From NCBI RefSeq assembly GCF_014705615.1, contig NZ_JACXJA010000007.1, forward strand, positions 248,001-312,000: a stretch of DNA of 64,000 bases. The letters are read 5' to 3'. Positions 1-64,000 of the stretch are shown here, one piece after another. The stretch is from Paenibacillus oceani. Its GTDB lineage: Bacteria; Bacillota; Bacilli; Paenibacillales; NBRC-103111. Numbering within the stretch: the stretch's first letter is position 1; every line of letters begins with the position of its first letter. The position numbers and the translations under genes were made by a program. The notes under the pieces were generated by a model that worked only from the letters and a program-made list of their open reading frames with translations, was not told the DNA's origin and did not search any database.

Positions 1-378
1 CAAGTGCATCCGAGAACGAGCGAGCCGGACCCGGCTATGTACAGAATCGAATATGCGGACGGCACGAAGGCTTTCATTATTCAGTTCAAGCGGCTGCACG
101 AGCATTGGGCTTTCGCCTTTCGCGACCGCGAAGGCCGGATCGCCGCTTCGCGATACGACAACGACCTCGACCGGCCGTTCAGCCATTTTGAACGGTTGAC
201 CCGGGCTATCGAGACGTTTTTCCTTACGCGGCGGCCGCCGCAGCCGCCGGAACGGACGCTGCTCACATCGGGCATGATCAGCTTTGCGATGGATTCCTTA
301 TTTGCAGGAAAGAAGCTGGAGACGCCCGAGCTGATGATCCAGTATGCGGCGCATCCGGTCTTGGAGGGAGAAGAATGA
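1..378 (+). CDS. Gfo/Idh/MocA family oxidoreductase, C-terminal part (cut by window start)
   Basis: The frame is open to the first base, so the gene begins upstream; the GTG at 4 is probably internal. About 125 residues are visible. The tail reads ERTLLTSGMISFAMDSL followed by ETPEL, which resembles the C-terminal segment of Gfo/Idh/MocA NAD(P)-dependent sugar dehydrogenases (typically ERTLLTTGxLD...ETP). The NAD-binding Rossmann domain and the catalytic EKP motif would lie outside the window, so substrate cannot be judged. The stop overlaps the next start (ATGA), showing translational coupling to the downstream oxidoreductase operon. Family assignment rests on the C-terminal motif only. Confidence 0.6.
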   Translation, partial: QVHPRTSEPDPAMYRIEYADGTKAFIIQFKRLHEHWAFAFRDREGRIAASRYDNDLDRPFSHFERLTRAIETFFLTRRPPQPPERTLLTSGMISFAMDSLFAGKKLETPELMIQYAAHPVLEGEE

Positions 379-2636
379 ATAACAATCTGTTTGCCGGAAT
401 TCCGGAGGAGCTTACCCGGTTTACCCAGCTGCCCAATCAGGAAGGCCACAATGCGGTGTGGGATTTCGTGCGGTCGCCGGACGACCGGTTTTATGTAAGC
501 GTATGCGGGGAGAACGAAAAGCCGCTCACCGCTTTACTGTACGAGTATTACCCCAAGTCGGGCGAGCTTCGGCTTATATTCGATGTGGCGAAAGTGTGGA
601 TCGTCGATTCGCAGCAAATGCCGCCGAGCAAAATCCATACGAGCATCGATTTTTTGCCGGACGGCAGACTGATTATGGCAACCCATAACACGGCCCCGGC
701 GCCGGGCCACAAGCAGTGGATGTATGAGCAGTATTACGAGCATCCGTGGGAAGGGTATCCCGGCTCGATCCTAATGATCGTCGATCCGGATACGAACGAG
801 GTTCAGGTGAGAGGCATTCCCGTGCCGAGGGAGAGTATGTACGGCGGCATGCTGGGCAATGATCCGCGTTATTATTATTTTCTCGGTTACATGAGAGGGC
901 ACTTGTACCGGATCGATCTGGAGACCAATGAGGTGAAGGATTACGGCAAGGTGTCGGAATTCTCCTCCTGCCGGCTCGTCAAGGATGCCCAAGGCCGGTT
1001 GTACGGCAGCTCCTATACAGGGGGGATCTGGCGATTCGATCCGGAGCGGGAAAAGGTGCAGGATTTGAAGGTGAATTTCGTCTCTCCTAACGGAACGAAG
1101 CATCGGAGGCAGTTTATTTTCGCCGTGCATTCTCCGCGGAATTCGCTGTTTCTCGTAGACAATATGGACGGGGAGATGATCGAGCTCCATACGGAGACGC
1201 TTGCGGTTACGAGGCACGGCCCGATCCATCTGCGCAATGAAACGCCGGTGAATCCGTACGGGATCGGAGGACTGGCGGCCGACGACAATTTCGTTTTGTA
1301 TTACGGCTTGAAAACATATGACGGCTATTTCCCGATCCGGCTCGTCCGGTGGGATATTTTGAAAGGCGGAGAGCCGGAAAATCTGGGGCTGATCGCACCG
1401 CAAGGCAAAGACTCCCAGTACATATGCGAGATGATTTTCGACCGCGACGGCTGGCTGCATATGGTGGACGTATGCGGAGAGTTTTCCCCGTACATCCTCG
1501 CCGTCGATCTGAAGAAGCTGCAGCCTCCGGGACCGGGCGCCCCGAACGTGCCGCTGAGGCCGTACACCGAACCGGACTATAACGATGTCGGCCGCCCGGC
1601 GTTTATGCATATCGTGGCGGGCGGCACGCGGACCATGCCGCTTCACCAGTATATGAGCTGGAACGATACGGCGGTCCGTCATGTGCGTTCCATCGCGGAG
1701 CGCGTATTCACGATAAACGGCGGCGCTCAAGTGCTGCTGGCCGAGTCGGATGCCGGAACGGGACGGCTTATGCAAACAACGGTGATTTATGACGGGGGCG
1801 CTCCTCTATCGTGTGTGGATGTGGACGGCCGGAGGACGGCGGTTCTTACGGCGGACGGCAAAATCGTGGAAACGGATCTGCAGGCCGGCACCGGTACGAT
1901 TATTTTCGAAACGCCGGAGGGAACGAAGCTCACGAAGCTGCACCTGACTCTCAAAGGAAACAGGCTGCTGGCCAGCGACCCGGCAGGCGCCGTGTACGTA
2001 TGCGATCCGCAGAAGCGCTCCCTTCAGTTGCTGCATGGTCTGGTCTTGACCGAGCCGGATGCCCATCCGATCCGGCTGGACGACGACCGGCTGCTGCTGT
2101 CTGGCGCCGCTGACGAGCTGGTGCTCTACGATCTGGCGGAGGAACGTGCCGTGACGCTGCCGGTCAAGGTTCCCTCCATCCGGGGAAGAACGTTCCGGGC
2201 GACGGTAACGGGAGGAGCGGCGCTCGCAGACGGAACCGTAGTTGCGGGGACGGCGGACGGCATGTTGTTCACGTTGTCCGCAGATCACCGGAAGACGACG
2301 TCCTACGCCCGGTTATATTCCAGCGGGCAACTGCGTTGCTTCGTCAGACGGAACGGGGAGGAAGTATTCGGCGTATACGGCGGAGCCAGGGACGCCGGCC
2401 ATGTGTTCCATTTTTCGCGCGAGCACGGGTTTACGGATCTGGGAAGACCGCGGGTTATTAAAGACAATGCGGAGCTGAGGGAGCTGGATTCCGAGTGGGC
2501 CAGCATCCATTCCATCTCGTGTCTCGCCTACTCGCCCGAGGACGATTCCTTATGCGTCGGTTCGGGAGAACTGTACGGCTGCGTGGTGCGTTATACGAAT
2601 GTCGCGGTTCCCGGACAGGGCGGGGAGTTAGGTTGA
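375..2636 (+). CDS. Beta-propeller protein of unknown function (753 aa)
   Basis: A long protein without signal peptide or membrane segment, therefore probably cytoplasmic. It is built of repeated units rich in the pattern 'DxxGRLYxxS...GxIWRFDPE', typical of six- or seven-bladed propellers of the SMP-30/NHL/WD-like type; blades are recognisable from roughly residue 45 to 740. SMP-30-like propellers include sugar-acid lactonases, but I cannot identify their metal ligands here and no substrate is assigned. The start is ATG at 375, preceded by GGAGGGAGAAG and overlapping the preceding stop. The position inside an operon of sugar-type oxidoreductases suggests a lactonase or a sugar-sensing role, which is inference. 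Confidence 0.7.
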   Translation: MNNNLFAGIPEELTRFTQLPNQEGHNAVWDFVRSPDDRFYVSVCGENEKPLTALLYEYYPKSGELRLIFDVAKVWIVDSQQMPPSKIHTSIDFLPDGRLIMATHNTAPAPGHKQWMYEQYYEHPWEGYPGSILMIVDPDTNEVQVRGIPVPRESMYGGMLGNDPRYYYFLGYMRGHLYRIDLETNEVKDYGKVSEFSSCRLVKDAQGRLYGSSYTGGIWRFDPEREKVQDLKVNFVSPNGTKHRRQFIFAVHSPRNSLFLVDNMDGEMIELHTETLAVTRHGPIHLRNETPVNPYGIGGLAADDNFVLYYGLKTYDGYFPIRLVRWDILKGGEPENLGLIAPQGKDSQYICEMIFDRDGWLHMVDVCGEFSPYILAVDLKKLQPPGPGAPNVPLRPYTEPDYNDVGRPAFMHIVAGGTRTMPLHQYMSWNDTAVRHVRSIAERVFTINGGAQVLLAESDAGTGRLMQTTVIYDGGAPLSCVDVDGRRTAVLTADGKIVETDLQAGTGTIIFETPEGTKLTKLHLTLKGNRLLASDPAGAVYVCDPQKRSLQLLHGLVLTEPDAHPIRLDDDRLLLSGAADELVLYDLAEERAVTLPVKVPSIRGRTFRATVTGGAALADGTVVAGTADGMLFTLSADHRKTTSYARLYSSGQLRCFVRRNGEEVFGVYGGARDAGHVFHFSREHGFTDLGRPRVIKDNAELRELDSEWASIHSISCLAYSPEDDSLCVGSGELYGCVVRYTNVAVPGQGGELG

Positions 2637-2752
2637 GTGACGAATACGAGGCCGGCGTCACGCGGGAAATGGCACCGAAGGCCGACTATATGCTGGGCAA
2701 CGATTCGAGACGGATGATCAACGGACAGGGCCGAAAGGGGAATGCAAGATGA
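2633..2752 (+). CDS. Possible 39-residue coupled ORF
   Basis: A TTG start at 2633 sits in a TTGA overlap with the stop of the propeller gene and is preceded by GGGGAG at a usable distance. The frame ends in an ATGA overlap with the start of the next gene. It fills the 112-base gap exactly, with stop/start overlaps on both sides, which is unusual for non-coding spacer. The peptide begins LSDEYEAGVTREMAPKAD and resembles nothing I know. It could be a real small protein, or a coupling frame that carries ribosomes to the FAD oxidoreductase gene. Confidence 0.35.
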   Translation: MSDEYEAGVTREMAPKADYMLGNDSRRMINGQGRKGNAR

Positions 2753-5055
2753 AGGGACGGGAGCAGACGAAGGCGGGTTTTCGTTCCGTCGAAGAGCGAT
2801 ACGATGTCGTGGTGTGCGGCGGCGGACTGGCGGGTTTCTCCGCAGCCGTCGCCGCGGCCCGTCACGGCGCGAAGGTGTGTCTCGTGCAGGACCGGCCGGT
2901 GTTCGGCGGCAACAGTTCGTCGGAAATACGCGTTCCCCCGCAAGGAGCGGCCAGCTTCCATGCTTACGCACGGGAAACCGGCATCATCTCCGAGCTGCTG
3001 ATCGAGGAGAGGGCGCGCAACCACGAGAATCCGACGTGGGACAACGGATATATCAACAGCGTCTGGGATATGGTTATGTACGATATGGCGATGCACACGC
3101 CGAATCTGACGTTCCGGCTGAATTCGACGGTTACGGATGTAAGAATGCGGGATGAACGGACGGTGGAGGCCGTAATCGCCCGCGTCAGCCATGCGGAGAC
3201 CGAGCTGACGATTTATGCGGATACGTTCGTCGACTGTACCGGCGACGGTATCGTTGCCGCGTTGGCCGGCTGCGAATGGAGGCTCGGGACGGAGAGCCGG
3301 GACGAATTCGGCGAGCCGCACGCTCCGGAGCAAGCCAGCGATGCGGTCATGGGCAATTCGATTCATTTCAAAGCAAAGGATGTAGGCTATCCGGTGCCGT
3401 TTACCGCTCCGGACTGGGCGGTCCGCTACGACAACCCGGACTTTTTCTACAAGCAGGGCAGATGGCCGAGCGATGTGCGAAGCGGGTTCTGGTGGATCGA
3501 GCTGTCCGTGCCATGGCATACGATCTACGACAACGAGACGCTCCGCCACGAATTAACCCGGCACGTATTAGGCGTCTGGGACTGGATCAAAAACCGGGAC
3601 CCGCGGCTGAAGGAGGAAGCGAGGACGTACGCGCTCGACTGGATCGGGCAAGTGCCCGGCAAGCGGGAAAGCCGGAGGATCGTCGGCGAATACTTGATGA
3701 CCGAGCATGATCCTTTGCAGAAGACGGTATTCCCGGACGAGGTCGCCTACGGCGGCTGGTTTATCGATTTGCATGAGCCTGGAGGACTTCTCGCTCCGTT
3801 CAGCGAACATTCTGCTATAGGGGGAAATTCTGGAACTTCCTACATGTCGAAAAGTTATGTCGGACCGTACGGAATCCCGCTGCGCATCTTGATAGCGAAC
3901 AAGATGAATAATGTGATGATGGCCGGCCGGAACGTCAGTGTCACTCATGCGGCGCTCGGCACGGTGCGCGTCATGGGGACGACGGCGGTGATGGGGCAGG
4001 CGGCGGGGACGGCTGCCGCCCTGGCGATTCGCGCCGGCATCCCGGTGCGCGACGTTCCGGAGCGGGCGATCGGCGATGTCCAACAGGCGCTGTTGCGCGA
4101 CGGGTGTTTCCTGCCGAACGTGGTGAACGAGGATGAGCGCGATCTGGCCAGACGGGCCGAGGTCCGTGCGAGCAGCGAAGCGGTTCTGGCCGGCGCACTT
4201 CCTCCGCCGGACGGGGAAGACCGGCCGGCTGCACAGCCGCTAACGCACAGGAGAGGCCAATGGATCTGCGTCGGCGCGGATCGTGTGGAGGTGTTGACCG
4301 TATGTCTGGCCAACGGGTCGGGCGCCGCTCAGACTGTGGAAGCCCGGTTATATGCCGCGGAGCATATATGGGATTACCGGGTCGAGCCGGGAGAGCCGCT
4401 CGCAGCGGCCGCGCTCACGGTACCGCCGGGAGAGGAGCAATGGGTGGAATGGCCGGTCGGCCTCGACGTATCGCAGCTCCGGGGAAGCTATATCCGCCTG
4501 GATCTGCTGGCGAATCCGCTCGTCGGCTGGCACGCAGCGGCCGCGATCCAGCCCGGGCATGTAAGCGCCTACGAGATCGGCAACGGCCTGATGCGGCGGT
4601 TCGGAAGCGGGACGACGATGAGCTTCCGCATCTCGCCGTCCCAAGCGTGTTACGGGGCGGACAACGTCCGCAGCGGCGTCACCCGCCCTTACCGGAGCAC
4701 GAACTTGTGGCGCTCCGACCCGTCCGAGTCTGACGCTCCTTGGCTGGAGCTGACATGGGCGGGGCCGGTGGAGATCGGGCGGATCGAACTGACCTTTCCC
4801 TGCCAGCTGCTTCGCGACTACCGGAACTATCCGGGGCTTTACCGCGATCCGGAATGTCCGAAGGATGTTGCGGCAGAAGCGTTTGTAGACGGCAACTGGA
4901 CCGGGATCGGGGCGATCGCCGGCAATTATCAGCGGATGCGGTCGATCGTTCCGGAACGCCCGGTCCGGACGGAACGGCTGCGAATCACCGTTCGTTCCAC
5001 GAATGGCGATCCGTCTGCGGGGATTTATGAAGTCAGGTGTTATCCTACTTCCTAG
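2749..5055 (+). CDS. FAD-dependent oxidoreductase with C-terminal F5/8-like domain
   Basis: A 768-residue protein whose N-terminus carries the dinucleotide-binding motif VVVCGGGLAGFSAAVAAA at about residues 19-36, followed by FGGNSS, the hallmark of the FAD_oxidored (pfam12831-type) family. The conserved VTHAALGTVRVMGT stretch near residues 395-410 is also typical of that family. The last ~130 residues (WLELTWAGPVEIGRIEL...GIYEVRCYP) look like a discoidin/F5-8 galactose-binding fold. No signal peptide is seen. Members often act on sugars or polyols, but the substrate here is unknown. It is preceded by AAGGGG and starts in an ATGA overlap with the small upstream frame, inside a coupled oxidoreductase operon. 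Confidence 0.85.
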   Translation: MKGREQTKAGFRSVEERYDVVVCGGGLAGFSAAVAAARHGAKVCLVQDRPVFGGNSSSEIRVPPQGAASFHAYARETGIISELLIEERARNHENPTWDNGYINSVWDMVMYDMAMHTPNLTFRLNSTVTDVRMRDERTVEAVIARVSHAETELTIYADTFVDCTGDGIVAALAGCEWRLGTESRDEFGEPHAPEQASDAVMGNSIHFKAKDVGYPVPFTAPDWAVRYDNPDFFYKQGRWPSDVRSGFWWIELSVPWHTIYDNETLRHELTRHVLGVWDWIKNRDPRLKEEARTYALDWIGQVPGKRESRRIVGEYLMTEHDPLQKTVFPDEVAYGGWFIDLHEPGGLLAPFSEHSAIGGNSGTSYMSKSYVGPYGIPLRILIANKMNNVMMAGRNVSVTHAALGTVRVMGTTAVMGQAAGTAAALAIRAGIPVRDVPERAIGDVQQALLRDGCFLPNVVNEDERDLARRAEVRASSEAVLAGALPPPDGEDRPAAQPLTHRRGQWICVGADRVEVLTVCLANGSGAAQTVEARLYAAEHIWDYRVEPGEPLAAAALTVPPGEEQWVEWPVGLDVSQLRGSYIRLDLLANPLVGWHAAAAIQPGHVSAYEIGNGLMRRFGSGTTMSFRISPSQACYGADNVRSGVTRPYRSTNLWRSDPSESDAPWLELTWAGPVEIGRIELTFPCQLLRDYRNYPGLYRDPECPKDVAAEAFVDGNWTGIGAIAGNYQRMRSIVPERPVRTERLRITVRSTNGDPSAGIYEVRCYPTS

Positions 5056-5070
5056 AAAGTGGTGAACCGC

Positions 5071-5823
5071 GTGAGTATGCTGGACAATAAAGTGGTGCTG
5101 ATCACCGGCGGTTTAGGCGCTTTGGGCCGGTCGGCCGCGCGCATGTTTTTGGCAAGAGGAGCGGCGGTGTTCCTATGCGACCGCGCTTCTCTTGCGGCAT
5201 TTCCGGAGATCGGAGCGTTGGAAGCGCAGTACGGGGACAAGCGGTTCGCCTTCATGCAGGCCGACCTGTGCGACGAGCGGCAGGTGATGGACGTCGTAGC
5301 CGAAGTCGAACGCCGCTTCGGCAGGCTGAACGGGACGTATCATAATGTGTTCGCGAATGTATGGAAGCCTGCGCTTGAGATCACGCTGACGGAATGGGAG
5401 GATACGATCCGGGGGACGCTGACGAGCACGTTCCTGGTTAATAAATACGCGCTCGCCCTGATGATCCGCTCGGGCGGCGGATCGATCGTTAATACGTCCT
5501 CGATTCTCGGGGAGATCGTGTCGGAGGGCTGTCTGGCTTATGGAGCCGGCAAAGCGGCGATCCATCAGTTTACGAAAGTGCTGGCCGCCGATTACGCGTC
5601 AAACGGGATACGCGCGAATGTGCTCGTTCCCGGCGATTTCAGGGCGAAGGAAGATTTCGCGCGCCAATCCGAGAAGGAAAAAGAAGCGATTCGCAGCCGA
5701 ACCTGGCTGGGCCGCAGCGGCAGTGCCGACGAGATTAACGAGATGGCCGCCTTTTTATTGTCGGACGCTTCCTCTTATATAACCGGCTCGATTTATAAAG
5801 TGGATGGAGGGTTTCATGCATGA
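5071..5823 (+). CDS. SDR-family NAD(P)-dependent oxidoreductase
   Basis: A classical short-chain dehydrogenase of about 250 residues. The cofactor motif TGGLGALG lies close to the N-terminus; the catalytic Ser is in NTSSILG and the Tyr-Lys pair in YGAGKAA. The C-terminus has YITGSIYKVDGG, the usual SDR end. Several starts are possible (GTG 5059, GTG 5062, GTG 5071, ATG 5077). I chose GTG 5071 because GGTGA lies five bases upstream. The stop overlaps the next start by four bases. As part of a sugar-oxidation operon it probably oxidises a hydroxyl of the same substrate or its lactone, by inference. Confidence 0.85.
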   Translation: MSMLDNKVVLITGGLGALGRSAARMFLARGAAVFLCDRASLAAFPEIGALEAQYGDKRFAFMQADLCDERQVMDVVAEVERRFGRLNGTYHNVFANVWKPALEITLTEWEDTIRGTLTSTFLVNKYALALMIRSGGGSIVNTSSILGEIVSEGCLAYGAGKAAIHQFTKVLAADYASNGIRANVLVPGDFRAKEDFARQSEKEKEAIRSRTWLGRSGSADEINEMAAFLLSDASSYITGSIYKVDGGFHA

Positions 5824-6416
5824 TGCCAAAAACGATAGAATGCAAATTTACAGAGGATGAGACCAGGAGATGGGAGACGCTGCAGGCGGAACAACTGGTC
5901 GATGTCGTCAGCGGCGGTCAGGTGCAGCAACCGACGCGGGTGAAAACGTGCTGGGACGGGGATGCGGTTTATTTCCGGTTCGAATGTGTCGATGATCATA
6001 CGGTCGCCGATTATACGCAACGCGACGATCCGTTGTACGAACAGGATGTAGTGGAAGTATTTATAGATGAAGAGGGGACGGGGCGGCATTATATCGAGCT
6101 GGAGCTCAGCCCCTTGAACGTAGTGTTCGATGCCCGCGTGGACAACGAGGACGGGCGGATTCGCGTACATACGGAGTGGGATGCGGATGGAATGGAGACG
6201 AAGGTATGGAACGAAGGCGATCTTCGACTCTACGAGATCCGCTTGCCGTTTATCCATTTTAGCCGGCGGCCGGAAGCGGGCGCGTTGTGGAGCATCAACT
6301 TTTACAGAATCGACGAGGAGCGGGACAACAAACGGCATTACCAGGCATGGTCGCCGACGGGGGCGGTCAATTACCATATTCCGTCGCGATTCGGCACGTT
6401 ACGGTTCGTCAAGTAA
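5820..6416 (+). CDS. CBM9-like carbohydrate-binding protein
   Basis: A 198-residue protein with the pattern of the carbohydrate-binding family 9-like fold: WDGDAVYFRFECVDD near residue 45, then YEQDVVEVFIDEEG and YIELELSPLNVVFDAR, and a final WSPTGAVNYHIPSRFGTLRF. These correspond to the strand and calcium/sugar-site motifs of DUF1083/CBM9-type domains. There is no signal peptide, so it appears to be cytoplasmic, unlike CBM9 modules of xylanases. It overlaps the preceding stop by four bases. It may bind a sugar intermediate of the operon; no enzymatic activity is implied. Confidence 0.75.
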   Translation: MMPKTIECKFTEDETRRWETLQAEQLVDVVSGGQVQQPTRVKTCWDGDAVYFRFECVDDHTVADYTQRDDPLYEQDVVEVFIDEEGTGRHYIELELSPLNVVFDARVDNEDGRIRVHTEWDADGMETKVWNEGDLRLYEIRLPFIHFSRRPEAGALWSINFYRIDEERDNKRHYQAWSPTGAVNYHIPSRFGTLRFVK

Positions 6417-6449
6417 CCGTACGCCATGGGGGAGGAGACGGGGCAAATC

Positions 6450-7262
6450 ATGAAATCCTTCTTGTATCACGAGCATACGAGGGAAGAACTAACGGCCAAA
6501 GCCAAACAGGGTTATATGGCCGTCGTTCCGCTGGCGGCAACGGAACAGCACGGGCCGCATCTCCCCGTATACACCGACAGCCTGATCTGCGGGCATATCG
6601 CTAACCGATCGGTGCTTCGGGCGGCCTCTTCGGTTCCGCTCCTGCTCTGTCCGCTTATCCCGATCGGCTGCTCGCATCATCATCTCGCCTTCGGAGGAAC
6701 GCTGAGCTTCTCTTCGGCGACTTATATGCAGATGCTTCGGGATATCGGGGAAAGCCTCGTCGCGAACGGGTTCCGTAAAATTGTATTCCTTAACGGCCAC
6801 GGCGGAAACGATCCGATCATGCAGCAGACGGCGAGCGATCTGGCCGTTTCGCATCCGATCTGGACCGCCTCGGCTTCCTACTGGAGCGTTGCGAAGGAAG
6901 CGCTGCGGCTCGCCGATGCGGAACAAGTCGGCATGGTGCCGGGCCATGCGGGAGGGTTCGAGACGTCGGCGATCTTGGCCTTGCGCGAGGAGCTGGTTCA
7001 TACCGACAGGGCTTCCGAGGAACATCCCCAGCGTCCCTGGATTCTTTCGGGGCCGCCCGGAACATTTATTGGCAGGCACGGAGAACTGACCGGAGCGGAC
7101 GGATATACCGATTCCCCGCACCGGGCAACTGCGGAGAAAGGGCGCGTATATTTGGATGTAATCAGCCGTAGCGTCGCCGAATGGCTCGTCCGGACGTATC
7201 AATCGATGGAGACCGGGGAGAGGAGCCTGGCTGAGGGCGAAAAGCAGGAAAATGGCATATAA
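6450..7262 (+). CDS. Creatininase-family amidohydrolase
   Basis: About 270 residues with the metal-binding signature EQHGPHLPVYTDS (Glu/His/Asp ligands), then FLNGHGGND and PGHAGGFETS, all diagnostic of the creatininase/MftE/FAPy-deformylase family of divalent-metal amidohydrolases. ATG 6450 is preferred over ATG 6426 because only 6450 has a Shine-Dalgarno stretch (GGAGGAG) upstream. The family hydrolyses cyclic amides or formamides; here it closes an operon of sugar-type oxidoreductases, so a lactam- or lactone-like substrate is possible but not shown. A strong hairpin follows the stop. Confidence 0.85.
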   Translation: MKSFLYHEHTREELTAKAKQGYMAVVPLAATEQHGPHLPVYTDSLICGHIANRSVLRAASSVPLLLCPLIPIGCSHHHLAFGGTLSFSSATYMQMLRDIGESLVANGFRKIVFLNGHGGNDPIMQQTASDLAVSHPIWTASASYWSVAKEALRLADAEQVGMVPGHAGGFETSAILALREELVHTDRASEEHPQRPWILSGPPGTFIGRHGELTGADGYTDSPHRATAEKGRVYLDVISRSVAEWLVRTYQSMETGERSLAEGEKQENGI

Positions 7263-7276
7263 GCCAAGAACATACA

Positions 7277-7311
7277 AAGGGGAGGGCGAGCCGCAGCTCG
7301 TCGCTCCCCTT
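7277..7311. terminator. Hairpin between convergent genes
   Basis: The arms AAGGGGAGGGCGAGC and GCTCGTCGCTCCCCTT enclose a CGCA loop (one bulge). It lies between the end of the creatininase gene and the end of ridA, so it can serve both strands. No clear T-run follows on the plus strand. Confidence 0.5.
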
Positions 7312-7328
7312 CACTGAACGTACGGGAT

Positions 7329-7703
7329 TTATGCTTTCAGTTTGGCGATCACGTCGATTTCGACAAGCAAGTCGAAATTGAGTTCGCAATAGACGAGGGT
7401 GCGCGCCGGGTAAGGGCAGGGGAAGAGGCGGGCGTAAATTTGGTTGAACAGCTCGTAGTGTTCCCGTTTGCATAGATATACGTTGACCTTTACCACGTCC
7501 CGCAGCGTTAATCCGGATTGAGACAAGATGCGTTCAATGTTCTGGACGGTTACGATCGTCTGATGTTCCAGATCGTCCGCCGTAATATCGCCTGTATGCG
7601 GATCCACTCCCCCTTGCCCGGATACGAACAGCAGCGATTCCGTAGGCGTAGCAGACGAGAAGGGAACTTCATCCATTCCGTATTTTTGTAACTTCGTATC
7701 CAA
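7329..7703 (-). CDS. ridA: RidA family (YjgF/YER057c/UK114) deaminase
   Basis: A 124-residue protein of usual RidA length. Typical features are LLFVSGQGGVDPHTG, the central IERILSQSGLTLRDVVKVNVYL, and the end PARTLVYCELNFDLLVEIDVIA, where the conserved Arg contacts the substrate carboxylate and Glu the water. RidA proteins hydrolyse reactive enamine/imine intermediates of PLP enzymes; catabolic paralogues exist. It lies about 115 bases downstream of the solute-binding protein gene on the same strand and may be cotranscribed with it. Confidence 0.88.
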   Translation of the reverse strand: MDTKLQKYGMDEVPFSSATPTESLLFVSGQGGVDPHTGDITADDLEHQTIVTVQNIERILSQSGLTLRDVVKVNVYLCKREHYELFNQIYARLFPCPYPARTLVYCELNFDLLVEIDVIAKLKA

Positions 7704-7817
7704 TGCTCATGTTCCTCTCCGCGGAAAAGGTTCTGTACGTATCCGATTGGCCCCGGGGAGGCGAGACGGCCGGTTTCCGCTTACTTCCGCCCCGTTCCTC
7801 CTCCGAGGGGCCGATAT

Positions 7818-9176
7818 CTACCAGCCTAAAGCTTTGCGGGTCTCCAGAGCTTTGGTGTTGTAAGCCTCGATCACCGGGAATACGGTGCTGATATTGCCTC
7901 CTTCGCGGATCAGTTTATCGATGGAAGCGTTGACCTTGCCGGCCAAATCGCCAAGATTGACGGTGCGCGGATCGCTGGAGAAGCAGCACATTTTGGCGGA
8001 CAATTGCAGCGCCTCGACGTTTTTGCCTTTCCAGAGCGGCACCTCGCCGAAATATTTCTCCAACACGGGATCTTTGACGAACGCGCTGGAGCCGGTTTCA
8101 ATCATCGTTTTCTGGGCTTCGATATCGAACAGGAAGCTGATGTACAGGAACGCTTCCTCTTTATGTTTGGACGCTTTCGGAATCGAGATCGGGCCTGCCT
8201 GATGAATCGTCGCCTGCATCTTTTTGCCCTTCGGCATCGGCAGAACGTCCCACTCGAACTTCGCTTTCTGAATTGTCTCCAGCATCCAGTCCGCACCGAG
8301 CATGAACAGGACATTGCCTTTTATGAAAGCTTCTTCCGCTACGGCAGGGATACCCAAATCTTTTTGCTCTTGGACGGTAGGCTGAACGTGCCATTTGTTC
8401 GTCAAATCCTGAACCCATTTGAAGTCTTCCTGAATGGCCGGCGTATGGGCGACGCTCTGGGAAGAGTCTTTGTTCATATACCGGTAGTTATCGGCGCTTC
8501 CGTTCGCCATCGTCAGGATGCTCGTAAATTCATGGCCCATGCCGACCATGCCCCAATCGTTTGCCGCCGTGTTCGTCGCTTTTTTGGCCATCTCGAGGAA
8601 GTCGTTGTACGTCCAATCGTTTTTGGGCATCGTCATCCCGTATTTCTTCATCAAATCTTTGTTGACGATGATCCACATCGGGATGTCGGAGAAAGGGACG
8701 GTCCACTGTTTGCCGCCGGTTGCGAACGATTCCAGCAAGTTATCGATTTTGTTCGCGCTTTGAATTCTTTGATCTTTCTTGATGTAAGGAGTCAAATCTT
8801 CGAGCAGATCGCCGCTCATCCATTCCGATAACCCGTTGTCGAGAAAGACGAGGTCGGCCTGATCGCCGGCTATGACGTTTTTGATGATGCCCCCGTTGAT
8901 CTTCGTACTGGCGTCGATCGTAATCCAAGGGTACTTCTCGGTGAACTTGTCGAACAGCTTCTGGAAAGGTCCTGCGTTCCAGGTTAATACTTTTAAAGTA
9001 ACCGGGTCCTTTTTCTCAGGTGCGGCGGTATTCGGAGCCGGGGTGGTGCCGGCCGGATCGGCAGGTATCCCGGAGCTTCCGCCGGAACAAGCGGCTAATA
9101 AAGGCAGGAAGGTGAGGACCAGGATGAACATGCTGATCAGCGCGAATTGCCGTGAACGCTTTTTACGGAATTTCAT
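7818..9176 (-). CDS. Family 1 extracellular solute-binding lipoprotein (sugar ABC importer)
   Basis: A 452-residue protein starting at ATG 9176, which has GGAGGCG upstream; the longer frame to 9209 has no such site. The N-terminus is a lipoprotein signal: KKRSR, a hydrophobic stretch, then the lipobox LLAAC. The mature part has family 1 features (LKVLTWNAGPFQKLFDKFTEKYPWI, DLVFLDNG, PFSDIPMWIIVNKDLMKKYG). It has no permease on its own strand. It is divergently transcribed from an ATPase/permease operon that holds two permease pairs, so it likely delivers substrate to one of them. Confidence 0.9.
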   Translation of the reverse strand: MKFRKKRSRQFALISMFILVLTFLPLLAACSGGSSGIPADPAGTTPAPNTAAPEKKDPVTLKVLTWNAGPFQKLFDKFTEKYPWITIDASTKINGGIIKNVIAGDQADLVFLDNGLSEWMSGDLLEDLTPYIKKDQRIQSANKIDNLLESFATGGKQWTVPFSDIPMWIIVNKDLMKKYGMTMPKNDWTYNDFLEMAKKATNTAANDWGMVGMGHEFTSILTMANGSADNYRYMNKDSSQSVAHTPAIQEDFKWVQDLTNKWHVQPTVQEQKDLGIPAVAEEAFIKGNVLFMLGADWMLETIQKAKFEWDVLPMPKGKKMQATIHQAGPISIPKASKHKEEAFLYISFLFDIEAQKTMIETGSSAFVKDPVLEKYFGEVPLWKGKNVEALQLSAKMCCFSSDPRTVNLGDLAGKVNASIDKLIREGGNISTVFPVIEAYNTKALETRKALGW

Positions 9177-9426
9177 TGGATCGCCTCCACATATCGATTC
9201 GAGTGACACCCAGTTTCATCATTTCATAACCCTTATCTGCGACAGCGATTGTCGCGGTTCATCCAGATGGTTACAATCCCGTAATCCCCCCTACATATCA
9301 TTCGCATATTCGGATAGTAAGCGCATACATCTCGGGTTTTCTGAACGATTCGGAATAGGGAGCCGGATCAAGCGAGAAGCGGAACCGCTCATCGAAAACG
9401 CTTCGGACGAAAGCTTTTCTTTCTCG

Positions 9427-9454
9427 ATTTTATCATGAACATTTCTCAAGTCAA
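9427..9454 (-). promoter_or_regulatory. Sigma-A promoter of the solute-binding protein gene
   Basis: On the minus strand TTGACT (9449-9454), a 16-base spacer and TAAAAT (9427-9432). It would give a leader of about 240 bases before ATG 9176. The surrounding 9430-9600 is strikingly AT-rich. Confidence 0.55.
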
Positions 9455-9463
9455 GAAATAAAT

Positions 9464-9476
9464 TTCATGTATACGA
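9464..9476 (+). promoter_or_regulatory. Shared motif, copy A (candidate operator)
   Basis: TTCATGTATACGA lies just upstream of the minus-strand -35. A near-identical 13-mer (one mismatch) occurs at 9575-9587 at the transcription start of the plus-strand operon, suggesting one regulator binds both divergent promoters. Confidence 0.35.
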
Positions 9477-9542
9477 TAAATAAATAAATGATAAGCGCGG
9501 ACAAAAAGTGATTTACCGTATATATATGTAATAATATTTGTG

Positions 9543-9571
9543 TTTACGTGATTATTTTATTTTGCTATGAT
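9543..9571 (+). promoter_or_regulatory. Sigma-A promoter of the composite ABC operon
   Basis: TTTACG (9543-9548), a 17-base spacer, TATGAT (9566-9571). The start would fall near 9578, giving a leader of about 45 bases before ATG 9624. Confidence 0.6.
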
Positions 9572-9574
9572 TTA

Positions 9575-9587
9575 TTCATGTATAGGA
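9575..9587 (+). promoter_or_regulatory. Shared motif, copy B (candidate operator)
   Basis: TTCATGTATAGGA, one mismatch from copy A at 9464-9476. It overlaps the expected start site of the plus-strand operon, a position suited to repression. Confidence 0.35.
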
Positions 9588-9623
9588 AAAGTTTTTAAGA
9601 TTTGAATGTGGGGGTAGGTCCGT

Positions 9624-10757
9624 ATGGGAAGCGTTGCATTCAACCACGTGTATAAGTACTACAAGGGGGAAGCGAATCCGTCGGTCAACGATTTTCACCT
9701 GGATGTAGCGGACGGGGAGTTCCTTGTCTTGGTCGGACCTTCGGGATGCGGCAAATCCACGACCCTTCGGATGCTCGCCGGCCTGGAGGAAGTATCGCAG
9801 GGCGATATCTACATAGACGGCAAATTCATCAACTACGTATCCCCGAAAAATCGCGATATTGCGATGGTTTTCCAAAACTATGCCCTGTATCCGAATATGA
9901 CTGTGTTTGAAAATATGGCGTTAGGCTTGCAGCTTCATAAGGTGGCGAAGCACGAGATCGAGCAGCGGGTCAGCCGGGCGGCCAAGATGCTGGAGATCTC
10001 GCATTTCCTGACGAAGCGGCCCGGTCAGCTGTCCGGCGGGCAGAAGCAGCGCGTAGCGTTGGGGCGTGCCCTCGTGCGGGAGCCGCAAGTGTTTCTGATG
10101 GATGAGCCGCTCTCGAATCTGGACGCCAAGCTCCGGACGCAGACCCGTGTGGAGATCAGCAAGCTGCACAGCGAGCTGCGAACGACGATGGTGTATGTCA
10201 CCCACGATCAGACGGAAGCGATGACGATGGGAACGCGGATCGTCGTGATGGAGAAAGGCAAGATCCAGCAGGTGGCCCCGCCCCAGCACTTGTATGACCA
10301 TCCGAATAACATGTTCGTAGCCGGATTTATCGGCACCCCGCAGATGAACTTTATACCGGGGGCGATCGTATCGGAACACAACGTTTTTTATTTTGAGAAC
10401 AGGCGGCTGAAAATACGGGTGCCGGAAAGCCGCTGCGCCCAAATTGCCGCAGCCCGGACGAATTTGCGCCAAGTCGTGCTCGGCATCCGGCCGGAATATG
10501 TGCTGAGCGAGTCTTGGGCGCTCGAACAGTATCCGGATTGGCGAATAACCGCCATCGTCGATTCGAGGGAACCGATGGGCTCCAACACGTTTCTGCATGC
10601 CAAGTCGGGGGACGATACGTTCATCTCACGAGCGGAAGCGCATACACCGATTCAGCCCGGCGATACGGTATCGCTTGTCGTGCGTATGGATCGGGCGCAT
10701 TTCTTCGACTCGGAAAGCGGAGTTTCCTTTGCGGCGCAGGGGGATCTTCGATCATGA
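9624..10757 (+). CDS. MalK/UgpC-type sugar ABC transporter ATPase
   Basis: A 377-residue ATPase: Walker A GPSGCGKST near residue 40, Q-loop VFQNYALYPNMTV, signature LSGGQKQR, Walker B VFLMDEPLSNLD and H-loop YVTHDQTEA. The C-terminal ~140 residues form the OB-type regulatory domain of MalK-like ATPases, with LGIRPEY. The start follows a G-rich site (GGGGGTAGG). It is the only ATPase of an operon containing four permeases, so it probably energises both pairs; MalK/MsmX-type ATPases are known to serve several transporters. The last four bases overlap the start of the next gene. Confidence 0.95.
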   Translation: MGSVAFNHVYKYYKGEANPSVNDFHLDVADGEFLVLVGPSGCGKSTTLRMLAGLEEVSQGDIYIDGKFINYVSPKNRDIAMVFQNYALYPNMTVFENMALGLQLHKVAKHEIEQRVSRAAKMLEISHFLTKRPGQLSGGQKQRVALGRALVREPQVFLMDEPLSNLDAKLRTQTRVEISKLHSELRTTMVYVTHDQTEAMTMGTRIVVMEKGKIQQVAPPQHLYDHPNNMFVAGFIGTPQMNFIPGAIVSEHNVFYFENRRLKIRVPESRCAQIAAARTNLRQVVLGIRPEYVLSESWALEQYPDWRITAIVDSREPMGSNTFLHAKSGDDTFISRAEAHTPIQPGDTVSLVVRMDRAHFFDSESGVSFAAQGDLRS

Positions 10758-13756
10758 GCCGGCGCTGGAGAAGAAGCGGACGTATCTTGTTCGGCACGTT
10801 AGCAGTGTGCGGGATCGCATGGATCTTCTGGCGCTCGTCATCCGCGGAGCCTGCCAGCTTCCCGGTTGTCGCCCAGTCGGACATCCGTCTGTCTGCCGCG
10901 GCCGCGGACCGGCAGCCGGTCTCTTACGTGTTGTGGCAGCGCAGCAGCGAATTCAGCCGGTTCCAGCCGGCCGGGACATCGGGGGTCCGCGTGCTCGCGG
11001 CCGAATACAGCGGGATGTCGCCGGATGCCGGCGTCCAGCGCCGCCGGGATGACGCGACGAAGGCGGATATCGTGGAATGGACCCATGCGAAAGGCTGGCT
11101 CGAATGGAACGTGGAGGTGCCGGAGGACGGACTGTACGATCTGATGATCGAGTATGCGCCTATGAAAGGAAGCTTCTCGGAGATCGTCCGGGGCGTTCAG
11201 ATCGACGGCAAATATCCGTTCGTCGAAGCGGGGCGGATCGTCCTGGACCGGCAGTGGAGAGACGCCAAGTATCCGTACGACCGCAATGGGATCGGCAATG
11301 AGATCCGTCCGGTGCAGGAGGAAAGAACCGGCTGGCAGACCGCGCGCATAACCGATTATTCGCTCTCCTCGGAGCCGCTGCGCTGGGCGCTGACCAAGGG
11401 CACGCATACGATCCGGCTGGTCGGAGTGAAAGAGCCGGTTGCCTTGTATTCGCTTACACTCGCTTCGCCCGAGAAGCTGCCGGCTTACGCCGAATACGTC
11501 GGCCGGCATCCGGCCGGCAGCGGGCCGCAGAAGGACTGGTATCACCGGTACGAAGCAGAACAATATCTGCAGAAGTCTGCGGTCAGTACCCGAACGTTAA
11601 GCGTGGCGGAGCCGCTGGTCTCCCCGGATGCGAAAGGCAAAATAACGTACAACGCGCTCGGAGGCACTTCGTGGGAAAAGGCGGGCCAGTCGGTCGAATG
11701 GGAGATTGCCGTACCGGAGACCGGTTATTACGCAATCGATCTGAAGTATTTTCAAGGCTATAACGGGAATGCGTCCGTGTACCGGACGGTGCTGATCGAC
11801 GATCGGGTACCGTTCCGGGAAATGCTGCATTACCGCTTCGCCCCGAACCGCGCTTTGGAGATCAAACCGCTTGCGGACCCGGACGGAGAGCCGTACTTGT
11901 TCCATCTGACCGAGGGCACGCACCGGCTTAAGCTGGTCGCGGATAATTCGATCGTCCGCCCTGCGGTCGAGGCGTTGCATGAAATTAGACAACGGGTCAT
12001 GTCGATCGAGAAGGAGATCCGGGCGATCTCCGGCAACTACGGCTTCGGCGCTGATCAGAACATCGACACCGCTCGGACATGGGAGATTAAGAAATTCGAT
12101 CCGGAGATCGAAAACAAGCTGCAATCCGTCATCGATGAGATGGAGGTCGTCCGCGACTACTTGCTCGGACTGAACCAGGCGGTTACCGATCCGACTACGG
12201 CTCTGAGCGCGCTGATCGACCTGATCCGGTCGCTTAAGGAAGACGTCAACGATATTCCGAATCAGGTGACTGCCTTCTCGGATATCGTGTCAGGCATCGG
12301 TACCTGGATCAAACCGATGGAAAGCCAGGCGCTGCAGCTCGATTATATCGTCGTGCGAACCCCGCAGACGAACCCGCCGTTCCAGATCCCGAACGGTTGG
12401 GACAAGGTGCAGTATACGGCGGTGAATTTCGCCCGCTCCTTCTTCGAGAATTACGATACGAACGAGCTGAACGACGAGAACGCCCTGACGATCTGGGTGC
12501 AGCGCGGACGGGACTACGTCGATTTGCTGCAATCGCTGATCGAGCAGGAATTTACTCCGCAGACGGGCATTAAAGTGAATGTGAATCTGATCCCGAATCA
12601 GAACGTGCTGCTGATGGGCAATGCGGCAGGCGATCAGCCGGATCTGGCGCTTGGCGTCGGGATGGAGACGCCGGTCGACTTCGCCATGCGCGGTGCGGCG
12701 GAAGACTTGTCGCAGTATGACGGGTTCGAGGAAGTGATCAAACGGTTTAATCCCGGGATCATGCGATCGTATAACTACGGAGGGGGCGTATACGGGCTGC
12801 CGGAGACCCAGACATACAACATGATGTTTTACCGGACCGACATCTTCGAGCAGTTGGGCATCCAGCCGCCGGATACGTGGGACGATCTGATGCGTTTGCT
12901 GCCGACCTTGCAGGAGAGAGGCATGTCGTTTAAGTATCCGAGAAAAATCGACGGTACGATCCACTCCAACTTGACGACGTCGGGCGCCTACAGCCTGCAC
13001 TATGCGCTGCCCTTTTATCAGCAGGGAGCGGAGTTTTATACGGAAGACGGCTTGCAGACGGAGCTGACCAGCACGGAGGGGCTGGCCGCGTTCAAGCAAT
13101 ATACGGAGTGGTTCAGCAAATACAGCCTGCCGCAGGAAGTTCCAGCCTTCATCAACCATTTCCGGTATGGGGATATGCCGATCGGGATCAGCGATTTTAT
13201 GCTGAACATTCAACTGACGGTCGCCGCTCCCGAGCTCGCGGGACACTGGAAGATGGTTCCCGTCCCGGGCATCCGGCAGCCGGACGGCACCGTGGTGCGA
13301 TGGGCGCCGCAGGAAACGACGTCGGCTTTTATAATGAAGCAGAGCAAGCGCCAGGAAGAGGCGTGGAAGTTTCTGGAATGGTGGACGTCGGGTAGTGTCC
13401 AGAGCCGGTACGGCAACGATATCGAATCGTATGCCGGCATCGAGTACCGCTGGTATACGGCGAACGTGGCCGCGATGCAGACGCTGCCCTGGTCCGACGA
13501 CGACTTGAAGGCGTTGAACGAACAAGACCGGTGGGCCAAAAACGTGCCGTACGTTCCGGGTTATTATTTTCTGACCCGCGAGATGGATTTTGCCTGGATC
13601 AATACGGTCATCGGCGGAAAACCGGCGCGGGAGACGCTCGGCAAATCCGAAATGTCGCTGCAGCGGGAAATGAGGCGCAAGCAGGAGGAGTTCGGCCTCA
13701 TGCCGGACGACAATCTGCAAGTAACGCCATACAACCAGCCTTACGGAAGGGAGTAA
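10754..13756 (+). CDS. Giant membrane-anchored solute-binding protein with two CBM-like modules (1000 aa)
   Basis: The start is ATG 10754, overlapping the ATPase stop. Order: a basic N-terminus and one hydrophobic segment (~8-26) with no lipobox, so a membrane anchor; two beta-sandwich, carbohydrate-binding-like modules (~60-255 and ~270-405) sharing the pattern W.v.vPE.GyY.i...y; a helical linker (~405-510); then a family 1 binding-protein domain (~575-975) with LTIWVQRGRDYVDLLQSLIEQEF, QPDLALGVG and YGLPETQTYNMMFYRTDIFEQLG. Ordinary family 1 proteins are about 450 residues. The extra modules could hold a polymer near the importer. Substrate unknown. Confidence 0.85.
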   Translation: MSRRWRRSGRILFGTLAVCGIAWIFWRSSSAEPASFPVVAQSDIRLSAAAADRQPVSYVLWQRSSEFSRFQPAGTSGVRVLAAEYSGMSPDAGVQRRRDDATKADIVEWTHAKGWLEWNVEVPEDGLYDLMIEYAPMKGSFSEIVRGVQIDGKYPFVEAGRIVLDRQWRDAKYPYDRNGIGNEIRPVQEERTGWQTARITDYSLSSEPLRWALTKGTHTIRLVGVKEPVALYSLTLASPEKLPAYAEYVGRHPAGSGPQKDWYHRYEAEQYLQKSAVSTRTLSVAEPLVSPDAKGKITYNALGGTSWEKAGQSVEWEIAVPETGYYAIDLKYFQGYNGNASVYRTVLIDDRVPFREMLHYRFAPNRALEIKPLADPDGEPYLFHLTEGTHRLKLVADNSIVRPAVEALHEIRQRVMSIEKEIRAISGNYGFGADQNIDTARTWEIKKFDPEIENKLQSVIDEMEVVRDYLLGLNQAVTDPTTALSALIDLIRSLKEDVNDIPNQVTAFSDIVSGIGTWIKPMESQALQLDYIVVRTPQTNPPFQIPNGWDKVQYTAVNFARSFFENYDTNELNDENALTIWVQRGRDYVDLLQSLIEQEFTPQTGIKVNVNLIPNQNVLLMGNAAGDQPDLALGVGMETPVDFAMRGAAEDLSQYDGFEEVIKRFNPGIMRSYNYGGGVYGLPETQTYNMMFYRTDIFEQLGIQPPDTWDDLMRLLPTLQERGMSFKYPRKIDGTIHSNLTTSGAYSLHYALPFYQQGAEFYTEDGLQTELTSTEGLAAFKQYTEWFSKYSLPQEVPAFINHFRYGDMPIGISDFMLNIQLTVAAPELAGHWKMVPVPGIRQPDGTVVRWAPQETTSAFIMKQSKRQEEAWKFLEWWTSGSVQSRYGNDIESYAGIEYRWYTANVAAMQTLPWSDDDLKALNEQDRWAKNVPYVPGYYFLTREMDFAWINTVIGGKPARETLGKSEMSLQREMRRKQEEFGLMPDDNLQVTPYNQPYGRE

Positions 13757-13759
13757 CCT

Positions 13760-14746
13760 ATGGAACCCGTACAACTGTCTAAGGCCGCTACGCTGCCGCC
13801 GGGCGAGACGAGAACCCCGGCTCCTAAGTCGATAGTGAGAATCAAACGATTTTTACGGGAATGCTGGCGCGACCGATTGTCGTATTTATTTCTGGCTCCC
13901 TTTCTCATCTGCTTTGCCTGTTTTATTATCGTTCCGGTGCTGATGGCGGCTTTGCTTAGCGTCACTTCCTTTAACGGAATCGAGTTTCCGCGATTGATCG
14001 GAGCGAGCAACTTCGTCTACATGCTAACGCAGGACATCGTGTTTATGAAATACACGCTTCCGAATACGCTGAAATTCGCCATTATAGTAGGACCAGGCGG
14101 TTACATCCTATCGTTCGTATTCGCCTGGCTCATTCATCAGCTGCCCTCCGGCATCCGCGATTACTTCACGCTGGCGCTGTATGCGCCGTCCATGGTCGGG
14201 GGAGTGGCACTGTCGGTCGTCTGGGCGGCTACGTTCAGCGGCGACCGGGTCGGGTATTTGAACAATGTGCTGATGCGCCTGGGGTTTATCGAAGCTCCGC
14301 ATCTATGGCTGCAGGACCCGAAATATTTGATGACCATCATGATTGTCGTGACGTTATGGACCAGTATGGGGGTCGGGTTTCTCGCCATGCTCGGCGGGCT
14401 GCAAACCGTGAACAAGGAGCTGTACGAAGCGGGCAGAATCGACGGGATCAAGAACAGCTTGCAGGAAGTGTACTATATCACGATTCCGGCGATGAAGCCG
14501 CAGATGCTGTTCAGCGCGGTCATGGCGATCGTCGGCACGCTGAAGGCGGGGGCGATCTCGACCCAGCTCACGGGACTGACGATTACGCCGGACTATGCCG
14601 GACACCTCATCACGAACCATATCGACGACTACGCTTATTTGCGGTATGAATGGGGTTACGCTTCCTCGTTGTCCGTCGTGCTGCTGATCATGAGCTACGG
14701 CCTGATGAAGCTTAGCTACAAGCTGTTCGGATCAAAGGGGGAATAG
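13760..14746 (+). CDS. Sugar ABC permease (MalF-like), first pair
   Basis: A 328-residue protein with six predicted membrane helices and the EAA loop EAGRIDGIKNSLQEVYYITIP near residue 225, which docks to the ATPase. The N-terminus has a basic stretch, then YLFLAPFLICFACFIIVPVL as first helix, typical of the MalF/UgpA branch. It is preceded by GGAAGGGAG. It follows the giant binding protein by three bases and precedes its MalG-like partner by four. Confidence 0.92.
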   Translation: MEPVQLSKAATLPPGETRTPAPKSIVRIKRFLRECWRDRLSYLFLAPFLICFACFIIVPVLMAALLSVTSFNGIEFPRLIGASNFVYMLTQDIVFMKYTLPNTLKFAIIVGPGGYILSFVFAWLIHQLPSGIRDYFTLALYAPSMVGGVALSVVWAATFSGDRVGYLNNVLMRLGFIEAPHLWLQDPKYLMTIMIVVTLWTSMGVGFLAMLGGLQTVNKELYEAGRIDGIKNSLQEVYYITIPAMKPQMLFSAVMAIVGTLKAGAISTQLTGLTITPDYAGHLITNHIDDYAYLRYEWGYASSLSVVLLIMSYGLMKLSYKLFGSKGE

Positions 14747-14750
14747 CGGT

Positions 14751-15605
14751 ATGCTGCTTTCGATTCGCAAGCTCTCGTTCTCCCGGGTAGTGCTGGTCGG
14801 TTTCCTTGCCGCTGTGGCCGCGTTTATGCTCGTGCCGATTGTTTTTTTGTTTAATAACGCCTTCAAGCCGTTAAACGAGCTGTTTTTGTTTCCGCCGACG
14901 ATCTTCGTCAAGCACCCGACGATGCGCAATTTCGAGCAATTGCTGCTTCATACGTCGGCCGGACTCGTTCCGGCGACGCGATACTTGTTCAACAGCGTCC
15001 TCGTATCGGCGGTGTCCACCGTGTCCGTCATCCTCGTCAGCACGATGGCCGGTTATGTGCTTGCGAAGCACCGGTTTCATTTTAAAACGGCCATTATGGC
15101 CTTCATCTTGATCGCGCTTATGTTCGCTCCGGAGACCGTAGCGATCCCCCGCTATCTCGTCGTAAGCAGTTTAGGGCTGAAAAACACGTATCTCGCTCAT
15201 ATTTTGCCGTTTATCGCTTCGCCGGTCGCGGTGTTCCTGATGAAGCAATTTATCGACCAAATCCCGGACTCCTTGCTGGAAGCGGCCAAGCTGGACGGCG
15301 CCGGCGATCTGTACATCTTCTCGCGCATCGTTATTCCGCTCACGGCGCCGGCGGTGGCAACGGTCACTATCATTACGTTTCAGGCCGTGTATCTGGATGT
15401 GGAAACCTCGACGCTGTACACGACGAAAGAAACGATGAAGACGCTGGCCTTTTATGTGACCAGCCTCACGACGAATGTCCCCGGCGTTGCGGCGGCCAGC
15501 ATGGCGGCGGCGGTCGGACTGCTGATGTTTTTGCCGAATCTGATCCTGTTCCTGCTGTTCCAGCGGAAAATGATCGAAACGATGCTGCATTCGGGTGTGA
15601 AGTAA
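14751..15605 (+). CDS. Sugar ABC permease (MalG-like), first pair
   Basis: A 284-residue protein with six predicted helices and the EAA loop EAAKLDGAGDLYIFSRIVIP around residue 180. The length and the segment LKHPTMRNFEQLL-like after helix 1 fit the MalG/UgpE branch. GGGGGAATAG precedes ATG 14751. It ends with KMIETMLHSGVK, a usual MalG-type tail. It forms the heterodimeric channel with the upstream permease. Confidence 0.92.
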   Translation: MLLSIRKLSFSRVVLVGFLAAVAAFMLVPIVFLFNNAFKPLNELFLFPPTIFVKHPTMRNFEQLLLHTSAGLVPATRYLFNSVLVSAVSTVSVILVSTMAGYVLAKHRFHFKTAIMAFILIALMFAPETVAIPRYLVVSSLGLKNTYLAHILPFIASPVAVFLMKQFIDQIPDSLLEAAKLDGAGDLYIFSRIVIPLTAPAVATVTIITFQAVYLDVETSTLYTTKETMKTLAFYVTSLTTNVPGVAAASMAAAVGLLMFLPNLILFLLFQRKMIETMLHSGVK

Positions 15606-15606
15606 T

Positions 15607-17688
15607 ATGGGGAAAAAGAGAGGGCTTCCGATGATCCGACGCGCCGCATCCGGTGGGAGGATAACCACTGTGACTATGCTCACCGTCCTATGTCTGCTCG
15701 GCTTGCTGGTCCCGCAGGCGGCATGGGCCAAGCTGCCCTACAGCACGTATTATGTCGATCCGGTCAACGGCGAGATGAATCAGATTCAGCCTTTATATGT
15801 ACCGGACCGCATTATCGACGGGAACCTGATGAAGAAGCCGTTCTCGGCGCCAAGCGACCTGTTCATAGCGGACAACGACCATGTCTACATCGCCGACACG
15901 GGGAACGATCGCATCGTCGAGCTCGGTCCGTCCGGACAATTCATCCGTTCGATCGGCGAGGAGGAGGGGCCGGGCAAGCTGAGCCGTCCGGAGGGCGTGT
16001 TCGTCGCTGCAGACGGTATGATCTACGCGGCCAATACCGCCGGGGAGACGATTGTGAAGTATGCGCCGGACGGCAGCCTGTTGAAGGTGTTCGCCAAGCC
16101 GGACTCCAGCGTGCTGGGGAAAGACTACTTTTTTATTCCGACCAAACTGGTCGTGGATAACCGCGGGTTTCTGTATGTCGTCATTAAAGACACCTATCAG
16201 GGCTTGCTGCGGATGAATCCGGAAGGCGAGTTTACCGGGTTTTTCGGGGCGAACAAAGCGAAGCTGAGCTGGATGGACCGGCTGAAGCGGACGGTGCTCA
16301 ATCAGGTGCAGTTGGCTCAGGAGGTCGCGAAGCGCCCGGACTCGATCGCAAACGTCACCTTGTCCGAAGACGGCTTTTTGTTCACGACGACCGCAACCGC
16401 ACTTAACGACGGGCAGATCAAAAAGCTGAACGCCGGAGGCTCCGACGCGTTCAAAAACAAAGAGTTCGGGGAAACGCGGCTGGTCGATATGACCGTGGAC
16501 GGCCACGGCTTTTTGTACGGGATGAACCGGCAGTTTAATGAAATCTCGATCTACGACCCGATGGGCGGCGTGTTGTTTTATTTCAGCGAGGGCGACAAAA
16601 ACGCCCGGCAGATCGGGGTAACGAGCTTTGCCAGCAGTATCGCAATCAATGGACGAAACGAAATATGGCTGGCCGACAGCCGCTCCAATCTGATTCACGT
16701 CTTTAAGCGAACGAGCTTCGGCGACGCTTTTATGACAGCGGCCCATCATTACTACGAGGGCGATTATGTCAAAAGCAAGGCGTACTGGGAAGAAGTCGTC
16801 CGTCAGAACGGGATGCTTAACATCTCGTTTAACGGATTGGGCAAAATCGCCCTGCACGAGAAACGGTATGACGACGCGCTGTATTATTTCAAGCAATCGT
16901 ACGACCCCGAAGGATATTCGGACGCCTTCTGGAATTTGCGGTACGAATGGATTCAGGACCACTTCTTCATAGCGGCTCTGGCAACGGCTGCCGGGATCGG
17001 AGCGCTCGTTTTTCTCGGGAGGAAGGGAAGGGCGTTCGTCCGCAGCCGGACATGGCCCCGGGGGTTGGAGCGTTATGCGGCCGAGCTTAAGGATGCGATT
17101 TATTTGATTTTCCATCCGTATGAAGGGTTTTACCGGTTGAAGGACCGGCAAATTTCCTGGTTCGTGCTGCTGCTGATCGGCTTTCTTGCCGTCGGGGTCC
17201 ATCTGCTGTCCATATTCGGCTCCGGTTTTATCGCGTATCCGTTCGATCTCGGCAGCTATAACCTGAAATGGTCTTTGGGCCTGCTCCTGGTGCCGTGGGC
17301 GACGTGGGTAATTGCGAACTACCTGGTCAGCTCCGTGAAGGGCGGGGAAGGGCGGTTTCGTGAAGTGCTGCAGGCCAGCACCTATGCGATCGTTCCTTAT
17401 ATGGTGATGCAGATTCCGGCGATTGCGCTCTCCAACGTCGCTGTGCTCGAAGAATGGATATTGATCGACCTGATTCATCAGCTCATGTGGATCTGGATCG
17501 TACTGCTGCTGTTCGTTATGACCCAGGTCATTCATAATTTCGACTTTACCGAAGCGATCAAAAATGCAGGCATCACCGTATTTACGATCGGGGTTATGTG
17601 GGTGTTTGCGGTCATCATGACCGGGCTCGGTATGAACCTGTACGATTTTCTGGAACAGATCTACCGGGAGGTGACGTTTCATGGTTAG
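15607..17688 (+). CDS. NHL-propeller/TPR/YIP1 membrane protein
   Basis: Up to 693 residues. A signal sequence (TVLCLLGLLVPQAAWA) is followed by NHL-type propeller repeats (~82-371; for example VYIADTGNDRIVELGPSGQFI and IYAANTAGETIVKYAPDG), a short TPR-like helical stretch (~375-440; AAHHYYEGDYVKSKAYWEEV), a membrane helix (~453-472) and a YIP1-type multi-helix membrane domain (~508-688). The propeller therefore faces outside. Starts at 15607, 15631 (better SD) and GTG 15670 are possible. It ends eight bases inside the next gene. NHL domains bind ligands or glycans; a transport-associated scaffold is inference. Confidence 0.8.
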   Translation: MGKKRGLPMIRRAASGGRITTVTMLTVLCLLGLLVPQAAWAKLPYSTYYVDPVNGEMNQIQPLYVPDRIIDGNLMKKPFSAPSDLFIADNDHVYIADTGNDRIVELGPSGQFIRSIGEEEGPGKLSRPEGVFVAADGMIYAANTAGETIVKYAPDGSLLKVFAKPDSSVLGKDYFFIPTKLVVDNRGFLYVVIKDTYQGLLRMNPEGEFTGFFGANKAKLSWMDRLKRTVLNQVQLAQEVAKRPDSIANVTLSEDGFLFTTTATALNDGQIKKLNAGGSDAFKNKEFGETRLVDMTVDGHGFLYGMNRQFNEISIYDPMGGVLFYFSEGDKNARQIGVTSFASSIAINGRNEIWLADSRSNLIHVFKRTSFGDAFMTAAHHYYEGDYVKSKAYWEEVVRQNGMLNISFNGLGKIALHEKRYDDALYYFKQSYDPEGYSDAFWNLRYEWIQDHFFIAALATAAGIGALVFLGRKGRAFVRSRTWPRGLERYAAELKDAIYLIFHPYEGFYRLKDRQISWFVLLLIGFLAVGVHLLSIFGSGFIAYPFDLGSYNLKWSLGLLLVPWATWVIANYLVSSVKGGEGRFREVLQASTYAIVPYMVMQIPAIALSNVAVLEEWILIDLIHQLMWIWIVLLLFVMTQVIHNFDFTEAIKNAGITVFTIGVMWVFAVIMTGLGMNLYDFLEQIYREVTFHG

Positions 17689-19909
17689 ACGGCTATGGCC
17701 TGTGCATCCGAAAAGGCGCATCCAACTGATCGCGGCAACTGCGGCGGTTCTGGCGATCGTATTGCTGTGGGCGTTCAACCGGGATACGCTGCCGAAGCTG
17801 GAGGCGATGAATATCGAAGTTCCTGCCGCCGCCAGGCTGTCCGTGGCGCAAGGAGAGGATTGGAAGCCGGCGGCGGTCGATCCGGAAGGCTACGCGACGG
17901 TGGCAGCGAACAGCCGATTCTCGCTGCGGCTCGATCCGAAGACGAGTCAGATCGCCATGCTGAATAAATCAAACGGCTACTTGTGGCGAAGCAATCCGCC
18001 GGCCGGCCAACTTGCCGGGGAGACGGTAAAGGGGACGCTGCTGGAAAATATGCAGTCTCCCTATATTCTCGAATACACGTCGGGAACGGAGACGAAACGT
18101 TCGGTCACGAATGCGCTCGATCCGAAAATGACGACCCGGTACACCCGAATCGGAACGGACGGCATTCAGGTAACCTATACCCACACTGAGCTGCACATCT
18201 CTTTCGTGCTGCAGTACCGGATAACCGACAGCGGGTTCGAAGTGTCCGTCCCCAGCTCGGGAATTGCCGAAACGGGAGAAGCCCGATTGTTTGCGCTTAA
18301 TGTGCTGCCTTTTTTCGGAGCCGTTTCGAAGGCGGAAGAGACCGGTTATTTATTCGTTCCGGACGGTCCCGGGGGGCTCGTCTACTATGACCGCAAGCGG
18401 CCGGCGATCGGAACCGTCTACGAGTTCCCGATCTACGGGGAAGACCCGTCGCATCTGAAAGAGCGGGAGAGGAAGACGCCGCGCGAGCAGATCGGCTTTC
18501 CGGTATTCGGCCTGAAGCGCGGACCACAAGCGTTCGCCGCGATCGTTAAGGAGGGGCAATATACCGCCTCGGTCAAAGCGGTCCTGCCCGGCAACATCTC
18601 GAGCTACAATACGGTGAGCGCCAACTTCAGCTACAGGCAGGAGTACGGGCGCAAAGTGAGCGGGATTACGAAGGATGTCGTCGGCACGATTCAAAAAAAC
18701 CGGAATGAGGACGACCGGCGCGTGGAATACCGGCTGTTGTCCGGCGATGCCGCAAGCTACGTCGGGATGGCGCAGGCGTACCGCGCATATTTGAAGGAAG
18801 GGGGCGCGCTCGCCGCCGAGCTGAAACCGGTCGATCAAGTCCCGATGCAGCTGTCGTTTATAGGCGGAGCGACGAAGCCCCGATTCGGCGGCAGCCGATA
18901 CGAGACGGCGACCACGTTCGCACAAGCGGAGAGCATGGTGAACGAACTGATGCGGCTGGGTGCGGGCAACATCCGCGTGACGTATCAGGGCTGGCAGCAT
19001 AGCGGATACGCCCGGTCCGATCAACGCTTCCCCGTCGTGCCGGAGATTGGAGGAACCGAGGGAGCCGGGCGATTCGTCCAGGCCATGCACGATAAAGGCA
19101 TCCAGGTGCTGTTCGAGGATTATATGTCGTGGAAACAACCGGATTACAGCCGCTTCCAAGTCAAGTCGGACGGCATCCGCGGGATCGATACGGCCGTCTT
19201 GCAAGACCGCGATGGCCGATTCATCGTTGATCCGGTGAAAGCTGTTCGCGGGCAAAAAGACGTCGTCGACCGGTTGAAGGAGCTCGGCGCGGACGGTATC
19301 CATTACGTCGAAGGCCCCGGCGATCAAGTGTTCAGCGACTACAATCCTTCCTCTCCCCTGGCGAGAAAGGATACCTCCTACTATTACCGGGAACTGCTTG
19401 ATTATGTCCGTAACCGGCTGGGGACGGTCGGAGTGGTCCGGGGCAATGACTATTCGCTCGGACACGTCAGCTTTATCGAAGAGCTGCCGTTCAGCTCCAG
19501 CTACGACCTGATGATCGACGAGACGGTGCCTTTTTACCCGATGGCGCTCCATGGGTCGGTGGAATATACGTCGGCGGCCGGTAATTTGCGGGACGTGTAT
19601 GACGAGCAGCTGCTGAAAGCGATCGAATACGGTGCCGTTCCGTATTTCAGGCTGACCTACTCGGAAAGCCGTGTCTTGAAGGACACCGATTACAGCCATA
19701 TCTACAGCGGGGAATATGCAGTCTGGAAAGACCGGATCATCGAGGAGTACCGGAAGTTCAATCAGCTCGCTGCCGTCTACCATCAACCGATGACCGGTCA
19801 CGAGCGGGTCTCGGAAGGGGTCTACAAGACGACCTATGCGGACGGAACGAGCGTGACCGTCAACTATAATACGAAACGATTCGACGTAACGAAAGGAGGA
19901 GGAGCCTAG
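17681..19909 (+). CDS. DUF5696-type membrane-anchored glycosidase-like protein
   Basis: A 742-residue protein with an N-terminal anchor (RIQLIAATAAVLAIVLLWAF), a beta-rich region to about residue 385 and then an apparent TIM-barrel part with strands such as NIRVTYQGWQHSG, GIQVLFEDYMSW, GADGIHYVEGPGDQ, VGVVRGNDYSLGH and YDLMIDETVPFYPM. The barrel pattern recalls glycoside hydrolases of the GH101/GH31 kind; acidic residues in the YVEG and MIDE strands are candidate catalysts, which is inference. I recognise it as the DUF5696 kind that occurs beside YIP1 proteins and sugar permeases. GGGAGGTGA precedes ATG 17681. Confidence 0.7.
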   Translation: MVRRLWPVHPKRRIQLIAATAAVLAIVLLWAFNRDTLPKLEAMNIEVPAAARLSVAQGEDWKPAAVDPEGYATVAANSRFSLRLDPKTSQIAMLNKSNGYLWRSNPPAGQLAGETVKGTLLENMQSPYILEYTSGTETKRSVTNALDPKMTTRYTRIGTDGIQVTYTHTELHISFVLQYRITDSGFEVSVPSSGIAETGEARLFALNVLPFFGAVSKAEETGYLFVPDGPGGLVYYDRKRPAIGTVYEFPIYGEDPSHLKERERKTPREQIGFPVFGLKRGPQAFAAIVKEGQYTASVKAVLPGNISSYNTVSANFSYRQEYGRKVSGITKDVVGTIQKNRNEDDRRVEYRLLSGDAASYVGMAQAYRAYLKEGGALAAELKPVDQVPMQLSFIGGATKPRFGGSRYETATTFAQAESMVNELMRLGAGNIRVTYQGWQHSGYARSDQRFPVVPEIGGTEGAGRFVQAMHDKGIQVLFEDYMSWKQPDYSRFQVKSDGIRGIDTAVLQDRDGRFIVDPVKAVRGQKDVVDRLKELGADGIHYVEGPGDQVFSDYNPSSPLARKDTSYYYRELLDYVRNRLGTVGVVRGNDYSLGHVSFIEELPFSSSYDLMIDETVPFYPMALHGSVEYTSAAGNLRDVYDEQLLKAIEYGAVPYFRLTYSESRVLKDTDYSHIYSGEYAVWKDRIIEEYRKFNQLAAVYHQPMTGHERVSEGVYKTTYADGTSVTVNYNTKRFDVTKGGGA

Positions 19910-20806
19910 ATGGTCAGCAAGACGGAACGGCGCCTGGGATACATCAAGCTTCTCCTGAAAGACTACGCCATCGGTTATCTCTTCATGCTGCCGTGGCTGG
20001 TCGGTTTTGCATGGTTCGTCGCGTTTCCGGTCGGCTGGTCGCTCTACAACAGCTTCAATAAAGTAACGCCGTCCAGCGGCAGCTTCAAGTACGAATGGGT
20101 GGGTCTCGACAATTACAAGCGAATGCTGGTGACGGATAACGCTTATCCGATCGTCCTGTTCTCGTTGTTTCAGGAGATGCTGATGATCATTCCGCTCATC
20201 CTGATCTTTTCGTTTTTCGTATCGCTGCTGCTGAATCAGAAGTTTCCCGGCCGGGGGCTGATGCGGGCGATCTTTTTTCTCCCGGTCTTATTTGCGACAG
20301 GGCAAGTGCTGCTGGAGCTGTTCGCGCAAGGCGCGGGGGAGATGCCGTTTCTCGAGCAGTACAACGTGGCTGCGATCGTCAAGCAGTATTTCAGCGAACG
20401 GACGGCGGCTACCGTGATGAATGTGCTGAGCCGGGCGGTCATTATATTATGGTACTCGGGCGTGCAGATCCTCATCTTCTTGGCCGGTTTCCAGACGATA
20501 TCCAGATCGATCTATGAAGCGATTCGGGTAGACGGCGCTTCCCCGTGGGAAAGCTTCTGGAAGATTACGTTTCCCGGCATGCTGCCCTTTATCGGGTTAA
20601 ACGCCGTATTTACGATCGTTGATCTGTTCACGTTCCCGTTTAATCCCGTGCTACAAATTGTCAAAAACAATATGTTCTCCCCGACCACGGGGTACGGATA
20701 TGCGAGCGCTCAGGCGTGGTTGTATTTCTTGCTCATCCTGATCCTGCTTGGCGTGACCGTGGGGCTGACGTATCGGGCGACGAAAGGAAGGGGCGAGCTG
20801 CGATGA
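19910..20806 (+). CDS. Sugar ABC permease (MalF-like), second pair
   Basis: 298 residues, six predicted helices, EAA loop EAIRVDGASPWESFWKITFP near residue 200. First helix: YLFMLPWLVGFAWFVAFPVGWSLYNSF. Start ATG 19910 follows AAAGGAGGAGGAG and is immediately after the upstream stop. This is a second, distinct MalF-type subunit in the same operon, not a duplicate of the first in obvious sequence. Confidence 0.92.
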   Translation: MVSKTERRLGYIKLLLKDYAIGYLFMLPWLVGFAWFVAFPVGWSLYNSFNKVTPSSGSFKYEWVGLDNYKRMLVTDNAYPIVLFSLFQEMLMIIPLILIFSFFVSLLLNQKFPGRGLMRAIFFLPVLFATGQVLLELFAQGAGEMPFLEQYNVAAIVKQYFSERTAATVMNVLSRAVIILWYSGVQILIFLAGFQTISRSIYEAIRVDGASPWESFWKITFPGMLPFIGLNAVFTIVDLFTFPFNPVLQIVKNNMFSPTTGYGYASAQAWLYFLLILILLGVTVGLTYRATKGRGELR

Positions 20807-21786
20807 GGTTGACGGAGCGATACCGGCAAGTGAGGCTGGAGGCGGTGAGATTCACGGAGAGCCGCCGGGCGCAGCGGGTAGGCAAGCTGCTGCTCGGTCC
20901 AAACGTGAATGACGGATACGTGGCAAAAACGGTGATCATCGTCTTGTTGTCGGTCATCGCCTTCCTTTACTTGAAACCGATTATTTACATGGTCTCCACC
21001 AGCGTGAAAAGTTTGGAAGACTTGATTGATCCCGTAGTCGGACTGATTCCCAGGAGCGTGCACAGCCAAAACTATATCGATGCGTGGAAAGGGCTCCGCT
21101 ACCCGGAAGCGTTTACTAACACGTTTATTATCGCTTTTTTCGGTTCCTTGTTCCAGGTGTTCTCCTGCGCTCTTACCGGGTATGCGCTGGCCCGCCTCCG
21201 GTTTCCGGGGAAATCGCTGTTTTTCGTCTTGATTTTAATTACGTTTCTCGTTCCGCCGGAAATTACGATCATCCCGCTGTATATGATTTTCAACAAGCTC
21301 GGCTGGCTGAACACGCCGCTCGTGTTTCTCGTGCCGGCTATACTGGGTCAAGGGATGCGCGGGGCATTGTTCATTATCATCTTCCGGCAGTTTTTCCTGT
21401 CCCAGCCGAAAGCGCTGGAGGAAGCGGCCAAGATGGACGGGGCATCCGTGTTCCGGTTGTTTTTCCGGATCATGATGCCGCTCGCCGGCTCCGCCTGCCT
21501 TGTCGTGTTTCTGTTCTCGTTCGTCTGGTATTGGAATATGCATTTCGAGCCGTCGATGTTTCTCAGCAAAGACTTCATTCCGCTGTCGCTGCGCCTGAAC
21601 GAGCTGTCGACCGAGCTGCTCGGGAACAAGTCGCTGAGCTTAAGCGTAGCCGTCGGAAAAGATCCGGTCTCGGAAGGGCCCAAGATGGCCGCCGCGTTTC
21701 TGATTATTTTGCCGCCGCTGCTCGTGTATTTCATCGCACAGCGCTGGTTTACGGAAGGAATCGAGCGTACGGGGCTGGTCGAATAG
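20803..21786 (+). CDS. Sugar ABC permease (MalG-like), second pair
   Basis: 327 residues from ATG 20803, in an ATGA overlap with the preceding permease (the frame is open further upstream but the overlap start fits best). Six predicted helices and the EAA loop EEAAKMDGASVFRLFFRIMMP near residue 210. The loop between the last two helices is longer than usual (FEPSMFLSKDFIPLSL...EGPKMAAAFL). It is the last gene of the composite operon. Confidence 0.92.
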   Translation: MRLTERYRQVRLEAVRFTESRRAQRVGKLLLGPNVNDGYVAKTVIIVLLSVIAFLYLKPIIYMVSTSVKSLEDLIDPVVGLIPRSVHSQNYIDAWKGLRYPEAFTNTFIIAFFGSLFQVFSCALTGYALARLRFPGKSLFFVLILITFLVPPEITIIPLYMIFNKLGWLNTPLVFLVPAILGQGMRGALFIIIFRQFFLSQPKALEEAAKMDGASVFRLFFRIMMPLAGSACLVVFLFSFVWYWNMHFEPSMFLSKDFIPLSLRLNELSTELLGNKSLSLSVAVGKDPVSEGPKMAAAFLIILPPLLVYFIAQRWFTEGIERTGLVE

Positions 21787-21845
21787 GACGGCACGGCGCG
21801 TTGCGTCAAAAAGGGGGGCTCAACTCAACAGTCAGGCCGCGATGA

Positions 21846-21965
21846 TTCGGGCCCCGCTTAGAACCGGTTGACTGGAGAAAAAGGACCTCGGCCTCCACAT
21901 TACAGTGGAAGTTGAGGTCCTTGTCCTTTCGACCGGGAAATGGGGATGTTCCCTGACATGCGAGC
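21846..21965. repeat. Dispersed hairpin repeat, copy 1
   Basis: The core is a long hairpin: left arm from AAGGACCTC (21881) to CTCCAC, loop ATTACA, right arm GTGGAAGTTGAGGTCCTT (to 21922), with a few G-U pairs. The flanks (CCCCGCTTA, then GGGAAATGGGGATGTTCCCT and CATGCGA) also match the copy at 46539. It lies after the composite operon and before the convergent IclR gene. The 21787-22032 gap holds nothing else I can recognise. Confidence 0.75.
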
Positions 21966-22032
21966 ATTCCCGGGACCGCCCCGAAGCGGAGCGGGTGAGG
22001 GCAGCCAAACGGAGTCGCCCCCTCCGCGCCTG

Positions 22033-22803
22033 TTAATTTTGGCGGTATACCTTGTTGCTAAGCTCCTCGCACGAGCGTCTGATCCAATCGTGCACGTTCC
22101 CCCACACCTCGCCGGTAATGCGCACGACCGGGATAGAGATGCTGATCGAGGCGACCGCACGGTCGTCCATATCCTTGACCGCCCCGGCGACACAGTGTAC
22201 GCCGTCGACCGTCTCGCCCATGTTGTAGCCGAATTCCTGCTTGCGGACCTTGTCCAGCTCCTTGAGCAAGTCCGAGAAGGAGGAGATCGTCTTGCCCGTC
22301 ACTTTCTCCAATTCGTCGGTCGGGTACAAGGCGCGCAGTTCCTCCGCCGACAGATCGGCCAGCAAAATTTTGCCCGACGCGGTGGCATGCAGGGGCAGCG
22401 TTACGCCGAGACTCGGATTAAACCGGAGCGAATGCGTGCTTACCTTTTCTCCGATATATAAAAGCTGATTGCCGGTTCTTATCGATAAACTGACCGTCTC
22501 GTTCAGATTGTTGATAATCTTCTCGGCGATGTAGTTGAATTCTCCGGTTAAGCTGGCGTTGCGCATATAGCCGGAACGAATCGCAAACAATTTGTAGCCG
22601 ATGCGAAACTGCTTGCCGGACCGGTCTGTCTCCAAATATCCGCGGCTGAGCATGTTTTGCAAAATCAGATACGTGCTGCTGGAAGGCATGTTCAGATTTT
22701 TGGATATTTCCGTCAAATTGTACGAATCTTTCTCTCCGGTGAACAATTCGAAAATATCCAGGACGCGATCGGCAGATTTAACTTTTGGCGCTTGTTGTTC
22801 CAT
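22033..22803 (-). CDS. IclR-family transcriptional regulator
   Basis: 256 residues from ATG 22803, which has GGAGGG eight bases upstream; the longer frame lacks one. N-terminal winged helix (SADRVLDIFELFTGEKDSYNL...SSSTYLILQNMLSRGYLE) and C-terminal GAF-like effector domain (LPLHATASGKILLADLSAEE, VHCVAGAVKDMDD). IclR regulators respond to small carbon-catabolic effectors. It is convergent with the composite ABC operon, which makes that operon a plausible target. A perfect palindrome just upstream is a candidate autoregulatory operator. Confidence 0.92.
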   Translation of the reverse strand: MEQQAPKVKSADRVLDIFELFTGEKDSYNLTEISKNLNMPSSSTYLILQNMLSRGYLETDRSGKQFRIGYKLFAIRSGYMRNASLTGEFNYIAEKIINNLNETVSLSIRTGNQLLYIGEKVSTHSLRFNPSLGVTLPLHATASGKILLADLSAEELRALYPTDELEKVTGKTISSFSDLLKELDKVRKQEFGYNMGETVDGVHCVAGAVKDMDDRAVASISISIPVVRITGEVWGNVHDWIRRSCEELSNKVYRQN

Positions 22804-22824
22804 TGGATTCACCCTCCATAGAAA

Positions 22825-22846
22825 AGATTTCATAAATATGAAATCT
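22825..22846 (-). promoter_or_regulatory. Perfect palindrome upstream of IclR gene (candidate operator)
   Basis: Arms AGATTTCAT (22825-22833) and ATGAAATCT (22838-22846) around AAAT: nine perfect base pairs, directly before the ribosome binding site of the IclR gene. Size and location fit an IclR-type autoregulatory operator. Confidence 0.5.
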
Positions 22847-22972
22847 ATAATGATTCTATCGTATTTGCTTCAAATTGTCGACATCATTATTTGGCCGTTG
22901 CAGGCAGGCCCGGGCCTATTCGGAAACCGGGGGCTGTCCGCGAAAAGCAGACAGGCCGGTGCATCGTATGGA

Positions 22973-23002
22973 TTGACAACTTACTGGTAAATGTAGTATA
23001 GT
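22973..23002 (+). promoter_or_regulatory. Sigma-A promoter with long cold-shock leader
   Basis: TTGACA (22973-22978), 18-base spacer, TATAGT (22997-23002). The next gene starts at 23201, so the transcript would have a leader of roughly 190 bases. Such long 5' leaders are known in cspA-type mRNAs, where structure changes with temperature. No other gene lies in 22804-23200. Confidence 0.6.
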
Positions 23003-23200
23003 GGGATATGGAAATGGAATTTTTTGAAATTCGCATATCGATAAATGTTATCATCCGTCGTTATGGTACCTTTATCAATATGTGAATTTTTTTCGTTGCA
23101 GATGTTCCTGAACGTTCAATCGCTTCTGCTTTGAACCGGATTCCAGGCTTCTGTCGTAAAAAACAGAACATGTTAGTTTATTCAGAAAGGAGCGATTTCC

Positions 23201-23401
23201 ATGCAAACAGGAACAGTAAAGTGGTTCAACTCTGAAAAAGGGTACGGCTTTATTGAAGTAGAAGGCGGAAATGACGTTTTCGTTCATTTCAGCGCCATCG
23301 TCGGTGACGGTTACAAGTCGCTGGACGAAGGTCAACAAGTTCAATTCAATGTGGTACAAGGCAACCGCGGACCGCAAGCTGAGAACGTTGTGAAGCTGTA
23401 A
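23201..23401 (+). CDS. Cold-shock protein (CspA/CspB family)
   Basis: 66 residues, full length for the family. RNP1 is [12 protein letters not shown]2 is VFVHFSAI, and [14 protein letters not shown] is the classical start. It binds single-stranded RNA/DNA as a five-stranded OB fold and acts as an RNA chaperone. AAAGGAG precedes ATG 23201. A promoter about 200 bases upstream and a terminator right after the gene suggest a monocistronic transcript. Confidence 0.97.
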
Positions 23402-23418
23402 CACCGGACAAGAGTAGT

Positions 23419-23456
23419 AAAAGCTGCCCTGCCTCGTTGTATGGGCGGCTTTTTTT
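23419..23456 (+). terminator. Rho-independent terminator of the cold-shock gene
   Basis: Arms AAGCTGCCC and GGGCGGCTT (one G-U pair) followed by a run of T. Confidence 0.85.
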
Positions 23457-23501
23457 CATACAGAAAGGGTCCACTACAATCGGAAGGGGTACGTGAGAGA
23501 G

Positions 23502-23720
23502 ATGAACAAACGCAGACGGTTTACGGAAGAGCTGCCGCTCGAGGAAACGGAAATCTGGTCCTGTACGAAAGAAGCTTGCAACGGATGGATGAGAGACGAC
23601 TTTGCTTTCGAGAGCACGCCCACTTGCCGCCTTTGTTTGTCGCCGATGACTCGCGCTTTAAAGATGATCCCTGTGGTGTCGAACTCAAACGGAAACCTGA
23701 AACCGTTTAAAGCGGAATAG
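23502..23720 (+). CDS. ydjO: YdjO-like cold-inducible small protein
   Basis: 72 residues. The pattern EIWSC...CNGWMRDDFAFESTPTCRLC with a CxxC-type pair at the end resembles the Bacillus YdjO family, small proteins with four conserved cysteines that may bind zinc. Its place directly after a cold-shock gene is consistent with the 'cold-inducible protein YdjO' label. ATG 23502 is preferred over GTG 23493, whose Shine-Dalgarno would be only three bases away. Confidence 0.75.
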   Translation: MNKRRRFTEELPLEETEIWSCTKEACNGWMRDDFAFESTPTCRLCLSPMTRALKMIPVVSNSNGNLKPFKAE

Positions 23721-23768
23721 AACCATAACGATCGATCACGAGGTCCGGCCGGACATTCGCGTTACCCG

Positions 23769-23810
23769 AAAATCCTTTTCTTCCTTGTATCGGACGAAGA
23801 GGATTTTTTT
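23769..23810 (+). terminator. Terminator after ydjO-like gene
   Basis: Arms AAAATCCTTTTC and GAAGAGGATTTT (G-U tolerant) followed by T residues. Confidence 0.75.
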
Positions 23811-23940
23811 GATGATTTATGTAAGCGGTTTAAGCTATAATACAACCATACTGCGTGCTGTTCGTTTTGTTTATGGATAGAAATTGGAGTTATACCGGTT
23901 TCCATGGGGGATTTTGTTCAAGCATCTGGAGGGACCAACT

Positions 23941-25881
23941 GTGAAACGTTCGTTGACCGCGCTTCGACCCCGCTCGCGTATTCTGATAGCCGCTGCGGTC
24001 GTATTCGTTATGTTGTACATGCTGCACCTGGAGTCCGCCGTAGGCAACGACAACAGGCCGAAGCAGATCATGATCCGGCTTGAGGACGTCGGTCCGGGAG
24101 GACAGTACGAAGGTGCGGAACAGCTCGGCAAGCTGCGGGCCGTGTTTACTTTATTGAAGGAACGGGACATTCCCTATCAGATTGCGGTCATCCCGCGCTG
24201 GAAAAACGTCTTGAAAGACGGTACGGTATACGACGTGTCGATCGACCAGACGGATAACGAATACGCGCGGTGGTTTGCGGCTCTGCTGCACAATGCGGCA
24301 AGATCGGGCGCTGTGATCGGGATGCACGGGTATACGCATCAGGTTGGCGATACGGTCCGTCCGGACGGATACCAGGAGTCGGGAATCGGCGACGAGTTCT
24401 ACGTCCCCGACGTCGCAGAGACGTTAACGACGCAGTTCGCCTCCCGAAGAGTAGAGGAGGGTGCGGAGACTCTCCGCCGTGCCGGCTTGTTCCCTTACTT
24501 TTGGGAAGCTCCCCATTACCGGACGCTTCCCGAGCAGGACGCCGTGTTTCGCAATTATTTCGGGCTTCATTTTCAAGCCGACGTTCATCAGAATGCCAAC
24601 ACGTTATATACGCAATACAAGACGGAGCGAAACGAAGGTTACGGCTCGTCCTCCCTTGGCGCGATCTACGTGCCGACACCGTTCTCTTATATTCCTTATA
24701 ACCGGGATTCCGACATCATCATGAACCAGCTGGACCAATCGGATAAGCTGCCCTCTTTTTTTTATCATCCTTTTCTCGAGTTTGGTCATTTGCTTCCGGT
24801 TACTGACGAGCTGGGGGAGCCGGTCCTTCAGGACGGCCTGCCGCTGTACCGTTATCCGGCATCGGATAAGAGCAATCTGCAAAAGCTGCTGAGCCGTCTT
24901 AGGGATAAAGGCTACAGCTTCGTCCCGATTACGGACTACATCCCGTTCGTTCCGGCGCACAGCGTCCAGGTCGGCACGGGGATGGAGGGGGCGGTGTCGG
25001 CCGCGGATGTGACGGGAGACGGCCAGGCGGATGTCGTCGTCTGGGACCGTAAGAACGGGCAAGTGACCGTTAAGAGCGGCGAGTTCCGGGGACTGCGGAA
25101 CGAAAGCTCCGGTGCGCCGAAAGTATGGTGCCGGCTGCCCTATACGAAAGGGGACGCCTGGACGCTTCTGGACGAAAACGGCGACGGAAAAGCCGACTTA
25201 TGGGTGATGCGCACGGACGGCACCCTGGAGTCGTACCGTTCCCGCGGAGACAGCTTCGTGCCGGGCCGTTCCTGGAAAACGGGCAAGCCGGGATGGAGCT
25301 CGATGTATGCCCTGAAACGAAACGGCGGCGAATGGATAATCGCGGGCGAGACGGCGGATAACAATCAGCTGGAGAGCTTCTCGTTCAACAAAGGCGAGCT
25401 GCAGCCGCTGGCTCCCCGTCCCTGGGACCGGAGACTTCCCGTACGGCTGGTCGCCGGCGACCTGGACGGAGACGGCAACGAATCGCTGCTGATCCCGTTC
25501 CCTCATTCCTCGAGATGGATCGAGCTGAGTCCCGACGAGACGTCCCGGAAATGGAAACGCCGCGTGCTGCAGCTCGATATCCCGACCGGAGAGGACGGCA
25601 CGGTGAAGATCGGGGATTTTAACGGGGACGGGAAGACGGATATTTTGTTCTGGAACCGGGAGGAGAAAACGTTCGCCGTATACCGGCAGACCGGTCCGCT
25701 GCAATTCGAGCTGTCCTCGCGAATGGGGCCTTGGGGGCATTCGGACGGGGAACTGCTCGTCTGCGATATGAACGGGGACGGACGCCAGGACGTCGCGGAG
25801 CTGGACGACGGGCAGCCGTACATCGATATGGCGCTGTCGTTCCAGACCAAGAAGCCGCCGGTTCCTGTCAAGGCGCCATAA
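23941..25881 (+). CDS. DUF2334 deacetylase-like surface protein with FG-GAP repeats
   Basis: 646 residues from GTG 23941, chosen because GGAGGGA lies six bases upstream. An N-terminal anchor (RILIAAAVVFVMLYML) is followed by a DUF2334-type polysaccharide-deacetylase-like domain (~40-345): QIMIRLEDVGPGG, IGMHGYTHQ, FWEAPHYR and SFFYHPFLE carry the family's Asp/His residues. The C-terminal part (~356-640) holds five FG-GAP/VCBS-like calcium-loop repeats, such as DVTGDGQADVVVWD, DENGDGKADLW, DLDGDGNESLL, DFNGDGKTDILFW and DMNGDGRQDV. A probable extracellular glycan-modifying protein with a propeller-type binding module; substrate unknown. Confidence 0.82.
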   Translation: MKRSLTALRPRSRILIAAAVVFVMLYMLHLESAVGNDNRPKQIMIRLEDVGPGGQYEGAEQLGKLRAVFTLLKERDIPYQIAVIPRWKNVLKDGTVYDVSIDQTDNEYARWFAALLHNAARSGAVIGMHGYTHQVGDTVRPDGYQESGIGDEFYVPDVAETLTTQFASRRVEEGAETLRRAGLFPYFWEAPHYRTLPEQDAVFRNYFGLHFQADVHQNANTLYTQYKTERNEGYGSSSLGAIYVPTPFSYIPYNRDSDIIMNQLDQSDKLPSFFYHPFLEFGHLLPVTDELGEPVLQDGLPLYRYPASDKSNLQKLLSRLRDKGYSFVPITDYIPFVPAHSVQVGTGMEGAVSAADVTGDGQADVVVWDRKNGQVTVKSGEFRGLRNESSGAPKVWCRLPYTKGDAWTLLDENGDGKADLWVMRTDGTLESYRSRGDSFVPGRSWKTGKPGWSSMYALKRNGGEWIIAGETADNNQLESFSFNKGELQPLAPRPWDRRLPVRLVAGDLDGDGNESLLIPFPHSSRWIELSPDETSRKWKRRVLQLDIPTGEDGTVKIGDFNGDGKTDILFWNREEKTFAVYRQTGPLQFELSSRMGPWGHSDGELLVCDMNGDGRQDVAELDDGQPYIDMALSFQTKKPPVPVKAP

Positions 25882-25886
25882 CATAC

Positions 25887-25938
25887 AAAAGCTTCGGCCA
25901 GGGAAGGGAATTCCGCTTCCTTGCGCCGAAGCTTTTTT
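25887..25938. terminator. Bidirectional terminator
   Basis: Arms AAAAGCTTCGG (25887-25897) and CCGAAGCTTTT (25926-25936) between convergent genes; T-runs on both strands. Confidence 0.85.
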
Positions 25939-25940
25939 CG

Positions 25941-26612
25941 TTAACCGGGACGTTCCGAAGTGGATAACCCGTACAAAATAAACTGGATGGTGTGCTCGAT
26001 CTCCTGCTCGTCCTCCCATTCCAGATGGGGCAGCAGCATATAGCGCATCGCCAAAAATCCGAGGATGGCCGAACCTGTCAATCGCAGCGCGGTCTTGGAC
26101 GGAATCGGGACGATTTGCCCGTTCGCTTGAAACTTTTCGATGATCGGCGTCAATCGTCCGAGCACTTGTCCAGCGACAGCATCGAGAAATTGTTCCTTCA
26201 GCTCGGGATGGAACGGAATCTCCTGGAGCAATATTTTGACGACCGGCAAATGCTTTTTGACGAACTCGATGCGGTTCACGATTACGGCACGCAGAAATTG
26301 TTCGTAGGAAGCATAGTCGGCGTCAAGCACTTTCGTAAAATCGCGAAGCACGAACGGGGCCAGCAGCTTGGTCATCATCGGTGCCACGATGCTTAGCAGC
26401 AGTTCTTTTTTCGTCTTGTAATGCCGGAAGATCGTACCTTCGGCGACAGCCGCTTTTTGGGCGATTTCGCTCGTGGAGGAAGCCGCATACCCTTTCTCGG
26501 CAAATACTTCGATGGCAGCCGATAAGATTCGCAGCTGCTTTTCCGTTTTTTTCTCATCCTCGTCGTAAAACTTCAACTGCTCCTGCAGCCATAACTCCAT
26601 TTGGTCCGACAT
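25941..26612 (-). CDS. TetR-family regulator of the ABC-2 operon
   Basis: 223 residues. N-terminal helix-turn-helix: RILSAAIEVFAEKGYAASSTSEIAQKAAVAEGTIFRHYKTKKELL (about residues 28-72), the standard TetR/AcrR pattern. The C-terminal ligand domain is of the YfiR/Bacillus drug-efflux kind. GGGAGGAGG precedes ATG 26612. It is the third gene of an ATPase-permease-TetR unit on the minus strand, 65 bases after the permease, so it likely represses its own operon through the palindrome at 28453. Confidence 0.92.
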   Translation of the reverse strand: MSDQMELWLQEQLKFYDEDEKKTEKQLRILSAAIEVFAEKGYAASSTSEIAQKAAVAEGTIFRHYKTKKELLLSIVAPMMTKLLAPFVLRDFTKVLDADYASYEQFLRAVIVNRIEFVKKHLPVVKILLQEIPFHPELKEQFLDAVAGQVLGRLTPIIEKFQANGQIVPIPSKTALRLTGSAILGFLAMRYMLLPHLEWEDEQEIEHTIQFILYGLSTSERPG

Positions 26613-26677
26613 AGGGCGCGGGCCTCCTCCCGGTGCGATATAGGGGACAAGTAATTCCTTGCGGATTTCGGGACCAA

Positions 26678-27703
26678 TCAGATCCGCCGGTGTTTTTTCA
26701 GCGCCAGCACGTTCAAGAACATGATCACGGCCGAGAAGGCGAGCAGCACGTAGACGTCAGCCGCAATATCGGACCACCCCTGGCCCCGGACCATAATGTT
26801 CCGCAGCGCATCAGCTCCGTAGGTAAGCGGCATGCACTTGCCCAGCCAGCGCAGCCAGACGGACATCGTGTCCATATTAAACAAACCGGAGAAAAACACT
26901 TGCGGAACGATAACCAGCGGTATAAATTGTATCATCTGAAACTCGTTGCTGGCAAATGCCGACAAAAACGTGCCGAGCGCCAAAGCGGTAACCGCGAGCA
27001 GCAGCGTAACGAGCAGCACGTACCAGAACGAGCCGGCCATCATCATGCCCAGCACGTGGATCGCATACCAGGCGATCAGGGCGGACTGAATCATCGTAAA
27101 CAGGCCGAATCCTAAAATGTAACCGGCCACGATCTCCCAGCGCCGGATCGGAGTGGCGAGCAGCCGTTCCAAAGTCCCGCCCGTCCTTTCGCGCAAAAAC
27201 GATACGCCGGATATAAGGAAGACGAAAAAAAAGACGAAAAACCCGATAAGCACAGGGCCGAAATGATCAAAAGCCGCCATCTCCGCCGATCCGTGCAAAT
27301 AAGTGACGGCAGGCTTGGGAGCGTCCGCTGCCGGATTCAGGTCCTGGAGCACGTTTTGGAGCAGCAGAAGCACCGCTCGGTTGGCCGTCGGGTCGCTGCC
27401 TTCCAGCTTCACGACAGGTGCCGAGCCTTGCAGGGTGACGATGGCATCGATTCGCGCGTCCGCCAAAGCCGTCTCCGCTTCTTCCGGAGTATAGCGGTAG
27501 ATGTCCACGCTGTGCTGCTCCAGTTTCTGAACGAGCGGCTCGGGCAGCCCGCCGACCGAAAGGGCAGGTCGGAACGTATCGCCGTTAAAGACGAGCGACA
27601 TCAAAGTAAGTACGAGCATCGGCGCGACAATCATAAGCGCGAGCGTCCGTTTGTCATGCCAAAACTGGCGCAAAATCCGGATGACCAGTGCGCGGATTCT
27701 CAT
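26678..27703 (-). CDS. ABC-2 type permease (efflux)
   Basis: 341 residues from ATG 27703, overlapping the ATPase stop by four bases. A first helix (LALMIVAPMLVLTLMSLVF), a large extracytoplasmic loop (~40-170), then five helices with FLRERTGGTLERLLATPIRRWEIVAGYI, characteristic of the YhgE/NodJ-like ABC-2 permeases of the LinA/YfiN type. With the coupled ATPase it forms an exporter, most likely of drugs or lipidic compounds, as its TetR partner suggests. Confidence 0.9.
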   Translation of the reverse strand: MRIRALVIRILRQFWHDKRTLALMIVAPMLVLTLMSLVFNGDTFRPALSVGGLPEPLVQKLEQHSVDIYRYTPEEAETALADARIDAIVTLQGSAPVVKLEGSDPTANRAVLLLLQNVLQDLNPAADAPKPAVTYLHGSAEMAAFDHFGPVLIGFFVFFFVFLISGVSFLRERTGGTLERLLATPIRRWEIVAGYILGFGLFTMIQSALIAWYAIHVLGMMMAGSFWYVLLVTLLLAVTALALGTFLSAFASNEFQMIQFIPLVIVPQVFFSGLFNMDTMSVWLRWLGKCMPLTYGADALRNIMVRGQGWSDIAADVYVLLAFSAVIMFLNVLALKKHRRI

Positions 27704-28428
27704 GAGGCGGCACCTCCGAAATGCAAAAATGCTTGTTCCAGCGTAGCGGAACCGGTATCCTTCTTGAGCGCTTCGGGTGTACCTGCGGCGATAAGCGTGC
27801 CGTCGCGAATCATCCCGAGCTGCCCGCACCGTTCGGCTTCGTCCATCACGTGGGTGGTGACGACGATCGTCGTGCCGGAACGGCTTAACTGCTCCAGCTC
27901 GCTCCATATCGATTGGCGCAGGACGGGATCGATGCCGACCGTCGGTTCGTCCAGGATAAGCACTGGCGGCTGGTGGAGCAGCGCGACGGCCAGCGACAGC
28001 CTTCGTTTCATCCCGCCGGAATAACGGGCGACCTGTTGCTTCATATGAGCGCCGAGATTGACCAGTTCCATAACCTCCTGCATGCGGCGCTTTTTATCGG
28101 CTCCGCCGAGACCGTACAAAGCGCAGAAAAATTCGAGATTTTCCTGTGCGGTTAATTCCGCATACAGCGCATCGGATTGACCCATGTACCCGATCTGCTG
28201 CATATGCGACAGTTTGGGCATGCGTTCGCCCAGCACATACACGTCGCCGCTTGTCGCCTCGTCGATTCCGGCGATCATTTTCACAAGCGTCGTTTTGCCG
28301 GAGCCGGATGGTCCCAGCAATCCGAATATGTCCGAGCGGCCCACTTGAAGCGAAATCTCCTTGATCACTTCCTTGCTTCCGAATGTTCGGCAGACCTGAT
28401 CGAGCCGAATACAAGTCGCACTTTGCAT
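27700..28428 (-). CDS. ABC-2 exporter ATPase
   Basis: 242 residues: Walker A GPSGSGKTT, Q-loop MGQSDALYAELT, signature YSGGMKRR, Walker B VLILDEPTVGIDP, H-loop VTTHVMDEAERC. The YSGGMKRR signature is typical of DrrA/CcmA-type drug and polysaccharide exporters. First gene of the operon; a promoter with an overlapping palindrome lies 30-70 bases upstream. Confidence 0.93.
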   Translation of the reverse strand: MQSATCIRLDQVCRTFGSKEVIKEISLQVGRSDIFGLLGPSGSGKTTLVKMIAGIDEATSGDVYVLGERMPKLSHMQQIGYMGQSDALYAELTAQENLEFFCALYGLGGADKKRRMQEVMELVNLGAHMKQQVARYSGGMKRRLSLAVALLHQPPVLILDEPTVGIDPVLRQSIWSELEQLSRSGTTIVVTTHVMDEAERCGQLGMIRDGTLIAAGTPEALKKDTGSATLEQAFLHFGGAAS

Positions 28429-28452
28429 AAATAATCGCCCTCCTCACGAAAG

Positions 28453-28500
28453 TGAGTAATCACTCATTTTTAGTATAAAGCGGACTTCGGCTATTGTAAA
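28453..28500 (-). promoter_or_regulatory. Promoter and TetR-type operator of the ABC-2 operon
   Basis: Minus strand: TTTACA (28495-28500), 17-base spacer, TATACT (28472-28477). Directly downstream is the palindrome TGAGT-AATC-ACTCA (28453-28466), at the transcription start, a usual position for a TetR operator. Confidence 0.7.
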
Positions 28501-28562
28501 TAAAAAAGGCGAGGGGGTGAAAAATGGCTGCGAAATAATTTAAGAATACGCATTCTTTATGA

Positions 28563-28591
28563 TTGAAAAGTAACCGCATACATGATATATT
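28563..28591 (+). promoter_or_regulatory. Candidate promoter of the orphan solute-binding protein
   Basis: TTGAAA (28563-28568), 17-base spacer, TATATT (28586-28591). The gene starts at 28852, so the leader would be about 255 bases. Apart from a palindromic AAATCGATTT near 28600 I see nothing else in 28501-28851. Confidence 0.45.
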
Positions 28592-28851
28592 GAAACCGAG
28601 AAATCGATTTCTATTAAATCGGGGTCAAAAAAAGGAGGTATATGGAAAGTACGGTTTTACTGGATAATCGAGCGTCATAATGCGGATCTTGCTCCGATTA
28701 GGCAGGGCCATCGGGCATCGGGCAAGCAGTGGCAATAGGTAAAACATACGTATAAGTTAATAGCGAATCCGTACAGCTTATAAGCAGGCTCGACACATGG
28801 AAGGATAAGAACGGAACCATTGGGAAGCATCTACTAAAGGGAGGGTTCAGC

Positions 28852-30186
28852 ATGTCTGTTAAACGCGCTTTGGTCGCTTCGACCGTAATGGCTGCGATGC
28901 TGCTTGCAACCGCTTGCGGAGGCGGCGGAAAATCGGCCAGCCAAACAGAGAATGGAGAGAAAGGCCAGCCGTCCGCACCGGATATTACGAAGACGCCTGC
29001 GGAACTTAATTTTTTCACGATGGCCGGAGATACGGATGAAGTATTTAACGAAAGGTTCGGCAATTCGATCCGCAAAAAATTTCCTAATTATAAAATCAAT
29101 TATATCCGCGCCCAAAAAGGGAGCACTTTGCCGGAGCTGCTGGCAGCGGGGACGACGATCGATATTTATTACGATTCGATCGGCAATTTCAGCGAAGGGC
29201 TGCTGGTCAACAGGCTGGAGTACGATCTTTCCGAGCTGATCAAGAAAAATTCGGTCGATCTGAACCGGTTCGAGCCGACGGTCGTCGATGCGATGAAGCA
29301 AATATCCGGCGGCAAAATGTACGGATTGCCTGTGTACATGAACAATCTGGCTTTATTTTATAACAAGGCGGTATTCGATAAGTTCGGGGTGCCGTATCCG
29401 AAGGACGGCATGACGTGGGACGAGACGCTGGAGATCGCCCGCAAGCTGAACCGGACCGACGGCGATAAGCAATATATCGGACTGGCCGTATCGGGCTCGC
29501 ATATGCTCCGGATGAATCAGTTCTCGCTTCCGTATGTCGATATGCAAACCGACAAGCCGACGATCCAAAACGAGAAGTGGAGACGGTTGTACCAGGCGAC
29601 GATAATCGATCCGGCCCAGGATGCCGGTTATAAAGCGAAAATTACCGAATTGAAAAATGCGCTGCCGTATCGCGACGCGCTGACGAAGGACCAGTATCTC
29701 GGCATGTTCGTCTTTTTGTCTCAAATGCCGTTTACCGTGCCGGAGATGAAAACGATGAACTGGGAAATGGTCTCCCTGCCTACCTTCAAGGAGCTTCCGA
29801 ACGTCGGCTCGCAGTCGTATCCTTCGTACTTCACGGTCACTTCGCTGTCCAAATCGAAAGAGGCGGCGATGGAAGTGCTGAAATACCTGATCTCCGACGA
29901 GTATCAGATGGAGATTTCACGCAAAGGAACGATGCCCGTTCTTAAAAACGAAGCCGTCCAGAAAGCGTATGCCCAGGATACGGAGTATAAGGATAAAAAC
30001 TTTGCTTCCGTGTTTTATAACAAATTCGCTCCCATATCGAACAAATCGATCTATGACGTAGCGGTCGAAAAGACGTATACGAAAGATATCGGTCTAATCG
30101 CGAAGGGCGAGATCGATATTAACACGGCATTCCGCAACGCCGAAGAGGCGGCGGTTAAAGCGATCGCCGAGGCGAAGAACAAGTAA
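28852..30186 (+). CDS. Orphan extracellular solute-binding lipoprotein (1)
   Basis: 444 residues with a lipoprotein signal ending in LATAC. The mature part is a family 1-like fold: ELNFFTMAGDTDEVFNERFGNSI, MYGLPVYMNNLALFYNKAVFDKFGVPYPKDGMTWDETLEIARKL, and a C-terminal YLISDEYQMEISRKG. AAAGGGAGGG precedes the start. No permease or ATPase adjoins it. It is paralogous to the protein at 36258-37652: both share the YNK..FDKFGV.YP.D.MTWD block and the DEYQ/DEFQ...SR.G block. It may feed a permease elsewhere or act in sensing. Confidence 0.88.
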   Translation: MSVKRALVASTVMAAMLLATACGGGGKSASQTENGEKGQPSAPDITKTPAELNFFTMAGDTDEVFNERFGNSIRKKFPNYKINYIRAQKGSTLPELLAAGTTIDIYYDSIGNFSEGLLVNRLEYDLSELIKKNSVDLNRFEPTVVDAMKQISGGKMYGLPVYMNNLALFYNKAVFDKFGVPYPKDGMTWDETLEIARKLNRTDGDKQYIGLAVSGSHMLRMNQFSLPYVDMQTDKPTIQNEKWRRLYQATIIDPAQDAGYKAKITELKNALPYRDALTKDQYLGMFVFLSQMPFTVPEMKTMNWEMVSLPTFKELPNVGSQSYPSYFTVTSLSKSKEAAMEVLKYLISDEYQMEISRKGTMPVLKNEAVQKAYAQDTEYKDKNFASVFYNKFAPISNKSIYDVAVEKTYTKDIGLIAKGEIDINTAFRNAEEAAVKAIAEAKNK

Positions 30187-30234
30187 TGCGGCGGTTCGCT
30201 TGGAACGGATGAACGGAGCAATGGATGAACAGAT

Positions 30235-30268
30235 GACGGGACAGCAGGCCGCAGCCTGCTGTCCCGTC
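30235..30268. terminator. Strong hairpin after the orphan binding-protein gene
   Basis: Perfect 15-base arms (GACGGGACAGCAGGC and its complement) around a CGCA loop; no T-run follows, so termination strength is uncertain. Confidence 0.5.
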
Positions 30269-30319
30269 TGCGTGTGCGAAGAGAGAAGGGCGGGTGCAAC
30301 CGAGCCGATTCCCGCTATC

Positions 30320-30341
30320 CGATCCGGGAATTCCCGGATCG
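30320..30341. repeat. 22-base perfect palindrome
   Basis: Centred on GGGAATTCCC and flanked by GATC on each side, seven bases from the end of the convergent serpin gene. It may belong to the terminator region or be a protein site. Confidence 0.5.
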
Positions 30342-30347
30342 ATCCGC

Positions 30348-31586
30348 CTACGGATTCGTAATCGTTCCGAGGAACAGCCAGGAGCCGGTGTGACTGTCCT
30401 CGATGGCGAAGAAAAAGGGACGGTTCACGACCATGTCGACCGGCTTGGAAGGCGGGGCCGAGCCTGCCATCATGGCGCCGGTAGCGGCGGCGGCTTCGGT
30501 GCCTTCTTCGTTTACGTCCAGATACGTCTTGTGCGTAACGCCGCTAATGTAAAGAGGATGAACGTCGGCCATTTTACGGAAATCCGCCCGGCCCGGATCA
30601 AAAGCTAGGGACATGCCGATACCGGTTAGCGCGTCTTTCAGCTGCGCTGTATACTCCACCTTGAACTTGGGGAGACGGAGATCGACCCGGACGGGTTCGA
30701 ACGTCTGCCTGCAGGGGAGACAATCGGACCACAGCTGGCGGTTTAATTCGTCCAGGGAGGACGTCTCCTTCGGCAGGACGAGCAGCATATTCATCCGTCC
30801 GTCGCCGTAGGGAAGCTTGACGGCTTGCCAAGCTTCGTGTTCGGAGTAGGCATAGGTGCGGGTTTGCCGCATCATGGGCACTTTTTTGACGGCACCGTCC
30901 GGCAGCGTGAAGTTATCGTCTTGAGTATCGCCCTTCTTGAACGGGTCCGTCCAGGACGCGTTGAAGTAGACCGCATTCAGCAGCACCGCTGCGCTATCGG
31001 CGGGGAGCCGTTCCTCGAGCAGCTTGCGGATTTTGCCTTCCGTCCGCTTCGACACCCAGCTGTTGATAACGTCCGTCGTCTTCGGGGAGGCGAAATCTGC
31101 AGAGCGGACCTCCGCTTGATAATAATCTTTGACGGTCTGAAGATAAGGCTTATGGAAGACCGTATGTGCAGCGGTCCATACGGAATTCGCGATCGTTAGC
31201 TTGACGCCGCCCCCGGATGCGGTCAGCAGCTCCGTCATCCTGCGGTTCGCCTCGTTTAACTCGTTCTCACTCATTCCGTCCCAGCCTAGCGCAGCCGCGA
31301 TTTCCTTCGCCGTCTCCCCGGAGCTTCCCGTATAGGCCAGAGCAAGCGCGGCCGATACGCTTGCCGGCGAGATTACGACATTTTCCCCTTTTCCGGCATC
31401 GCTCATCTGCTGGTGCAGCTTAAGTCCGAATGAGCGGCTCGCTTCGGCGATTCGCGGATCGATCGCGGCCGCGGCCGCTTTTCGTTCATCCGCCGACCAC
31501 TTCGGTCCGGAAGGCCCGGCGCCTGCACAGGCTGTCAGCAGGAGTAGCAGAGCACCCGCCGCAGCAGTCCTTTGGTTCATCTTCAT
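30348..31586 (-). CDS. Serpin lipoprotein (serine protease inhibitor)
   Basis: 412 residues from ATG 31586, preceded by a G-rich site. A lipoprotein signal with lipobox LLTAC puts the acylated Cys at residue 20, so it is membrane-tethered outside the cell. The rest is a full serpin: NVVISPASVSAALALAYTGSSGETAKEI, the breach/shutter block LNAVYFNASW, and DVNEEGTEAAAATGAMMAG as the hinge of the reactive centre loop, followed by VVNRPFFFAI. The all-Ala hinge predicts an inhibitory serpin. The loop has no Arg, so a trypsin-like target is unlikely; a subtilisin- or elastase-like target is possible. The exact P1 is unclear because the loop seems longer than in alpha-1-antitrypsin. Confidence 0.93.
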   Translation of the reverse strand: MKMNQRTAAAGALLLLLTACAGAGPSGPKWSADERKAAAAAIDPRIAEASRSFGLKLHQQMSDAGKGENVVISPASVSAALALAYTGSSGETAKEIAAALGWDGMSENELNEANRRMTELLTASGGGVKLTIANSVWTAAHTVFHKPYLQTVKDYYQAEVRSADFASPKTTDVINSWVSKRTEGKIRKLLEERLPADSAAVLLNAVYFNASWTDPFKKGDTQDDNFTLPDGAVKKVPMMRQTRTYAYSEHEAWQAVKLPYGDGRMNMLLVLPKETSSLDELNRQLWSDCLPCRQTFEPVRVDLRLPKFKVEYTAQLKDALTGIGMSLAFDPGRADFRKMADVHPLYISGVTHKTYLDVNEEGTEAAAATGAMMAGSAPPSKPVDMVVNRPFFFAIEDSHTGSWLFLGTITNP

Positions 31587-31820
31587 AACCCGTCCCCCCA
31601 AAAAAAATCTCCCCAAAATGTATCTCATCCTAGTCCAGACGAGTTCAAGACGCCGAAGGTTGCGCCTCCGGACGACAATTGTGCCGGACAGCAAGTCCAA
31701 TCAGAGAGGAGCGATTGATTAGAACCGTTTTATCCGGATGCGCTTCCAATTTTGAAACGGTATAATACATAAGCTCCGCAAGAGAAGACCATCTGAATAG
31801 GAGGGGCCGCCGTTAATCGG

Positions 31821-33596
31821 ATGATCCGTTGTTTTCTCCAAGCTGCTTCCATTCTTTATCAGGTAGAGAAGCGGCCGGTAGTCGTACTCGCCGCTGCCAT
31901 GCTGACCATCGTCCCGGTATTGCCGGCTGAGCTATGGCTGATGAAAGAGTTGATAAATCGTATCCAAGGCTGGAACCCCTCCCTAAGTAGTTACCCGATC
32001 CTAACCGCTGCCGCCTGGCTGGCCGCTCTGATGCTGGTGAACAATATCGGGCTGGGCGTACCGATCCCCATGGCGCTAACCCGGATTAACGAGATCGGAG
32101 CGCTGGAGCACCAGCGGCTGGTGCTTGAGAAAACGTCCCGCCTTCCTCTCCAATCCGTAGAAGCTCCTTCCGTCAAAGATATCCGGGAGCGGGCCTTGCT
32201 GGTTTCCCTGCACGAGGTCTACAGTACGGGCCTTCAATGGATACAGCAGCTGATCCAGGCCGCCCTGCTCGTCTCGATCCTGCTCGCCTTCGGGCAATGG
32301 ATTCCTCTTGCTGCCGTAATCGGCGCTACGGTCTTGCTGTCAATCGTTACCGGCAAGTCGGTGCGTTCCCTCGAGAAGCTGTCCCGTAGCCAGACGCCGG
32401 ATCAGAGATTGATGGATCATTATGCGGGGCTGATGACCGGAAAAGAGGCGGCGAAGGAGATCCGGCTGTTCGGTCATGCGCCTGAGCTGGAGAAACGCTG
32501 GCGCGGCCTGTATGAGCGGCAATCCCGGGACAGACGGACCGCCGTCCGCGTCTCCGAATTGCGCAAGCTGGGGCCGGAGCTTCTGCTCGCTCTGCTGTCG
32601 GGACTGCTGCTGGCGTTGCTGGTGCTGCTGCCGGGAGCGCGGACGTTTACCGCAGGAGACTTTGCGGTATTGTTCATGACGATGTCGATGCTGCTCGCGA
32701 AGCTGCCGGACATCGTTCGGACCGGAGGTTCCTTCCAGAAACTATATATGAGGTGGGAAGACTTCCGGACTTATCTGGAGCTGGAGGAGGACGCCTCGGA
32801 GGAAAACGCGGGGAGGGCGGAAGCGTGCGGCAGGAGCGCAGCCGGCGGAGGATTGCGGTTATCCGATGTTTCGTTCCGTTATCCCGGGGTGGACCGCAAA
32901 GCGCTGGATGGAATCCGGATGACGATACCGCCGGGCTGCCGGGCCGCGCTCGTCGGCGAGAACGGCTCCGGCAAATCGACGCTGGTGAAGCTGCTCGCCG
33001 GGTTTTATCAGCCGTCGGAAGGTGGTATCGATTGGGGCGGTTTACCAGCCAGCGGGCTGGAGTTGGACCGGGAGCCGGAGAGAGCGCGGAACGTGAAGCT
33101 GGCCGCCGTCTTTCAAGACTTCTCGCAGCTGCATGTGCGGCTTCGAGAAAATGTCGCGCTCGGTCAACTGGCGGAGCTGCATAACGATCCGGCGATCGAA
33201 GCGGCGCTCCGGTCCGCCGGATACCGAAAAAGCGGACTGGACACGCAGCTTGGCACCGCGTTTGGCGGAATCGAGCCTTCCGGGGGCGAATGGCAAAAAA
33301 TCGCCACAGCCCGGGCGCTGATGCGCGACGCGGATTTCGTCTTTTTCGACGAACCGACGGCCGCGCTTGATCCGCAAGCGGAGCGGGAGGCGTTCGAGCT
33401 GTTTATGAAAGTGACCGAAGGCAAGTCGGCGCTGCTCGTCACCCACCGGCTCGGAGCGGCGAAGCAGGCGGACCTCGTGTTCGTCCTCAGGCAAGGCAAG
33501 CTGGTGGAGCAAGGGACGCACGAGGAGCTGATGCGGATGAACGGCGAGTACAGCCGGATGTACCGGACGCAGGCGTCCTGGTATAGCGGGGATTAG
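31821..33596 (+). CDS. ABC exporter half-transporter (membrane domain fused to ATPase), A
   Basis: 591 residues: an N-terminal six-helix exporter domain (~1-320), then an ATPase with Walker A GENGSGKST (~390), Q-loop VFQDFSQL, signature PSGGEWQ (variant of LSGGQ), Walker B FVFFDEPTAALDP and H-loop LLVTHRL. There is no C39 peptidase domain. All ATPase motifs are present. ATG 31821 is 14 bases from AGGAGGGG, a long gap. It shares with the protein at 40239 the W-containing signature (SGGEWQ/SGGQWQ) and the C-terminal YxxMF/Y-R-xQAxWY, so the two may be partners. Substrate unknown; peptide export is common for this branch. Confidence 0.9.
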   Translation: MIRCFLQAASILYQVEKRPVVVLAAAMLTIVPVLPAELWLMKELINRIQGWNPSLSSYPILTAAAWLAALMLVNNIGLGVPIPMALTRINEIGALEHQRLVLEKTSRLPLQSVEAPSVKDIRERALLVSLHEVYSTGLQWIQQLIQAALLVSILLAFGQWIPLAAVIGATVLLSIVTGKSVRSLEKLSRSQTPDQRLMDHYAGLMTGKEAAKEIRLFGHAPELEKRWRGLYERQSRDRRTAVRVSELRKLGPELLLALLSGLLLALLVLLPGARTFTAGDFAVLFMTMSMLLAKLPDIVRTGGSFQKLYMRWEDFRTYLELEEDASEENAGRAEACGRSAAGGGLRLSDVSFRYPGVDRKALDGIRMTIPPGCRAALVGENGSGKSTLVKLLAGFYQPSEGGIDWGGLPASGLELDREPERARNVKLAAVFQDFSQLHVRLRENVALGQLAELHNDPAIEAALRSAGYRKSGLDTQLGTAFGGIEPSGGEWQKIATARALMRDADFVFFDEPTAALDPQAEREAFELFMKVTEGKSALLVTHRLGAAKQADLVFVLRQGKLVEQGTHEELMRMNGEYSRMYRTQASWYSGD

Positions 33597-33622
33597 GCGG
33601 CAAGAGTATTTGTTCCATAAAG

Positions 33623-33646
33623 AAACTCCGGCCGAAGCCGGAGTTT
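33623..33646. terminator. Bidirectional terminator between convergent genes
   Basis: Perfect arms AAACTCCGGC and GCCGGAGTTT around CGAA. Confidence 0.75.
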
Positions 33647-33695
33647 GCGCCACCTTCTAGAATGATCGTGCGGAGCGACCGTTTCAGCGCACCCG

Positions 33696-36164
33696 TTACC
33701 GTTTCAGCAGCGTGATCGAAAATAAGGTGCTGCCTTGGTTAACGGCTGTTCCTGACGGGTTGAGAAGACGGAGGGACACCGTTCCTTTTGCCGCTACATA
33801 GGCGGATGCCACGAGCTTTTGCAGCGCGACATTGGTACCGACCGTTACGGCATCGCCGTCTACCGCCTCCGGATGGGCGATGTTGACGGTTGCTTCTCCG
33901 CCTCCTCCGGCGATTGACGGAACGTTCCACGTATAGTCGACAGAGAGCAGTTGGCGGTCGTTATAGCGGTTCGTATCGTCCGCGAAATAAGCGTTGCTCA
34001 GGCCGTTCGGGTCGGAGCCGTTTCCGTAAACAGTCGGGAAGGGGATATCGTAAAAGCGGTTGCCGATCAGCACCGGCTTTGCCGCCGTTCCGGCGTAGGC
34101 CGTCGTCCAGGCCCACCGCCAAGTAATGCCGACCCCGCTTTTGCCCGCGATGTTGTTATTGCACAGCCGGATGTTCATATAACCTTCGCTTGTCGTCAGC
34201 GGCAAGTTTTTGGCCGGATCGCAGTAAAACATCACGCCATTATGGCGAATGCTACACCCGCGCACCTCCAGTCCGTCGATGGAATTGATTTCAAGGATGT
34301 TGGACGAGGCAATGGTAGGGTGAACGTTGATCCGGTCCAGAACGGAGTTATGGAATTTCAAGACGCGGGCGTGAAAGGAACGGATGCCGTCGAACGTAAT
34401 ATTGCTCCATTCGCAGTTTTGCAGAACGTGCGACAGCGAGTCGATTCCAAAATGAATGACGGAAGCGTCCGCCTTCAGGACGAGATCCCGGAAAGAGCAG
34501 TTGACCAGGGAAGCCGGATAATAAACCGCTCCGTCCGTATGCGTAAACGTTTTGATCCGGTTGCCGGCGTTAAACAGGTGACGGGCATTCATATCGGGCG
34601 GAATAATAATTTTGACGCACGACTGCTGCGCGGCCGATCCGGCCGGGATCTCCAGCGTCGAGCGGCGGAACGTGAGATGAACCGCCTGCGGCAAATAAGA
34701 ATGCTCGTAGTAGCGCCACTGATTGACTCCCCCGAACACGACATTTTCCTTGGAGTCGTAATGGCCGTCATACGTCCAGCCTGCGGAGTTCGGCACGAGC
34801 GCCGGATCGTCGGCATTGGCCCGGTAAGCGACGTATTTTTTTCCGCTCTGGAAGACGACCGGCAGCTTGGATACGATATGGCAGCCGTCGACCAGAACGT
34901 GCCGCACCCGGTTAAAGACGAACCCGTTCACCGTTCCATGGAAGTAGCTGTCCCTCACCTGCAAATGTTCGCTATAGTCGAATTCGTCGCTGCTCCGCAG
35001 CCAGATAGCGGTAATGTAACCGCGGACGTCCGCCCGTTCGACGCTGATATGTTTGCTGCCGTAGCCGACGTTAATGCCGCGGGCTCCGATCGTACCGTCG
35101 CTGACCACTTGAATGTCGGACACGCTGCACTTGATGCCGTGCTTGTACTCGTAGCCCATCGTATTCGTTTTGCCGACGCGGATGCGGCGGTCGTGAATCG
35201 CATAGCTCCAAAAAATAAACACGCCGTATGTAATGTTCGCGTTGTCGTCGATCCGGACGTTCTCCCAGCTTCCTTCAGAGCAATAAAACGTCCGGATGAC
35301 GTTGCCCGCCGAAGGAAGCGGTCCGGCGGAAGGGCTGGCAAACGTAAAGTGAAGGTTGGCGTTGCGGAAGCCGTCGACCTTCCGCATCGTAATGACGGTG
35401 CCCGTATTCCGGGTCAGGCACAGCTCCAGATCGGAGATGCCGACGTTGCTGAGACGATAGTCGTCGCCGCCGTATTGCGCAGGGTCGAACGTATCCATGT
35501 CCGCGTAATAAGGCAGGTTGCTCGGATTCGTTCCGCCGAACCCTCCGCGGCTGTCCCAGACATGGATACAGCTGTCGCCCGTTCCGGGGGACTGAAACAG
35601 CAGCCGGGTATGGCCGGTGCCGCACAGAAAGACGTTGCTCCGCTGGATCGAGACATGGCTTCCCTGGACGACATACGTTCCGTCCGGGATTACTACGGTG
35701 CCGCCGCCCGCGTCGTAGGTGGCGTCGATCGCGCTTTGCAGCGCCGCCGTATCGTCGGTAACGCCATCGCCTTTGGCGCCGAACCACTTGGCGTTCAGAA
35801 CGTCTTCGTACGAACGCTTGAACCTCGCGCCGGCGGCGGATACGAGCACCGTCCCCGTATTATCCGCAGATGTCGTATCGGCGGGGTCGTAATAGTAGTG
35901 GCCTTCCTGGCCCGGGTCCGTTACATAATACGCCGTATCCGCGTCCGGCAGCGTCATCGTGCGCAAGCCGGATACCGTCGTCGCAACGACGCAAACGCCT
36001 GTAGCCTCTGTCAGGCCGTAAACCGATGAAGTAACGGAACTTTGCGCAAATGTTCGCGTAGCGAGGCTGGTCTGGACGAGGCCGCCTGCGGTCAACGCGG
36101 CGCCGGCAAGGCCGGCGGCTGCCAGCAGCTGTCTGCGGCTTAATTGTTTCGGATCGGAAGTCAT
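33696..36164 (-). CDS. Tat-exported right-handed beta-helix protein (pectate lyase-like)
   Basis: 822 residues. The N-terminus SRRQLLAAAGLAGAALTAGG is a twin-arginine signal. Around residues 125-165, AKWFGAKGDGVTDDTAALQ followed by AGGGTVVIPDGTYVV is the signature of the Pectate_lyase_3/GH28-GH55-type beta-helix. Many short strands with ladder-like Asn and Val follow to about residue 720, and the last ~80 residues form a separate beta-rich module. These folds occur in polysaccharide lyases, glycosidases and phage tailspikes; no catalytic set is evident to me. It is transcribed towards the exporter gene terminator. GGAG precedes ATG 36164. Confidence 0.85.
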   Translation of the reverse strand: MTSDPKQLSRRQLLAAAGLAGAALTAGGLVQTSLATRTFAQSSVTSSVYGLTEATGVCVVATTVSGLRTMTLPDADTAYYVTDPGQEGHYYYDPADTTSADNTGTVLVSAAGARFKRSYEDVLNAKWFGAKGDGVTDDTAALQSAIDATYDAGGGTVVIPDGTYVVQGSHVSIQRSNVFLCGTGHTRLLFQSPGTGDSCIHVWDSRGGFGGTNPSNLPYYADMDTFDPAQYGGDDYRLSNVGISDLELCLTRNTGTVITMRKVDGFRNANLHFTFASPSAGPLPSAGNVIRTFYCSEGSWENVRIDDNANITYGVFIFWSYAIHDRRIRVGKTNTMGYEYKHGIKCSVSDIQVVSDGTIGARGINVGYGSKHISVERADVRGYITAIWLRSSDEFDYSEHLQVRDSYFHGTVNGFVFNRVRHVLVDGCHIVSKLPVVFQSGKKYVAYRANADDPALVPNSAGWTYDGHYDSKENVVFGGVNQWRYYEHSYLPQAVHLTFRRSTLEIPAGSAAQQSCVKIIIPPDMNARHLFNAGNRIKTFTHTDGAVYYPASLVNCSFRDLVLKADASVIHFGIDSLSHVLQNCEWSNITFDGIRSFHARVLKFHNSVLDRINVHPTIASSNILEINSIDGLEVRGCSIRHNGVMFYCDPAKNLPLTTSEGYMNIRLCNNNIAGKSGVGITWRWAWTTAYAGTAAKPVLIGNRFYDIPFPTVYGNGSDPNGLSNAYFADDTNRYNDRQLLSVDYTWNVPSIAGGGGEATVNIAHPEAVDGDAVTVGTNVALQKLVASAYVAAKGTVSLRLLNPSGTAVNQGSTLFSITLLKR

Positions 36165-36257
36165 AAACGGTCACTCCATTTCCCCATGGTTATTGTCAGA
36201 CTGCGGGACCGCGCGGGCTCCGCAGCCGTCGTGCCTGAATCCGTCTTGCGCCGCCGG

Positions 36258-37652
36258 CTACTTGTTGGCGGATTCCAATTCCGCGATTTTTTGATTGGTC
36301 CGCTCCTCGGCTTCCCGGATCGCCGAATTGTAATCTTTGCCTCCGGCCATCAGCTCGGTGAACGCCTTGTTCAGCTCCGCGACGCCGTAGCCGTTATATT
36401 TGGACATGTACGCGGGCGGCGCGAACGTTTCCGGCAGGAACGCCTGCAGATTTTTCCCTTTATATTCGGGCGCATCCTGGGCGAACGCTTGCCGGATCTC
36501 TTTGTTTCTCAGCACGGTCAGGATGCCGCTGCGCGACTTCTGCAGCTGGAATTCGTCCGACGCCAGAAAGGCGAGAGCCTGAAACGCCTCCTCCTTGTGC
36601 GCGCTCGTGCTCGTCAAGTAGAAGAACAGCGGCCACGACTGCGGTCCGATGCCGGGCGCCTCTTTAAACGACGGGATTTTCGCGAAATCGTAATTGATCC
36701 CTTCGAACGACAAATCGTGAACGCCGGTACCGGACACCGGAAGCCACATGGCAAGCCGCTGCTCCTTGTGAAACAGCGTTCTCGTCTCGCCTCCCGCGAG
36801 CTGGGCGGGCGACAGCTGATTGCCGGGAATCTGGTAAAAGCGGAGCAGGTTGTGAACGTAGTCCCTCCACTTGCTGCTTGACAAATCGGCTTTTTGCGTC
36901 GTCGGCTTGATGAAGCCGAGCGAAAACGAATTGCGCAGCAGCGCATCGACCGGCGAGATGACGGTTCCGTAATACGATACGCCGCCTTCGCTCCGGGACA
37001 GCTTTTTCGTCATCTCGTACAGATCGTCCCACGTCATATTGTCCGTCGGATAGGCGACCCCGAACTTGTCGAACAAGTCCTTGTTGTAGACGATCGGCGA
37101 AGCGGCCCCGTTTACCGGCATCCCGTAGATGCCGCCCCCGGCGAGCTGCTTGGCGAGCGCGACCGTCGTCGGGTCGATGCGTTCCATATCAAAGCCATGC
37201 TTTTTGATGTAAGGCGTCATGTCGAATTGCAGCTTGTTATCTTCGATATTCCCGTAGAAGCCCGACAGCGCTACAATAACGACATCAAGCTGCGCTTTGG
37301 TCGTCAGCATCTCCTTGATCGGAGCGGCGCTTTTCGGCACGAACGAAATTTTCATATGCGGATATTTGTTCTGAATCGCATTGCCGTAGTCTTTCATGAA
37401 TGATTCCGCTGACCAGCCGAACGTCGCATCCTTAAATACGAGCTCCACCGGCTCCGGCGGCTTGGGCGTTTCGGGACGAGTCCTGGTCTGCGGCGCTTCT
37501 CCGGAGCTTCCGCTTCGGCTCCCGCAGGAGGTCAGCAGCAGCGGCGCGATCATCAGGCTGGCCAGGACGACCGTTCCGCTTCGCGCCCGGCGGCGTTTCC
37601 GGCCCCTCGTATACTTGTCCTCCTGTTCCGGGTTATTGCTGGATCGTGACAT
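36258..37652 (-). CDS. Orphan extracellular solute-binding lipoprotein (2)
   Basis: 464 residues with an unusually long, very basic N-terminus (KYTRGRKRRRARSG) before the signal helix and the lipobox LLTSC. The mature domain is family 1-like (LFDKFGVAYPTDNMTWDDLYEMTKKL; SDEFQLQKSRSGILTVLRN). It is a paralogue of the protein at 28852. It is divergent from a membrane-bound AraC regulator across a 291-base gap, with no permease gene beside it. It could cooperate with that sensor's extracellular domain or with a distant importer. Confidence 0.88.
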   Translation of the reverse strand: MSRSSNNPEQEDKYTRGRKRRRARSGTVVLASLMIAPLLLTSCGSRSGSSGEAPQTRTRPETPKPPEPVELVFKDATFGWSAESFMKDYGNAIQNKYPHMKISFVPKSAAPIKEMLTTKAQLDVVIVALSGFYGNIEDNKLQFDMTPYIKKHGFDMERIDPTTVALAKQLAGGGIYGMPVNGAASPIVYNKDLFDKFGVAYPTDNMTWDDLYEMTKKLSRSEGGVSYYGTVISPVDALLRNSFSLGFIKPTTQKADLSSSKWRDYVHNLLRFYQIPGNQLSPAQLAGGETRTLFHKEQRLAMWLPVSGTGVHDLSFEGINYDFAKIPSFKEAPGIGPQSWPLFFYLTSTSAHKEEAFQALAFLASDEFQLQKSRSGILTVLRNKEIRQAFAQDAPEYKGKNLQAFLPETFAPPAYMSKYNGYGVAELNKAFTELMAGGKDYNSAIREAEERTNQKIAELESANK

Positions 37653-37943
37653 GTTACGTACACCCCTTCGATTTGTTATGGCGACTGCATTCTTATTGTC
37701 TGATATTCCGGCCGGCGGGCCTATATTAAATTTTTAAGATTCATTACATTTGTTTGCGCAGCGGCATTACAGTTTTTCTGCGGAGTACGTTTTTTTGCGC
37801 GGCAGGGCGGGTGATTCGGCTTGGAGTGAGGGAGGGAGAACGGATGCGGCCCACTGTTTACAAGTCGTATACCGCATGTTACGATTCAAGTTACATAAGG
37901 GAGAGAACGGAACGGGAAGGCGACGTGGAATGGGGGCATTCGG
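37653..37943. promoter_or_regulatory. Divergent intergenic region (solute-binding protein / AraC sensor)
   Basis: 291 bases holding the control region of both genes. I could not find a convincing -35/-10 pair or palindrome. An AT-rich patch lies at about 37720-37800. Confidence 0.3.
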
Positions 37944-40175
37944 ATGAGAAAAGAGAGGGTACGCCGATTCAGCGCTTTATTCGAAAACGCTTACTTTCGG
38001 CGGTTGTTCGTATCGTATGCGGTGACAACCGCCCTGATCGCCTGCTTATGCGGCGCCGTCCTGTACGACAGGGCCGGAAGAGCCGCCCATGAGGAGCTGG
38101 AGCGGCAAAGCCGCAGCAAGCTGCTGGGCGTTCAGGAGCATCTGGAGAATACGTACCCGAACGTATTCAAAAACGCGTTCGTCAGCAATTTGCTGTCGGC
38201 GGTCGATAAGCCGGGGCGGGACGCGTTTTCCGTCTATTACGAAGAGTACGGACAAAATGTATATCAAATGTATCATTTGGCCGCTCACTTGAAAACGATC
38301 GTTTCCGGCCGGCCCGAAGCGGAGAACGTAACGGTTTATTTCAAAAATACGAATTTTATGGTCGACAAGCACGCCTTCTTCCCGAAGGAGGAGCATACGC
38401 CGGGCGCCGAACTGATCCAGCGGCTGCAAAAGGACGAAATCCCGACAAACCGCTGGCTGCAGCGCAACGTGTATTACGGCGAAGGGGTGTACGACCGGCT
38501 CATGACGTTCGTATATTCGTTTCCCGAACGGGCGAAGGGCGGCGAGATCCAAGGGTATATGCTGATCGACATTCGCGCCGACCGGTTCCGCGACATCCTC
38601 AGCGGGCTTGCCGGCGATTCCGGAGAGAAATTTGTGATGCTGAGCGTCAAGGACGGCTATATGACCGGCTCGGATCACGTTACGGAAACGGATTTCACTC
38701 GGGTGCTGAACGTCCGGGAACGGGGGGCAGGGAGCGGCGACAAAGGAGTGAGCCTGCTTCCGGCGTCCGAAGGGAACGGCGATTGGGCATATGCCTCGAT
38801 CCGGCCGAAAGGGATGGTAGCTCCGGCTTCCGCCCAGATGCAGCGCAACGTCGTTTTCGTATGTCTGGGCGTGATCGCGTTAGGCGTGCTGATCGCTTAT
38901 TATTTGTCGCTCAAATCGTATAAACCTGTGCAAACGATGCTGCTACGGCTGAAGGAACGCGACAACGGGCTGCTTCCGAATCAGCAGCGCAATGAATTTC
39001 TGGCGCTCGATCTCGTGCTGAACGGGCTGTACAGCACGATCCAGCAGCTGTCCCAGCAAGTGGACGGGAATATGCTGCACGCCTTGCTGAACGGCCGATT
39101 GTCCGAGGACGAGATGCCGAAGCAGGTGCCGGTCAAAGCCGGTTACGTCGTGGCGGCTGTCAGGATGGAGAACGGCGGCGCGCGCGAGCTCGTCCCGGCC
39201 CTTCAGAGCGGCAGTCCGATTACGCAGTTAGTCGCCGAGAAAGATGCGCATGAGATCACGATCCTGTATTTCAGCGATGAGACGGGGACCCTCCGGGAGC
39301 GCATCCGGGAGGAGCTGGAGCGCTTGCTGCCTTCACTTGCCGGGGATCGCGGTTATGCGGCCGGGATGGGCGGTCTGGTACAGACGCGCGAGGATATCGC
39401 CAAGTCGAACGAACAAGCGGCCAGCGCTTTGAAATACACGTTTCTGCTCGGGATGAACCGCGTGTTTGACTCCGAGGAACTCGGATTGCGCTGCGATATT
39501 CCTCAGATCGATTACGAGCCGTTCGAGCGCGCGCTTCGTGCGGGAAACAGCGAGGCGGCGAAGCAGTTTATCGCCGATTTTTTGGAGAAGATCGAGGGCC
39601 GGCCCGTCCCGCTGGAAACGGCGGAGCTTTCGCTTGCGCAGTTGACGATGATCATGTCCAAGGTAATGATCGATATCAATACGAAGGAACGTATCTTTCC
39701 CGACGTTTTGCCGTATCAGCGGGCGAGTCAGGGGACGTTTGCCGAAACGGTCGCCTTGATTTGCGAGCAGAGCATGCAGATTGCCGGTCATATCGGGCGG
39801 CATTTGCTGCCGCATGCGCAGCACGAAGTCATAGCCGGACTGATGCGGTATATCGATGCCCATCTGCACGAAGATATATCGCTGGACCAGCTGGCGGGAA
39901 TGGCCGGGCTGTCGACCCAATATTTGTCCAGACAGTTCAAGGAGATCGCCGGGATTTCCTTTATCGAATATTTGACGAATGTGCGGATGGAGCGGGCCGG
40001 CGGACTTTTGCAGAACAGCCGCTCGTCCGTAACGGAGATCGCCTCCGCTGTCGGATACAGCAACGCTCAATATTTTTGTGCAAGGTTTAAAAGCAAGTTC
40101 GGCGTCACGCCGATGCAATACCGGAATTTATTCAAAGCAGAGGGTGACCGGACCGCGCATGCGGGACGCGGATAG
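37944..40175 (+). CDS. Membrane-bound AraC-type transcriptional regulator
   Basis: 743 residues. Two membrane helices (~20-42: FVSYAVTTALIACLCGAVLY; ~300-322: NVVFVCLGVIALGVLIAYYLSL) bracket an extracytoplasmic sensor of ~255 residues. A cytoplasmic linker with a GGDEF-unrelated middle domain leads to a C-terminal AraC double helix-turn-helix (~640-735: DISLDQLAGMAGLSTQYLSRQFKEIAGISF...VTEIASAVGYSNAQYFCARFKSKFGVTP). This one-component architecture is abundant in Paenibacillus and usually controls neighbouring glycan genes. GGGGG precedes ATG 37944. Likely targets are the divergent binding protein and the beta-helix gene (inference). Confidence 0.93.
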   Translation: MRKERVRRFSALFENAYFRRLFVSYAVTTALIACLCGAVLYDRAGRAAHEELERQSRSKLLGVQEHLENTYPNVFKNAFVSNLLSAVDKPGRDAFSVYYEEYGQNVYQMYHLAAHLKTIVSGRPEAENVTVYFKNTNFMVDKHAFFPKEEHTPGAELIQRLQKDEIPTNRWLQRNVYYGEGVYDRLMTFVYSFPERAKGGEIQGYMLIDIRADRFRDILSGLAGDSGEKFVMLSVKDGYMTGSDHVTETDFTRVLNVRERGAGSGDKGVSLLPASEGNGDWAYASIRPKGMVAPASAQMQRNVVFVCLGVIALGVLIAYYLSLKSYKPVQTMLLRLKERDNGLLPNQQRNEFLALDLVLNGLYSTIQQLSQQVDGNMLHALLNGRLSEDEMPKQVPVKAGYVVAAVRMENGGARELVPALQSGSPITQLVAEKDAHEITILYFSDETGTLRERIREELERLLPSLAGDRGYAAGMGGLVQTREDIAKSNEQAASALKYTFLLGMNRVFDSEELGLRCDIPQIDYEPFERALRAGNSEAAKQFIADFLEKIEGRPVPLETAELSLAQLTMIMSKVMIDINTKERIFPDVLPYQRASQGTFAETVALICEQSMQIAGHIGRHLLPHAQHEVIAGLMRYIDAHLHEDISLDQLAGMAGLSTQYLSRQFKEIAGISFIEYLTNVRMERAGGLLQNSRSSVTEIASAVGYSNAQYFCARFKSKFGVTPMQYRNLFKAEGDRTAHAGRG

Positions 40176-40238
40176 ACGGAGGGAGGGGGCCGGCGTCCGT
40201 CCGCTGTCCGGGATTTCGCTTCATCCATAGGAGGGGAA

Positions 40239-42128
40239 ATGAAAAGATCTAGCCGCTATTCGTTAGGGCGCTGCATGATGCTGCTCGTATACCGGATATG
40301 GAGGGCTATGCCCGTGCTTGCATCGGTATGGCTCGCCGTTCCGCTGCTGCTCGGGCTGCTGCTCGTTCCGGGCTTCGCGGCGCAGCGGGAGCTGATCGAT
40401 CTATTTACAGGAGGAATCGGCGGCAAAAGCTGGACCGAGATGCTCGCGTTGGCCTGGCAACCTGTCGTCGTGATCGCGGCCGTCGCGATGCTCCGCTCGT
40501 CGTTATCCGCCCTGGACCAGATGACGGATTCCGGGTTGAAGGACCGGGCGTCGATGCTTCTGCAGGCCGAGGTGCATGCCAAGGCGGTCGGCGTTCCGCT
40601 CGAGCGGATGGAGCAGGCCGGCTACTATGACCGGTTGGACCGAGCCAATCAGGCGGCCAGGTCGGAGCTGTTCGACATTTTGCAAAACGGGATTGCGCTG
40701 CTCCGCCTGTTATTCGAGTTCGCGGGGCTGCTGGTCGTATGCTGGCTGGCCGATCCGGTCGTCGGCGTTATTCTTGCCTTCGTGTTTACGGTGTCATTCG
40801 CGATCCGTCTGGAAGCGGATATGGTGAAGCGCAGGTTGAACCGGGAGCTGACGTTCTCCGGCAGATACTCCGACTATTTGCGCAGCGCTGCGGTCCAGCC
40901 GGCGACGGTGAAGGAGCTTCGTTTATTCGGATCGATGAGCTACCTGATCGGAAAATGGCATGCGGTCACGGAGCAGGCGGTTACACTTCGCGGCGATGCG
41001 AACCGGAGAGAGATCCGTCACGGCATCGTCGTATCGGCCGTTCAGATCGCCGGCCTGTTCGCTTCGATCGTATGGCTCGTTTTGCAGATGAAGGCGGGAA
41101 CGTTTACGGCGGGAACGCTGGTCGTCGTCTTCCAGGCGATGAGGCAAGCTTACGGAATATCCGGAAGAATGGCGTGGCCGGTAGGGAAGCTGTATTTGCA
41201 AAGTGCGAAAATCACCGACCTGGTCCGGTATTTGCATGAACCGCCGGAGACGGAGGCGGGAGCAGGAGAGAGGACTGGGGCAGCGGAGCGCCGGGAGCGT
41301 TATGGTCCGGACGGAGCGTCCGCCGCAGAGAGCCGGTCTTCCCAAGTGCCGGGCGAAGAGGGGTGCATCGTGTTCGATCAGGTGGAGTTTCGTTATCCCG
41401 GCGCTTCGCAGCCGGTGCTGCGTAATATCCGGCTGGAGCTGAAGCCCGGCGAGACCGTAGCGCTTGTAGGGGGAAACGGTGCGGGCAAATCGACGCTCGT
41501 CCGGCTGCTGCTCGGTCTGTACGAGCCGACATCGGGCCAAGTGACGTGGGACGGTACCGACTACCGGGAATTGGACCGGGAGCTGTTCCGAGAATCGGTA
41601 TCCGCCGCGTTCCAGGACTACGTCCGCTATGAAACGACGGTTCGCGACAACGTCGGTTTTGGCCGGCCGGACCTGCTGAACGACGACGATTCGGTCCGGC
41701 TCGCGATGCGGGCGGGCGGGGCCGAGCGGATCGGGGGCGGTGATCTCGATTCGCGGGTCGGGCTTGTGACGGAAGGCGCCCGCGAGCTGAGCGGCGGACA
41801 ATGGCAGCGTCTCGCGATCTCCCGCGCCGCGATCCGCCCGGCCCGCCTGCTGGTGCTCGATGAGCCGACCGCCGCGCTGGACCCGCAGCACGAACAGGAA
41901 CTGTACCGTTCGTTCCGCGAATTGTCCCGAGGTCGGACCGTGCTGTTCGTCTCGCACCGGCTCGGCTGGGCGCGGTACGCCGACCGGATCGTCGTGCTTC
42001 GGGACGGTGCGATCGCCGAAGAAGGAACCCATGAAGCGCTGATGGCTGCGGATTCCTGCTATGCAGCGATGTTTCGGGCGCAAGCCTGGTGGTATTGCGA
42101 CGAGAGAGGGGGGAAAGGTCAGCCTTGA
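40239..42128 (+). CDS. ABC exporter half-transporter (membrane domain fused to ATPase), B
   Basis: 629 residues. Exporter membrane domain (~20-335), a poorly conserved Gly/Ala/Glu-rich linker (~340-370), then the ATPase: Walker A GGNGAGKST, Q-loop AFQDYVRYETTV, signature LSGGQWQ, Walker B LLVLDEPTAALDP, H-loop FVSHRLG. No C39 peptidase. AGGAGGGGAA precedes ATG 40239. It is related to the exporter at 31821 (SGGxWQ signature and MFRAQAWWY end). The 3' end overlaps by ten bases the end of the convergent ferrochelatase pseudogene. Confidence 0.9.
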   Translation: MKRSSRYSLGRCMMLLVYRIWRAMPVLASVWLAVPLLLGLLLVPGFAAQRELIDLFTGGIGGKSWTEMLALAWQPVVVIAAVAMLRSSLSALDQMTDSGLKDRASMLLQAEVHAKAVGVPLERMEQAGYYDRLDRANQAARSELFDILQNGIALLRLLFEFAGLLVVCWLADPVVGVILAFVFTVSFAIRLEADMVKRRLNRELTFSGRYSDYLRSAAVQPATVKELRLFGSMSYLIGKWHAVTEQAVTLRGDANRREIRHGIVVSAVQIAGLFASIVWLVLQMKAGTFTAGTLVVVFQAMRQAYGISGRMAWPVGKLYLQSAKITDLVRYLHEPPETEAGAGERTGAAERRERYGPDGASAAESRSSQVPGEEGCIVFDQVEFRYPGASQPVLRNIRLELKPGETVALVGGNGAGKSTLVRLLLGLYEPTSGQVTWDGTDYRELDRELFRESVSAAFQDYVRYETTVRDNVGFGRPDLLNDDDSVRLAMRAGGAERIGGGDLDSRVGLVTEGARELSGGQWQRLAISRAAIRPARLLVLDEPTAALDPQHEQELYRSFRELSRGRTVLFVSHRLGWARYADRIVVLRDGAIAEEGTHEALMAADSCYAAMFRAQAWWYCDERGGKGQP

Positions 42129-42612
42129 ACCTCGGAGGCGTCGATGAAACCGGCGACGATTCGCTCCAGTGCGGTCATAAAATCGTCCGAATCGTTCGGA
42201 TATTGAACCGATACGAATTCCATGCCGAGTTCTCTGGCTTTCACGCTGCAATCGTGGCCGCAATCATAGACGACCTCGACATTTTCCGTCACGGTGAGCA
42301 GGTCGCATGCGACGACGGCGGCCGCTCCGTCTGCGGCGGCTTCTCCGATAAACGGCGGCGTATGCTTGAACGCGGTATACACCGCAATCTTCTCGCCGTA
42401 ACGAAGCTCCAGCCTTCGTTCAAGCGCCCGGGCTGCCGGGCTGTGACCGCGCCGAGCGGATCGACGGTTCCCAGGCGCCGGTAACGCTTGGCCGCATCCG
42501 ACATAACCGATTCCACCGGCAGGCGGCCGTGGAACAGGTGCGAGTAAAAGGCAGGCAGCTCGTCTATCGAAGCAATCGAACAGTAACCCATCAGAAAAAC
42601 GGCTTTTTTCAT
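42119..42612 (-). pseudogene. hemH: Ferrochelatase remnant: frameshifted and with the middle deleted
   Basis: The start MKKAVFLMGYCSIASIDELPAFYSHLFHGR followed by RYRRLG.VDPLGAVTARQ matches the ferrochelatase N-terminus. The frame then shifts by one base near 42440; in the other frame ARALERRLELRYGEKIAVYTAFKHTPPFI continues the family. Next comes DLLTVTENVEVVYDCG...ELGMEFVSVQYPNDSDDFMTALERIV, the C-terminal block that holds the catalytic Glu. Some 150 central residues, with the active-site His, are absent. Ferrochelatases have about 310 residues. A good SD (GGAG) remains. It is a double-damaged gene unless the indel is a sequencing error; the deletion alone would still inactivate it. Confidence 0.75.
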
Positions 42613-42621
42613 AGTCGAATC

Positions 42622-42740
42622 TCCTTATTTCCTGAAAGGCCCGGGATGAAACCATTCGGCCAGTTCCCTAACCGTATCGTCGTTATAGCGGTTCGGGAAA
42701 CTGTCAACGCTCCCCATCGGCAGCACAATACCGGGAATTC
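42622..42740 (-). pseudogene. C-terminal remnant of an unidentified gene upstream of hemH remnant
   Basis: On the minus strand the frame ending at about 42624 reads IPGIVLPMGSVDSFPN, then RYNDDTVRELAEWFHPG, and stops ten bases before the ferrochelatase start, as an upstream operon partner would. The 5' part is missing: the frame meets the FecCD fragment of the opposite strand near 42745. I do not recognise the family. Confidence 0.35.
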
Positions 42741-42754
42741 CCCTACTACCGTAA

Positions 42755-43005
42755 CTTTGTTTGACGGCACTCGCCGCCTGAAACGGTATGCGATTACCTT
42801 CTCCGTGATGACCGCCGCTATAATTGCCGCCGTAATAGCCGCTTGCTCGCTGGGACCGGTATGCATACCGTTCAGCAGAACGACCGCGATTTTGGCGCAT
42901 AAGCTCGGTCTGCCTGCCTGGACCGCTTTCTCCGATCGGGAGCTGCTGGTCGTTGCTCAGGTCCGTCTGCCCCGCGTACTGGCGGGCGCTATGGTCCCAC
43001 GTTTG
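42755..43005 (+). pseudogene. FecCD-type iron/siderophore permease fragment
   Basis: About 80 residues: a first membrane helix (AITFSVMTAAIIAAVIAACS), then a periplasmic stretch and LLVVAQVRLPRVLAGAMV. The RLPRVLAG block is the start of the FecCD/BtuC permease core, normally followed by GAALAxxGxxxQ. Here the homology ends abruptly at ~43005 and some 250 residues are missing. The 5' border, near 42745, is also abrupt. It belongs to the iron theme of its neighbours. Confidence 0.6.
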
Positions 43006-43319
43006 TCCTCCTGTGATGGTTTCTTCCTGCCGATCCGCTGCGCCACAGCGTTCACTGAACATTTCTTTCCCTTGGGCATATAATTTTACTTTGGTTTAAA
43101 ATTTTTCCTTTAGGTAAACAAAATGCCCGAAAAAAAGACGGGCGCCGATCGGGCTTCCGGATGATTTTTATCGTACAATATGAAAGTTTTCCTTGCGACA
43201 AATATTTTCCTGAATGCAAGAATGATTCGGTATATCGAGTTAAATACAGGAATCATGAGTTACTTTGAATTATTAATCGAAATATGGGGGCTATCTGTGG
43301 CAGCCGCTCAAAAAAAAGC

Positions 43320-43364
43320 TTGAAATGTTTTTTAAATGCGGTATGATTATGATAATGATTATCA
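43320..43364 (+). promoter_or_regulatory. Promoter with a perfect 7-1-7 Fur box
   Basis: TTGAAA (43320-43325), 16-base spacer, TATGAT (43342-43347). Directly after it is TGATAATGATTATCA (43350-43364), the ideal Bacillus 7-1-7 Fur box, overlapping the expected start site. It should place the following small gene under iron-dependent repression. Confidence 0.8.
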
Positions 43365-43400
43365 TTCTAGTAGGTCATTACGATTTGACGAGGAGTGCCG

Positions 43401-43577
43401 ATGATGACTTTCATGGTCCCGATCTTATTTGTCATATTGCTTGCGGTTGGCGGGATGGCCATATTTACCGGATGGGAGAACATTCGCCAGACGAAAGCTT
43501 GGAAAGCGCAGCCGGCCCGTACCGGCAGAGCGGTCCGATTGGACTGGAGCGGTTCGGAAGCCCGGGGGATGAAGTAA
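43401..43577 (+). CDS. Small single-helix membrane protein under a Fur box
   Basis: 58 residues from ATG 43401, with AGGAG five bases upstream. One membrane helix (MVPILFVILLAVGGMAIFTG) near the N-terminus and a basic cytoplasmic tail (RQTKAWKAQPARTGRAVRLDW). I do not recognise a family. The strong Fur box upstream implies expression when iron is scarce, and pfeT lies downstream, so a role in iron homeostasis is a reasonable inference. A weak terminator follows. Confidence 0.6.
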   Translation: MMTFMVPILFVILLAVGGMAIFTGWENIRQTKAWKAQPARTGRAVRLDWSGSEARGMK

Positions 43578-43630
43578 CAGTTAATCAAGGCGTGACTCCG
43601 TTCGTCGTAATAACTTAATCGTGGCCTGAG

Positions 43631-43660
43631 AAAAGCGGCGTTATAATCGGCGCTTTTTTT
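43631..43660 (+). terminator. Terminator after the small membrane protein
   Basis: Arms AAAAGCGGCG and CGGCGCTTTT (one mismatch) followed by T residues. Confidence 0.6.
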
Positions 43661-43663
43661 ATG

Positions 43664-43700
43664 TTGACGTTATTCGGTTATTTATTTATAATAAGTATAA
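43664..43700 (+). promoter_or_regulatory. pfeT promoter with an overlapping PerR box
   Basis: TTGACG (43664-43669), 17-base spacer, TATAAT (43687-43692). TTATAATAAGTATAA (43686-43700) differs by one base from the Bacillus PerR consensus TTATAATNATTATAA and covers the -10. The box is embedded in a larger inverted repeat (TATTTATA-ATAAG-TATAAATA). In B. subtilis pfeT belongs to the PerR regulon, which agrees. Confidence 0.7.
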
Positions 43701-43738
43701 ATAAGAACCGATGCTAAATAAAAAACGAGCTTTCTTAT

Positions 43739-43775
43739 CATGCTGTTCCCAATCGGGAGCAGCATGAGTCATTTT
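43739..43775 (+). terminator. Hairpin in the pfeT leader (possible attenuator)
   Basis: Twelve base pairs (arms CATGCTGTTCCC and GGGAGCAGCATG, one G-U) around AATC, followed after five bases by TTTTT. It lies between the pfeT promoter and its start codon. Confidence 0.5.
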
Positions 43776-43825
43776 TAAGGTACTAACAATGGTTCTCAAT
43801 CTCAAATAGAATGGAGCGATCGAAC

Positions 43826-45787
43826 ATGAACTCATCCCTTAATAACGTGGACCGCAACGTCCATTCCCCCATCGTGAAGCCGTCCATCCACAGCGTCAAA
43901 TCGTGGATCGCTCAATACGGCGAAGGAGCGGCTGCGCTTCTAAGCGGCTTGCTGATTGCCGTCGCTTGGTTGCTCGGGAACGTCTCGGACACGGCTTCCG
44001 TACTCGTCTACTTGCTTGCCTTCATTGTCGGCGGCTTCGCCAAAGCGAAGGAAGGGCTGGAGACGTTAATCCAGGAGCGCGATCTCGACGTAAACCTGCT
44101 CATGATCGTCGCCGCCATCGGTGCGGCTTGTATCGGGTACTGGGCGGAAGGCGCCGTTCTCATCTTCATCTTCTCTCTGAGCGGTGCGCTCGAGAGCTAC
44201 ACGATGGCGCGCAGCCACCGCGATATTTCGTCGCTGATGGAGCTGAAGCCGGAGACGGCCGTTTTGTATACGGATGGCCAGGAAACTGTAGTGCCGATTG
44301 AGCAGCTTTCCGTAGGCGATACGGTGATCGTGAAGCCGGGCGAGCGCATTCCGTCCGACGGCGTGGTGAAAGGCGGCGCTTCGGCGGTGAACCAGGCTTC
44401 GATCACAGGCGAATCCGTTCCGGTGGACAAAGTGGCAGGCGACGGAGTGTACGCAGGAACATTGAACGGCCAAGGCATCTTGTTCGTCGAAGTCACGCAG
44501 ACGAGCGAGTCGTCGCTGTTCGCCAAAATTATCCGTCTCGTTCAGGAAGCGCAAAGCGAGAAGCCGGCGTCGCAGCGGTTTATCGAACGGTTTGAACGAA
44601 TTTACGCCCGAGTGATTATCGCCGGTACGCTGCTGCTTGTCCTAGTGCCGCCGGTATTGTCGGCGGTAAGCTGGAGCGATGCGTTTTATAAAGCGATGGT
44701 ATTTCTCGTCGTCGCTTCTCCTTGCGCCCTCGTCGCTTCGATTATGCCGGCCGTGCTGTCGGCCGTCTCGAACGGTGCCCGCCAAGGACTGCTCGTCAAA
44801 GGCGGCGCCCATCTGGAGCATTTGGCGAATACCGCGGTTGTGGCGTTTGACAAAACTGGCACCTTAACCGAGGGCAAACCCGCGGTGACGGATGTAGTCG
44901 CATTCCGGTCTTACACGGAGGAGCAGGTGCTGGAGATCGCCGCTTCGATCGAAAGCTTCTCGGAGCATCCTCTGGCCAAAGCCGTCGTTCAGCACGCGGC
45001 TGAGCGCAAGCTGGAAGTAGGCCGTCCGGACCGGTTCACGTCGCTGACCGGTTTCGGAGTAGAAGCGGACTACAAGGGCGGGACATGGACGATAGGCAAG
45101 CCGGAATGGACGGATGCGGAGACGCGGGAGGCCGAGGTAACCGCTGCCGTTCATGAACTGGAGCAGCAGGGCAAGACGGTTGTCGTCCTGCGTGGCAGCG
45201 AAGGTCCGGCCGGCTTGATCGCGATGCAGGACCGCATCCGGCCGCAGGCGGCTGCCGTCGTCGCCCGTCTGAAACAGATGGGCATAAAGGTAGCGATGCT
45301 GACCGGCGACCAGGAGCGGACGGCTCAGGCGGTAGCTCGCGAAGCCGGCATCGATCTCGTCTACGCCCGGCTGCTGCCGGAGGAGAAGGTAGCGCGAATT
45401 AAAGAGCTGAGACAGACGTACGGCAAAGTCGCGATGGTCGGGGACGGCGTCAATGACGCGCCCGCGCTTGCGGCGGCTACGACGGGCATCGCCATGGGAG
45501 GAGCGGGCAGCGACTCCGCGCTCGAGACGGCGGATATCGTTCTGATGAACGACGATACAAGAAACATCGCCACCGCGATCGCGCTCGGGCAAAAAACGAA
45601 AAAGATCATTAAACAAAATCTCGTCTTCTCGATTTCGGTCATCGTTCTGCTGATCGCGGCCAACTTCCTGCAAGGGATCGCGCTTCCGCTCGGCGTAGTG
45701 GGGCATGAGGGAAGCACGATTCTCGTCATCTTAAACGGACTGCGCCTGCTCCGCGGCGTTCCGGACCGGTTCGCTTCCGGCGAATAA
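43826..45787 (+). CDS. pfeT: P1B-4 type metal ATPase (Fe(II) efflux, PfeT-like)
   Basis: 653 residues from ATG 43826 (GGAG nine bases upstream; ATG 43811 has none). No N-terminal metal-binding domain. TGES actuator motif, ASPCALVAS in the transport helix, DKTGTLTEG phosphorylation site (~345), TGDQ and GDGVNDAPAL hinge, and HEGSTILVILNGLRLL in the last helix. SPC plus HEGST defines the P1B-4 subgroup, which exports Fe(II)/Co(II); B. subtilis PfeT (formerly ZosA) is the nearest namesake I know. A PerR box in its promoter and a Fur box ~330 bases before that promoter fit iron and peroxide control. Zn or Co transport remains possible. Confidence 0.9.
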   Translation: MNSSLNNVDRNVHSPIVKPSIHSVKSWIAQYGEGAAALLSGLLIAVAWLLGNVSDTASVLVYLLAFIVGGFAKAKEGLETLIQERDLDVNLLMIVAAIGAACIGYWAEGAVLIFIFSLSGALESYTMARSHRDISSLMELKPETAVLYTDGQETVVPIEQLSVGDTVIVKPGERIPSDGVVKGGASAVNQASITGESVPVDKVAGDGVYAGTLNGQGILFVEVTQTSESSLFAKIIRLVQEAQSEKPASQRFIERFERIYARVIIAGTLLLVLVPPVLSAVSWSDAFYKAMVFLVVASPCALVASIMPAVLSAVSNGARQGLLVKGGAHLEHLANTAVVAFDKTGTLTEGKPAVTDVVAFRSYTEEQVLEIAASIESFSEHPLAKAVVQHAAERKLEVGRPDRFTSLTGFGVEADYKGGTWTIGKPEWTDAETREAEVTAAVHELEQQGKTVVVLRGSEGPAGLIAMQDRIRPQAAAVVARLKQMGIKVAMLTGDQERTAQAVAREAGIDLVYARLLPEEKVARIKELRQTYGKVAMVGDGVNDAPALAAATTGIAMGGAGSDSALETADIVLMNDDTRNIATAIALGQKTKKIIKQNLVFSISVIVLLIAANFLQGIALPLGVVGHEGSTILVILNGLRLLRGVPDRFASGE

Positions 45788-46020
45788 TCGAAGAAGGCAA
45801 TCGTCGCTCTTGGGAGCCGGAGACGGTTCACTGGATGGAATGTATACTTGGTTCACTGTACTAAGCGGGAAATGCGCCTGTTATGAAGTTTGAATGTAGA
45901 AGACAGCTCGTACAGCTCCTCGTAAGAGAGTACAGGAATGGGCAATGGGGCAGAAGGTTTGCATGAATTGGCAAGGGTCATGCTATAAGGATGTTGTTTG
46001 TCCCAAAAGTGTTTGCCTGA

Positions 46021-46110
46021 TGGAGAACTAGCCCCATTTCCAAACGAAAGGACCTCGATTTCCACGGTAACAGTGGAGGTTGAGGTTCTTTTCTCAAGGA
46101 AAAACCGGGT
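46021..46110. repeat. Dispersed hairpin repeat, copy 2 (inverted relative to copy 3)
   Basis: Left arm from AAAGGACCTC (46047) to TTTCCAC, loop near GGTAACA, right arm GTGGAGGTTGAGGTTCTTT. Its reverse complement aligns over about 90 bases with copy 3, including GTTTGGAAATGGGG beyond the hairpin. Confidence 0.75.
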
Positions 46111-46329
46111 CAAAGGGTGCCTCGCAACTCGAAAAATGAACTTGACAAGTAGTAGCCGGTTTTGGGAACAGTCCCTTTTACCAAGCCAGAAAGTGCCGCA
46201 GGCCGTTCATCGTGGCAAGTGTAACAGGGAGACGCCTCATACGTTGATCAATGTCCCGTTTATGGGGGTGAGAGACCCGAATAAGGGTGGTTTGTACCCT
46301 TTAATTTGCCCGAAAACCAGCTTGGACAC

Positions 46330-46430
46330 GAAATAAGAGCGGTTTGAAGCTGCTAAAATCGGCGAAAAGAGCGCACACCCCATCCGGCGGCTGAAATAAG
46401 AGATGCAAACCGCTTCTATTCGTCGCTGTC
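46330..46430. repeat. Short related motifs around GAAATAAGAG
   Basis: GAAATAAGAGCGGTTTG (46331) and GAAATAAGAGATGCAAACCG (46393) are a partial direct repeat, and the second contains the complement of the first's CGGTTTG, so an RNA fold is possible. The sequence looks like a degenerate intergenic repeat rather than a gene. Confidence 0.4.
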
Positions 46431-46538
46431 ACCCTAATATGGAGAAAATAGCGGGTGCCAGAGACTCTTATTTTGTGGATTGGGGCTGTCTGTCTCAACG
46501 TCTCAACCGTCCTGTTGCGATGTTCGAGCCCCGCTTAC

Positions 46539-46637
46539 AACCGATTTTCCCCTTGCAAATAAGACCTCAATCTCCACTTTACCGTGGAAGTCGAGGTCCT
46601 TACGTTTGGAAAGTGGCCTATTTCCCTCTCATGCGAA
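46539..46637. repeat. Dispersed hairpin repeat, copy 3
   Basis: Left arm AAGACCTCAATCTCCAC, loop TTTACC, right arm GTGGAAGTCGAGGTCCTT. Flanks CCCCGCTTACAACCG upstream and TTTCCCTCTCATGCGA downstream match copy 1 at 21846-21965. Confidence 0.75.
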
Positions 46638-46717
46638 CGCCGTTGGCACAGTTCCTCTTTTATAGGCTGCCAAGCCAATTGAAACTTCACAGGAAATGGA
46701 GTCGATCCGCGCACCGT

Positions 46718-47359
46718 TTATCGTTTGAACGAATGACGCTCCATCCGGTTCGGCTTCCATAGCCGGGCCGCTTTTATTTTGCGGGACAGCAGGGCGATAA
46801 CGTAGATCGCGGCAAGTACGCAGGGCAGCCATACCCATTTGAGCCCGGTGGTGGAGATGTAGCTCCACAAATCCTGGACCTGATCACCCGCTTGAAATCC
46901 GATGGTGAAATAAATGGAAGTCCAGACCAAGGCCGGTGCATAGGCAAAAAGGGCAAATCGCTTGAACCTCATCCGGTTCGTTCCCGCGAGGATGGGCATC
47001 AGATGGCGCACGACAGGGAAAAAACTGCTGATGCACAATGCGAAGCTGCCGTACTTCCCCATCAGCCTCTCGGTGAAACGGATATATCGGCTATATTTCT
47101 TATTCCGCAGACGGGCAAGCAGCTTGACACCGATCCACCGGCCGATCGAATAACCGACAGTTAGTGCGACGGCAAGACCCATATATATCGTGGCAAAGGC
47201 AGCGATCGGATAAAACAGCCCGCTGGAAGCGGCGGCGCCACCGGTCATCACGACAATCTCGTGCGGCAGCGGAAGCCCGAACAGACCGAGAGCGAGCTGA
47301 ATGAACAACGCCCAGTACCCTGCGTCGTCGATAAGACGGTAGATGAGATCGACGTTCAT
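46718..47359 (-). CDS. DedA-family membrane protein
   Basis: 213 residues with four to five predicted membrane helices. The N-terminal LFGLPLPHEIVVMTGGAAASSG carries the acidic residue of the DedA re-entrant loop, and SSFFPVVRHLMPILAGTNRM the conserved Arg and Gly of the second motif. DedA/VTT proteins act as lipid (undecaprenyl phosphate or phosphatidylethanolamine) flippases or half-channels coupled to ions. AAAGGAGG precedes ATG 47359. It is divergent from a two-component system, which may regulate it. Confidence 0.9.
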   Translation of the reverse strand: MNVDLIYRLIDDAGYWALFIQLALGLFGLPLPHEIVVMTGGAAASSGLFYPIAAFATIYMGLAVALTVGYSIGRWIGVKLLARLRNKKYSRYIRFTERLMGKYGSFALCISSFFPVVRHLMPILAGTNRMRFKRFALFAYAPALVWTSIYFTIGFQAGDQVQDLWSYISTTGLKWVWLPCVLAAIYVIALLSRKIKAARLWKPNRMERHSFKR

Positions 47360-47498
47360 CCCGGTTGCCTCCTTTATCGAATGATTCTACACGTTTAGTA
47401 TAGTCCCGGACTATTTAAATTTTCTTAAAACGGTCTAATCTGCTACAATCAATTCGAACGAAATTATACGGTATCCGGATGAAAAGGATGGGGGCTTA

Positions 47499-48185
47499 AT
47501 GAGAGTTCTGGTTGTTGAGGACGAGCCGTCTCTGCAAAAAGTGATACAGGACGTATTCGAAAGCGAGTCGTTCCAGACCGATTGCGCAGCTACCGGAGAC
47601 GACGGATATTTTTTGGCGGAGCAGGCAATTTACGATTTGATCGTGCTTGACATTATGCTGCCCGGGATGAGCGGGATCGATATCGTCAAAAAGCTTCGCG
47701 AGAGGTCGATCATGACGCCGATCATACTGCTGACGGCCAAAGACAGTCTGGAGGACCGGGTAGCCGGACTGGATGCCGGGGCGGACGACTATCTCGTCAA
47801 ACCTTTTGCCGTATCGGAGCTGCTGGCCCGGACGAGAGCGGTGCTTCGCAGGCAGGGAACGATTCATGCCGACGGCTTGCTCGTATGCGGTCCGATCCGG
47901 CTCGTGCCGGCGCTCCGGGACGCTTTTACGGGGGAGCAGGCATTAAAGCTGACGACCAAGGAATACGATCTGCTTGAATTTTTTATGTGCAACAAAGAGC
48001 AGATTTTGACCCGTGAGCAAATTCTGCACCGGATCTGGGGCTTCGACTCCGATACCGCTTCCAGCGCCGTCGATGTGTACGTCCACCTGCTGCGCAAAAA
48101 GCTGGCTGCCTGCGGCGTCGAATCGTTACTGCAGACGATCCGGGGCGCGGGGTATATGTTCAAGGGGGAGCAGCATGTTCCATAA
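47499..48185 (+). CDS. OmpR-family response regulator
   Basis: 228 residues. Receiver domain: VVEDEPSLQ, phospho-acceptor Asp in DLIVLDIMLPGMSG (~51), Thr in LLTAKDS, Lys in DYLVKPF. The DNA-binding winged helix (~125-225) has LTTKEYDLLEFF and SAVDVYVHLLRKK. It overlaps its kinase gene by 11 bases. The promoter is not clear; a -10-like TACAAT lies at 47444. The targets are unknown, the divergent DedA gene being the nearest candidate. Confidence 0.95.
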   Translation: MRVLVVEDEPSLQKVIQDVFESESFQTDCAATGDDGYFLAEQAIYDLIVLDIMLPGMSGIDIVKKLRERSIMTPIILLTAKDSLEDRVAGLDAGADDYLVKPFAVSELLARTRAVLRRQGTIHADGLLVCGPIRLVPALRDAFTGEQALKLTTKEYDLLEFFMCNKEQILTREQILHRIWGFDSDTASSAVDVYVHLLRKKLAACGVESLLQTIRGAGYMFKGEQHVP

Positions 48186-49434
48186 AACCAGGATACGCCT
48201 GGTCCTGTTATACTCGATCGTGATCCTTCTGATTTTGACCAGCTTCAGCGCGTTATTGTATGCGTATGTCCGTTACAAGCTGTTTGAGCAGGTCGACACA
48301 GGGCTTCAGCAGACGGAACGGAAGATCGTCCGGCTCGGCTTTCAGGATATCCATCCGGAGCTGGACATCGGCACGTTTTATTTGTTCTGGAACACCCAGG
48401 GGGAGCTGCTGAATCCGCTTCCGAAACGCTTCATCCCGGTCGAGCACCAGTACGGGTTCCGCCAGGAGCTGACCGAGCGCACGATGAAAAACATGACGTA
48501 TAACGGGCAAAGCTACAGGCTGCTGCAGTTCCCAAATGAAGGAAAAATCAAGCGGCCGTCCGACGATCCGTCCGTTCCCGTCATAGCGGCGGTGACGCTG
48601 CTGAAAGATTTGGGCGACGAGAAACGGATGCTGAAAGCGCTCCGGTTCGTCATTTTTATCGGAATCGCGGCAGGTATCGTGTTATCCGTCATTGCCGGCT
48701 TTTTTTTGGCGGGACGATCGCTTATTCCGATCCGGCGTTCATGGGACAAGCAGCAGCAGTTCGTGGCAGACGCTTCGCACGAGCTCAGGACGCCGACTAC
48801 GGTCATTCAGGCGCAGACGGAGCTGCTGTTCCGTCATCCCGGCCATACGATCGAGCAGGAAAGCGAAAACATCGCCAATGTGCTGAAGGAGAGCAAGCGG
48901 ATGGGCAAGCTGATCGACGATCTGCTGACGCTCGCGCGCTCCGATTCGGACCAGTTGCAGATTCAATCGAACACGTTTCCGCTCGGTCCGCTCCTGGAGG
49001 ATATTGCCCAGCAGTTCCGGTACTTGGCCGAAACGAAAAGCATTACGATCAACACCGATATACAGGAAGGAACGGTATTCCGCGGGGACGAGGGCCGAAT
49101 CCGCCAACTGATCGTCATTTTACTGGACAACTCCTTGAAGTATACGCCTGCGGACGGAACGATCGAGCTGCACTGCCGCAAAAGCTCCAGCGCCGTTCAT
49201 CTGGTCGTCAAGGACAGCGGCTGCGGCATCGGCCAGGAGCACATCTCCCGGATATTCGAACGGTTCTACCGGGTCAATATTTCGCGTTCGCGGACGGAGG
49301 GCGGGACCGGGCTCGGCTTGTCGATCGCCAAGTGGATCGTAGAGGCGCATGACGGCGACATCCGCGTCCAGTCCGAGCTGACCAAGGGGACGACGTTCCA
49401 TATTACCTTTCCGCAAAAAAAACAAAGAGAGTAA
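48175..49434 (+). CDS. Sensor histidine kinase
   Basis: 419 residues from ATG 48175, which overlaps the regulator stop; SD GGGGGAG. Two membrane helices (~8-28 and ~160-182) enclose an extracytoplasmic region of about 130 residues. No clear HAMP: the second helix leads almost directly into the H-box DASHELRTPTTVIQ. Further motifs are LLDNSLKYTP (N box), DSGCGIG (G1) and GGTGLGLSIAKW (G2), so the kinase core is complete. The stimulus is unknown. Confidence 0.95.
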   Translation: MFHKTRIRLVLLYSIVILLILTSFSALLYAYVRYKLFEQVDTGLQQTERKIVRLGFQDIHPELDIGTFYLFWNTQGELLNPLPKRFIPVEHQYGFRQELTERTMKNMTYNGQSYRLLQFPNEGKIKRPSDDPSVPVIAAVTLLKDLGDEKRMLKALRFVIFIGIAAGIVLSVIAGFFLAGRSLIPIRRSWDKQQQFVADASHELRTPTTVIQAQTELLFRHPGHTIEQESENIANVLKESKRMGKLIDDLLTLARSDSDQLQIQSNTFPLGPLLEDIAQQFRYLAETKSITINTDIQEGTVFRGDEGRIRQLIVILLDNSLKYTPADGTIELHCRKSSSAVHLVVKDSGCGIGQEHISRIFERFYRVNISRSRTEGGTGLGLSIAKWIVEAHDGDIRVQSELTKGTTFHITFPQKKQRE

Positions 49435-49440
49435 CACAAG

Positions 49441-49496
49441 AAGGGCTTCCCGGGCGCATGTTACCATGACGCATTGCCGGAGAAGCCCTTTGTTTT
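49441..49496 (+). terminator. Terminator after the two-component operon
   Basis: Arms AAGGGCTTC and GAAGCCCTT with a 32-base loop, then TGTTTT. Confidence 0.65.
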
Positions 49497-49637
49497 AAAG
49501 GCCGGAATGTGTAAGTTTCCTAAGGTGTTCAAAATGGTGAAATAAAATATTTTTAACAAGGAAATCCTTCACCTACGCAAGGTCATTCATCGTGGCTAAG
49601 GCTTCGTTAAGAAGCTTTTCTTTTTATTTCTGTCCCG

Positions 49638-50975
49638 TTATGGCGACGGGGGACCTTTGCTGACCCAGAACGTAACTTTGCTGCCTTTCTCCACTTTCTT
49701 GCTCGGAACCGGGTCCTGCCGGATCACAGTGCCCGCTGCCTGAGTGCCGAATTCGATAAAATATTCGTATTTGAGACCGTAGGCCAGCGCCAGCTTCTCG
49801 GCGTCTTCCCTAGCCAGGCCGGTTAAGGTCGGGATGTCCACCACATCGCCGGAACCGGACCCGGGAGCGGGAGTGACCGGCGGTTTTACCGGGTCAGGCG
49901 CAGGCTGATCTTTTTTGGGCACCTCCGTAGGCCCCTGCTTCTGCTGGGCCGGCTGATCGGGCGTAGCGACGGACGGCGCTTCCTCCCCTTTATTGCCAGT
50001 AATTCCCAGCAGCAGCGTAAATACTCCGACGAAAACGGCGACCCCTACAAGCGCGAACGCCCCGCCGATCCAAAGCGACTTGCTGATCCGGAATAAGCGC
50101 CCCTTCCGGCCGTCCGAAACAGCCTCATCCGCCTCCGCTTCATCGGCTTCCGCCTGCAAGTCGTCGTTCGGATCTTCATCAGGCACCGCTTCATAACGGC
50201 GTTCATGATCGTCGGACGGGGAGCGCGGTTCTTTACGCGAAGGCAGCGGGGGAGCGAGCGGATCGCCCGACCGGTTGTCTCCGTGAACGATTTCCGGGCG
50301 CATATCCGAGACGATACGGACGAGATCGGCAGCCGTAATGTTTTCCTGCCAGCCTTCCGTTAGAGCCGTAATCGCCGTTTCCTTCACCGAGGAAGGAACG
50401 TGGCGCATCGCCTGCCGGAGCTGGGCGGAGAACGTGCCCGCTTCCGCAGGCACGACAAGCGAGCCGACAACGAGCTGGTACAAGAGCCCGCTTAAATGTT
50501 TGACGAGTCGATCCTTGAAGGAAGGCGCGTTCCACGTATCGATGACGTTGATCCGCATCTCCTCGGTAACCCATAGATTGCCGGCTTCGAGCGAGAAGTC
50601 GAGCGGTCTCTGCTCCGCTGCGTCCAGCAGGGCCGCACCGAAATCGCCCACCATCGAGGCGGCTTCCTTAAAGGACAACGGATGCTCCTGAATGAAATCG
50701 CGCAGCGGGCGGCCTTCCTTGTAATTCAGGACGGCGCGCAGTTGCTCCTCTCCGACCTCGACATCCAGAACGTGCATAAATTCCGGCTGGTGAAGGCCGT
50801 GAGAAGCTTTGCTCAGCCCGGCGATCGCTCCGGACTTGCCGGTTTCTCCCTGATACGGAATTTCGTATATGAATACGAGCCGTTTTAAGGCCGTGTCTTT
50901 GCCGATATATAAGGTGCCTTGCTGGAGCGGTGTTACGAGCCTCTCCAGAATATAACGGTTTGAAAATGGCTTCAT
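49638..50975 (-). CDS. PASTA-domain membrane protein with a degenerate kinase-like domain
   Basis: 445 residues with topology like PrkC/Stk kinases: an N-terminal cytoplasmic kinase-like region (~1-250), an acidic linker (EADEAEADEA), one membrane helix (~303-327), a Pro-rich spacer and one PASTA domain (~378-445; IPTLTGLAREDAEKLALAYGLK...VSKGPPS). The kinase-like part keeps order but lacks catalytic residues: YILERLVTPLQQGTLY has no Gly loop, VFIYEIP replaces VAxK, PLDFSLEAGNL replaces HRDxKxxN, and DTW replaces DFG. It is probably a pseudokinase that senses cell-wall fragments. GGGGGGA precedes ATG 50975. Confidence 0.82.
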   Translation of the reverse strand: MKPFSNRYILERLVTPLQQGTLYIGKDTALKRLVFIYEIPYQGETGKSGAIAGLSKASHGLHQPEFMHVLDVEVGEEQLRAVLNYKEGRPLRDFIQEHPLSFKEAASMVGDFGAALLDAAEQRPLDFSLEAGNLWVTEEMRINVIDTWNAPSFKDRLVKHLSGLLYQLVVGSLVVPAEAGTFSAQLRQAMRHVPSSVKETAITALTEGWQENITAADLVRIVSDMRPEIVHGDNRSGDPLAPPLPSRKEPRSPSDDHERRYEAVPDEDPNDDLQAEADEAEADEAVSDGRKGRLFRISKSLWIGGAFALVGVAVFVGVFTLLLGITGNKGEEAPSVATPDQPAQQKQGPTEVPKKDQPAPDPVKPPVTPAPGSGSGDVVDIPTLTGLAREDAEKLALAYGLKYEYFIEFGTQAAGTVIRQDPVPSKKVEKGSKVTFWVSKGPPSP

Positions 50976-51237
50976 CTGGAATCCCCCCTATATGTCTATA
51001 CCCATATTGTTCGCGTACGCCGCTGCTTTTTGGGGTAAGAGAAAGCTCTGAATGCGAAGCTTTCCAATAAAATACATAGGAATGATTGCGGAGCCTTGAT
51101 CGCAGCTTGGCAGAGCCGTATAGACAATTCCTATAACTTTAATACGATTTATAAATTTCCTGATGGAAATCCGGTTTTATATACTGAAATTGACAAGCAC
51201 ATCGTTCAACAAATACAAAATACAGGGAGGTGTCCGG

Positions 51238-51711
51238 ATGTCCGACATTGTGAAAAACCAATTTGATAGTGCGGCGGACCGTTACGACAGCCAGAGAAAA
51301 CGGTTGATTCCTTGCTTCGACGACTTTTACAGCGCGGCCGCCTCCTGGATCGAGACCAGCGAGCCGGCTCCGCGCATATTGGATCTTGGCGCAGGCACGG
51401 GCCTGTTCGCCAGATTCGCCAGACGGAAGTTTCCGGAAGCATGGCTGACCCTGGTCGATCTGAGCGATAATATGATCGGGCCGGCGCGCACCCGATTTGC
51501 AGGAGACACCCGGGTCGAATGCATTGTAGCTGATTATACTAGTTATTCGTACCGGGGACAATACGACGCTGTCATCTCTTCGCTGTCAATCCATCATTTG
51601 TCCCATGAACAGAAGAGAGCGTTGTTTCGCACCGTCTACGAACTGCTGCATGAGGGAGGCGTCTTCGTAAATGCGGATCAGACTTCGGGTTCGACGCCGT
51701 ATTTGCCGCAC
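51238..51711 (+). pseudogene. Class I SAM-dependent methyltransferase, 3'-truncated
   Basis: Start ATG 51238 with GGGAGG eight bases upstream. Motif I is ILDLGAGTGLFA, the acidic end of strand 2 is LVDLSDNM, and ISSLSIHHLSHEQK and LLHEGGVFVNADQTSG are post-motif blocks of a ~220-residue methyltransferase. Homology stops at about residue 155, just where the terminator of the convergent gene begins (51713). The frame then continues antisense through that gene to 52035 and is composed of low-complexity, Arg-rich sequence. The last two strands of the fold are lost, so activity is doubtful. Confidence 0.7.
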
Positions 51712-51712
51712 G

Positions 51713-51742
51713 AAAAGCCGGCCCGTCGAAAGGGCCGGCTTA
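51713..51742 (-). terminator. Terminator of the convergent hypothetical gene
   Basis: Arms AAGCCGGCCC and GGGCCGGCTT with TTTT on the minus strand. Confidence 0.8.
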
Positions 51743-51772
51743 GGCTTCATGCATCCACAGCGGCGGACAAGG

Positions 51773-52240
51773 TCAGGAGCGGGAAAACCCTTCCTCCTGC
51801 AAATATTCGACCGCTTCCTCATACGTTTCGAACACCGAATCCAGGTTCAGCCCGGCGAATATGTACCAGAAGTCGTCCTCGAACTTCAGCGTCAGCGACT
51901 GGTTGCCGGTGCCGGTCCATCGTTCGCTGCGCGGCTGGCCGCTGGCTTGGGCCGGTTCGGCCGCCGTCGACAGCGAACGGATCGAGTCCGCGATCAGGGA
52001 ACGAAGCTCATGCTCGGGCAGATCCCGGATGTTGACGAACCCTTTGTCGTCCGCAGGGCAGTCGGGAAGCAGTCCGGCGTATACGAAGCCGTTGCCGTTC
52101 GGATGGAGATGATAGACGACGTTTTTCTTATCGTGCACGCTTCCGGGATACTGGAAGTTGACGCGCCCGAGCGAGACGTCTTTGCGCTCCAGCTCGGCGA
52201 ACGATTCGATGATCGCCAGTTTCTGTTCAAAGCTTAACAT
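51773..52240 (-). CDS. Conserved hypothetical protein (155 aa)
   Basis: A soluble protein without signal peptide. Begins MLSFEQKLAIIESFAELERKD, has VVYHLHPNGNGFVYAGLLP and ends in FWYIFAGLNLDSVFETYEEAVEYLQEEGF. I do not recognise a domain. AAGGGGAA precedes ATG 52240. A strong terminator follows. It has a codon pattern similar to its neighbours and is clearly coding: the opposite-strand frame across it is Arg/Ser-rich and unlikely. Confidence 0.7.
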   Translation of the reverse strand: MLSFEQKLAIIESFAELERKDVSLGRVNFQYPGSVHDKKNVVYHLHPNGNGFVYAGLLPDCPADDKGFVNIRDLPEHELRSLIADSIRSLSTAAEPAQASGQPRSERWTGTGNQSLTLKFEDDFWYIFAGLNLDSVFETYEEAVEYLQEEGFSRS

Positions 52241-52272
52241 GCTGATTCCCCTTCGTCATTCCGCTTCGTTTT

Positions 52273-53106
52273 TTAGAAATTAAAGTTGTCCGGGTCCGCA
52301 CCGACGCGGGTATCGAGATTGAGACCGTCGATTAATGACATATCCTCCGCGGACAGCTGGAAATCGAAAATATCGGCGTTTTCGCGAATACGCGACGGCG
52401 TAACCGATTTTGGAATCGTAACGACGCCGTTTTGCAAGTCCCAGCGAAGAATGATCTGGGCGGGAGACTTCCCGTATTTTTGGCCGAGGCCGACAAGCAG
52501 CTCATGCGAGATCAGCTCTTTGCCCTGCATCAGCGGACTCCATGCTTCCATCTGAATTCCGTTCTTTTGGCAATAGGCAAGCAGCGGGCGCTGAGAGAGC
52601 CGGGGATGATACTCGACCTGATTGACCATCGGCTTGACCACCGCATCCTGCAGCAGATCGTCGAGATGATGAACGTGGAAGTTGCTGACGCCGATGGCGC
52701 GCACGCGGCCTTGCTCATACAGATGCTCCAGCGCTTTCCATGTGTCCTTATACTTGCCTTTAACCGGCCAATGAATCAGGTACAGGTCCACGTACTCCAG
52801 ACCGAGCTTGCCGAGGCTTTGCTCATAAGCGGCCAGCGTCGAGTCGTAGCCTTGATCGGCGTTCCACACTTTCGTCGTAACGAACAATTCATCGCGGGAG
52901 ACGCCGCTATCGCGAATAGCCCGGCCGACGCCTTCCTCGTTGCCGTATACGGCCGCCGTGTCGATGCTGCGGTAGCCGGTTTCGATCGCAGTCCGGACCG
53001 CATGCTCGACCTCCTGGCCTTCCGTCACTTTCCATACGCCGAGCCCGAGCCAGGGCATCCGAACGCCGTTGCCAAGTACAGTCGTGTCCGTCAAATGTGA
53101 AGCCAA
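52273..53106 (-). CDS. Aldo-keto reductase
   Basis: 277 residues from TTG 53106, which has AAGGAGGAGG six bases upstream; the frame to 53127 would put the SD inside the gene. AKR fold with the catalytic tetrad: Asp and Tyr in SIDTAAVYGNEEGVG, Lys in VTTKVWN, His in LIHWPV. GVSNFHVHHLDDLL, NQVEYHP and IPKSVTPSRIRENADIFDF are the NADPH-side motifs. Similar Bacillus enzymes (YtbE, YvgN) reduce methylglyoxal and other aldehydes; that substrate is inferred. Confidence 0.93.
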   Translation of the reverse strand: MASHLTDTTVLGNGVRMPWLGLGVWKVTEGQEVEHAVRTAIETGYRSIDTAAVYGNEEGVGRAIRDSGVSRDELFVTTKVWNADQGYDSTLAAYEQSLGKLGLEYVDLYLIHWPVKGKYKDTWKALEHLYEQGRVRAIGVSNFHVHHLDDLLQDAVVKPMVNQVEYHPRLSQRPLLAYCQKNGIQMEAWSPLMQGKELISHELLVGLGQKYGKSPAQIILRWDLQNGVVTIPKSVTPSRIRENADIFDFQLSAEDMSLIDGLNLDTRVGADPDNFNF

Positions 53107-53247
53107 GTGCAGCCTCCTCCTTCTCACCTGCAGAAATGAATATCATCCTAGGATTCGCGATCCTCTTCCAAAATACCATCCCGGGACATCCGATGCAAAC
53201 AGGGAAGGGCCGCTCTGCGCCATCGCCTTCGGGAGTGCGGCAAACGG

Positions 53248-54159
53248 CTACGGACTCACCCTCGCGATCACGGCGGCGGCTTCCGCGCGCGTAATCGGCC
53301 GGTCCGGCCGGAACGTGCCGTCATCATAACCGTCGAACAGCTCAGCTCGAACGGCCGCATAGATGAGGCCTTCCGCCCAATGACCTTCGACATCGCCAAA
53401 GGCCGCAGCCGTCCCGCCGTCTTGTCCCGACGTGTCCAGCGCTTCGCTTCGGGTCAGGATCGCCGCAATCTCCGAGCGTGTAATTTCCTGGTCCGGCCGG
53501 AACGTGGAGTCCGGGTAGCCGTCGACAATGCCGTATTCGATTGACGTTGCGATGTAGGTTTTGTAGGGGGACTTGGCGATGTCGGTGATGTCCGGACCGC
53601 TGCCGTTCGAGAGGAACAGCTGTTTGGCTTTGACCAGATACGTTATCAATTCCGCTCTCGTAATGTTCTGCTCCGGCTTATACAGCAGCTTGCCGTCTTC
53701 GATATAACCGTCGACGGCCCGTTTGCGATGAAGCGCCAAGATCGAATCCCGGGCCCAATGTGCTTCGATATCGGATAATTCCGTCGGAATGCCGTTAAGC
53801 GACAATACATAGTTGACGATCGCTTCGTAGTCTTCGTTCCGGAGCGTGGCCGGCGCGTTTTGCGGCATCTCGGTGCTGATATAGCCGTACGCCTCTTCGA
53901 AGGTGCCGTATTTTTTCTTGAAGCGTTCTGTCGTCAGCGCCGGATTCGAGCCCCGTCCTGCGCCGTCTGCGGCATGGCACGACAAGCAGTGCTGCTTGTA
54001 CAGCTCTTCGCCGGAAGACAGGGTCCCGGAGGCGGAGCCGGCGTTCGTCTGAGCGGATGTGGGGGGCTGCTGAAAGGGCAGGGCGGCAGCGGCCAACGCG
54101 ACGGTGCCGATCGCTGCGGCAATCAGCCATTTGCGTTGACGGTCCGTGATAAGCGGCAT
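53248..54159 (-). CDS. Cytochrome c fused to three SLH domains
   Basis: 303 residues from ATG 54159 (GGAGG nine bases upstream). An N-terminal signal anchor (KWLIAAAIGTVALAAAALPF), then a c-type cytochrome: YKQHCLSCHAADGAGRG (CxxCH at ~57-61) and a likely axial Met in ISTEMPQNAP. Residues ~130-303 hold three S-layer homology repeats (DIEAHWARDSILAL; DIAKSPYKTYIATSIEYGIVDGYPDSTFRPDQEITRSE; DVEGHWAEGLIYAAVRAELFDGYDDGTFRPDRPITRAEAAA; cited in part). SLH domains bind pyruvylated cell-wall polymer, so heme would sit in the wall outside the membrane. An uncommon combination. Confidence 0.88.
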   Translation of the reverse strand: MPLITDRQRKWLIAAAIGTVALAAAALPFQQPPTSAQTNAGSASGTLSSGEELYKQHCLSCHAADGAGRGSNPALTTERFKKKYGTFEEAYGYISTEMPQNAPATLRNEDYEAIVNYVLSLNGIPTELSDIEAHWARDSILALHRKRAVDGYIEDGKLLYKPEQNITRAELITYLVKAKQLFLSNGSGPDITDIAKSPYKTYIATSIEYGIVDGYPDSTFRPDQEITRSEIAAILTRSEALDTSGQDGGTAAAFGDVEGHWAEGLIYAAVRAELFDGYDDGTFRPDRPITRAEAAAVIARVSP

Positions 54160-54312
54160 GGTGAACGGCCTCCTTGTTGTGGGGTTAAAAGTGTCATCCA
54201 CCAGCGTATCACAAGTTTATGACATTCTTATGACGGCCTGTACGCCACTAACACCATTTCGCGGGCAGTTCCTCGGTATGGTAGCCGGGGGAGGGGAGCT
54301 GCCGAAGAAGCT

Positions 54313-54361
54313 CCGAACAAACGTCCAAACCGGCCCAGGGCCGGTTTGGACGTTTGTTCGG
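54313..54361. repeat. 49-base perfect palindrome
   Basis: Two perfect 24-base arms (54313-54336 and 54338-54361; left arm begins CCGAACAAACGTCC) around a single A. It lies 12 bases beyond the stop of the gene at 54373, so it may end that transcript, though no T-run follows on the minus strand. Confidence 0.85.
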
Positions 54362-54372
54362 TATGGCAGCGA

Positions 54373-54933
54373 TTAGTAGATCATGGATTCATGACTTGGA
54401 ATGCCGGAATGGGACTGTATCTCTTTCCCTTTTTTGTGGTGGCGTTCCTTGTCCTTTTTCCATTCCTTCCAGTCTTTTTTGTTGACCATCGCTTTCAGGT
54501 GCTCCGGCAGCTTTTGTTTGATGCGGTCCGCTTTGTCCTGCGGCCATTTGCCGGATTGGACGGCTTCGTCGATTTTCTGGTTCCGGATGGCGATCATCCG
54601 GTTGATCAGATCCTCTTCGCCGATGCCTTTCGCCTTGGCGATATCCGCTATGCTTTTGCCGGCTTCAAGCTGCTTTTTCAGCTCTTTTTTGTCCACGCCG
54701 ATGACGGCGGCGGCATCTTCGAACAAGAAGAAGCCTTTGCGCCGCTTTTTCTCATCCTGGGCGGCGGAGGGCGAGTGAAGCTCGGTATCGGGAGCCGCTT
54801 CGTTCAAGACGGCGATCTCGGGCGACGGTGCCGCGGAAGCGGGGGTGCCTCCGGGAACGACCAGCAGAGCAGCCGACAAGCCAAGGGCGATGAGGCCCAG
54901 CGGGATTTTTTTGACAGTCGGAATAACGTTCAT
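54373..54933 (-). CDS. Secreted or membrane-anchored helical protein (186 aa)
   Basis: A signal sequence (IPLGLIALGLSAALLVVPGGTPASAA) is followed by a charged stretch and a helical domain, AAAVIGVDKKELKKQLEAGKSIADIAKAKGIGEEDLINRMI, resembling the repeated unit of DUF2680-like exported proteins. The C-terminus is very rich in Lys, Trp and His (WKEWKKDKERHHKKG), possibly cation- or wall-binding. AAAGGTGATG precedes ATG 54933. An inverted repeat occupies the leader. Function unknown. Confidence 0.65.
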   Translation of the reverse strand: MNVIPTVKKIPLGLIALGLSAALLVVPGGTPASAAPSPEIAVLNEAAPDTELHSPSAAQDEKKRRKGFFLFEDAAAVIGVDKKELKKQLEAGKSIADIAKAKGIGEEDLINRMIAIRNQKIDEAVQSGKWPQDKADRIKQKLPEHLKAMVNKKDWKEWKKDKERHHKKGKEIQSHSGIPSHESMIY

Positions 54934-54951
54934 GGTACTTCATCACCTTTC

Positions 54952-54998
54952 TTCTCCAAAGTTCGGGTCGGTTTTAGTTTGTTCCAAACTTTGGAGAA
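54952..54998 (-). promoter_or_regulatory. Inverted repeat in the leader of the 186-aa gene
   Basis: Perfect 12-base arms TTCTCCAAAGTT (54952-54963) and AACTTTGGAGAA (54987-54998), 23 bases apart; the right arm also forms TCCAAA-C-TTTGGA. It could be an operator or a leader hairpin. Confidence 0.45.
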
Positions 54999-55014
54999 TG
55001 ATACGGGATGAATG

Positions 55015-55647
55015 TCAGAACGCGATCCGGTACAGCGGCATGACGCGGTCGAACGTATCTTTGATGATGTCGGTCAGCAGAGCCGGATCGGTCAATACCG
55101 GATCTTTGCGGTCGATGCGGATGCCGCACAGCGCTTCGGTTTTTTTGACCCGCTGCAGCTTGTCGATCATCCGCTCAAAGTCTTGTTTGCTCATATCCTT
55201 ATGTACGGAGGACTCAGGCTGCATATGATCGGTTGACCAGCGGAAATGTCCGGGGATCGATTTGCGGATGGCGGGCAGTTTCTTCTCCAGATTGCGGGCG
55301 AAAATTTCTTTGTTGCCGCTTTCGTAAATAACGGCGAACTGCACGAATACATGTGTCGACCACAGTCCGACCTGAAAATGCGGATGGGCTTTGTACCCTT
55401 TTTTGTTATTCGCCCACGCCACCCATGTGTCGTCCGGAGGATTGATCGTCCGTCTGGCATGTCTGGCCACATGGGGGTACATCGGCTCGCCGCACAGCGC
55501 GGACAAGTAAGGAGCGAGCTCCTCGCCAAGCTTCGTCAGCTTCGGCCGGACGCGTGAGATTAAAGCTTCCATACGCGGCTCCAGCCCGGGAATTCCAAAT
55601 ACTTCAAAATCGGCAACGTCAAACGCGGGAACATCGAGGACAGTCAT
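55015..55647 (-). CDS. yktB: UPF0637/DUF1054 family protein (YktB-like)
   Basis: 210 residues from ATG 55647 with a perfect AGGAGG upstream. The beginning MTVLDVPAFDVADFEVFGIPGLEPRMEAL and the blocks HVARHARRTINPPDDTWVAWA and GHFRWSTDHMQPES correspond to the YktB (UPF0637) family of Bacillales. These are soluble proteins of unknown function. The length matches the family. Confidence 0.9.
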   Translation of the reverse strand: MTVLDVPAFDVADFEVFGIPGLEPRMEALISRVRPKLTKLGEELAPYLSALCGEPMYPHVARHARRTINPPDDTWVAWANNKKGYKAHPHFQVGLWSTHVFVQFAVIYESGNKEIFARNLEKKLPAIRKSIPGHFRWSTDHMQPESSVHKDMSKQDFERMIDKLQRVKKTEALCGIRIDRKDPVLTDPALLTDIIKDTFDRVMPLYRIAF

Positions 55648-55827
55648 AAGTACCTCCTGAATAAATAACTTATCGATCGTCGAACGGCTCCTCTTAACAG
55701 TACAACAACCGGCCGATTGTTCGCAAACGGTCAACTCCTTCTATGCGGGGGAACGAGCCTGAGCTATAATAGAAACTGGATAAAGAAGGAACTGATACGA
55801 GAACAGTTCGGGACAGGAGTGAGATTG

Positions 55828-56733
55828 ATGAACCATATTCGTTTCAAACGGATAGCCGGATTAACATTGGCGATGGGGCTTATGTTTACGGCTGGCGTCT
55901 ACGCTAAGGACACGCTGCAGAAGGTCGAGGCTTATCTGCGTCCGGATTTCAAAGTGGAGATCGACGGCAACAAAGTCGGCGGCATGACTCCGCTCATCTA
56001 TGACGGCAGCAGCTACTTGCCTTTCAAAGCGATCGGAGAGCTGCTGGGCGCCCAGGTAAGCTGGGACGAGAGTACGACGACGATCAAATTGAAGCGGCCG
56101 GCCGCGCCCCAGACAGGTTCCGGTACGAATACGGGAAGCGGTACAGGAACCGGCACAGGAACCGGGACGGGGACAGGTACAGGTACGGAAACCCCGATCG
56201 TTACGCCGGTGGTCGAAGTACCCGAAGAGATTACGCTGGACACGCTGATCCGCTACAATTTCGAGTACGAAAAAGTCAACTACCCGGCCTTGATCAATTT
56301 GTATAAAGGGACGGAGTATATCCGCTGGAAAGATATCAAGAATATTCCGATCAACGTCGGCAATCCGGAGCTGACGAAGGAGAAGCATACCGGGGAGCTT
56401 TACGTTCATATGGATTTGATCAAGCCGTACTGGAAAGATAAAGTGAAAGGCGGCCTGAGCAAATACGCGATTGTCGAAGGCGGTTATGCGATCGCGGAGG
56501 ACAAGCTGAAGGCGCTGGACGAATATTTCGGCCGGTTCGAGAAAGGGTTTACGATCAAACCGCTGGAAGGAGACAACGAATATACCGTTCTCGCCCAAGG
56601 CAGCAACAAATCGTACTACCAGTACAATATCCGCTTTTCTCCCAAATACAACGGAGGCTGGCTCGTATCGAGCTTCGGCTGGAAATCGTACCCGACCGAA
56701 AATCTCGATCCCGCGCTGTGGCCCCCGCGCTGA
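55828..56733 (+). CDS. Secreted stalk-domain (copper amine oxidase N-like) protein
   Basis: 301 residues from ATG 55828 (AGGAGTGAG upstream). A signal sequence (IAGLTLAMGLMFTAGVYA), then a stalk domain of the copper amine oxidase N-terminal type: VEIDGNKVGGMTPLIYDGSSYLPFKAIGELLGAQVSWDESTTTIKL (cited in parts; ~40-88). A Gly-Thr-Ser repeat linker (~95-125) precedes a unique C-terminal domain with VNYPALINLYKGTEYIRWKDI. Stalk domains are common in Paenibacillus surface proteins; despite the name, no oxidase is present. A terminator follows. Confidence 0.85.
   Translation: MNHIRFKRIAGLTLAMGLMFTAGVYAKDTLQKVEAYLRPDFKVEIDGNKVGGMTPLIYDGSSYLPFKAIGELLGAQVSWDESTTTIKLKRPAAPQTGSGTNTGSGTGTGTGTGTGTGTGTETPIVTPVVEVPEEITLDTLIRYNFEYEKVNYPALINLYKGTEYIRWKDIKNIPINVGNPELTKEKHTGELYVHMDLIKPYWKDKVKGGLSKYAIVEGGYAIAEDKLKALDEYFGRFEKGFTIKPLEGDNEYTVLAQGSNKSYYQYNIRFSPKYNGGWLVSSFGWKSYPTENLDPALWPPR
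56113..56192 (+). repeat. GGTACAGGAACC-like tandem repeat coding a Gly-Thr linker
   Basis: Imperfect six-base units (GGNACN) encode the (GT)n linker of the stalk protein. Such a repeat can change length by slippage without leaving frame. Confidence 0.7.
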
Positions 56734-56736
56734 CCG

Positions 56737-56763
56737 AAAAAGCCGCCCGGCGAGGGCGGCTTT
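56737..56763. terminator. Bidirectional terminator
   Basis: Arms AAAGCCGCCC and GGGCGGCTTT around GGCGA, between convergent genes, with A/T runs on both sides. Confidence 0.8.
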
Positions 56764-57357
56764 ACCGCTCCAAATAAAAAATCGCGATCTGGGTACGGTC
56801 GCGCAGCTCCAGCTTGCTCAAAATGTCCGTAATATAATTTTTGACCGTTCCTTCGCTCAGGTGCAGCTGCCGGGCGATTTCTTTGTTGCTCAGCCCGTCG
56901 GCAATCTTCTCCACGATCTGCTGCTCGGAGACGGTCAGTCCGTATTCCACCAACGATTTTTTGGCATTCGGCGTTTTGTCGGAAGGCTTCAGGAAGACGG
57001 TTTTGATGCCGTCGATGATCCGGTCCGGGGCGACGTTTTTGAGCAAGTAGCCGCCGGCTCCGTTGCGGAGCGCCTCGATAATATACTCGTCGTCGTCGAA
57101 CGTCGTCAAAATGATCACGGCGATGCCGGGATCATAAGCTTTGATTCGCCTCGTGCCTTCGACGCCGTCGCAGACCGGCATGCAAATATCCATTAGCACT
57201 ACGTTTATACCGCCGTGCTTTTGTACGAATTGCAGCGCTTCCTCCCCGTTCGTGCATACCCCTTCCACCGTATTTCCGGGTCCAGCTCTAAAATCATTTT
57301 CAAGCTTTCTCGAATAAACGGATCGTCGTCGACGATCAGCAGGCGAATGTCGCTCAT
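56762..57357 (-). pseudogene. NarL/LuxR-family response regulator with a frameshift
   Basis: ATG 57357 begins MSDIRLLIVDDDPFIRESLKMILELDPEI, a normal receiver start, but the frame is lost near 57272. One frame over it continues VEGVCTNGEEALQFVQ, then the phospho-acceptor in VVLMDICMPVCDG, ILTTFDDDEYI, YLLKNVAP and a LuxR helix-turn-helix (LTVSEQQIVEKIADGLSNKEIARQL...GTVKNYITDILSKL). A single-base loss (expected CAGGTG, found CGGTG) explains it. The rest of the gene is intact, so a sequencing error is possible. Its kinase gene upstream is missing. Confidence 0.8.
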
Positions 57358-57365
57358 CGGTTGTG

Positions 57366-57402
57366 TTAGAGACTGTCATCGCCACCTTCTGCCGCCCGTA
57401 GC
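57366..57402 (-). pseudogene. Possible C-terminal stub of the partner histidine kinase
   Basis: On the minus strand a frame ending LRAAEGGDDSL with stop at 57366 lies nine bases before the regulator start, as the end of a kinase gene would. It breaks off at about 57403, where the ATPase fragment of the other strand begins. A low-confidence reading. Confidence 0.3.
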
Positions 57403-57404
57403 AG

Positions 57405-57638
57405 ATCGCGATGCGAAAACAATGATGTGCGGCCTGCTCGCGCCCGATCAGGGCGAGATCCGGATCGGAGGGGAGTCGGTCCGGCGCAGTCCGCTCGAGA
57501 TCAAGAGGCGGATCGGTGTCGTTCCTCAGGAGTTGGCGATCTATGAAGATTTGAGCGCCCGGGAAAATGTAACATTTTTCGCCAAGCTGTACGGATTGAA
57601 GGGGAAGGTGCTGGAGGAGCGGGTCGAGGAGGCGTATG
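57405..57638 (+). pseudogene. ABC-2 exporter ATPase fragment (Walker A lost)
   Basis: The fragment starts abruptly with KTMMCGLLAPDQGEIRIGGESV, the sequence that normally follows Walker A, and continues through the Q-loop GVVPQELAIYEDLSARENVTFFAKLYGLKG to about 57636. Walker A, the signature, Walker B and H-loop are absent. Frame and sequence then change to the permease. No start codon is apparent. Confidence 0.75.
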
Positions 57639-58596
57639 TGATCTCCGCCCTGGCCGATTCCGGGGAATATAGGCTAGTACCCGCGCCGTCTGCCGAGGCT
57701 GCCAGGCAATCCGTATCGGAAAATAAGGCGGCTGCCGCGATTTTGATCCCGGGTACGTTCGGAGTTCGGCTGCTGCAGGGAGCGGGAGCCGAAGTCGAGA
57801 TGATTCAGATGCGGGTCGACGAGCAGACGTTCGGGCTGAAGCTGGCTGTCGAGCAGACGATCCGCGGCATGAACCAGGCGGTTGCATTTGCGATGGAAGC
57901 GGGATCGGCCGGCCCGGACCTGCTGCAGACAGTCGAGCGTATCTGGATTCAGCAGCAAACCAAGCAGGTCGGCGTAACGAAGACCGATCTCGGTCTGGAA
58001 GTGAATCCGGCAGTGGATATGGCTACGGGGATTTTGCTCGTATTTATGCTTAGTCTGGTGACCAGCTCGTGGCGTCGATCGTGGAAGATAAGAGAAACCG
58101 GACGATGACCCGGATGTACACCGCTCCGGTTCGTGCTTGGGAGATTGCAGCCGGCAACTTTATCGGCAGCTTCGCGATCGGTACGATCCAGACGGTGATC
58201 GTGCTTGTGTTTTCCCGGTACGCCCTCGGGTTCGATTACGGGGTCGGATTCTGGCTTCATTTCCTGGTGATCGAGTTTTTCCTGCTCGCCGCTATGGGAC
58301 TCGGCTGTACGATCTCCGGCCTGGTCCGGAATCCGAATCATCTTGGCGCGATTAATTCGCTGATCATCACGCCGACGTGCATGCTGGGCGGTTGCTTCTG
58401 GCCGGTCGAGCTGACTCCGGAGTTTATGCAGAAGCTGTCCAATATCGTGCCGCAGCGGTGGGCGATCGATGCGCTGCGTCAGCTGGCGGCCGGAGAGTCT
58501 CTGGCAGGGGTTTCTTTGCAGCTTGGCATTCTTGTGCTGTTTGCGGTTATTTTGCTCGGATTCGGCTCCGTCGTGCTGCGGCCAAACGAGAGCTGA
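57639..58596 (+). pseudogene. ABC-2 permease, 5'-truncated and frameshifted
   Basis: In frame with the ATPase fragment, the sequence becomes an ABC-2 permease from its extracytoplasmic loop on (AAAILIPGTFGVRLLQGAG...VNPAVDMATGILLVFMLSLVTSS). Near 58060 one base is lost; the next frame continues ASIVEDKRNRTMTRMYTAPVRAWEIAAGNFIGS and carries five helices to the end (LGGCFWPVELTPEFMQKLSNIVPQRW; cited in part). The N-terminal helix is missing. A deletion from the middle of the ATPase into the permease created the join. Confidence 0.8.
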
Positions 58597-58603
58597 TCCC
58601 GGG

Positions 58604-58643
58604 AACCCTCCTCCTTGCGGTACTCAGGGGAGGGGTTTTTTTG
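58604..58643 (+). terminator. Terminator after the decayed permease
   Basis: AACCCTCCTCC and GGGGAGGGGTT (one bulge) followed by seven T. Confidence 0.75.
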
Positions 58644-58731
58644 TATTTTGAACCGTCTGCCCTGTCCGGCGGCAAGTGCAAGCGCTCCGAATTTTTTACC
58701 CGTCTGCTTTAAAAATAATCAATAATCCAAG

Positions 58732-58760
58732 TTGCTAAATCATATGATCCATAATAAGAT
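58732..58760 (+). promoter_or_regulatory. Candidate promoter of the 198-aa gene
   Basis: TTGCTA (58732-58737), 17-base spacer, TAAGAT (58755-58760); leader about 180 bases. I see nothing else between 58644 and 58945. Confidence 0.35.
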
Positions 58761-58945
58761 AAAAGTAAGCGGCAAAGTTGTCTGAACATTCTGTCAAAAA
58801 GTGCAGCGATTGATCAACGGGGTGCAAGCCTAAAGCAGACTTTCAGCGCGACAACGATTCAATCCACAGCCCGTACGTCCGGTTCGGACGCCGAAAGACG
58901 GTTTATAGTAATGACAAGGGTGTTCATTGTGTAGGAGGGATTGCC

Positions 58946-59542
58946 GTGAACAAAAGTTATGAAGTAGAGTACTGCAACCTGGAGTTGCGTTTTGACCGCC
59001 GGCAAATCCGCAACTTTATCAAGTCGCTCATTCAGGAAGGCTACTCCTTGTACTGGAACGAAAACGATCAGCAGTTCGTCATCTCGATCCGTACGGGCCG
59101 CAAGCTGATCAAGCTGAAATTCCAGCGGATCGGGGACCGCTACAAAATCGTCGGCGATTATTCGTTCAAGGACGAGAAGCTGTCCGAGCTGATGGAGAAG
59201 ATGATCGGAGACACACGAGGCCACGCTATCGTCAAACGGTTCCGGGAGCGGCAAATTGTAATCGAGAACATCATGTTCGGGGAAATTATCCGCATGGTGG
59301 AAATATCGGGAGTCGAGCACAAAATTCTGTTCCAGAAAGAGCCTGTCGTTACGCTGGACGAAATGGTTCAGGCGTTTAAATCGAAACGGGCGGAAGAACG
59401 GGTGGCGGTGCTGCGACTGGAGCTCGATTACGAGCTGGCGATCCTTCACGAAGCGCTGCAAGACAACGATGAAGAAAAAGCCGCCGAAAGTAAAGAACGT
59501 CTGAAGGAGATGCGCAGCGAAATGCTGCAGCTGGAGATGTAA
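58946..59542 (+). CDS. Conserved hypothetical protein (198 aa)
   Basis: GTG start at 58946 with AGGAGGG five bases upstream. A soluble, highly charged protein beginning MNKSYEVEYCNLELRFDRRQIRNFIKSLIQEGYSLYW; a central alpha/beta part (RYKIVGDYSFKDEKLSELMEKMIGD) and a helical, probably coiled-coil C-terminus (LDEMVQAFKSKRAEERVAVL...EEKAAESKERLKEMRSEML). No catalytic motif or membrane segment. I recognise no characterised family. It has its own terminator and is likely monocistronic. Confidence 0.75.
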   Translation: MNKSYEVEYCNLELRFDRRQIRNFIKSLIQEGYSLYWNENDQQFVISIRTGRKLIKLKFQRIGDRYKIVGDYSFKDEKLSELMEKMIGDTRGHAIVKRFRERQIVIENIMFGEIIRMVEISGVEHKILFQKEPVVTLDEMVQAFKSKRAEERVAVLRLELDYELAILHEALQDNDEEKAAESKERLKEMRSEMLQLEM

Positions 59543-59564
59543 ATGAACAGTAGAGCAATGACGT

Positions 59565-59610
59565 AACGACCGTCTCAGCCGTGCCAGAGCACCGGGGAGA
59601 TGGTCGTTTT
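59565..59610 (+). terminator. Terminator after the 198-aa gene
   Basis: Arms AACGACCGTCTC and GAGATGGTCGTT (one G-U pair), followed by TTTT. Confidence 0.75.
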
Positions 59611-59696
59611 CGCTGTCCGGCTTCTTGCGTGCGAATGCAGGGGAACGAGGGGGCCCGATTGATCGTTAGACCGGAAAAGCGGCTGCGGATTCGCTC

Positions 59697-59726
59697 TTGT
59701 TAACGTGTGCATTGATGTGCTAAAAT
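59697..59726 (+). promoter_or_regulatory. Promoter of the LacI/sugar-acid operon
   Basis: TTGTTA (59697-59702), 18-base spacer, TAAAAT (59721-59726), 22 bases before the LacI start. Confidence 0.5.
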
Positions 59727-59748
59727 CAAGGCGACAAGAGGTGGTAGG

Positions 59749-60750
59749 ATGTCCGTAACGATCAAAGATATTGCGCGTATGGCCGGCGTGTCGCACACGA
59801 CCGTGTCGCGGGCGCTGAACGACAGCCCGCTCATTCACGAGGAAACGAAGCGGAGAATCAGGGCACTGGCGGAGCGGCTCGACTACTCGCCGAATTACAG
59901 CGCCAAAAGTCTGGTGCTCGCCCGTTCTTACCACATCGGCTTGTTTTTTTCCACGTTGTCGAAAGGAACGTCGTCCAACTTCTTTCACGAGACGGTTAAG
60001 GGCGTTCATGGCGCGGTTCAATCGAAGTATCATCTGATTGTGAACTCGATCGACGATTACGACGGCAACTTTGCCGGGGTCACCCGCAAGACGTTCGACG
60101 GGGTCATCGTCATGAGCCAGAGCGACCGGGACGAAGCGTTCATATCGTATGTGGCCGAGAAGAACATTCCGCTTGTCGTTCTGAACCGGAATGCCGAGCC
60201 TGTATCCGCCGTCAACGTTCTGGCCGACGACCGGGCCGGCGTGTTCCGCGTCGTGGAGCATATGATCTTGCAAGGCCACCGAAGTATTGCGGTTATTGAA
60301 GGCAAGGTCACGTTTAAATCTTCGCATGCCCGTAAGGAAGGTTATTTGCAAGCGCTTCGGCAATACGATCTGGAACCCGATCCCCGTTACGACGTTGTAG
60401 GCGGTTATACGCTTGAGGGGGGCTACCGGGCGATGCAGGAGCTGCTTACGCGCACGCCTTTGCCTACGGCGGTATTTTGCTCCAGCGACGAGATGGCGGT
60501 AGGGGCGATGAAGGCGATCGCCGAGCACGGACTTTCGGTGCCGGGCGATATTTCCGTCGCCGGATTCGACGACGATGTGTTTTCCGCGTTTTTATCCCCC
60601 GCGCTTACGACCGTGAAGCGTCCGGTCGAGACGATCAGCCGGATCGGAGCGGAGAAGCTGCTGCGGGTTATCGAGAAGGGGTATCCGTCGAAGGAGACGC
60701 TGTATGTCGAGACGGAACTGCTCGTGCGTGAATCGGTCAGGGGGATTTGA
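59749..60750 (+). CDS. LacI-family transcriptional regulator
   Basis: 333 residues. N-terminal helix-turn-helix and hinge: TIKDIARMAGVSHTTVSRALNDSPLIHEETK...RLDYSPNYSAKSLV. The effector domain is a periplasmic-binding fold of the PurR/RbsR kind (VIVMSQSDRDE; VLADDRAGVFRVVEHMI; VFCSSDEMAVGAMKAIAEHGLSVPGDISVAGFDDD). It heads an operon with a LarA-superfamily protein and a gluconate-type kinase, so its inducer is probably a sugar acid. The SD is GAGGTGG. Confidence 0.95.
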   Translation: MSVTIKDIARMAGVSHTTVSRALNDSPLIHEETKRRIRALAERLDYSPNYSAKSLVLARSYHIGLFFSTLSKGTSSNFFHETVKGVHGAVQSKYHLIVNSIDDYDGNFAGVTRKTFDGVIVMSQSDRDEAFISYVAEKNIPLVVLNRNAEPVSAVNVLADDRAGVFRVVEHMILQGHRSIAVIEGKVTFKSSHARKEGYLQALRQYDLEPDPRYDVVGGYTLEGGYRAMQELLTRTPLPTAVFCSSDEMAVGAMKAIAEHGLSVPGDISVAGFDDDVFSAFLSPALTTVKRPVETISRIGAEKLLRVIEKGYPSKETLYVETELLVRESVRGI

Positions 60751-60781
60751 CAGATAGTAGGATGAGAGGGAGGCAGCAGGG

Positions 60782-62053
60782 ATGAGCATTTTACGGACAT
60801 TGCTGGACGATATTCCGATACCCCAGATGGTACGGATTCGTCAGAAGTTTGATGCAACCAAAGTCGACGATATTGAAGGGGCTCTGCGCGAAGAATTGAA
60901 GAAGCCGGGAGCGATCGAGACGATCAAGCCCGGACAGCGGGTCGCCGTTGCCGTAGGCAGCCGGGGCGTGGCGCATATCGCCGAATTTACGCGGATTACG
61001 ATCGATGCGATCAAGGAAGCCGGCGGCTTGCCGTTCATCGTGCCCTGCATGGGCAGTCACGGCGGCGCCACTGCCCAAGGCCAGATCGAGGTGCTGCATC
61101 ATCTCGGCGTTACCGAGGAATCGGCCGGCGCTCCCATCTTATCCTCGATGGAAGTGGTCAAGATCGACGAGCTGCCGAACGGCCTGCCGGTGTATATCGA
61201 TAAATACGCCTACGAAGCCGACGCGATCGTCGTCATTAACCGGGTGAAGCCGCATACCGCCTTCCGCGGACGGATCGAAAGCGGGATTATGAAGATGATC
61301 GCCATCGGTCTCGGCAAGCAGAAAGGCGCCGAGGCGTGTCATCAGCTCGGGTTTAAATATATGGCGGAGAACGTTCCGGCGATGGCGAAGATTATGCTCG
61401 ACAAGCTGCCGATCTTGTTCGGCGTAGCGCTTGTGGAGAATGCTTACGACGAAACTTGCCGCGTCGAGGTGCTTCCGGCCGCGGATATCGAACACCGCGA
61501 GGAGCAGCTGCTCGAGGAAGCGAAATCGCGTCTTCCGAAAATCTTGTTCGACCAGATCGATGTGCTCGTGATCGACTATATCGGCAAAAACATTAGCGGC
61601 GACGGGATGGACCCGAACATTACGGGCCGGTACCCGACCCCTTACGCCCACGGCGGGCCTGACGTATCGAAGATGGTCGTGCTTGACCTGACGCCGGAGA
61701 CCAAGGGCAACGCCAACGGGGTCGGAACGGCGGACTTTACGACCCAGCGGCTAGTGGACAAAACGGATTGGCCGGCCACCTACGCCAACGGGTTAACCTC
61801 GACGGTATGTGCGCCGACGAAGCAGGCGACGACGTTCGAAAGCGATTTGTACGCGATCAAAGCGGCCGTCAAAACGTGCAATATTCTCGACTACACGACA
61901 TGCAAGATGGTCCGGATTCGCGATACGCTCCATCTCGGGGAGATTGAAATATCCGTCAACCTGCTCGAGGAAGCGAGAAAACATCCGGATATCGAAATAT
62001 TGACGGAGCCTTACGATTTGCAGTTCGACGATGAGGGGTATTTGCCGAAATGA
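60782..62053 (+). CDS. LarA-superfamily (DUF2088) protein, putative Ni-pincer sugar-acid epimerase
   Basis: 423 residues. It follows the nickel-dependent racemase pattern: VAVAVGSRGVAHIAEFTR, then FIVPCMGSHGGATAQGQ (His93, candidate for the first catalytic His of LarA), then VINRVKPHTAF (His158), SGIMKMIA (Lys171, candidate pincer Lys) and GAEACHQL (His187, candidate Ni ligand). The Lys-to-His spacing of 16 equals LarA Lys184-His200. LarA homologues include a D-gluconate 2-epimerase, and the next gene is a gluconate-type kinase, so 2-epimerisation of an aldonate is a good hypothesis. The LarB/C/E cofactor enzymes are not in this window. Confidence 0.75.
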   Translation: MSILRTLLDDIPIPQMVRIRQKFDATKVDDIEGALREELKKPGAIETIKPGQRVAVAVGSRGVAHIAEFTRITIDAIKEAGGLPFIVPCMGSHGGATAQGQIEVLHHLGVTEESAGAPILSSMEVVKIDELPNGLPVYIDKYAYEADAIVVINRVKPHTAFRGRIESGIMKMIAIGLGKQKGAEACHQLGFKYMAENVPAMAKIMLDKLPILFGVALVENAYDETCRVEVLPAADIEHREEQLLEEAKSRLPKILFDQIDVLVIDYIGKNISGDGMDPNITGRYPTPYAHGGPDVSKMVVLDLTPETKGNANGVGTADFTTQRLVDKTDWPATYANGLTSTVCAPTKQATTFESDLYAIKAAVKTCNILDYTTCKMVRIRDTLHLGEIEISVNLLEEARKHPDIEILTEPYDLQFDDEGYLPK

Positions 62054-63621
62054 CTGTTAACCGCAGCTCCAAACGATACGTGGTAGCCGCCGATATCGGC
62101 ACGACGAGCACCAAAACGCTCGTCATCGACCGGGACGGCCGGGTGATTGCCGGCCATTCGATCGAATATCCGCTGTATACACCGACGCCGGACCGGGCGG
62201 AGCAAGATCCGCTTGAGATTTTCGCAGCGGTTGTCCGCGGCATCCGCGAGGTGATCGCCAAGGCTGGCATACCCGGCTCGGACGTCCTGTGCGTCTCGTT
62301 CAGCTCGGCTATGCACAGCCTGATCGCGGTCGACCGCGAGCTTCAACCGCTTACGCGCTGTATTACGTGGGCGGATAACCGCAGCGCCGATCTCGTAGCG
62401 CCGCTCAAAAACGAAATGAACGGCATGGGCATCTACCGGAATACGGGGACGCCGATTCATCCGATGTCGCCTTTGCTGAAGCTGATGTGGATGAACCGTT
62501 ACGAGCCGGAGCTGGTCAACCGGACTTATAAGTTTATCGGGATCAAAGAATTCGTCTTTGCCAAGCTGTTCGGCAAATTCGTGATTGACTATTCGCTGGC
62601 CAGCTGCACCGGATTGTTCAATCTGCGCCAGCTCGAATGGGATGAGGAGGCGCTGCGTGTCGCCGGCGTGACGCGGGACCAGCTGTCCGAGCCGGTATCG
62701 ACGACGCATATCGAGACGGGCTTGTCTTCGGCCTGCGCGGCGGAGATGGGACTTCCCGCCGATACGCCTTTCGTGGTCGGCGCGTCCGACGGCGTTCTCG
62801 CCAATCTCGGCGTAGGCGCCTTCGAGCCGGGCGTATACGCGGTCACGATCGGGACAAGCGGGGCCGTACGCGGCACGGTTAACGAGCCGCTCACCGATCC
62901 GCAGGGCCGTCTGTTCTGTTACGCGCTGAAGGAAGACTTCTGGGTCGTAGGCGGCGCGATTAATAACGGCGGCATCATGTTCCGCTGGGTGCGCGACCAG
63001 CTCGCTACGCTTGAAGCGGAAGAAGGCCGCCGCCGGGGGATGGACCCGTACGATTATTTGACTTCGATCGCCGAACAGGTCGCTCCGGGGTCGGACGGGC
63101 TTATTTTCCTGCCGCTGCTCGCCGGGGAGCGGGCTCCTTATTGGAACGCCAACGCGCGCGGCGTCTTTTTCGGACTGTCGCTCTTCCATGAGAAGAAGCA
63201 TATGATCCGATCCGTGCTGGAAGGAGTCGTCTACCGGATTCATTCGGTCGCCATGGCGCTCGAGGAAGTCGGGGGACCGACCCAAGAAATTCGCGCTTCC
63301 GGCGGTTTCGCCCGTTCCGCTTTCTGGAGACAGATGATGGCGGACGTCCTCGATACGCCGGTGACGGTTCCCGACTCGATCGAAAGCTCCGGTCTCGGGG
63401 CCGCCCAGCTCGGACTGCTCGCGCTCGGGGAAATTCGCGATTTCTCGTCAATTCACGGCTGGGTGCGCTCCAGCATCCGCCACGAGCCGAATGCGGTCAA
63501 CCATGCGGTTTACCGCGAGCTGACGTCGCTCTATGCCGACGTTTACCAGCAACTGAAAGGGTCGTTCGACGCGATCACCGCTTTTCAGAAAAAGCATGTG
63601 GGCGGCGACTTGCGCTCCTAA
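62050..63621 (+). CDS. gntK: FGGY-family kinase, gluconokinase type
   Basis: 523 residues. Phosphate-binding start VVAADIGTTSTKTLVIDRDG, the substrate block DPLEIFAAVVRGIREV and SFSSAMHSLIAVD, then TIGTSGAVRG and the C-terminal ASGGFARSAFWRQMMADVLDTPV, all of the FGGY fold closest to the GntK/gluconate branch. It phosphorylates the sugar acid produced or imported; gluconate to 6-phosphogluconate is the usual reaction. It overlaps the preceding gene by four bases. Xylulose or another polyol cannot be excluded from sequence alone. Confidence 0.9.
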   Translation: MTVNRSSKRYVVAADIGTTSTKTLVIDRDGRVIAGHSIEYPLYTPTPDRAEQDPLEIFAAVVRGIREVIAKAGIPGSDVLCVSFSSAMHSLIAVDRELQPLTRCITWADNRSADLVAPLKNEMNGMGIYRNTGTPIHPMSPLLKLMWMNRYEPELVNRTYKFIGIKEFVFAKLFGKFVIDYSLASCTGLFNLRQLEWDEEALRVAGVTRDQLSEPVSTTHIETGLSSACAAEMGLPADTPFVVGASDGVLANLGVGAFEPGVYAVTIGTSGAVRGTVNEPLTDPQGRLFCYALKEDFWVVGGAINNGGIMFRWVRDQLATLEAEEGRRRGMDPYDYLTSIAEQVAPGSDGLIFLPLLAGERAPYWNANARGVFFGLSLFHEKKHMIRSVLEGVVYRIHSVAMALEEVGGPTQEIRASGGFARSAFWRQMMADVLDTPVTVPDSIESSGLGAAQLGLLALGEIRDFSSIHGWVRSSIRHEPNAVNHAVYRELTSLYADVYQQLKGSFDAITAFQKKHVGGDLRS

Positions 63622-63721
63622 GTACGAGTTCAAAAAATTTGATTTTCAGCACCGATCAAAAGTGGGCTTTTTGAACATCCTCTATAAATCAATTGGATCT
63701 ACATATCGGGAGGGAAACGGG

Positions 63722-64000
63722 ATGAATTTATTCGATTTAACGGGGAAAACAGCAGTCATTATCGGCGGAAACAGCACGCTTGGCGGTTCTATGGCGATTG
63801 CGCTCGGAGGTCACGGAGCGGATGTGGCGATCGTCGGCCGGAATTTGGAGAAATGCGAGCAGGTGGTAGCGCAGGTTCAAGAAACCGGTGCCAAAGCGAA
63901 AAGCTTCAGCGCCGATACGACCGATGCGGAGCAGCTTCGCGGCGTACTGGCCGAAGTGCTGGCATGGACGGGCCGGGTGGACGTGCTTATGAACTGTCCG
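63722..64000 (+). CDS. SDR-family oxidoreductase, N-terminal part (cut by window end)
   Basis: 93 codons visible from ATG 63722 (GGGAGG upstream). MNLFDLTGKTAVIIGGNSTLGGSMAIALGGHGADVAIVGRN (cited in part) has the cofactor motif GGNSTLGG, a variant of TGxxxGxG; RVDVLMNCP corresponds to the NNAG position. It resembles gluconate 5-dehydrogenase/D-mannonate oxidoreductase-type SDRs found in sugar-acid operons. The catalytic Tyr-Lys lies beyond the window. Confidence 0.8.
   Translation, partial: MNLFDLTGKTAVIIGGNSTLGGSMAIALGGHGADVAIVGRNLEKCEQVVAQVQETGAKAKSFSADTTDAEQLRGVLAEVLAWTGRVDVLMNCP

Follow-up and report, generated by a model that had tools for sequence, protein, structure and literature searches.

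In the textbook picture, an ABC importer combines a single receptor with a pair of channel subunits and a pair of ATPases. The locus described here carries a single ATPase gene together with two permease pairs, and it raises the question of whether these genes form one import system or several systems that happen to be neighbours. The locus lies in a stretch of 64,000 nucleotides of Paenibacillus oceani, referred to below as the window. Open reading frames with Pfam and NCBIfam assignments, in a genome of 8.05 Mb, gave an operon of eight adjacent genes on the + strand at 9624-21786, in the order MalK/UgpC-type ATPase, SBPbig, F1, G1, NHL-TPR-YIP1, DUF5696, F2 and G2. Our reading, to which we give a probability of about 0.62, is that the eight genes encode one functional two-channel import system. 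The features of the locus are as follows.

7818-9176, - strand: divergent lipoprotein solute-binding protein (SBP), Pfam SBP_bac_1 9e-28, lipobox LLAACSG
9543-9571, + strand: promoter-like element TTTACG-17-TATGAT with TG, from a consensus scan, upstream of the operon
9624-10757, + strand: MalK/UgpC-type ABC ATPase, 377 aa, Walker A GPSGCGKS, LSGGQ, OB and TOBE domains
10754-13756, + strand: SBPbig, 1000 aa, N-terminal membrane anchor, two CBM6/35-like beta domains, coiled coil, C-terminal SBP domain
13760-14746, + strand: F1, MalF-type permease of pair 1, EAA loop EAGRIDG
14751-15605, + strand: G1, MalG-type permease of pair 1, EAA loop EAAKLDG
15607-17688, + strand: NHL-TPR-YIP1 protein, signal peptide-like N-terminus, NHL propeller, TPR, YIP1 membrane domain
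17681-19909, + strand: DUF5696 protein (PF18952), single N-terminal anchor, GH129/GH101-like ectodomain
19910-20806, + strand: F2, MalF-type permease of pair 2, EAA loop EAIRVDG
20803-21786, + strand: G2, MalG-type permease of pair 2, EAA loop EAAKMDG
22033-22833, - strand: IclR-family regulator, KdgR/BhcR-like, convergent to the operon

The preliminary description of this DNA had called the eight genes coupled, had given each a family and had taken the divergent lipoprotein to be a binding protein, and all three statements were borne out. The junctions, all on the + strand, range from an 8 bp overlap to a 4 bp gap. The ATPase and SBPbig genes overlap by 4 bp, gaps of 3 bp (SBPbig/F1), 4 bp (F1/G1) and 1 bp (G1/NHL) follow, NHL-YIP1 and DUF5696 overlap by 8 bp, DUF5696 and F2 abut with no gap, and F2 and G2 overlap by 4 bp. 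SBPbig was taken to start at ATG 10754, within a longer mechanical ORF, and G2 at ATG 20803 rather than at GTG 20716 of the mechanical ORF. The score of the promoter-like element in the consensus scan was at chance level for the region, as was that of the terminator scan.

Pfam and NCBIfam confirmed each family assignment. The ATPase matches ABC_tran and OB_MalK/TOBE_2 and falls in the UgpC subfamily NF008653 (449 bits against a cut-off of 432). Both permease pairs belong to the BPD_transp_1 family and carry the EAA loop, as CUT1 type I permeases do; F2 scored just below the Pfam cut-off (24.1 against 26.4 bits), yet it is a clear clade in the permease tree described below. The NHL-TPR-YIP1 protein matches NHL, a weak TPR and Yip1 (PF04893), the last above its curated cut-off (40.4 against 28.6 bits), and the DUF5696 protein matches its own Pfam family at E=1e-168. 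The C-terminal end of SBPbig is SBP_bac_1. By profile, its CBM-like domains matched CBM6/CBM35-type structures as well as cycloisomaltooligosaccharide glucanotransferase, and CBM_35 in Pfam was weak. In a structural model of modest confidence (pLDDT 66), used for the SBP domain only, the predicted fold of this domain resembles oligosaccharide-binding proteins.

To place the operon among its relatives, the DNA around 126 distinct DUF5696 loci from Bacillota was analyzed. The preliminary description had made its proposal depend on conserved co-occurrence of these genes, and the complete set (SBPbig, F1, G1, NHL, YIP, DUF5696, F2, G2) was present in 106 of the 126 loci, always on a single strand. 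The order of genes was identical in 105 of these 106 cassettes; in the remaining one, two modules were swapped. Module A consists of SBPbig and F1/G1, and module B consists of YIP1 (with NHL), DUF5696 and F2/G2. Every complete cassette has two distinct permease pairs, and in this it departs from the single pair that defines a CUT1 importer. NHL and YIP1 are fused in the window and in some other loci and are two adjacent genes in many relatives. Three loci (L104, L108 and L115) have module B first, and their sequence breaks off within SBPbig or F1. Nearly all of the other incomplete loci were interrupted by the ends of contigs or stretches, or were split into modules A and B. The split modules are often about 25-35 kb apart on one contig, and thus a single transcript is not required. 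The genome of the window itself has four DUF5696 genes, each adjoining a copy of NHL-YIP1, with the same gene order at all four loci.

The association was also examined at the level of whole genomes, 105 from the family and 398 from the phylum, with DUF5696 and an alignment of the N-terminal half of SBPbig as queries. The SBPbig query was limited to this half so that the common SBP domain was left out, and a match was counted as strong at E below 1e-50. Among the 105 family genomes, DUF5696 and SBPbig were both present in 64 and both missing in 40; DUF5696 occurred alone in one, a 70% complete draft, and SBPbig alone in none. In the 398 phylum genomes, SBPbig was present wherever DUF5696 was, and SBPbig stood alone only in two matches on contigs some 4 kb long and in the divergent family f15. 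In addition, loci with module B alone had module A elsewhere in the same genome. Membership was not extended to the f15 genomes, whose SBPbig-like and DUF5696-like proteins are shorter; two of their loci (L122, 8302-13233, and L130, 6184-10144) encode a divergent DUF5696-like protein and, some 2 kb away, a short SBPbig-like one, with no other cassette genes nearby. In three single-contig assemblies (G022, G078 and G035), several genes of the cassette are split over neighbouring frames, through either decay or sequencing errors. At the level of genes the evidence is strong, and we take the cassette to be a variant of the sugar ABC importer that is widespread and has gone unrecognised. The open-licence papers searched, on DUF5696 and on YIP1 or double permeases in connection with ABC transport, gave no description of it, and DUF5696 was not mentioned in them. 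The layout looks to have been overlooked among bacterial sugar importers.

A permease tree was built from 92 cassette permeases and 10 other CUT1 permeases. F1, F2, G1 and G2 were each monophyletic, as ancient clades of their own (support 0.995, 0.987, 0.931 and 0.92, respectively), and neither F1 with F2 nor G1 with G2 formed an exclusive clade. An origin of one pair by recent duplication of the other was thus rejected. The EAA loop motif was found in 104 F1, 101 G1, 88 F2 and 85 G2 proteins, each out of 106 cassettes. Since the loops are kept in all four subunits, both channels look, from their sequences, to be coupled to an ATPase. The distance matrices of the cassette proteins correlate at 0.84-0.94 over the 106 cassettes, against a permutation maximum of 0.17. 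In order to remove the species tree, paralogous cassettes were compared inside six genomes, where r was 0.87-0.95 and 0 of 2000 within-genome shuffles gave a value as high. Thus, the cassettes evolve as units.

The next question is which receptor serves which channel. Separate SBP genes were counted for the 99 complete cassettes with at least 19 kb of sequence, and one was found within 4.5 kb in 74 of them and none in 25. These 74 cassettes have the SBP upstream only (35), downstream only (25), on both sides (3), inside the cassette (1) or on the opposite strand (10), the last group including the layout seen in the window. In loci with module B only, an SBP lies just downstream of G2 on the same strand in nine of ten. 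None of the four stretches with module A only has an SBP beside it on the same strand; in one of them (L126) an SBP lies on the other strand, 5.8 kb away. Ten candidate SBP genes were confirmed by Pfam. This distribution supports the pairing of SBPbig with F1/G1 and of the lipoprotein SBP with F2/G2, and the two receptors and two channels counted at the outset fit, in the split loci, one receptor per channel. The lipoprotein at 7818-9176 is thus the candidate receptor for the second channel; its relatives adjoin all 12 intact cassettes of its clade (L001-L012), at varying positions. Three split loci encode small tandem lipoproteins, each about 240 aa long and bearing a GxExGGD-like motif, in the interval from module B to its SBP (L056, 16179-17608; L058, 16208-18423; L062, 16157-18470).

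An ATPase gene is adjacent in 61 of the 106 complete cassettes and missing in 45. The genome of the window has about 150 BPD_transp_1 genes and six MalK/UgpC ATPases above the curated cut-off, three of which sit in DUF5696 cassettes, and the cassette ATPases group with ATPases of other species' cassettes. The cassette on contig C56 of this genome has no adjacent ATPase. An orphan MalK-type ATPase of the cassette clade (C56, 319941-321050; genome G000, L150) lies about 190 kb from it and might serve it. Shared ATPases are known in Bacillus subtilis, and one ATPase of the MsmX/MsmK type can drive several permease pairs (PMC7658222, PMC5730181); MsmX has the signature residues D77, R104, E110 and K154 (PMC7658222). 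By position count from the Walker A lysine, rather than by alignment with MsmX, the window ATPase keeps two of the four, D and E, and has H for R and Q for K. The cassette ATPase differs from MsmX in that its gene is part of the cassette in 61 of 106 loci and in that it follows the cassette phylogeny. Two channel pairs with one ATPase gene, which the preliminary description had singled out, are indeed present; this is no peculiarity, since one ATPase for several permease pairs is normal in Bacillota.

The foremost alternative, which comes near to the view of the preliminary description, is that the cassette comprises a pair of ordinary CUT1 importers, each for a different product of one substrate, which are induced together by it and share only transcription and the ATPase. 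It draws on the loci in which the modules are split or swapped, on the linkage of the separate SBP to module B and of SBPbig to module A, and on the shared ATPases of Bacillus subtilis (PMC7658222, PMC5730181). However, the near-absolute co-retention of both modules over many genera exceeds the usual effect of shared induction, the parts of A and B diverge in correlation even among paralogues of one genome, and typical CUT1 operons of the same genome are not doubled likewise. For these reasons we regard two separate importers as unlikely, though a serious contender, and favour a single system with two channels.

The DUF5696 protein has a single N-terminal anchor followed by an ectodomain of GH129/GH101-like fold, as judged from an AlphaFold model (pLDDT 77, pTM 0.80) and a profile match to GH129-type structures down to 4e-16. 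The best PDB match of the predicted structure is the GH129 enzyme NagBb (5wzn; E 1.4e-26, TMt 0.67). NagBb and the GH129-like 3,6-anhydro-D-galactosidase ZgGH129 are the best fold matches (TMt up to 0.70) and the only convincing PDB sequence matches; DUF5696 differs from both as an anchored partner in an ABC operon with a variable Asp column. PF11308 (GH129) did not match the DUF5696 protein or any other in its own genome. A PF11308 search of 299 genomes also gave 0 matches, with the controls silent too, so that absence is not shown.

This likeness is the basis for supposing that DUF5696 is an active, anchored glycosidase which trims the captured polymer before import, as had first been suggested. 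Two further points are in keeping with it: Asp553 and Glu649 are nearly invariant, and some members outside Paenibacillaceae have Asp at or beside the putative nucleophile column (RDLG). The catalytic Asp, D435 in NagBb and D486 in ZgGH129 (PMC5698469), corresponds to column 545, which was extrapolated 8-13 residues beyond the end of two agreeing HMM alignments and which holds Gly in 22, Asp in 13, Tyr in 9 and other residues in the rest of 64 sequences, with Gly in the window. In addition, there is no conserved Glu near the acid/base position. Since the nucleophile column is variable and an acid/base Glu is not conserved, a role in glycan binding or handling is favoured, with activity possible in some clades; trimming is doubtful, and an active glycosidase in the family at large is improbable.

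The notion that only F1/G1 imports, and that module B is an accessory which uses an ABC fold for glycan movement or release, sensing or complex assembly, could appeal to the NHL, TPR, YIP1 and GH129-like domains of module B in every cassette, to the unconserved nucleophile column and to the 25 of 99 cassettes with no nearby separate SBP, but F2 and G2 keep the EAA coupling loops and the six-helix CUT1 topology, and a separate SBP accompanies nine of the ten split-off B modules, as is expected of a genuine importer; we regard this notion as the least likely of the alternatives.

According to the two-channel reading, the eight genes would be one heritable CUT1-type carbohydrate ABC import system with two distinct channels that are co-inherited obligatorily, and not chance neighbours. 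In module A, the CBM-like domains and coiled coil of SBPbig would hold a glycan or glycan-coated surface near the membrane, and its solute-binding domain would feed F1/G1. Module B, with NHL-TPR-YIP1, DUF5696 and F2/G2, would be fed by a separate, usually nearby lipoprotein SBP (here 7818-9176). The NHL propeller and the GH129-like ectodomain of DUF5696 may act as anchored receptor or handling parts, and in most members the latter would not be a classical glycosidase. The MalK-type ATPase would drive both channels, as the cassette copy where present and otherwise probably as a shared one. We infer a glycan substrate, a physical association of the parts and a division of labour, in which the two channels most likely import distinct products of one and the same glycan or distinct portions of it. 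More tentatively, and at well below even odds, F1/G1 and F2/G2 might form one physical complex, held by YIP1, fed by an anchored "glycan tray" of SBPbig, NHL and a catalytically dead GH129-like protein, and run from one power supply.

The cassette has in common with CUT1 importers such as MalEFGK2, UgpABCE and LplABC the MalF/MalG-type permeases with EAA loops, the MalK/UgpC-type ATPase and an SBP_bac_1 receptor. It differs from them in that two different permease pairs are always kept together, that the receptor is anchored, 1000 residues long and equipped with two CBM-like domains, and that two more proteins anchored in the membrane accompany it. Yip1 (PF04893) and NHL-repeat domains are recognised by Pfam, and here they are fused with TPR and tied into an import operon. 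A second, distinct channel pair and three anchored surface proteins have been kept with the first pair across many genera. If the two channels do form one physical complex, the cassette would amount to an ABC importer whose two translocation pores are dissimilar yet share a power supply, a kind that is common across Bacillota and so far undescribed. The cassette would give a functional context to DUF5696 and to bacterial NHL-YIP1 proteins, and it raises the question of paired channels for the uptake of complex plant glycans in Bacillota.

Genomes carry up to ten or more copies of the cassette, beside diverse glycan-degrading enzymes. The flanks of relatives encode GH42, GH95, GH106, GH2, GH43, GH38, GH8, GH67, GH26, pectic acid lyase and alginate lyase, together with AraC, LacI and two-component regulators. 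In this the cassettes of these relatives resemble Gram-positive PULs, which have an ABC importer beside glycoside hydrolases and regulators; they differ in their double channel with YIP1 and DUF5696 partners and in enzymes that vary between copies. Because the CAZyme families differ from locus to locus, the cassette looks like a general import chassis, with substrates that differ between copies. The flanks of the window copy encode FAD_oxidored, SDR, CBM9, creatininase, RidA and IclR, with no recognised glycoside hydrolase or polysaccharide-degrading enzyme among the genes scanned, and thus its substrate may not be a plain polysaccharide. The preliminary description had proposed a surface machine that captures, trims and imports one polymer class. 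Of that proposal, a conserved, co-inherited glycan-import system with coupling loops and two receptors is supported; its trimming step and, for the cassette in general, its single polymer class are weakened.

Various subsets of FAD_oxidored, SDR, creatininase, RidA, a propeller-like protein of 753 aa and IclR are common to the window copy and the loci nearest to it. In the window, a catabolic set at 375-7262 and 7329-7703 (the propeller-like protein, FAD_oxidored, SDR, CBM9, a creatininase family protein and RidA) is partly conserved in L001-L003, and in the four most closely related loci (L001, L002, L003 and L013) the cassette is likewise followed by an IclR gene. Between the operon and the convergent IclR gene lies a near-perfect palindrome of 73 bases (21864-21936; -46 kcal/mol, z -7). 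It was rejected as the terminator of the operon because about 40 copies with 79-93% identity occur elsewhere in the genome, as in a REP-like dispersed repeat. Farther downstream of the cassette, at 23884-25881, the window encodes a DUF2334 protein fused to FG-GAP repeats.

Follow-up and report, generated by a model that had tools for sequence, protein, structure and literature searches.

A gene of Paenibacillus oceani encodes a protein in which a mono-heme class I cytochrome c is joined to three SLH domains; the fusion is retained across several genera of its family and is apparently undescribed, with related ideas in print. The gene lies in a stretch of 64,000 nucleotides, which we refer to as the window (contig NZ_JACXJA010000007.1, positions 248,001 to 312,000, forward strand). 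On balance, we think it probable that the protein acts as an immobile, wall-fixed relay or buffer for single electrons.

Architecture and conserved residues of the fusion protein

Translation of the gene is free of stops from an ATG that is preceded by AAGGAGG (ribosome-binding site score 7 of 7); a longer ORF starting with GTG at 54201 was considered but is not needed given this site. The sequence-only reading had described the product as a mono-heme c-type cytochrome, with a CLSCH motif and an axial Met, fused directly to three SLH domains, and both parts of this description hold. Pfam analysis of the 303 amino acid protein returned Cytochrome_CBB3 (E 1.4e-12, residues 47–118), Cytochrom_C (E 3.4e-8) and SLH (E 6.9e-35) in three stretches. 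A sequence search of the PDB likewise matched the SLH part to Sap of B. anthracis and the remainder to class I cytochromes. An AlphaFold model built from only three sequences (the window protein and those of loci L009 and L010) had a mean pLDDT of 43.4 and was not used. The positions of all features are given in Table 1.

Residues C58, C61, H62 and M98 are invariant in the 22 orthologues. The joint between the two parts is short, with six residues separating the LNG of the last cytochrome helix from the first SLH Asp in 21 of the 22 by script; in the remaining orthologue (L046) the joint aligns without a gap, as read from the alignment. In SpaA of P. alvei, according to PMC6081394, a binding groove is composed of SLH-Arg43, SLH-Gly29 and SLH-Trp13, contributed by three different SLH domains. 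When mapped by analogy, grooves G2 (R168/G214/W261) and G3 (R228/G277/W135) have full triads in all 22 orthologues; groove G1 is without its Trp because SLH2 has none at position 13. Two grooves for wall-polymer binding are therefore predicted to be complete in the fusion protein.

Table 1. Features of the fusion gene and its surroundings (window positions)
Feature	Position	Strand	Remarks
Cytochrome c–SLH fusion gene	53248..54159	-	303 aa, ATG start, stop-free translation
SLH domain 3, residues 254–295 (W261, G277, R291)	53275..53400	-	Pfam, residue alignment
SLH domain 2, residues ~189–231 (G214, R228; position 13 not Trp)	53467..53595	-	approximate borders
SLH domain 1, residues ~129–171 (W135, G151, R168)	53647..53775	-	Pfam, residue alignment; approximate borders
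Class I cytochrome c domain, residues 47–118	53806..54021	-	Pfam PF13442 / PF00034
Axial Met98 in MPQN	53866..53868	-	22/22 orthologues; putative ligand
Heme-attachment motif CLSCH, residues 58–62 (C58-L-S-C61-H62)	53974..53988	-	22/22 orthologues
N-terminal signal segment, residues 1–37, hydrophobic ~13–27	54049..54159	-	TSA^QT a possible cleavage site
Ribosome-binding site AAGGAGG	54169..54175	-	from sequence
Conserved promoter block TCATAAGAATGTCATAAACTTGTGATACGCTGGT, direct-repeat-like element and -10 region	54200..54233	-	20/22 orthologues; putative function
Perfect palindrome, 49 nt (23-bp stem, 3-nt loop)	54313..54361	.	terminator-like, without a long T run
Secreted Lys/His-rich helical protein, upstream neighbour, without a Pfam family	54373..54933	-	homologue in 22/23 neighbourhoods
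DUF1054 protein, neighbour; called ORF starts upstream of the domain	55015..55734	-	21/23 neighbourhoods

Distribution, inheritance and relatives of the fusion

A domain-architecture search, the check that the sequence-only reading had suggested, found the fusion, covering both parts, in at least 22 of 104 family genomes and in six genera, with four, one, one, one, four and eleven carriers in genera g1, g6, g9, g10, g18 and g21 respectively. This count, from a whole-protein search with at most 22 candidates scored per genome and matches at E ≤1e-25, is a lower bound. The other 21 orthologues, which include those of P. mesophilus and P. hemerocallicola (loci L009 and L010; same contigs as L030 and L031), are 50–64% identical to the window protein and share its whole-length architecture; this recurrence in 21 further genomes excludes a chance fusion. 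A profile spanning the cytochrome and SLH1, built from the 22 orthologues, was then used to search 392 genomes of the order and matched both parts in the same 22. No further two-part match was found among the 288 genomes that the order sample adds to the 104 (counted by handle numbers; at most ten candidates scored per genome) and, in 398 genomes of the phylum, the only two-part match among the candidates scored per genome was in the genome of P. oceani itself. The combination had been called rare, and this remains a fair description, with one distant look-alike (locus L109 of genome G113) among the 288 further genomes of the order. The open-access literature, a scope that makes absence weak evidence, yielded no description of a cytochrome c–SLH fusion.

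Within the family the fusion is not universal. G001, a genome of the same genus, gave no match to it, and a syntenic orthologue in G091 (L051) has kept the signal and the SLH domains and lost the cytochrome domain (Pfam: SLH only), so that the heme is dispensable in that lineage.

Where the fusion is present, purifying selection acts on the cytochrome part, with omega values of 0.028 and 0.056, and 0.107 and 0.064 for the SLH part of the same two pairs; these are two of 231 pairs, the others being saturated at synonymous sites. Mean pairwise identity was 0.64 for the cytochrome part and 0.62 for the SLH part. The tree of the fusion has 13 of 17 splits in common with that of DUF1054 (20 taxa; DUF1054 sequences found by BLAST), against a maximum of three with shuffled labels, and the two trees contain two conflicting pairs of supported splits. 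The fusion has mostly been inherited vertically.

The nearest cytochrome domains outside the family, among the candidates scored per genome in the profile search, are those of L109 and L114, both in the same order and both, like the window protein, cytochromes with a surface module. L109 differs from the window fusion in having a long Pro/Thr-rich linker between the cytochrome and diverged SLH domains (one stretch by Pfam, two more SLH-like by eye); L114, in genome G105, instead carries a copper-amine-oxidase N-terminal domain. The L114 fusion lies at 1351–2085 (G105:C3); a copper-amine-oxidase N-terminal module also occurs close to the window gene, at 55717–56733. In another order, the cytochrome domain is found on a small lipoprotein-like protein (G546, L133). 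At class level, 28 of the 29 loci from other genomes gave a CXXCH ORF among the matches listed (30 of 50), 26 of them with two motifs and two with one; no clear SLH repeat was seen in these 28, again among the matches listed. The 26 two-motif relatives are presumably TsdA-like. The cytochrome domain is thus one member of a broader set of exported cytochromes, and what marks this family is its close joining to three SLH domains.

Gene neighbourhood and promoter

The synteny with the genes for the secreted helical protein and DUF1054 is strong (Table 1), with both genes missing from the neighbourhood in G017 (L060). Several of the secreted proteins have Lys/His-rich C-terminal tails, that of L078 having nine His in its last 60 residues. 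Despite the synteny, an operon of the fusion gene with these two genes was rejected: the fusion gene has its own promoter block, the palindrome lies between it and the secreted-protein gene (z of -6.0 for the fold of the 213 nt around the palindrome), and a gene of 638–643 amino acids intervenes in three of 23 neighbourhoods (L063, L066 and L070; threonyl-tRNA synthetase-like by eye in L066). For these reasons the neighbours were not treated as one functional unit.

The promoter block has the consensus TCACA.taatGTCATAtTTTTCt..TATAATGga and is visible upstream of the start in 19 of the 22 orthologues, and also in L035 if its start is moved to an inner ATG; the motif search of the 22 found no clear block upstream of L033, a non-syntenic locus, or L043. 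The motif had a log-likelihood of 361 versus 92–103 in four simple letter shuffles, which were run with fewer starts than the real search. A sigma-70 consensus scan of 53100–55800 detected no promoter-like site, and GATACG is a poor -10 in the window gene itself. For the repeated TCACA/GTCAT element we considered a regulator of the ResD or PhoP type as a candidate.

No other CXXCH gene was present among the called ORFs of the window or of 20 neighbourhoods, and no redox partner gene linked to the fusion gene was found in the neighbourhoods. Elsewhere in the window, an ABC transporter ATPase fragment runs in-frame into an ABC-2 membrane fragment (57215–58108; partial Pfam matches below cut-off), probably a deletion-damaged transporter; a methyltransferase (51163–52035) has a C-terminal part that looks non-native past residue ~180, possibly through a frameshift; a full-length serpin (30348–31700, minus strand; E 8.8e-113) has a start that resembles a lipoprotein signal by eye; and a protein that is kinase-like by eye (49638–50975, minus strand) combines a membrane helix with a single PASTA domain at its C terminus, the only part that Pfam recognises.

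Possible functions and comparison with known systems

An outer membrane that could retain a soluble cytochrome c is absent from monoderm bacteria, and their cytochromes are usually described as held at the membrane. The P. oceani genome has the capacity both to load a heme c and to anchor SLH domains. The System II protein ResB is encoded in this genome and in all 22 carriers, and also in 101 of the 104 family genomes, so that its presence is required but uninformative; the pyruvyltransferase CsaB is represented by a TIGR03609 match of 289 bits (cut-off 213). A PF13442 search of the genome found four cytochromes, which are the fusion, a c550-like protein of 120 amino acids with an N-terminal helix, a c551-like, lipoprotein-like protein of 111 amino acids (anchor types assigned by eye) and a QcrC-like cytochrome of bc type whose gene adjoins that of QcrB, recognised by eye. 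The two small ones we take to be of the CccA (c550) and CccB (c551) types of Bacillota. In L080, where two genes occupy 15–1214 and 1486–1821, the gene for a c551-like lipoprotein adjoins, in opposite orientation, that of a large SLH protein.

The reading that we favour starts from the sequence, its ligand and groove residues, their conservation, the hydrophobic export segment and this genomic capacity. The protein would be exported unfolded, its signal possibly cleaved, and would receive one covalent heme c from the ResB-type System II on the outer side of the membrane; the three SLH domains would then bind a pyruvylated secondary cell-wall polymer whose synthesis involves CsaB, placing the heme in the wall or at its outer face. 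The heme is likely to be six-coordinate through His62 and Met98, and since such a heme has no open site it would, as is general for this class, make the protein a one-electron carrier rather than a catalyst. With a stub of six residues leading to the SLH trimer, the heme would be immobile and have a fixed place in the wall. The wall is tens of nanometres thick and cannot be spanned by a single fixed heme; mobile partners are therefore needed, which favours a relay or buffer in the wall. Such a relay would exchange electrons with the membrane chain through small membrane-anchored cytochromes, quinones or flavins and, on its other side, with extracytoplasmic redox partners; the direction of flow and these partners are what we infer. 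The points against a relay are the low-pLDDT model, the loss of the cytochrome domain in G091, the lack of a match in G001, the two tree conflicts and the lack of a linked partner.

The principal rival is a respiratory cytochrome with two anchors, given the long stretch past the hydrophobic core. Its signal would stay uncleaved and keep the heme membrane-bound, in a position between bc complex and oxidase, while the SLH domains would pin the protein to the wall. All 22 orthologues have a hydrophobic core in the N-terminal segment, and in most of them a long and often charged stretch separates the core from the first strict cleavage site; the presence of bc complex genes in the P. oceani genome and the membrane-bound state of Bacillus cytochromes c550 and c551 also count for this arrangement. 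However, an [AVSTIL]-x-A site follows the core in 21 of the 22, by a permissive rule rather than a signal-peptide predictor, and a lipobox-like match was present in only one. We regard two anchors as possible, if on the unlikely side.

The sequence-only reading had pointed to extracellular electron transfer, in which a wall-exposed heme would deliver electrons to external acceptors (minerals, electrodes, humics or flavins). The wall-binding triads kept in the fusion fit this proposal, and there are precedents in three papers: surface multiheme cytochromes of Gram-positive bacteria such as OcwA (PMC6703420), archaeal fusions of S-layer and multiheme modules (PMC9012536) and reduction of Fe(III) by a Paenibacillus isolate (PMC6389598). 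The fusion has a single heme, however, and the called ORFs of the window and of the 20 neighbourhoods include no further CXXCH gene, which leaves this role possible but unsupported; moreover, it has no link to known genes of extracellular electron transfer, and one orthologue (that of G091) has dropped the cytochrome domain. We consider this role doubtful.

Donation of electrons to secreted oxidoreductases such as LPMOs, in the manner of CjX183 of Cellvibrio Cbp2D, appears improbable. The cytochrome-domain profile does reach the Cbp2D-type chain 7b21 and the lipoprotein chains 8q1v and 8q1w in the PDB, and CjX183 reduces LPMOs in vitro (PMC8981238). An LPMO partner is disfavoured by the distribution of AA10 enzymes (PF03067), which occur in none of the 22 carriers and in 23 of 82 non-carriers (Fisher p 0.003, uncorrected for kinship). 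That no heme is loaded, with the cytochrome fold surviving as a relic of structure in a protein associated with the S-layer, is very improbable: the loss in G091 would suit it, but all 22 orthologues retain both Cys, the His and the Met, omega is low in the cytochrome part (two pairs) and all carriers have ResB, a weak point given its frequency in the family.

On the preferred reading of a wall-fixed relay or buffer, SLH domains would add a third option to the membrane helix and the lipid as means by which monoderms hold on to a cytochrome c. More speculatively, and with a good deal less confidence, some Paenibacillus-like bacteria may use this option, under a dedicated promoter, to build an immobile single-heme layer on the wall; serving as an electron buffer or for electron hopping, this layer would link the membrane chain with external redox partners. 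If the protein is wall-fixed, redox chemistry would take place in or on the wall of bacteria not known for outward electron transfer. Being simple and conserved, the protein would also lend itself to the question of whether a thick wall can be crossed by electrons in the absence of multiheme wires.

Cytochromes c550 and c551 of Bacillota resemble the fusion in having a single CXXCH class I domain, a Met ligand and System II maturation, but their anchor is a membrane helix or a lipid, whereas the fusion would be held by three SLH domains predicted to bind wall polymer; rather than a lipobox or helix as sole anchor, it has the SLH trimer, with a lipobox-like match in 1/22. Sap of B. anthracis and SpaA of P. 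alvei share with it an SLH trimer with the TRAE Arg, Gly29 and Trp13, but their cargo is an S-layer-forming or enzyme part instead of a cytochrome, and SLH2 of the fusion is without Trp13. The X183 domains of Cellvibrio Cbp2D and of Teredinibacter are, like the cytochrome here, extracellular mono-heme class I domains on a larger surface or secreted protein; these are Gram-negative systems with CBM and quinone-binding partners, in contrast to the SLH domains of the fusion and its 22 carriers, none with an AA10 LPMO. OcwA of Thermincola, like other wall-surface multiheme cytochromes, also has c-type heme for which a place on the outside of a Gram-positive wall is proposed, with nine hemes versus one in the fusion, and the text of PMC6703420 contains no SLH or S-layer term. 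SLH proteins do occur in flavin-based redox clusters, according to PMC8238504. Finally, MHC-A and MHC-B of ANME archaea join a cytochrome to a surface-layer module as the fusion does (PMC9012536), but these archaeal proteins have many hemes and an S-layer domain of the DUF1608 type where the fusion has SLH.
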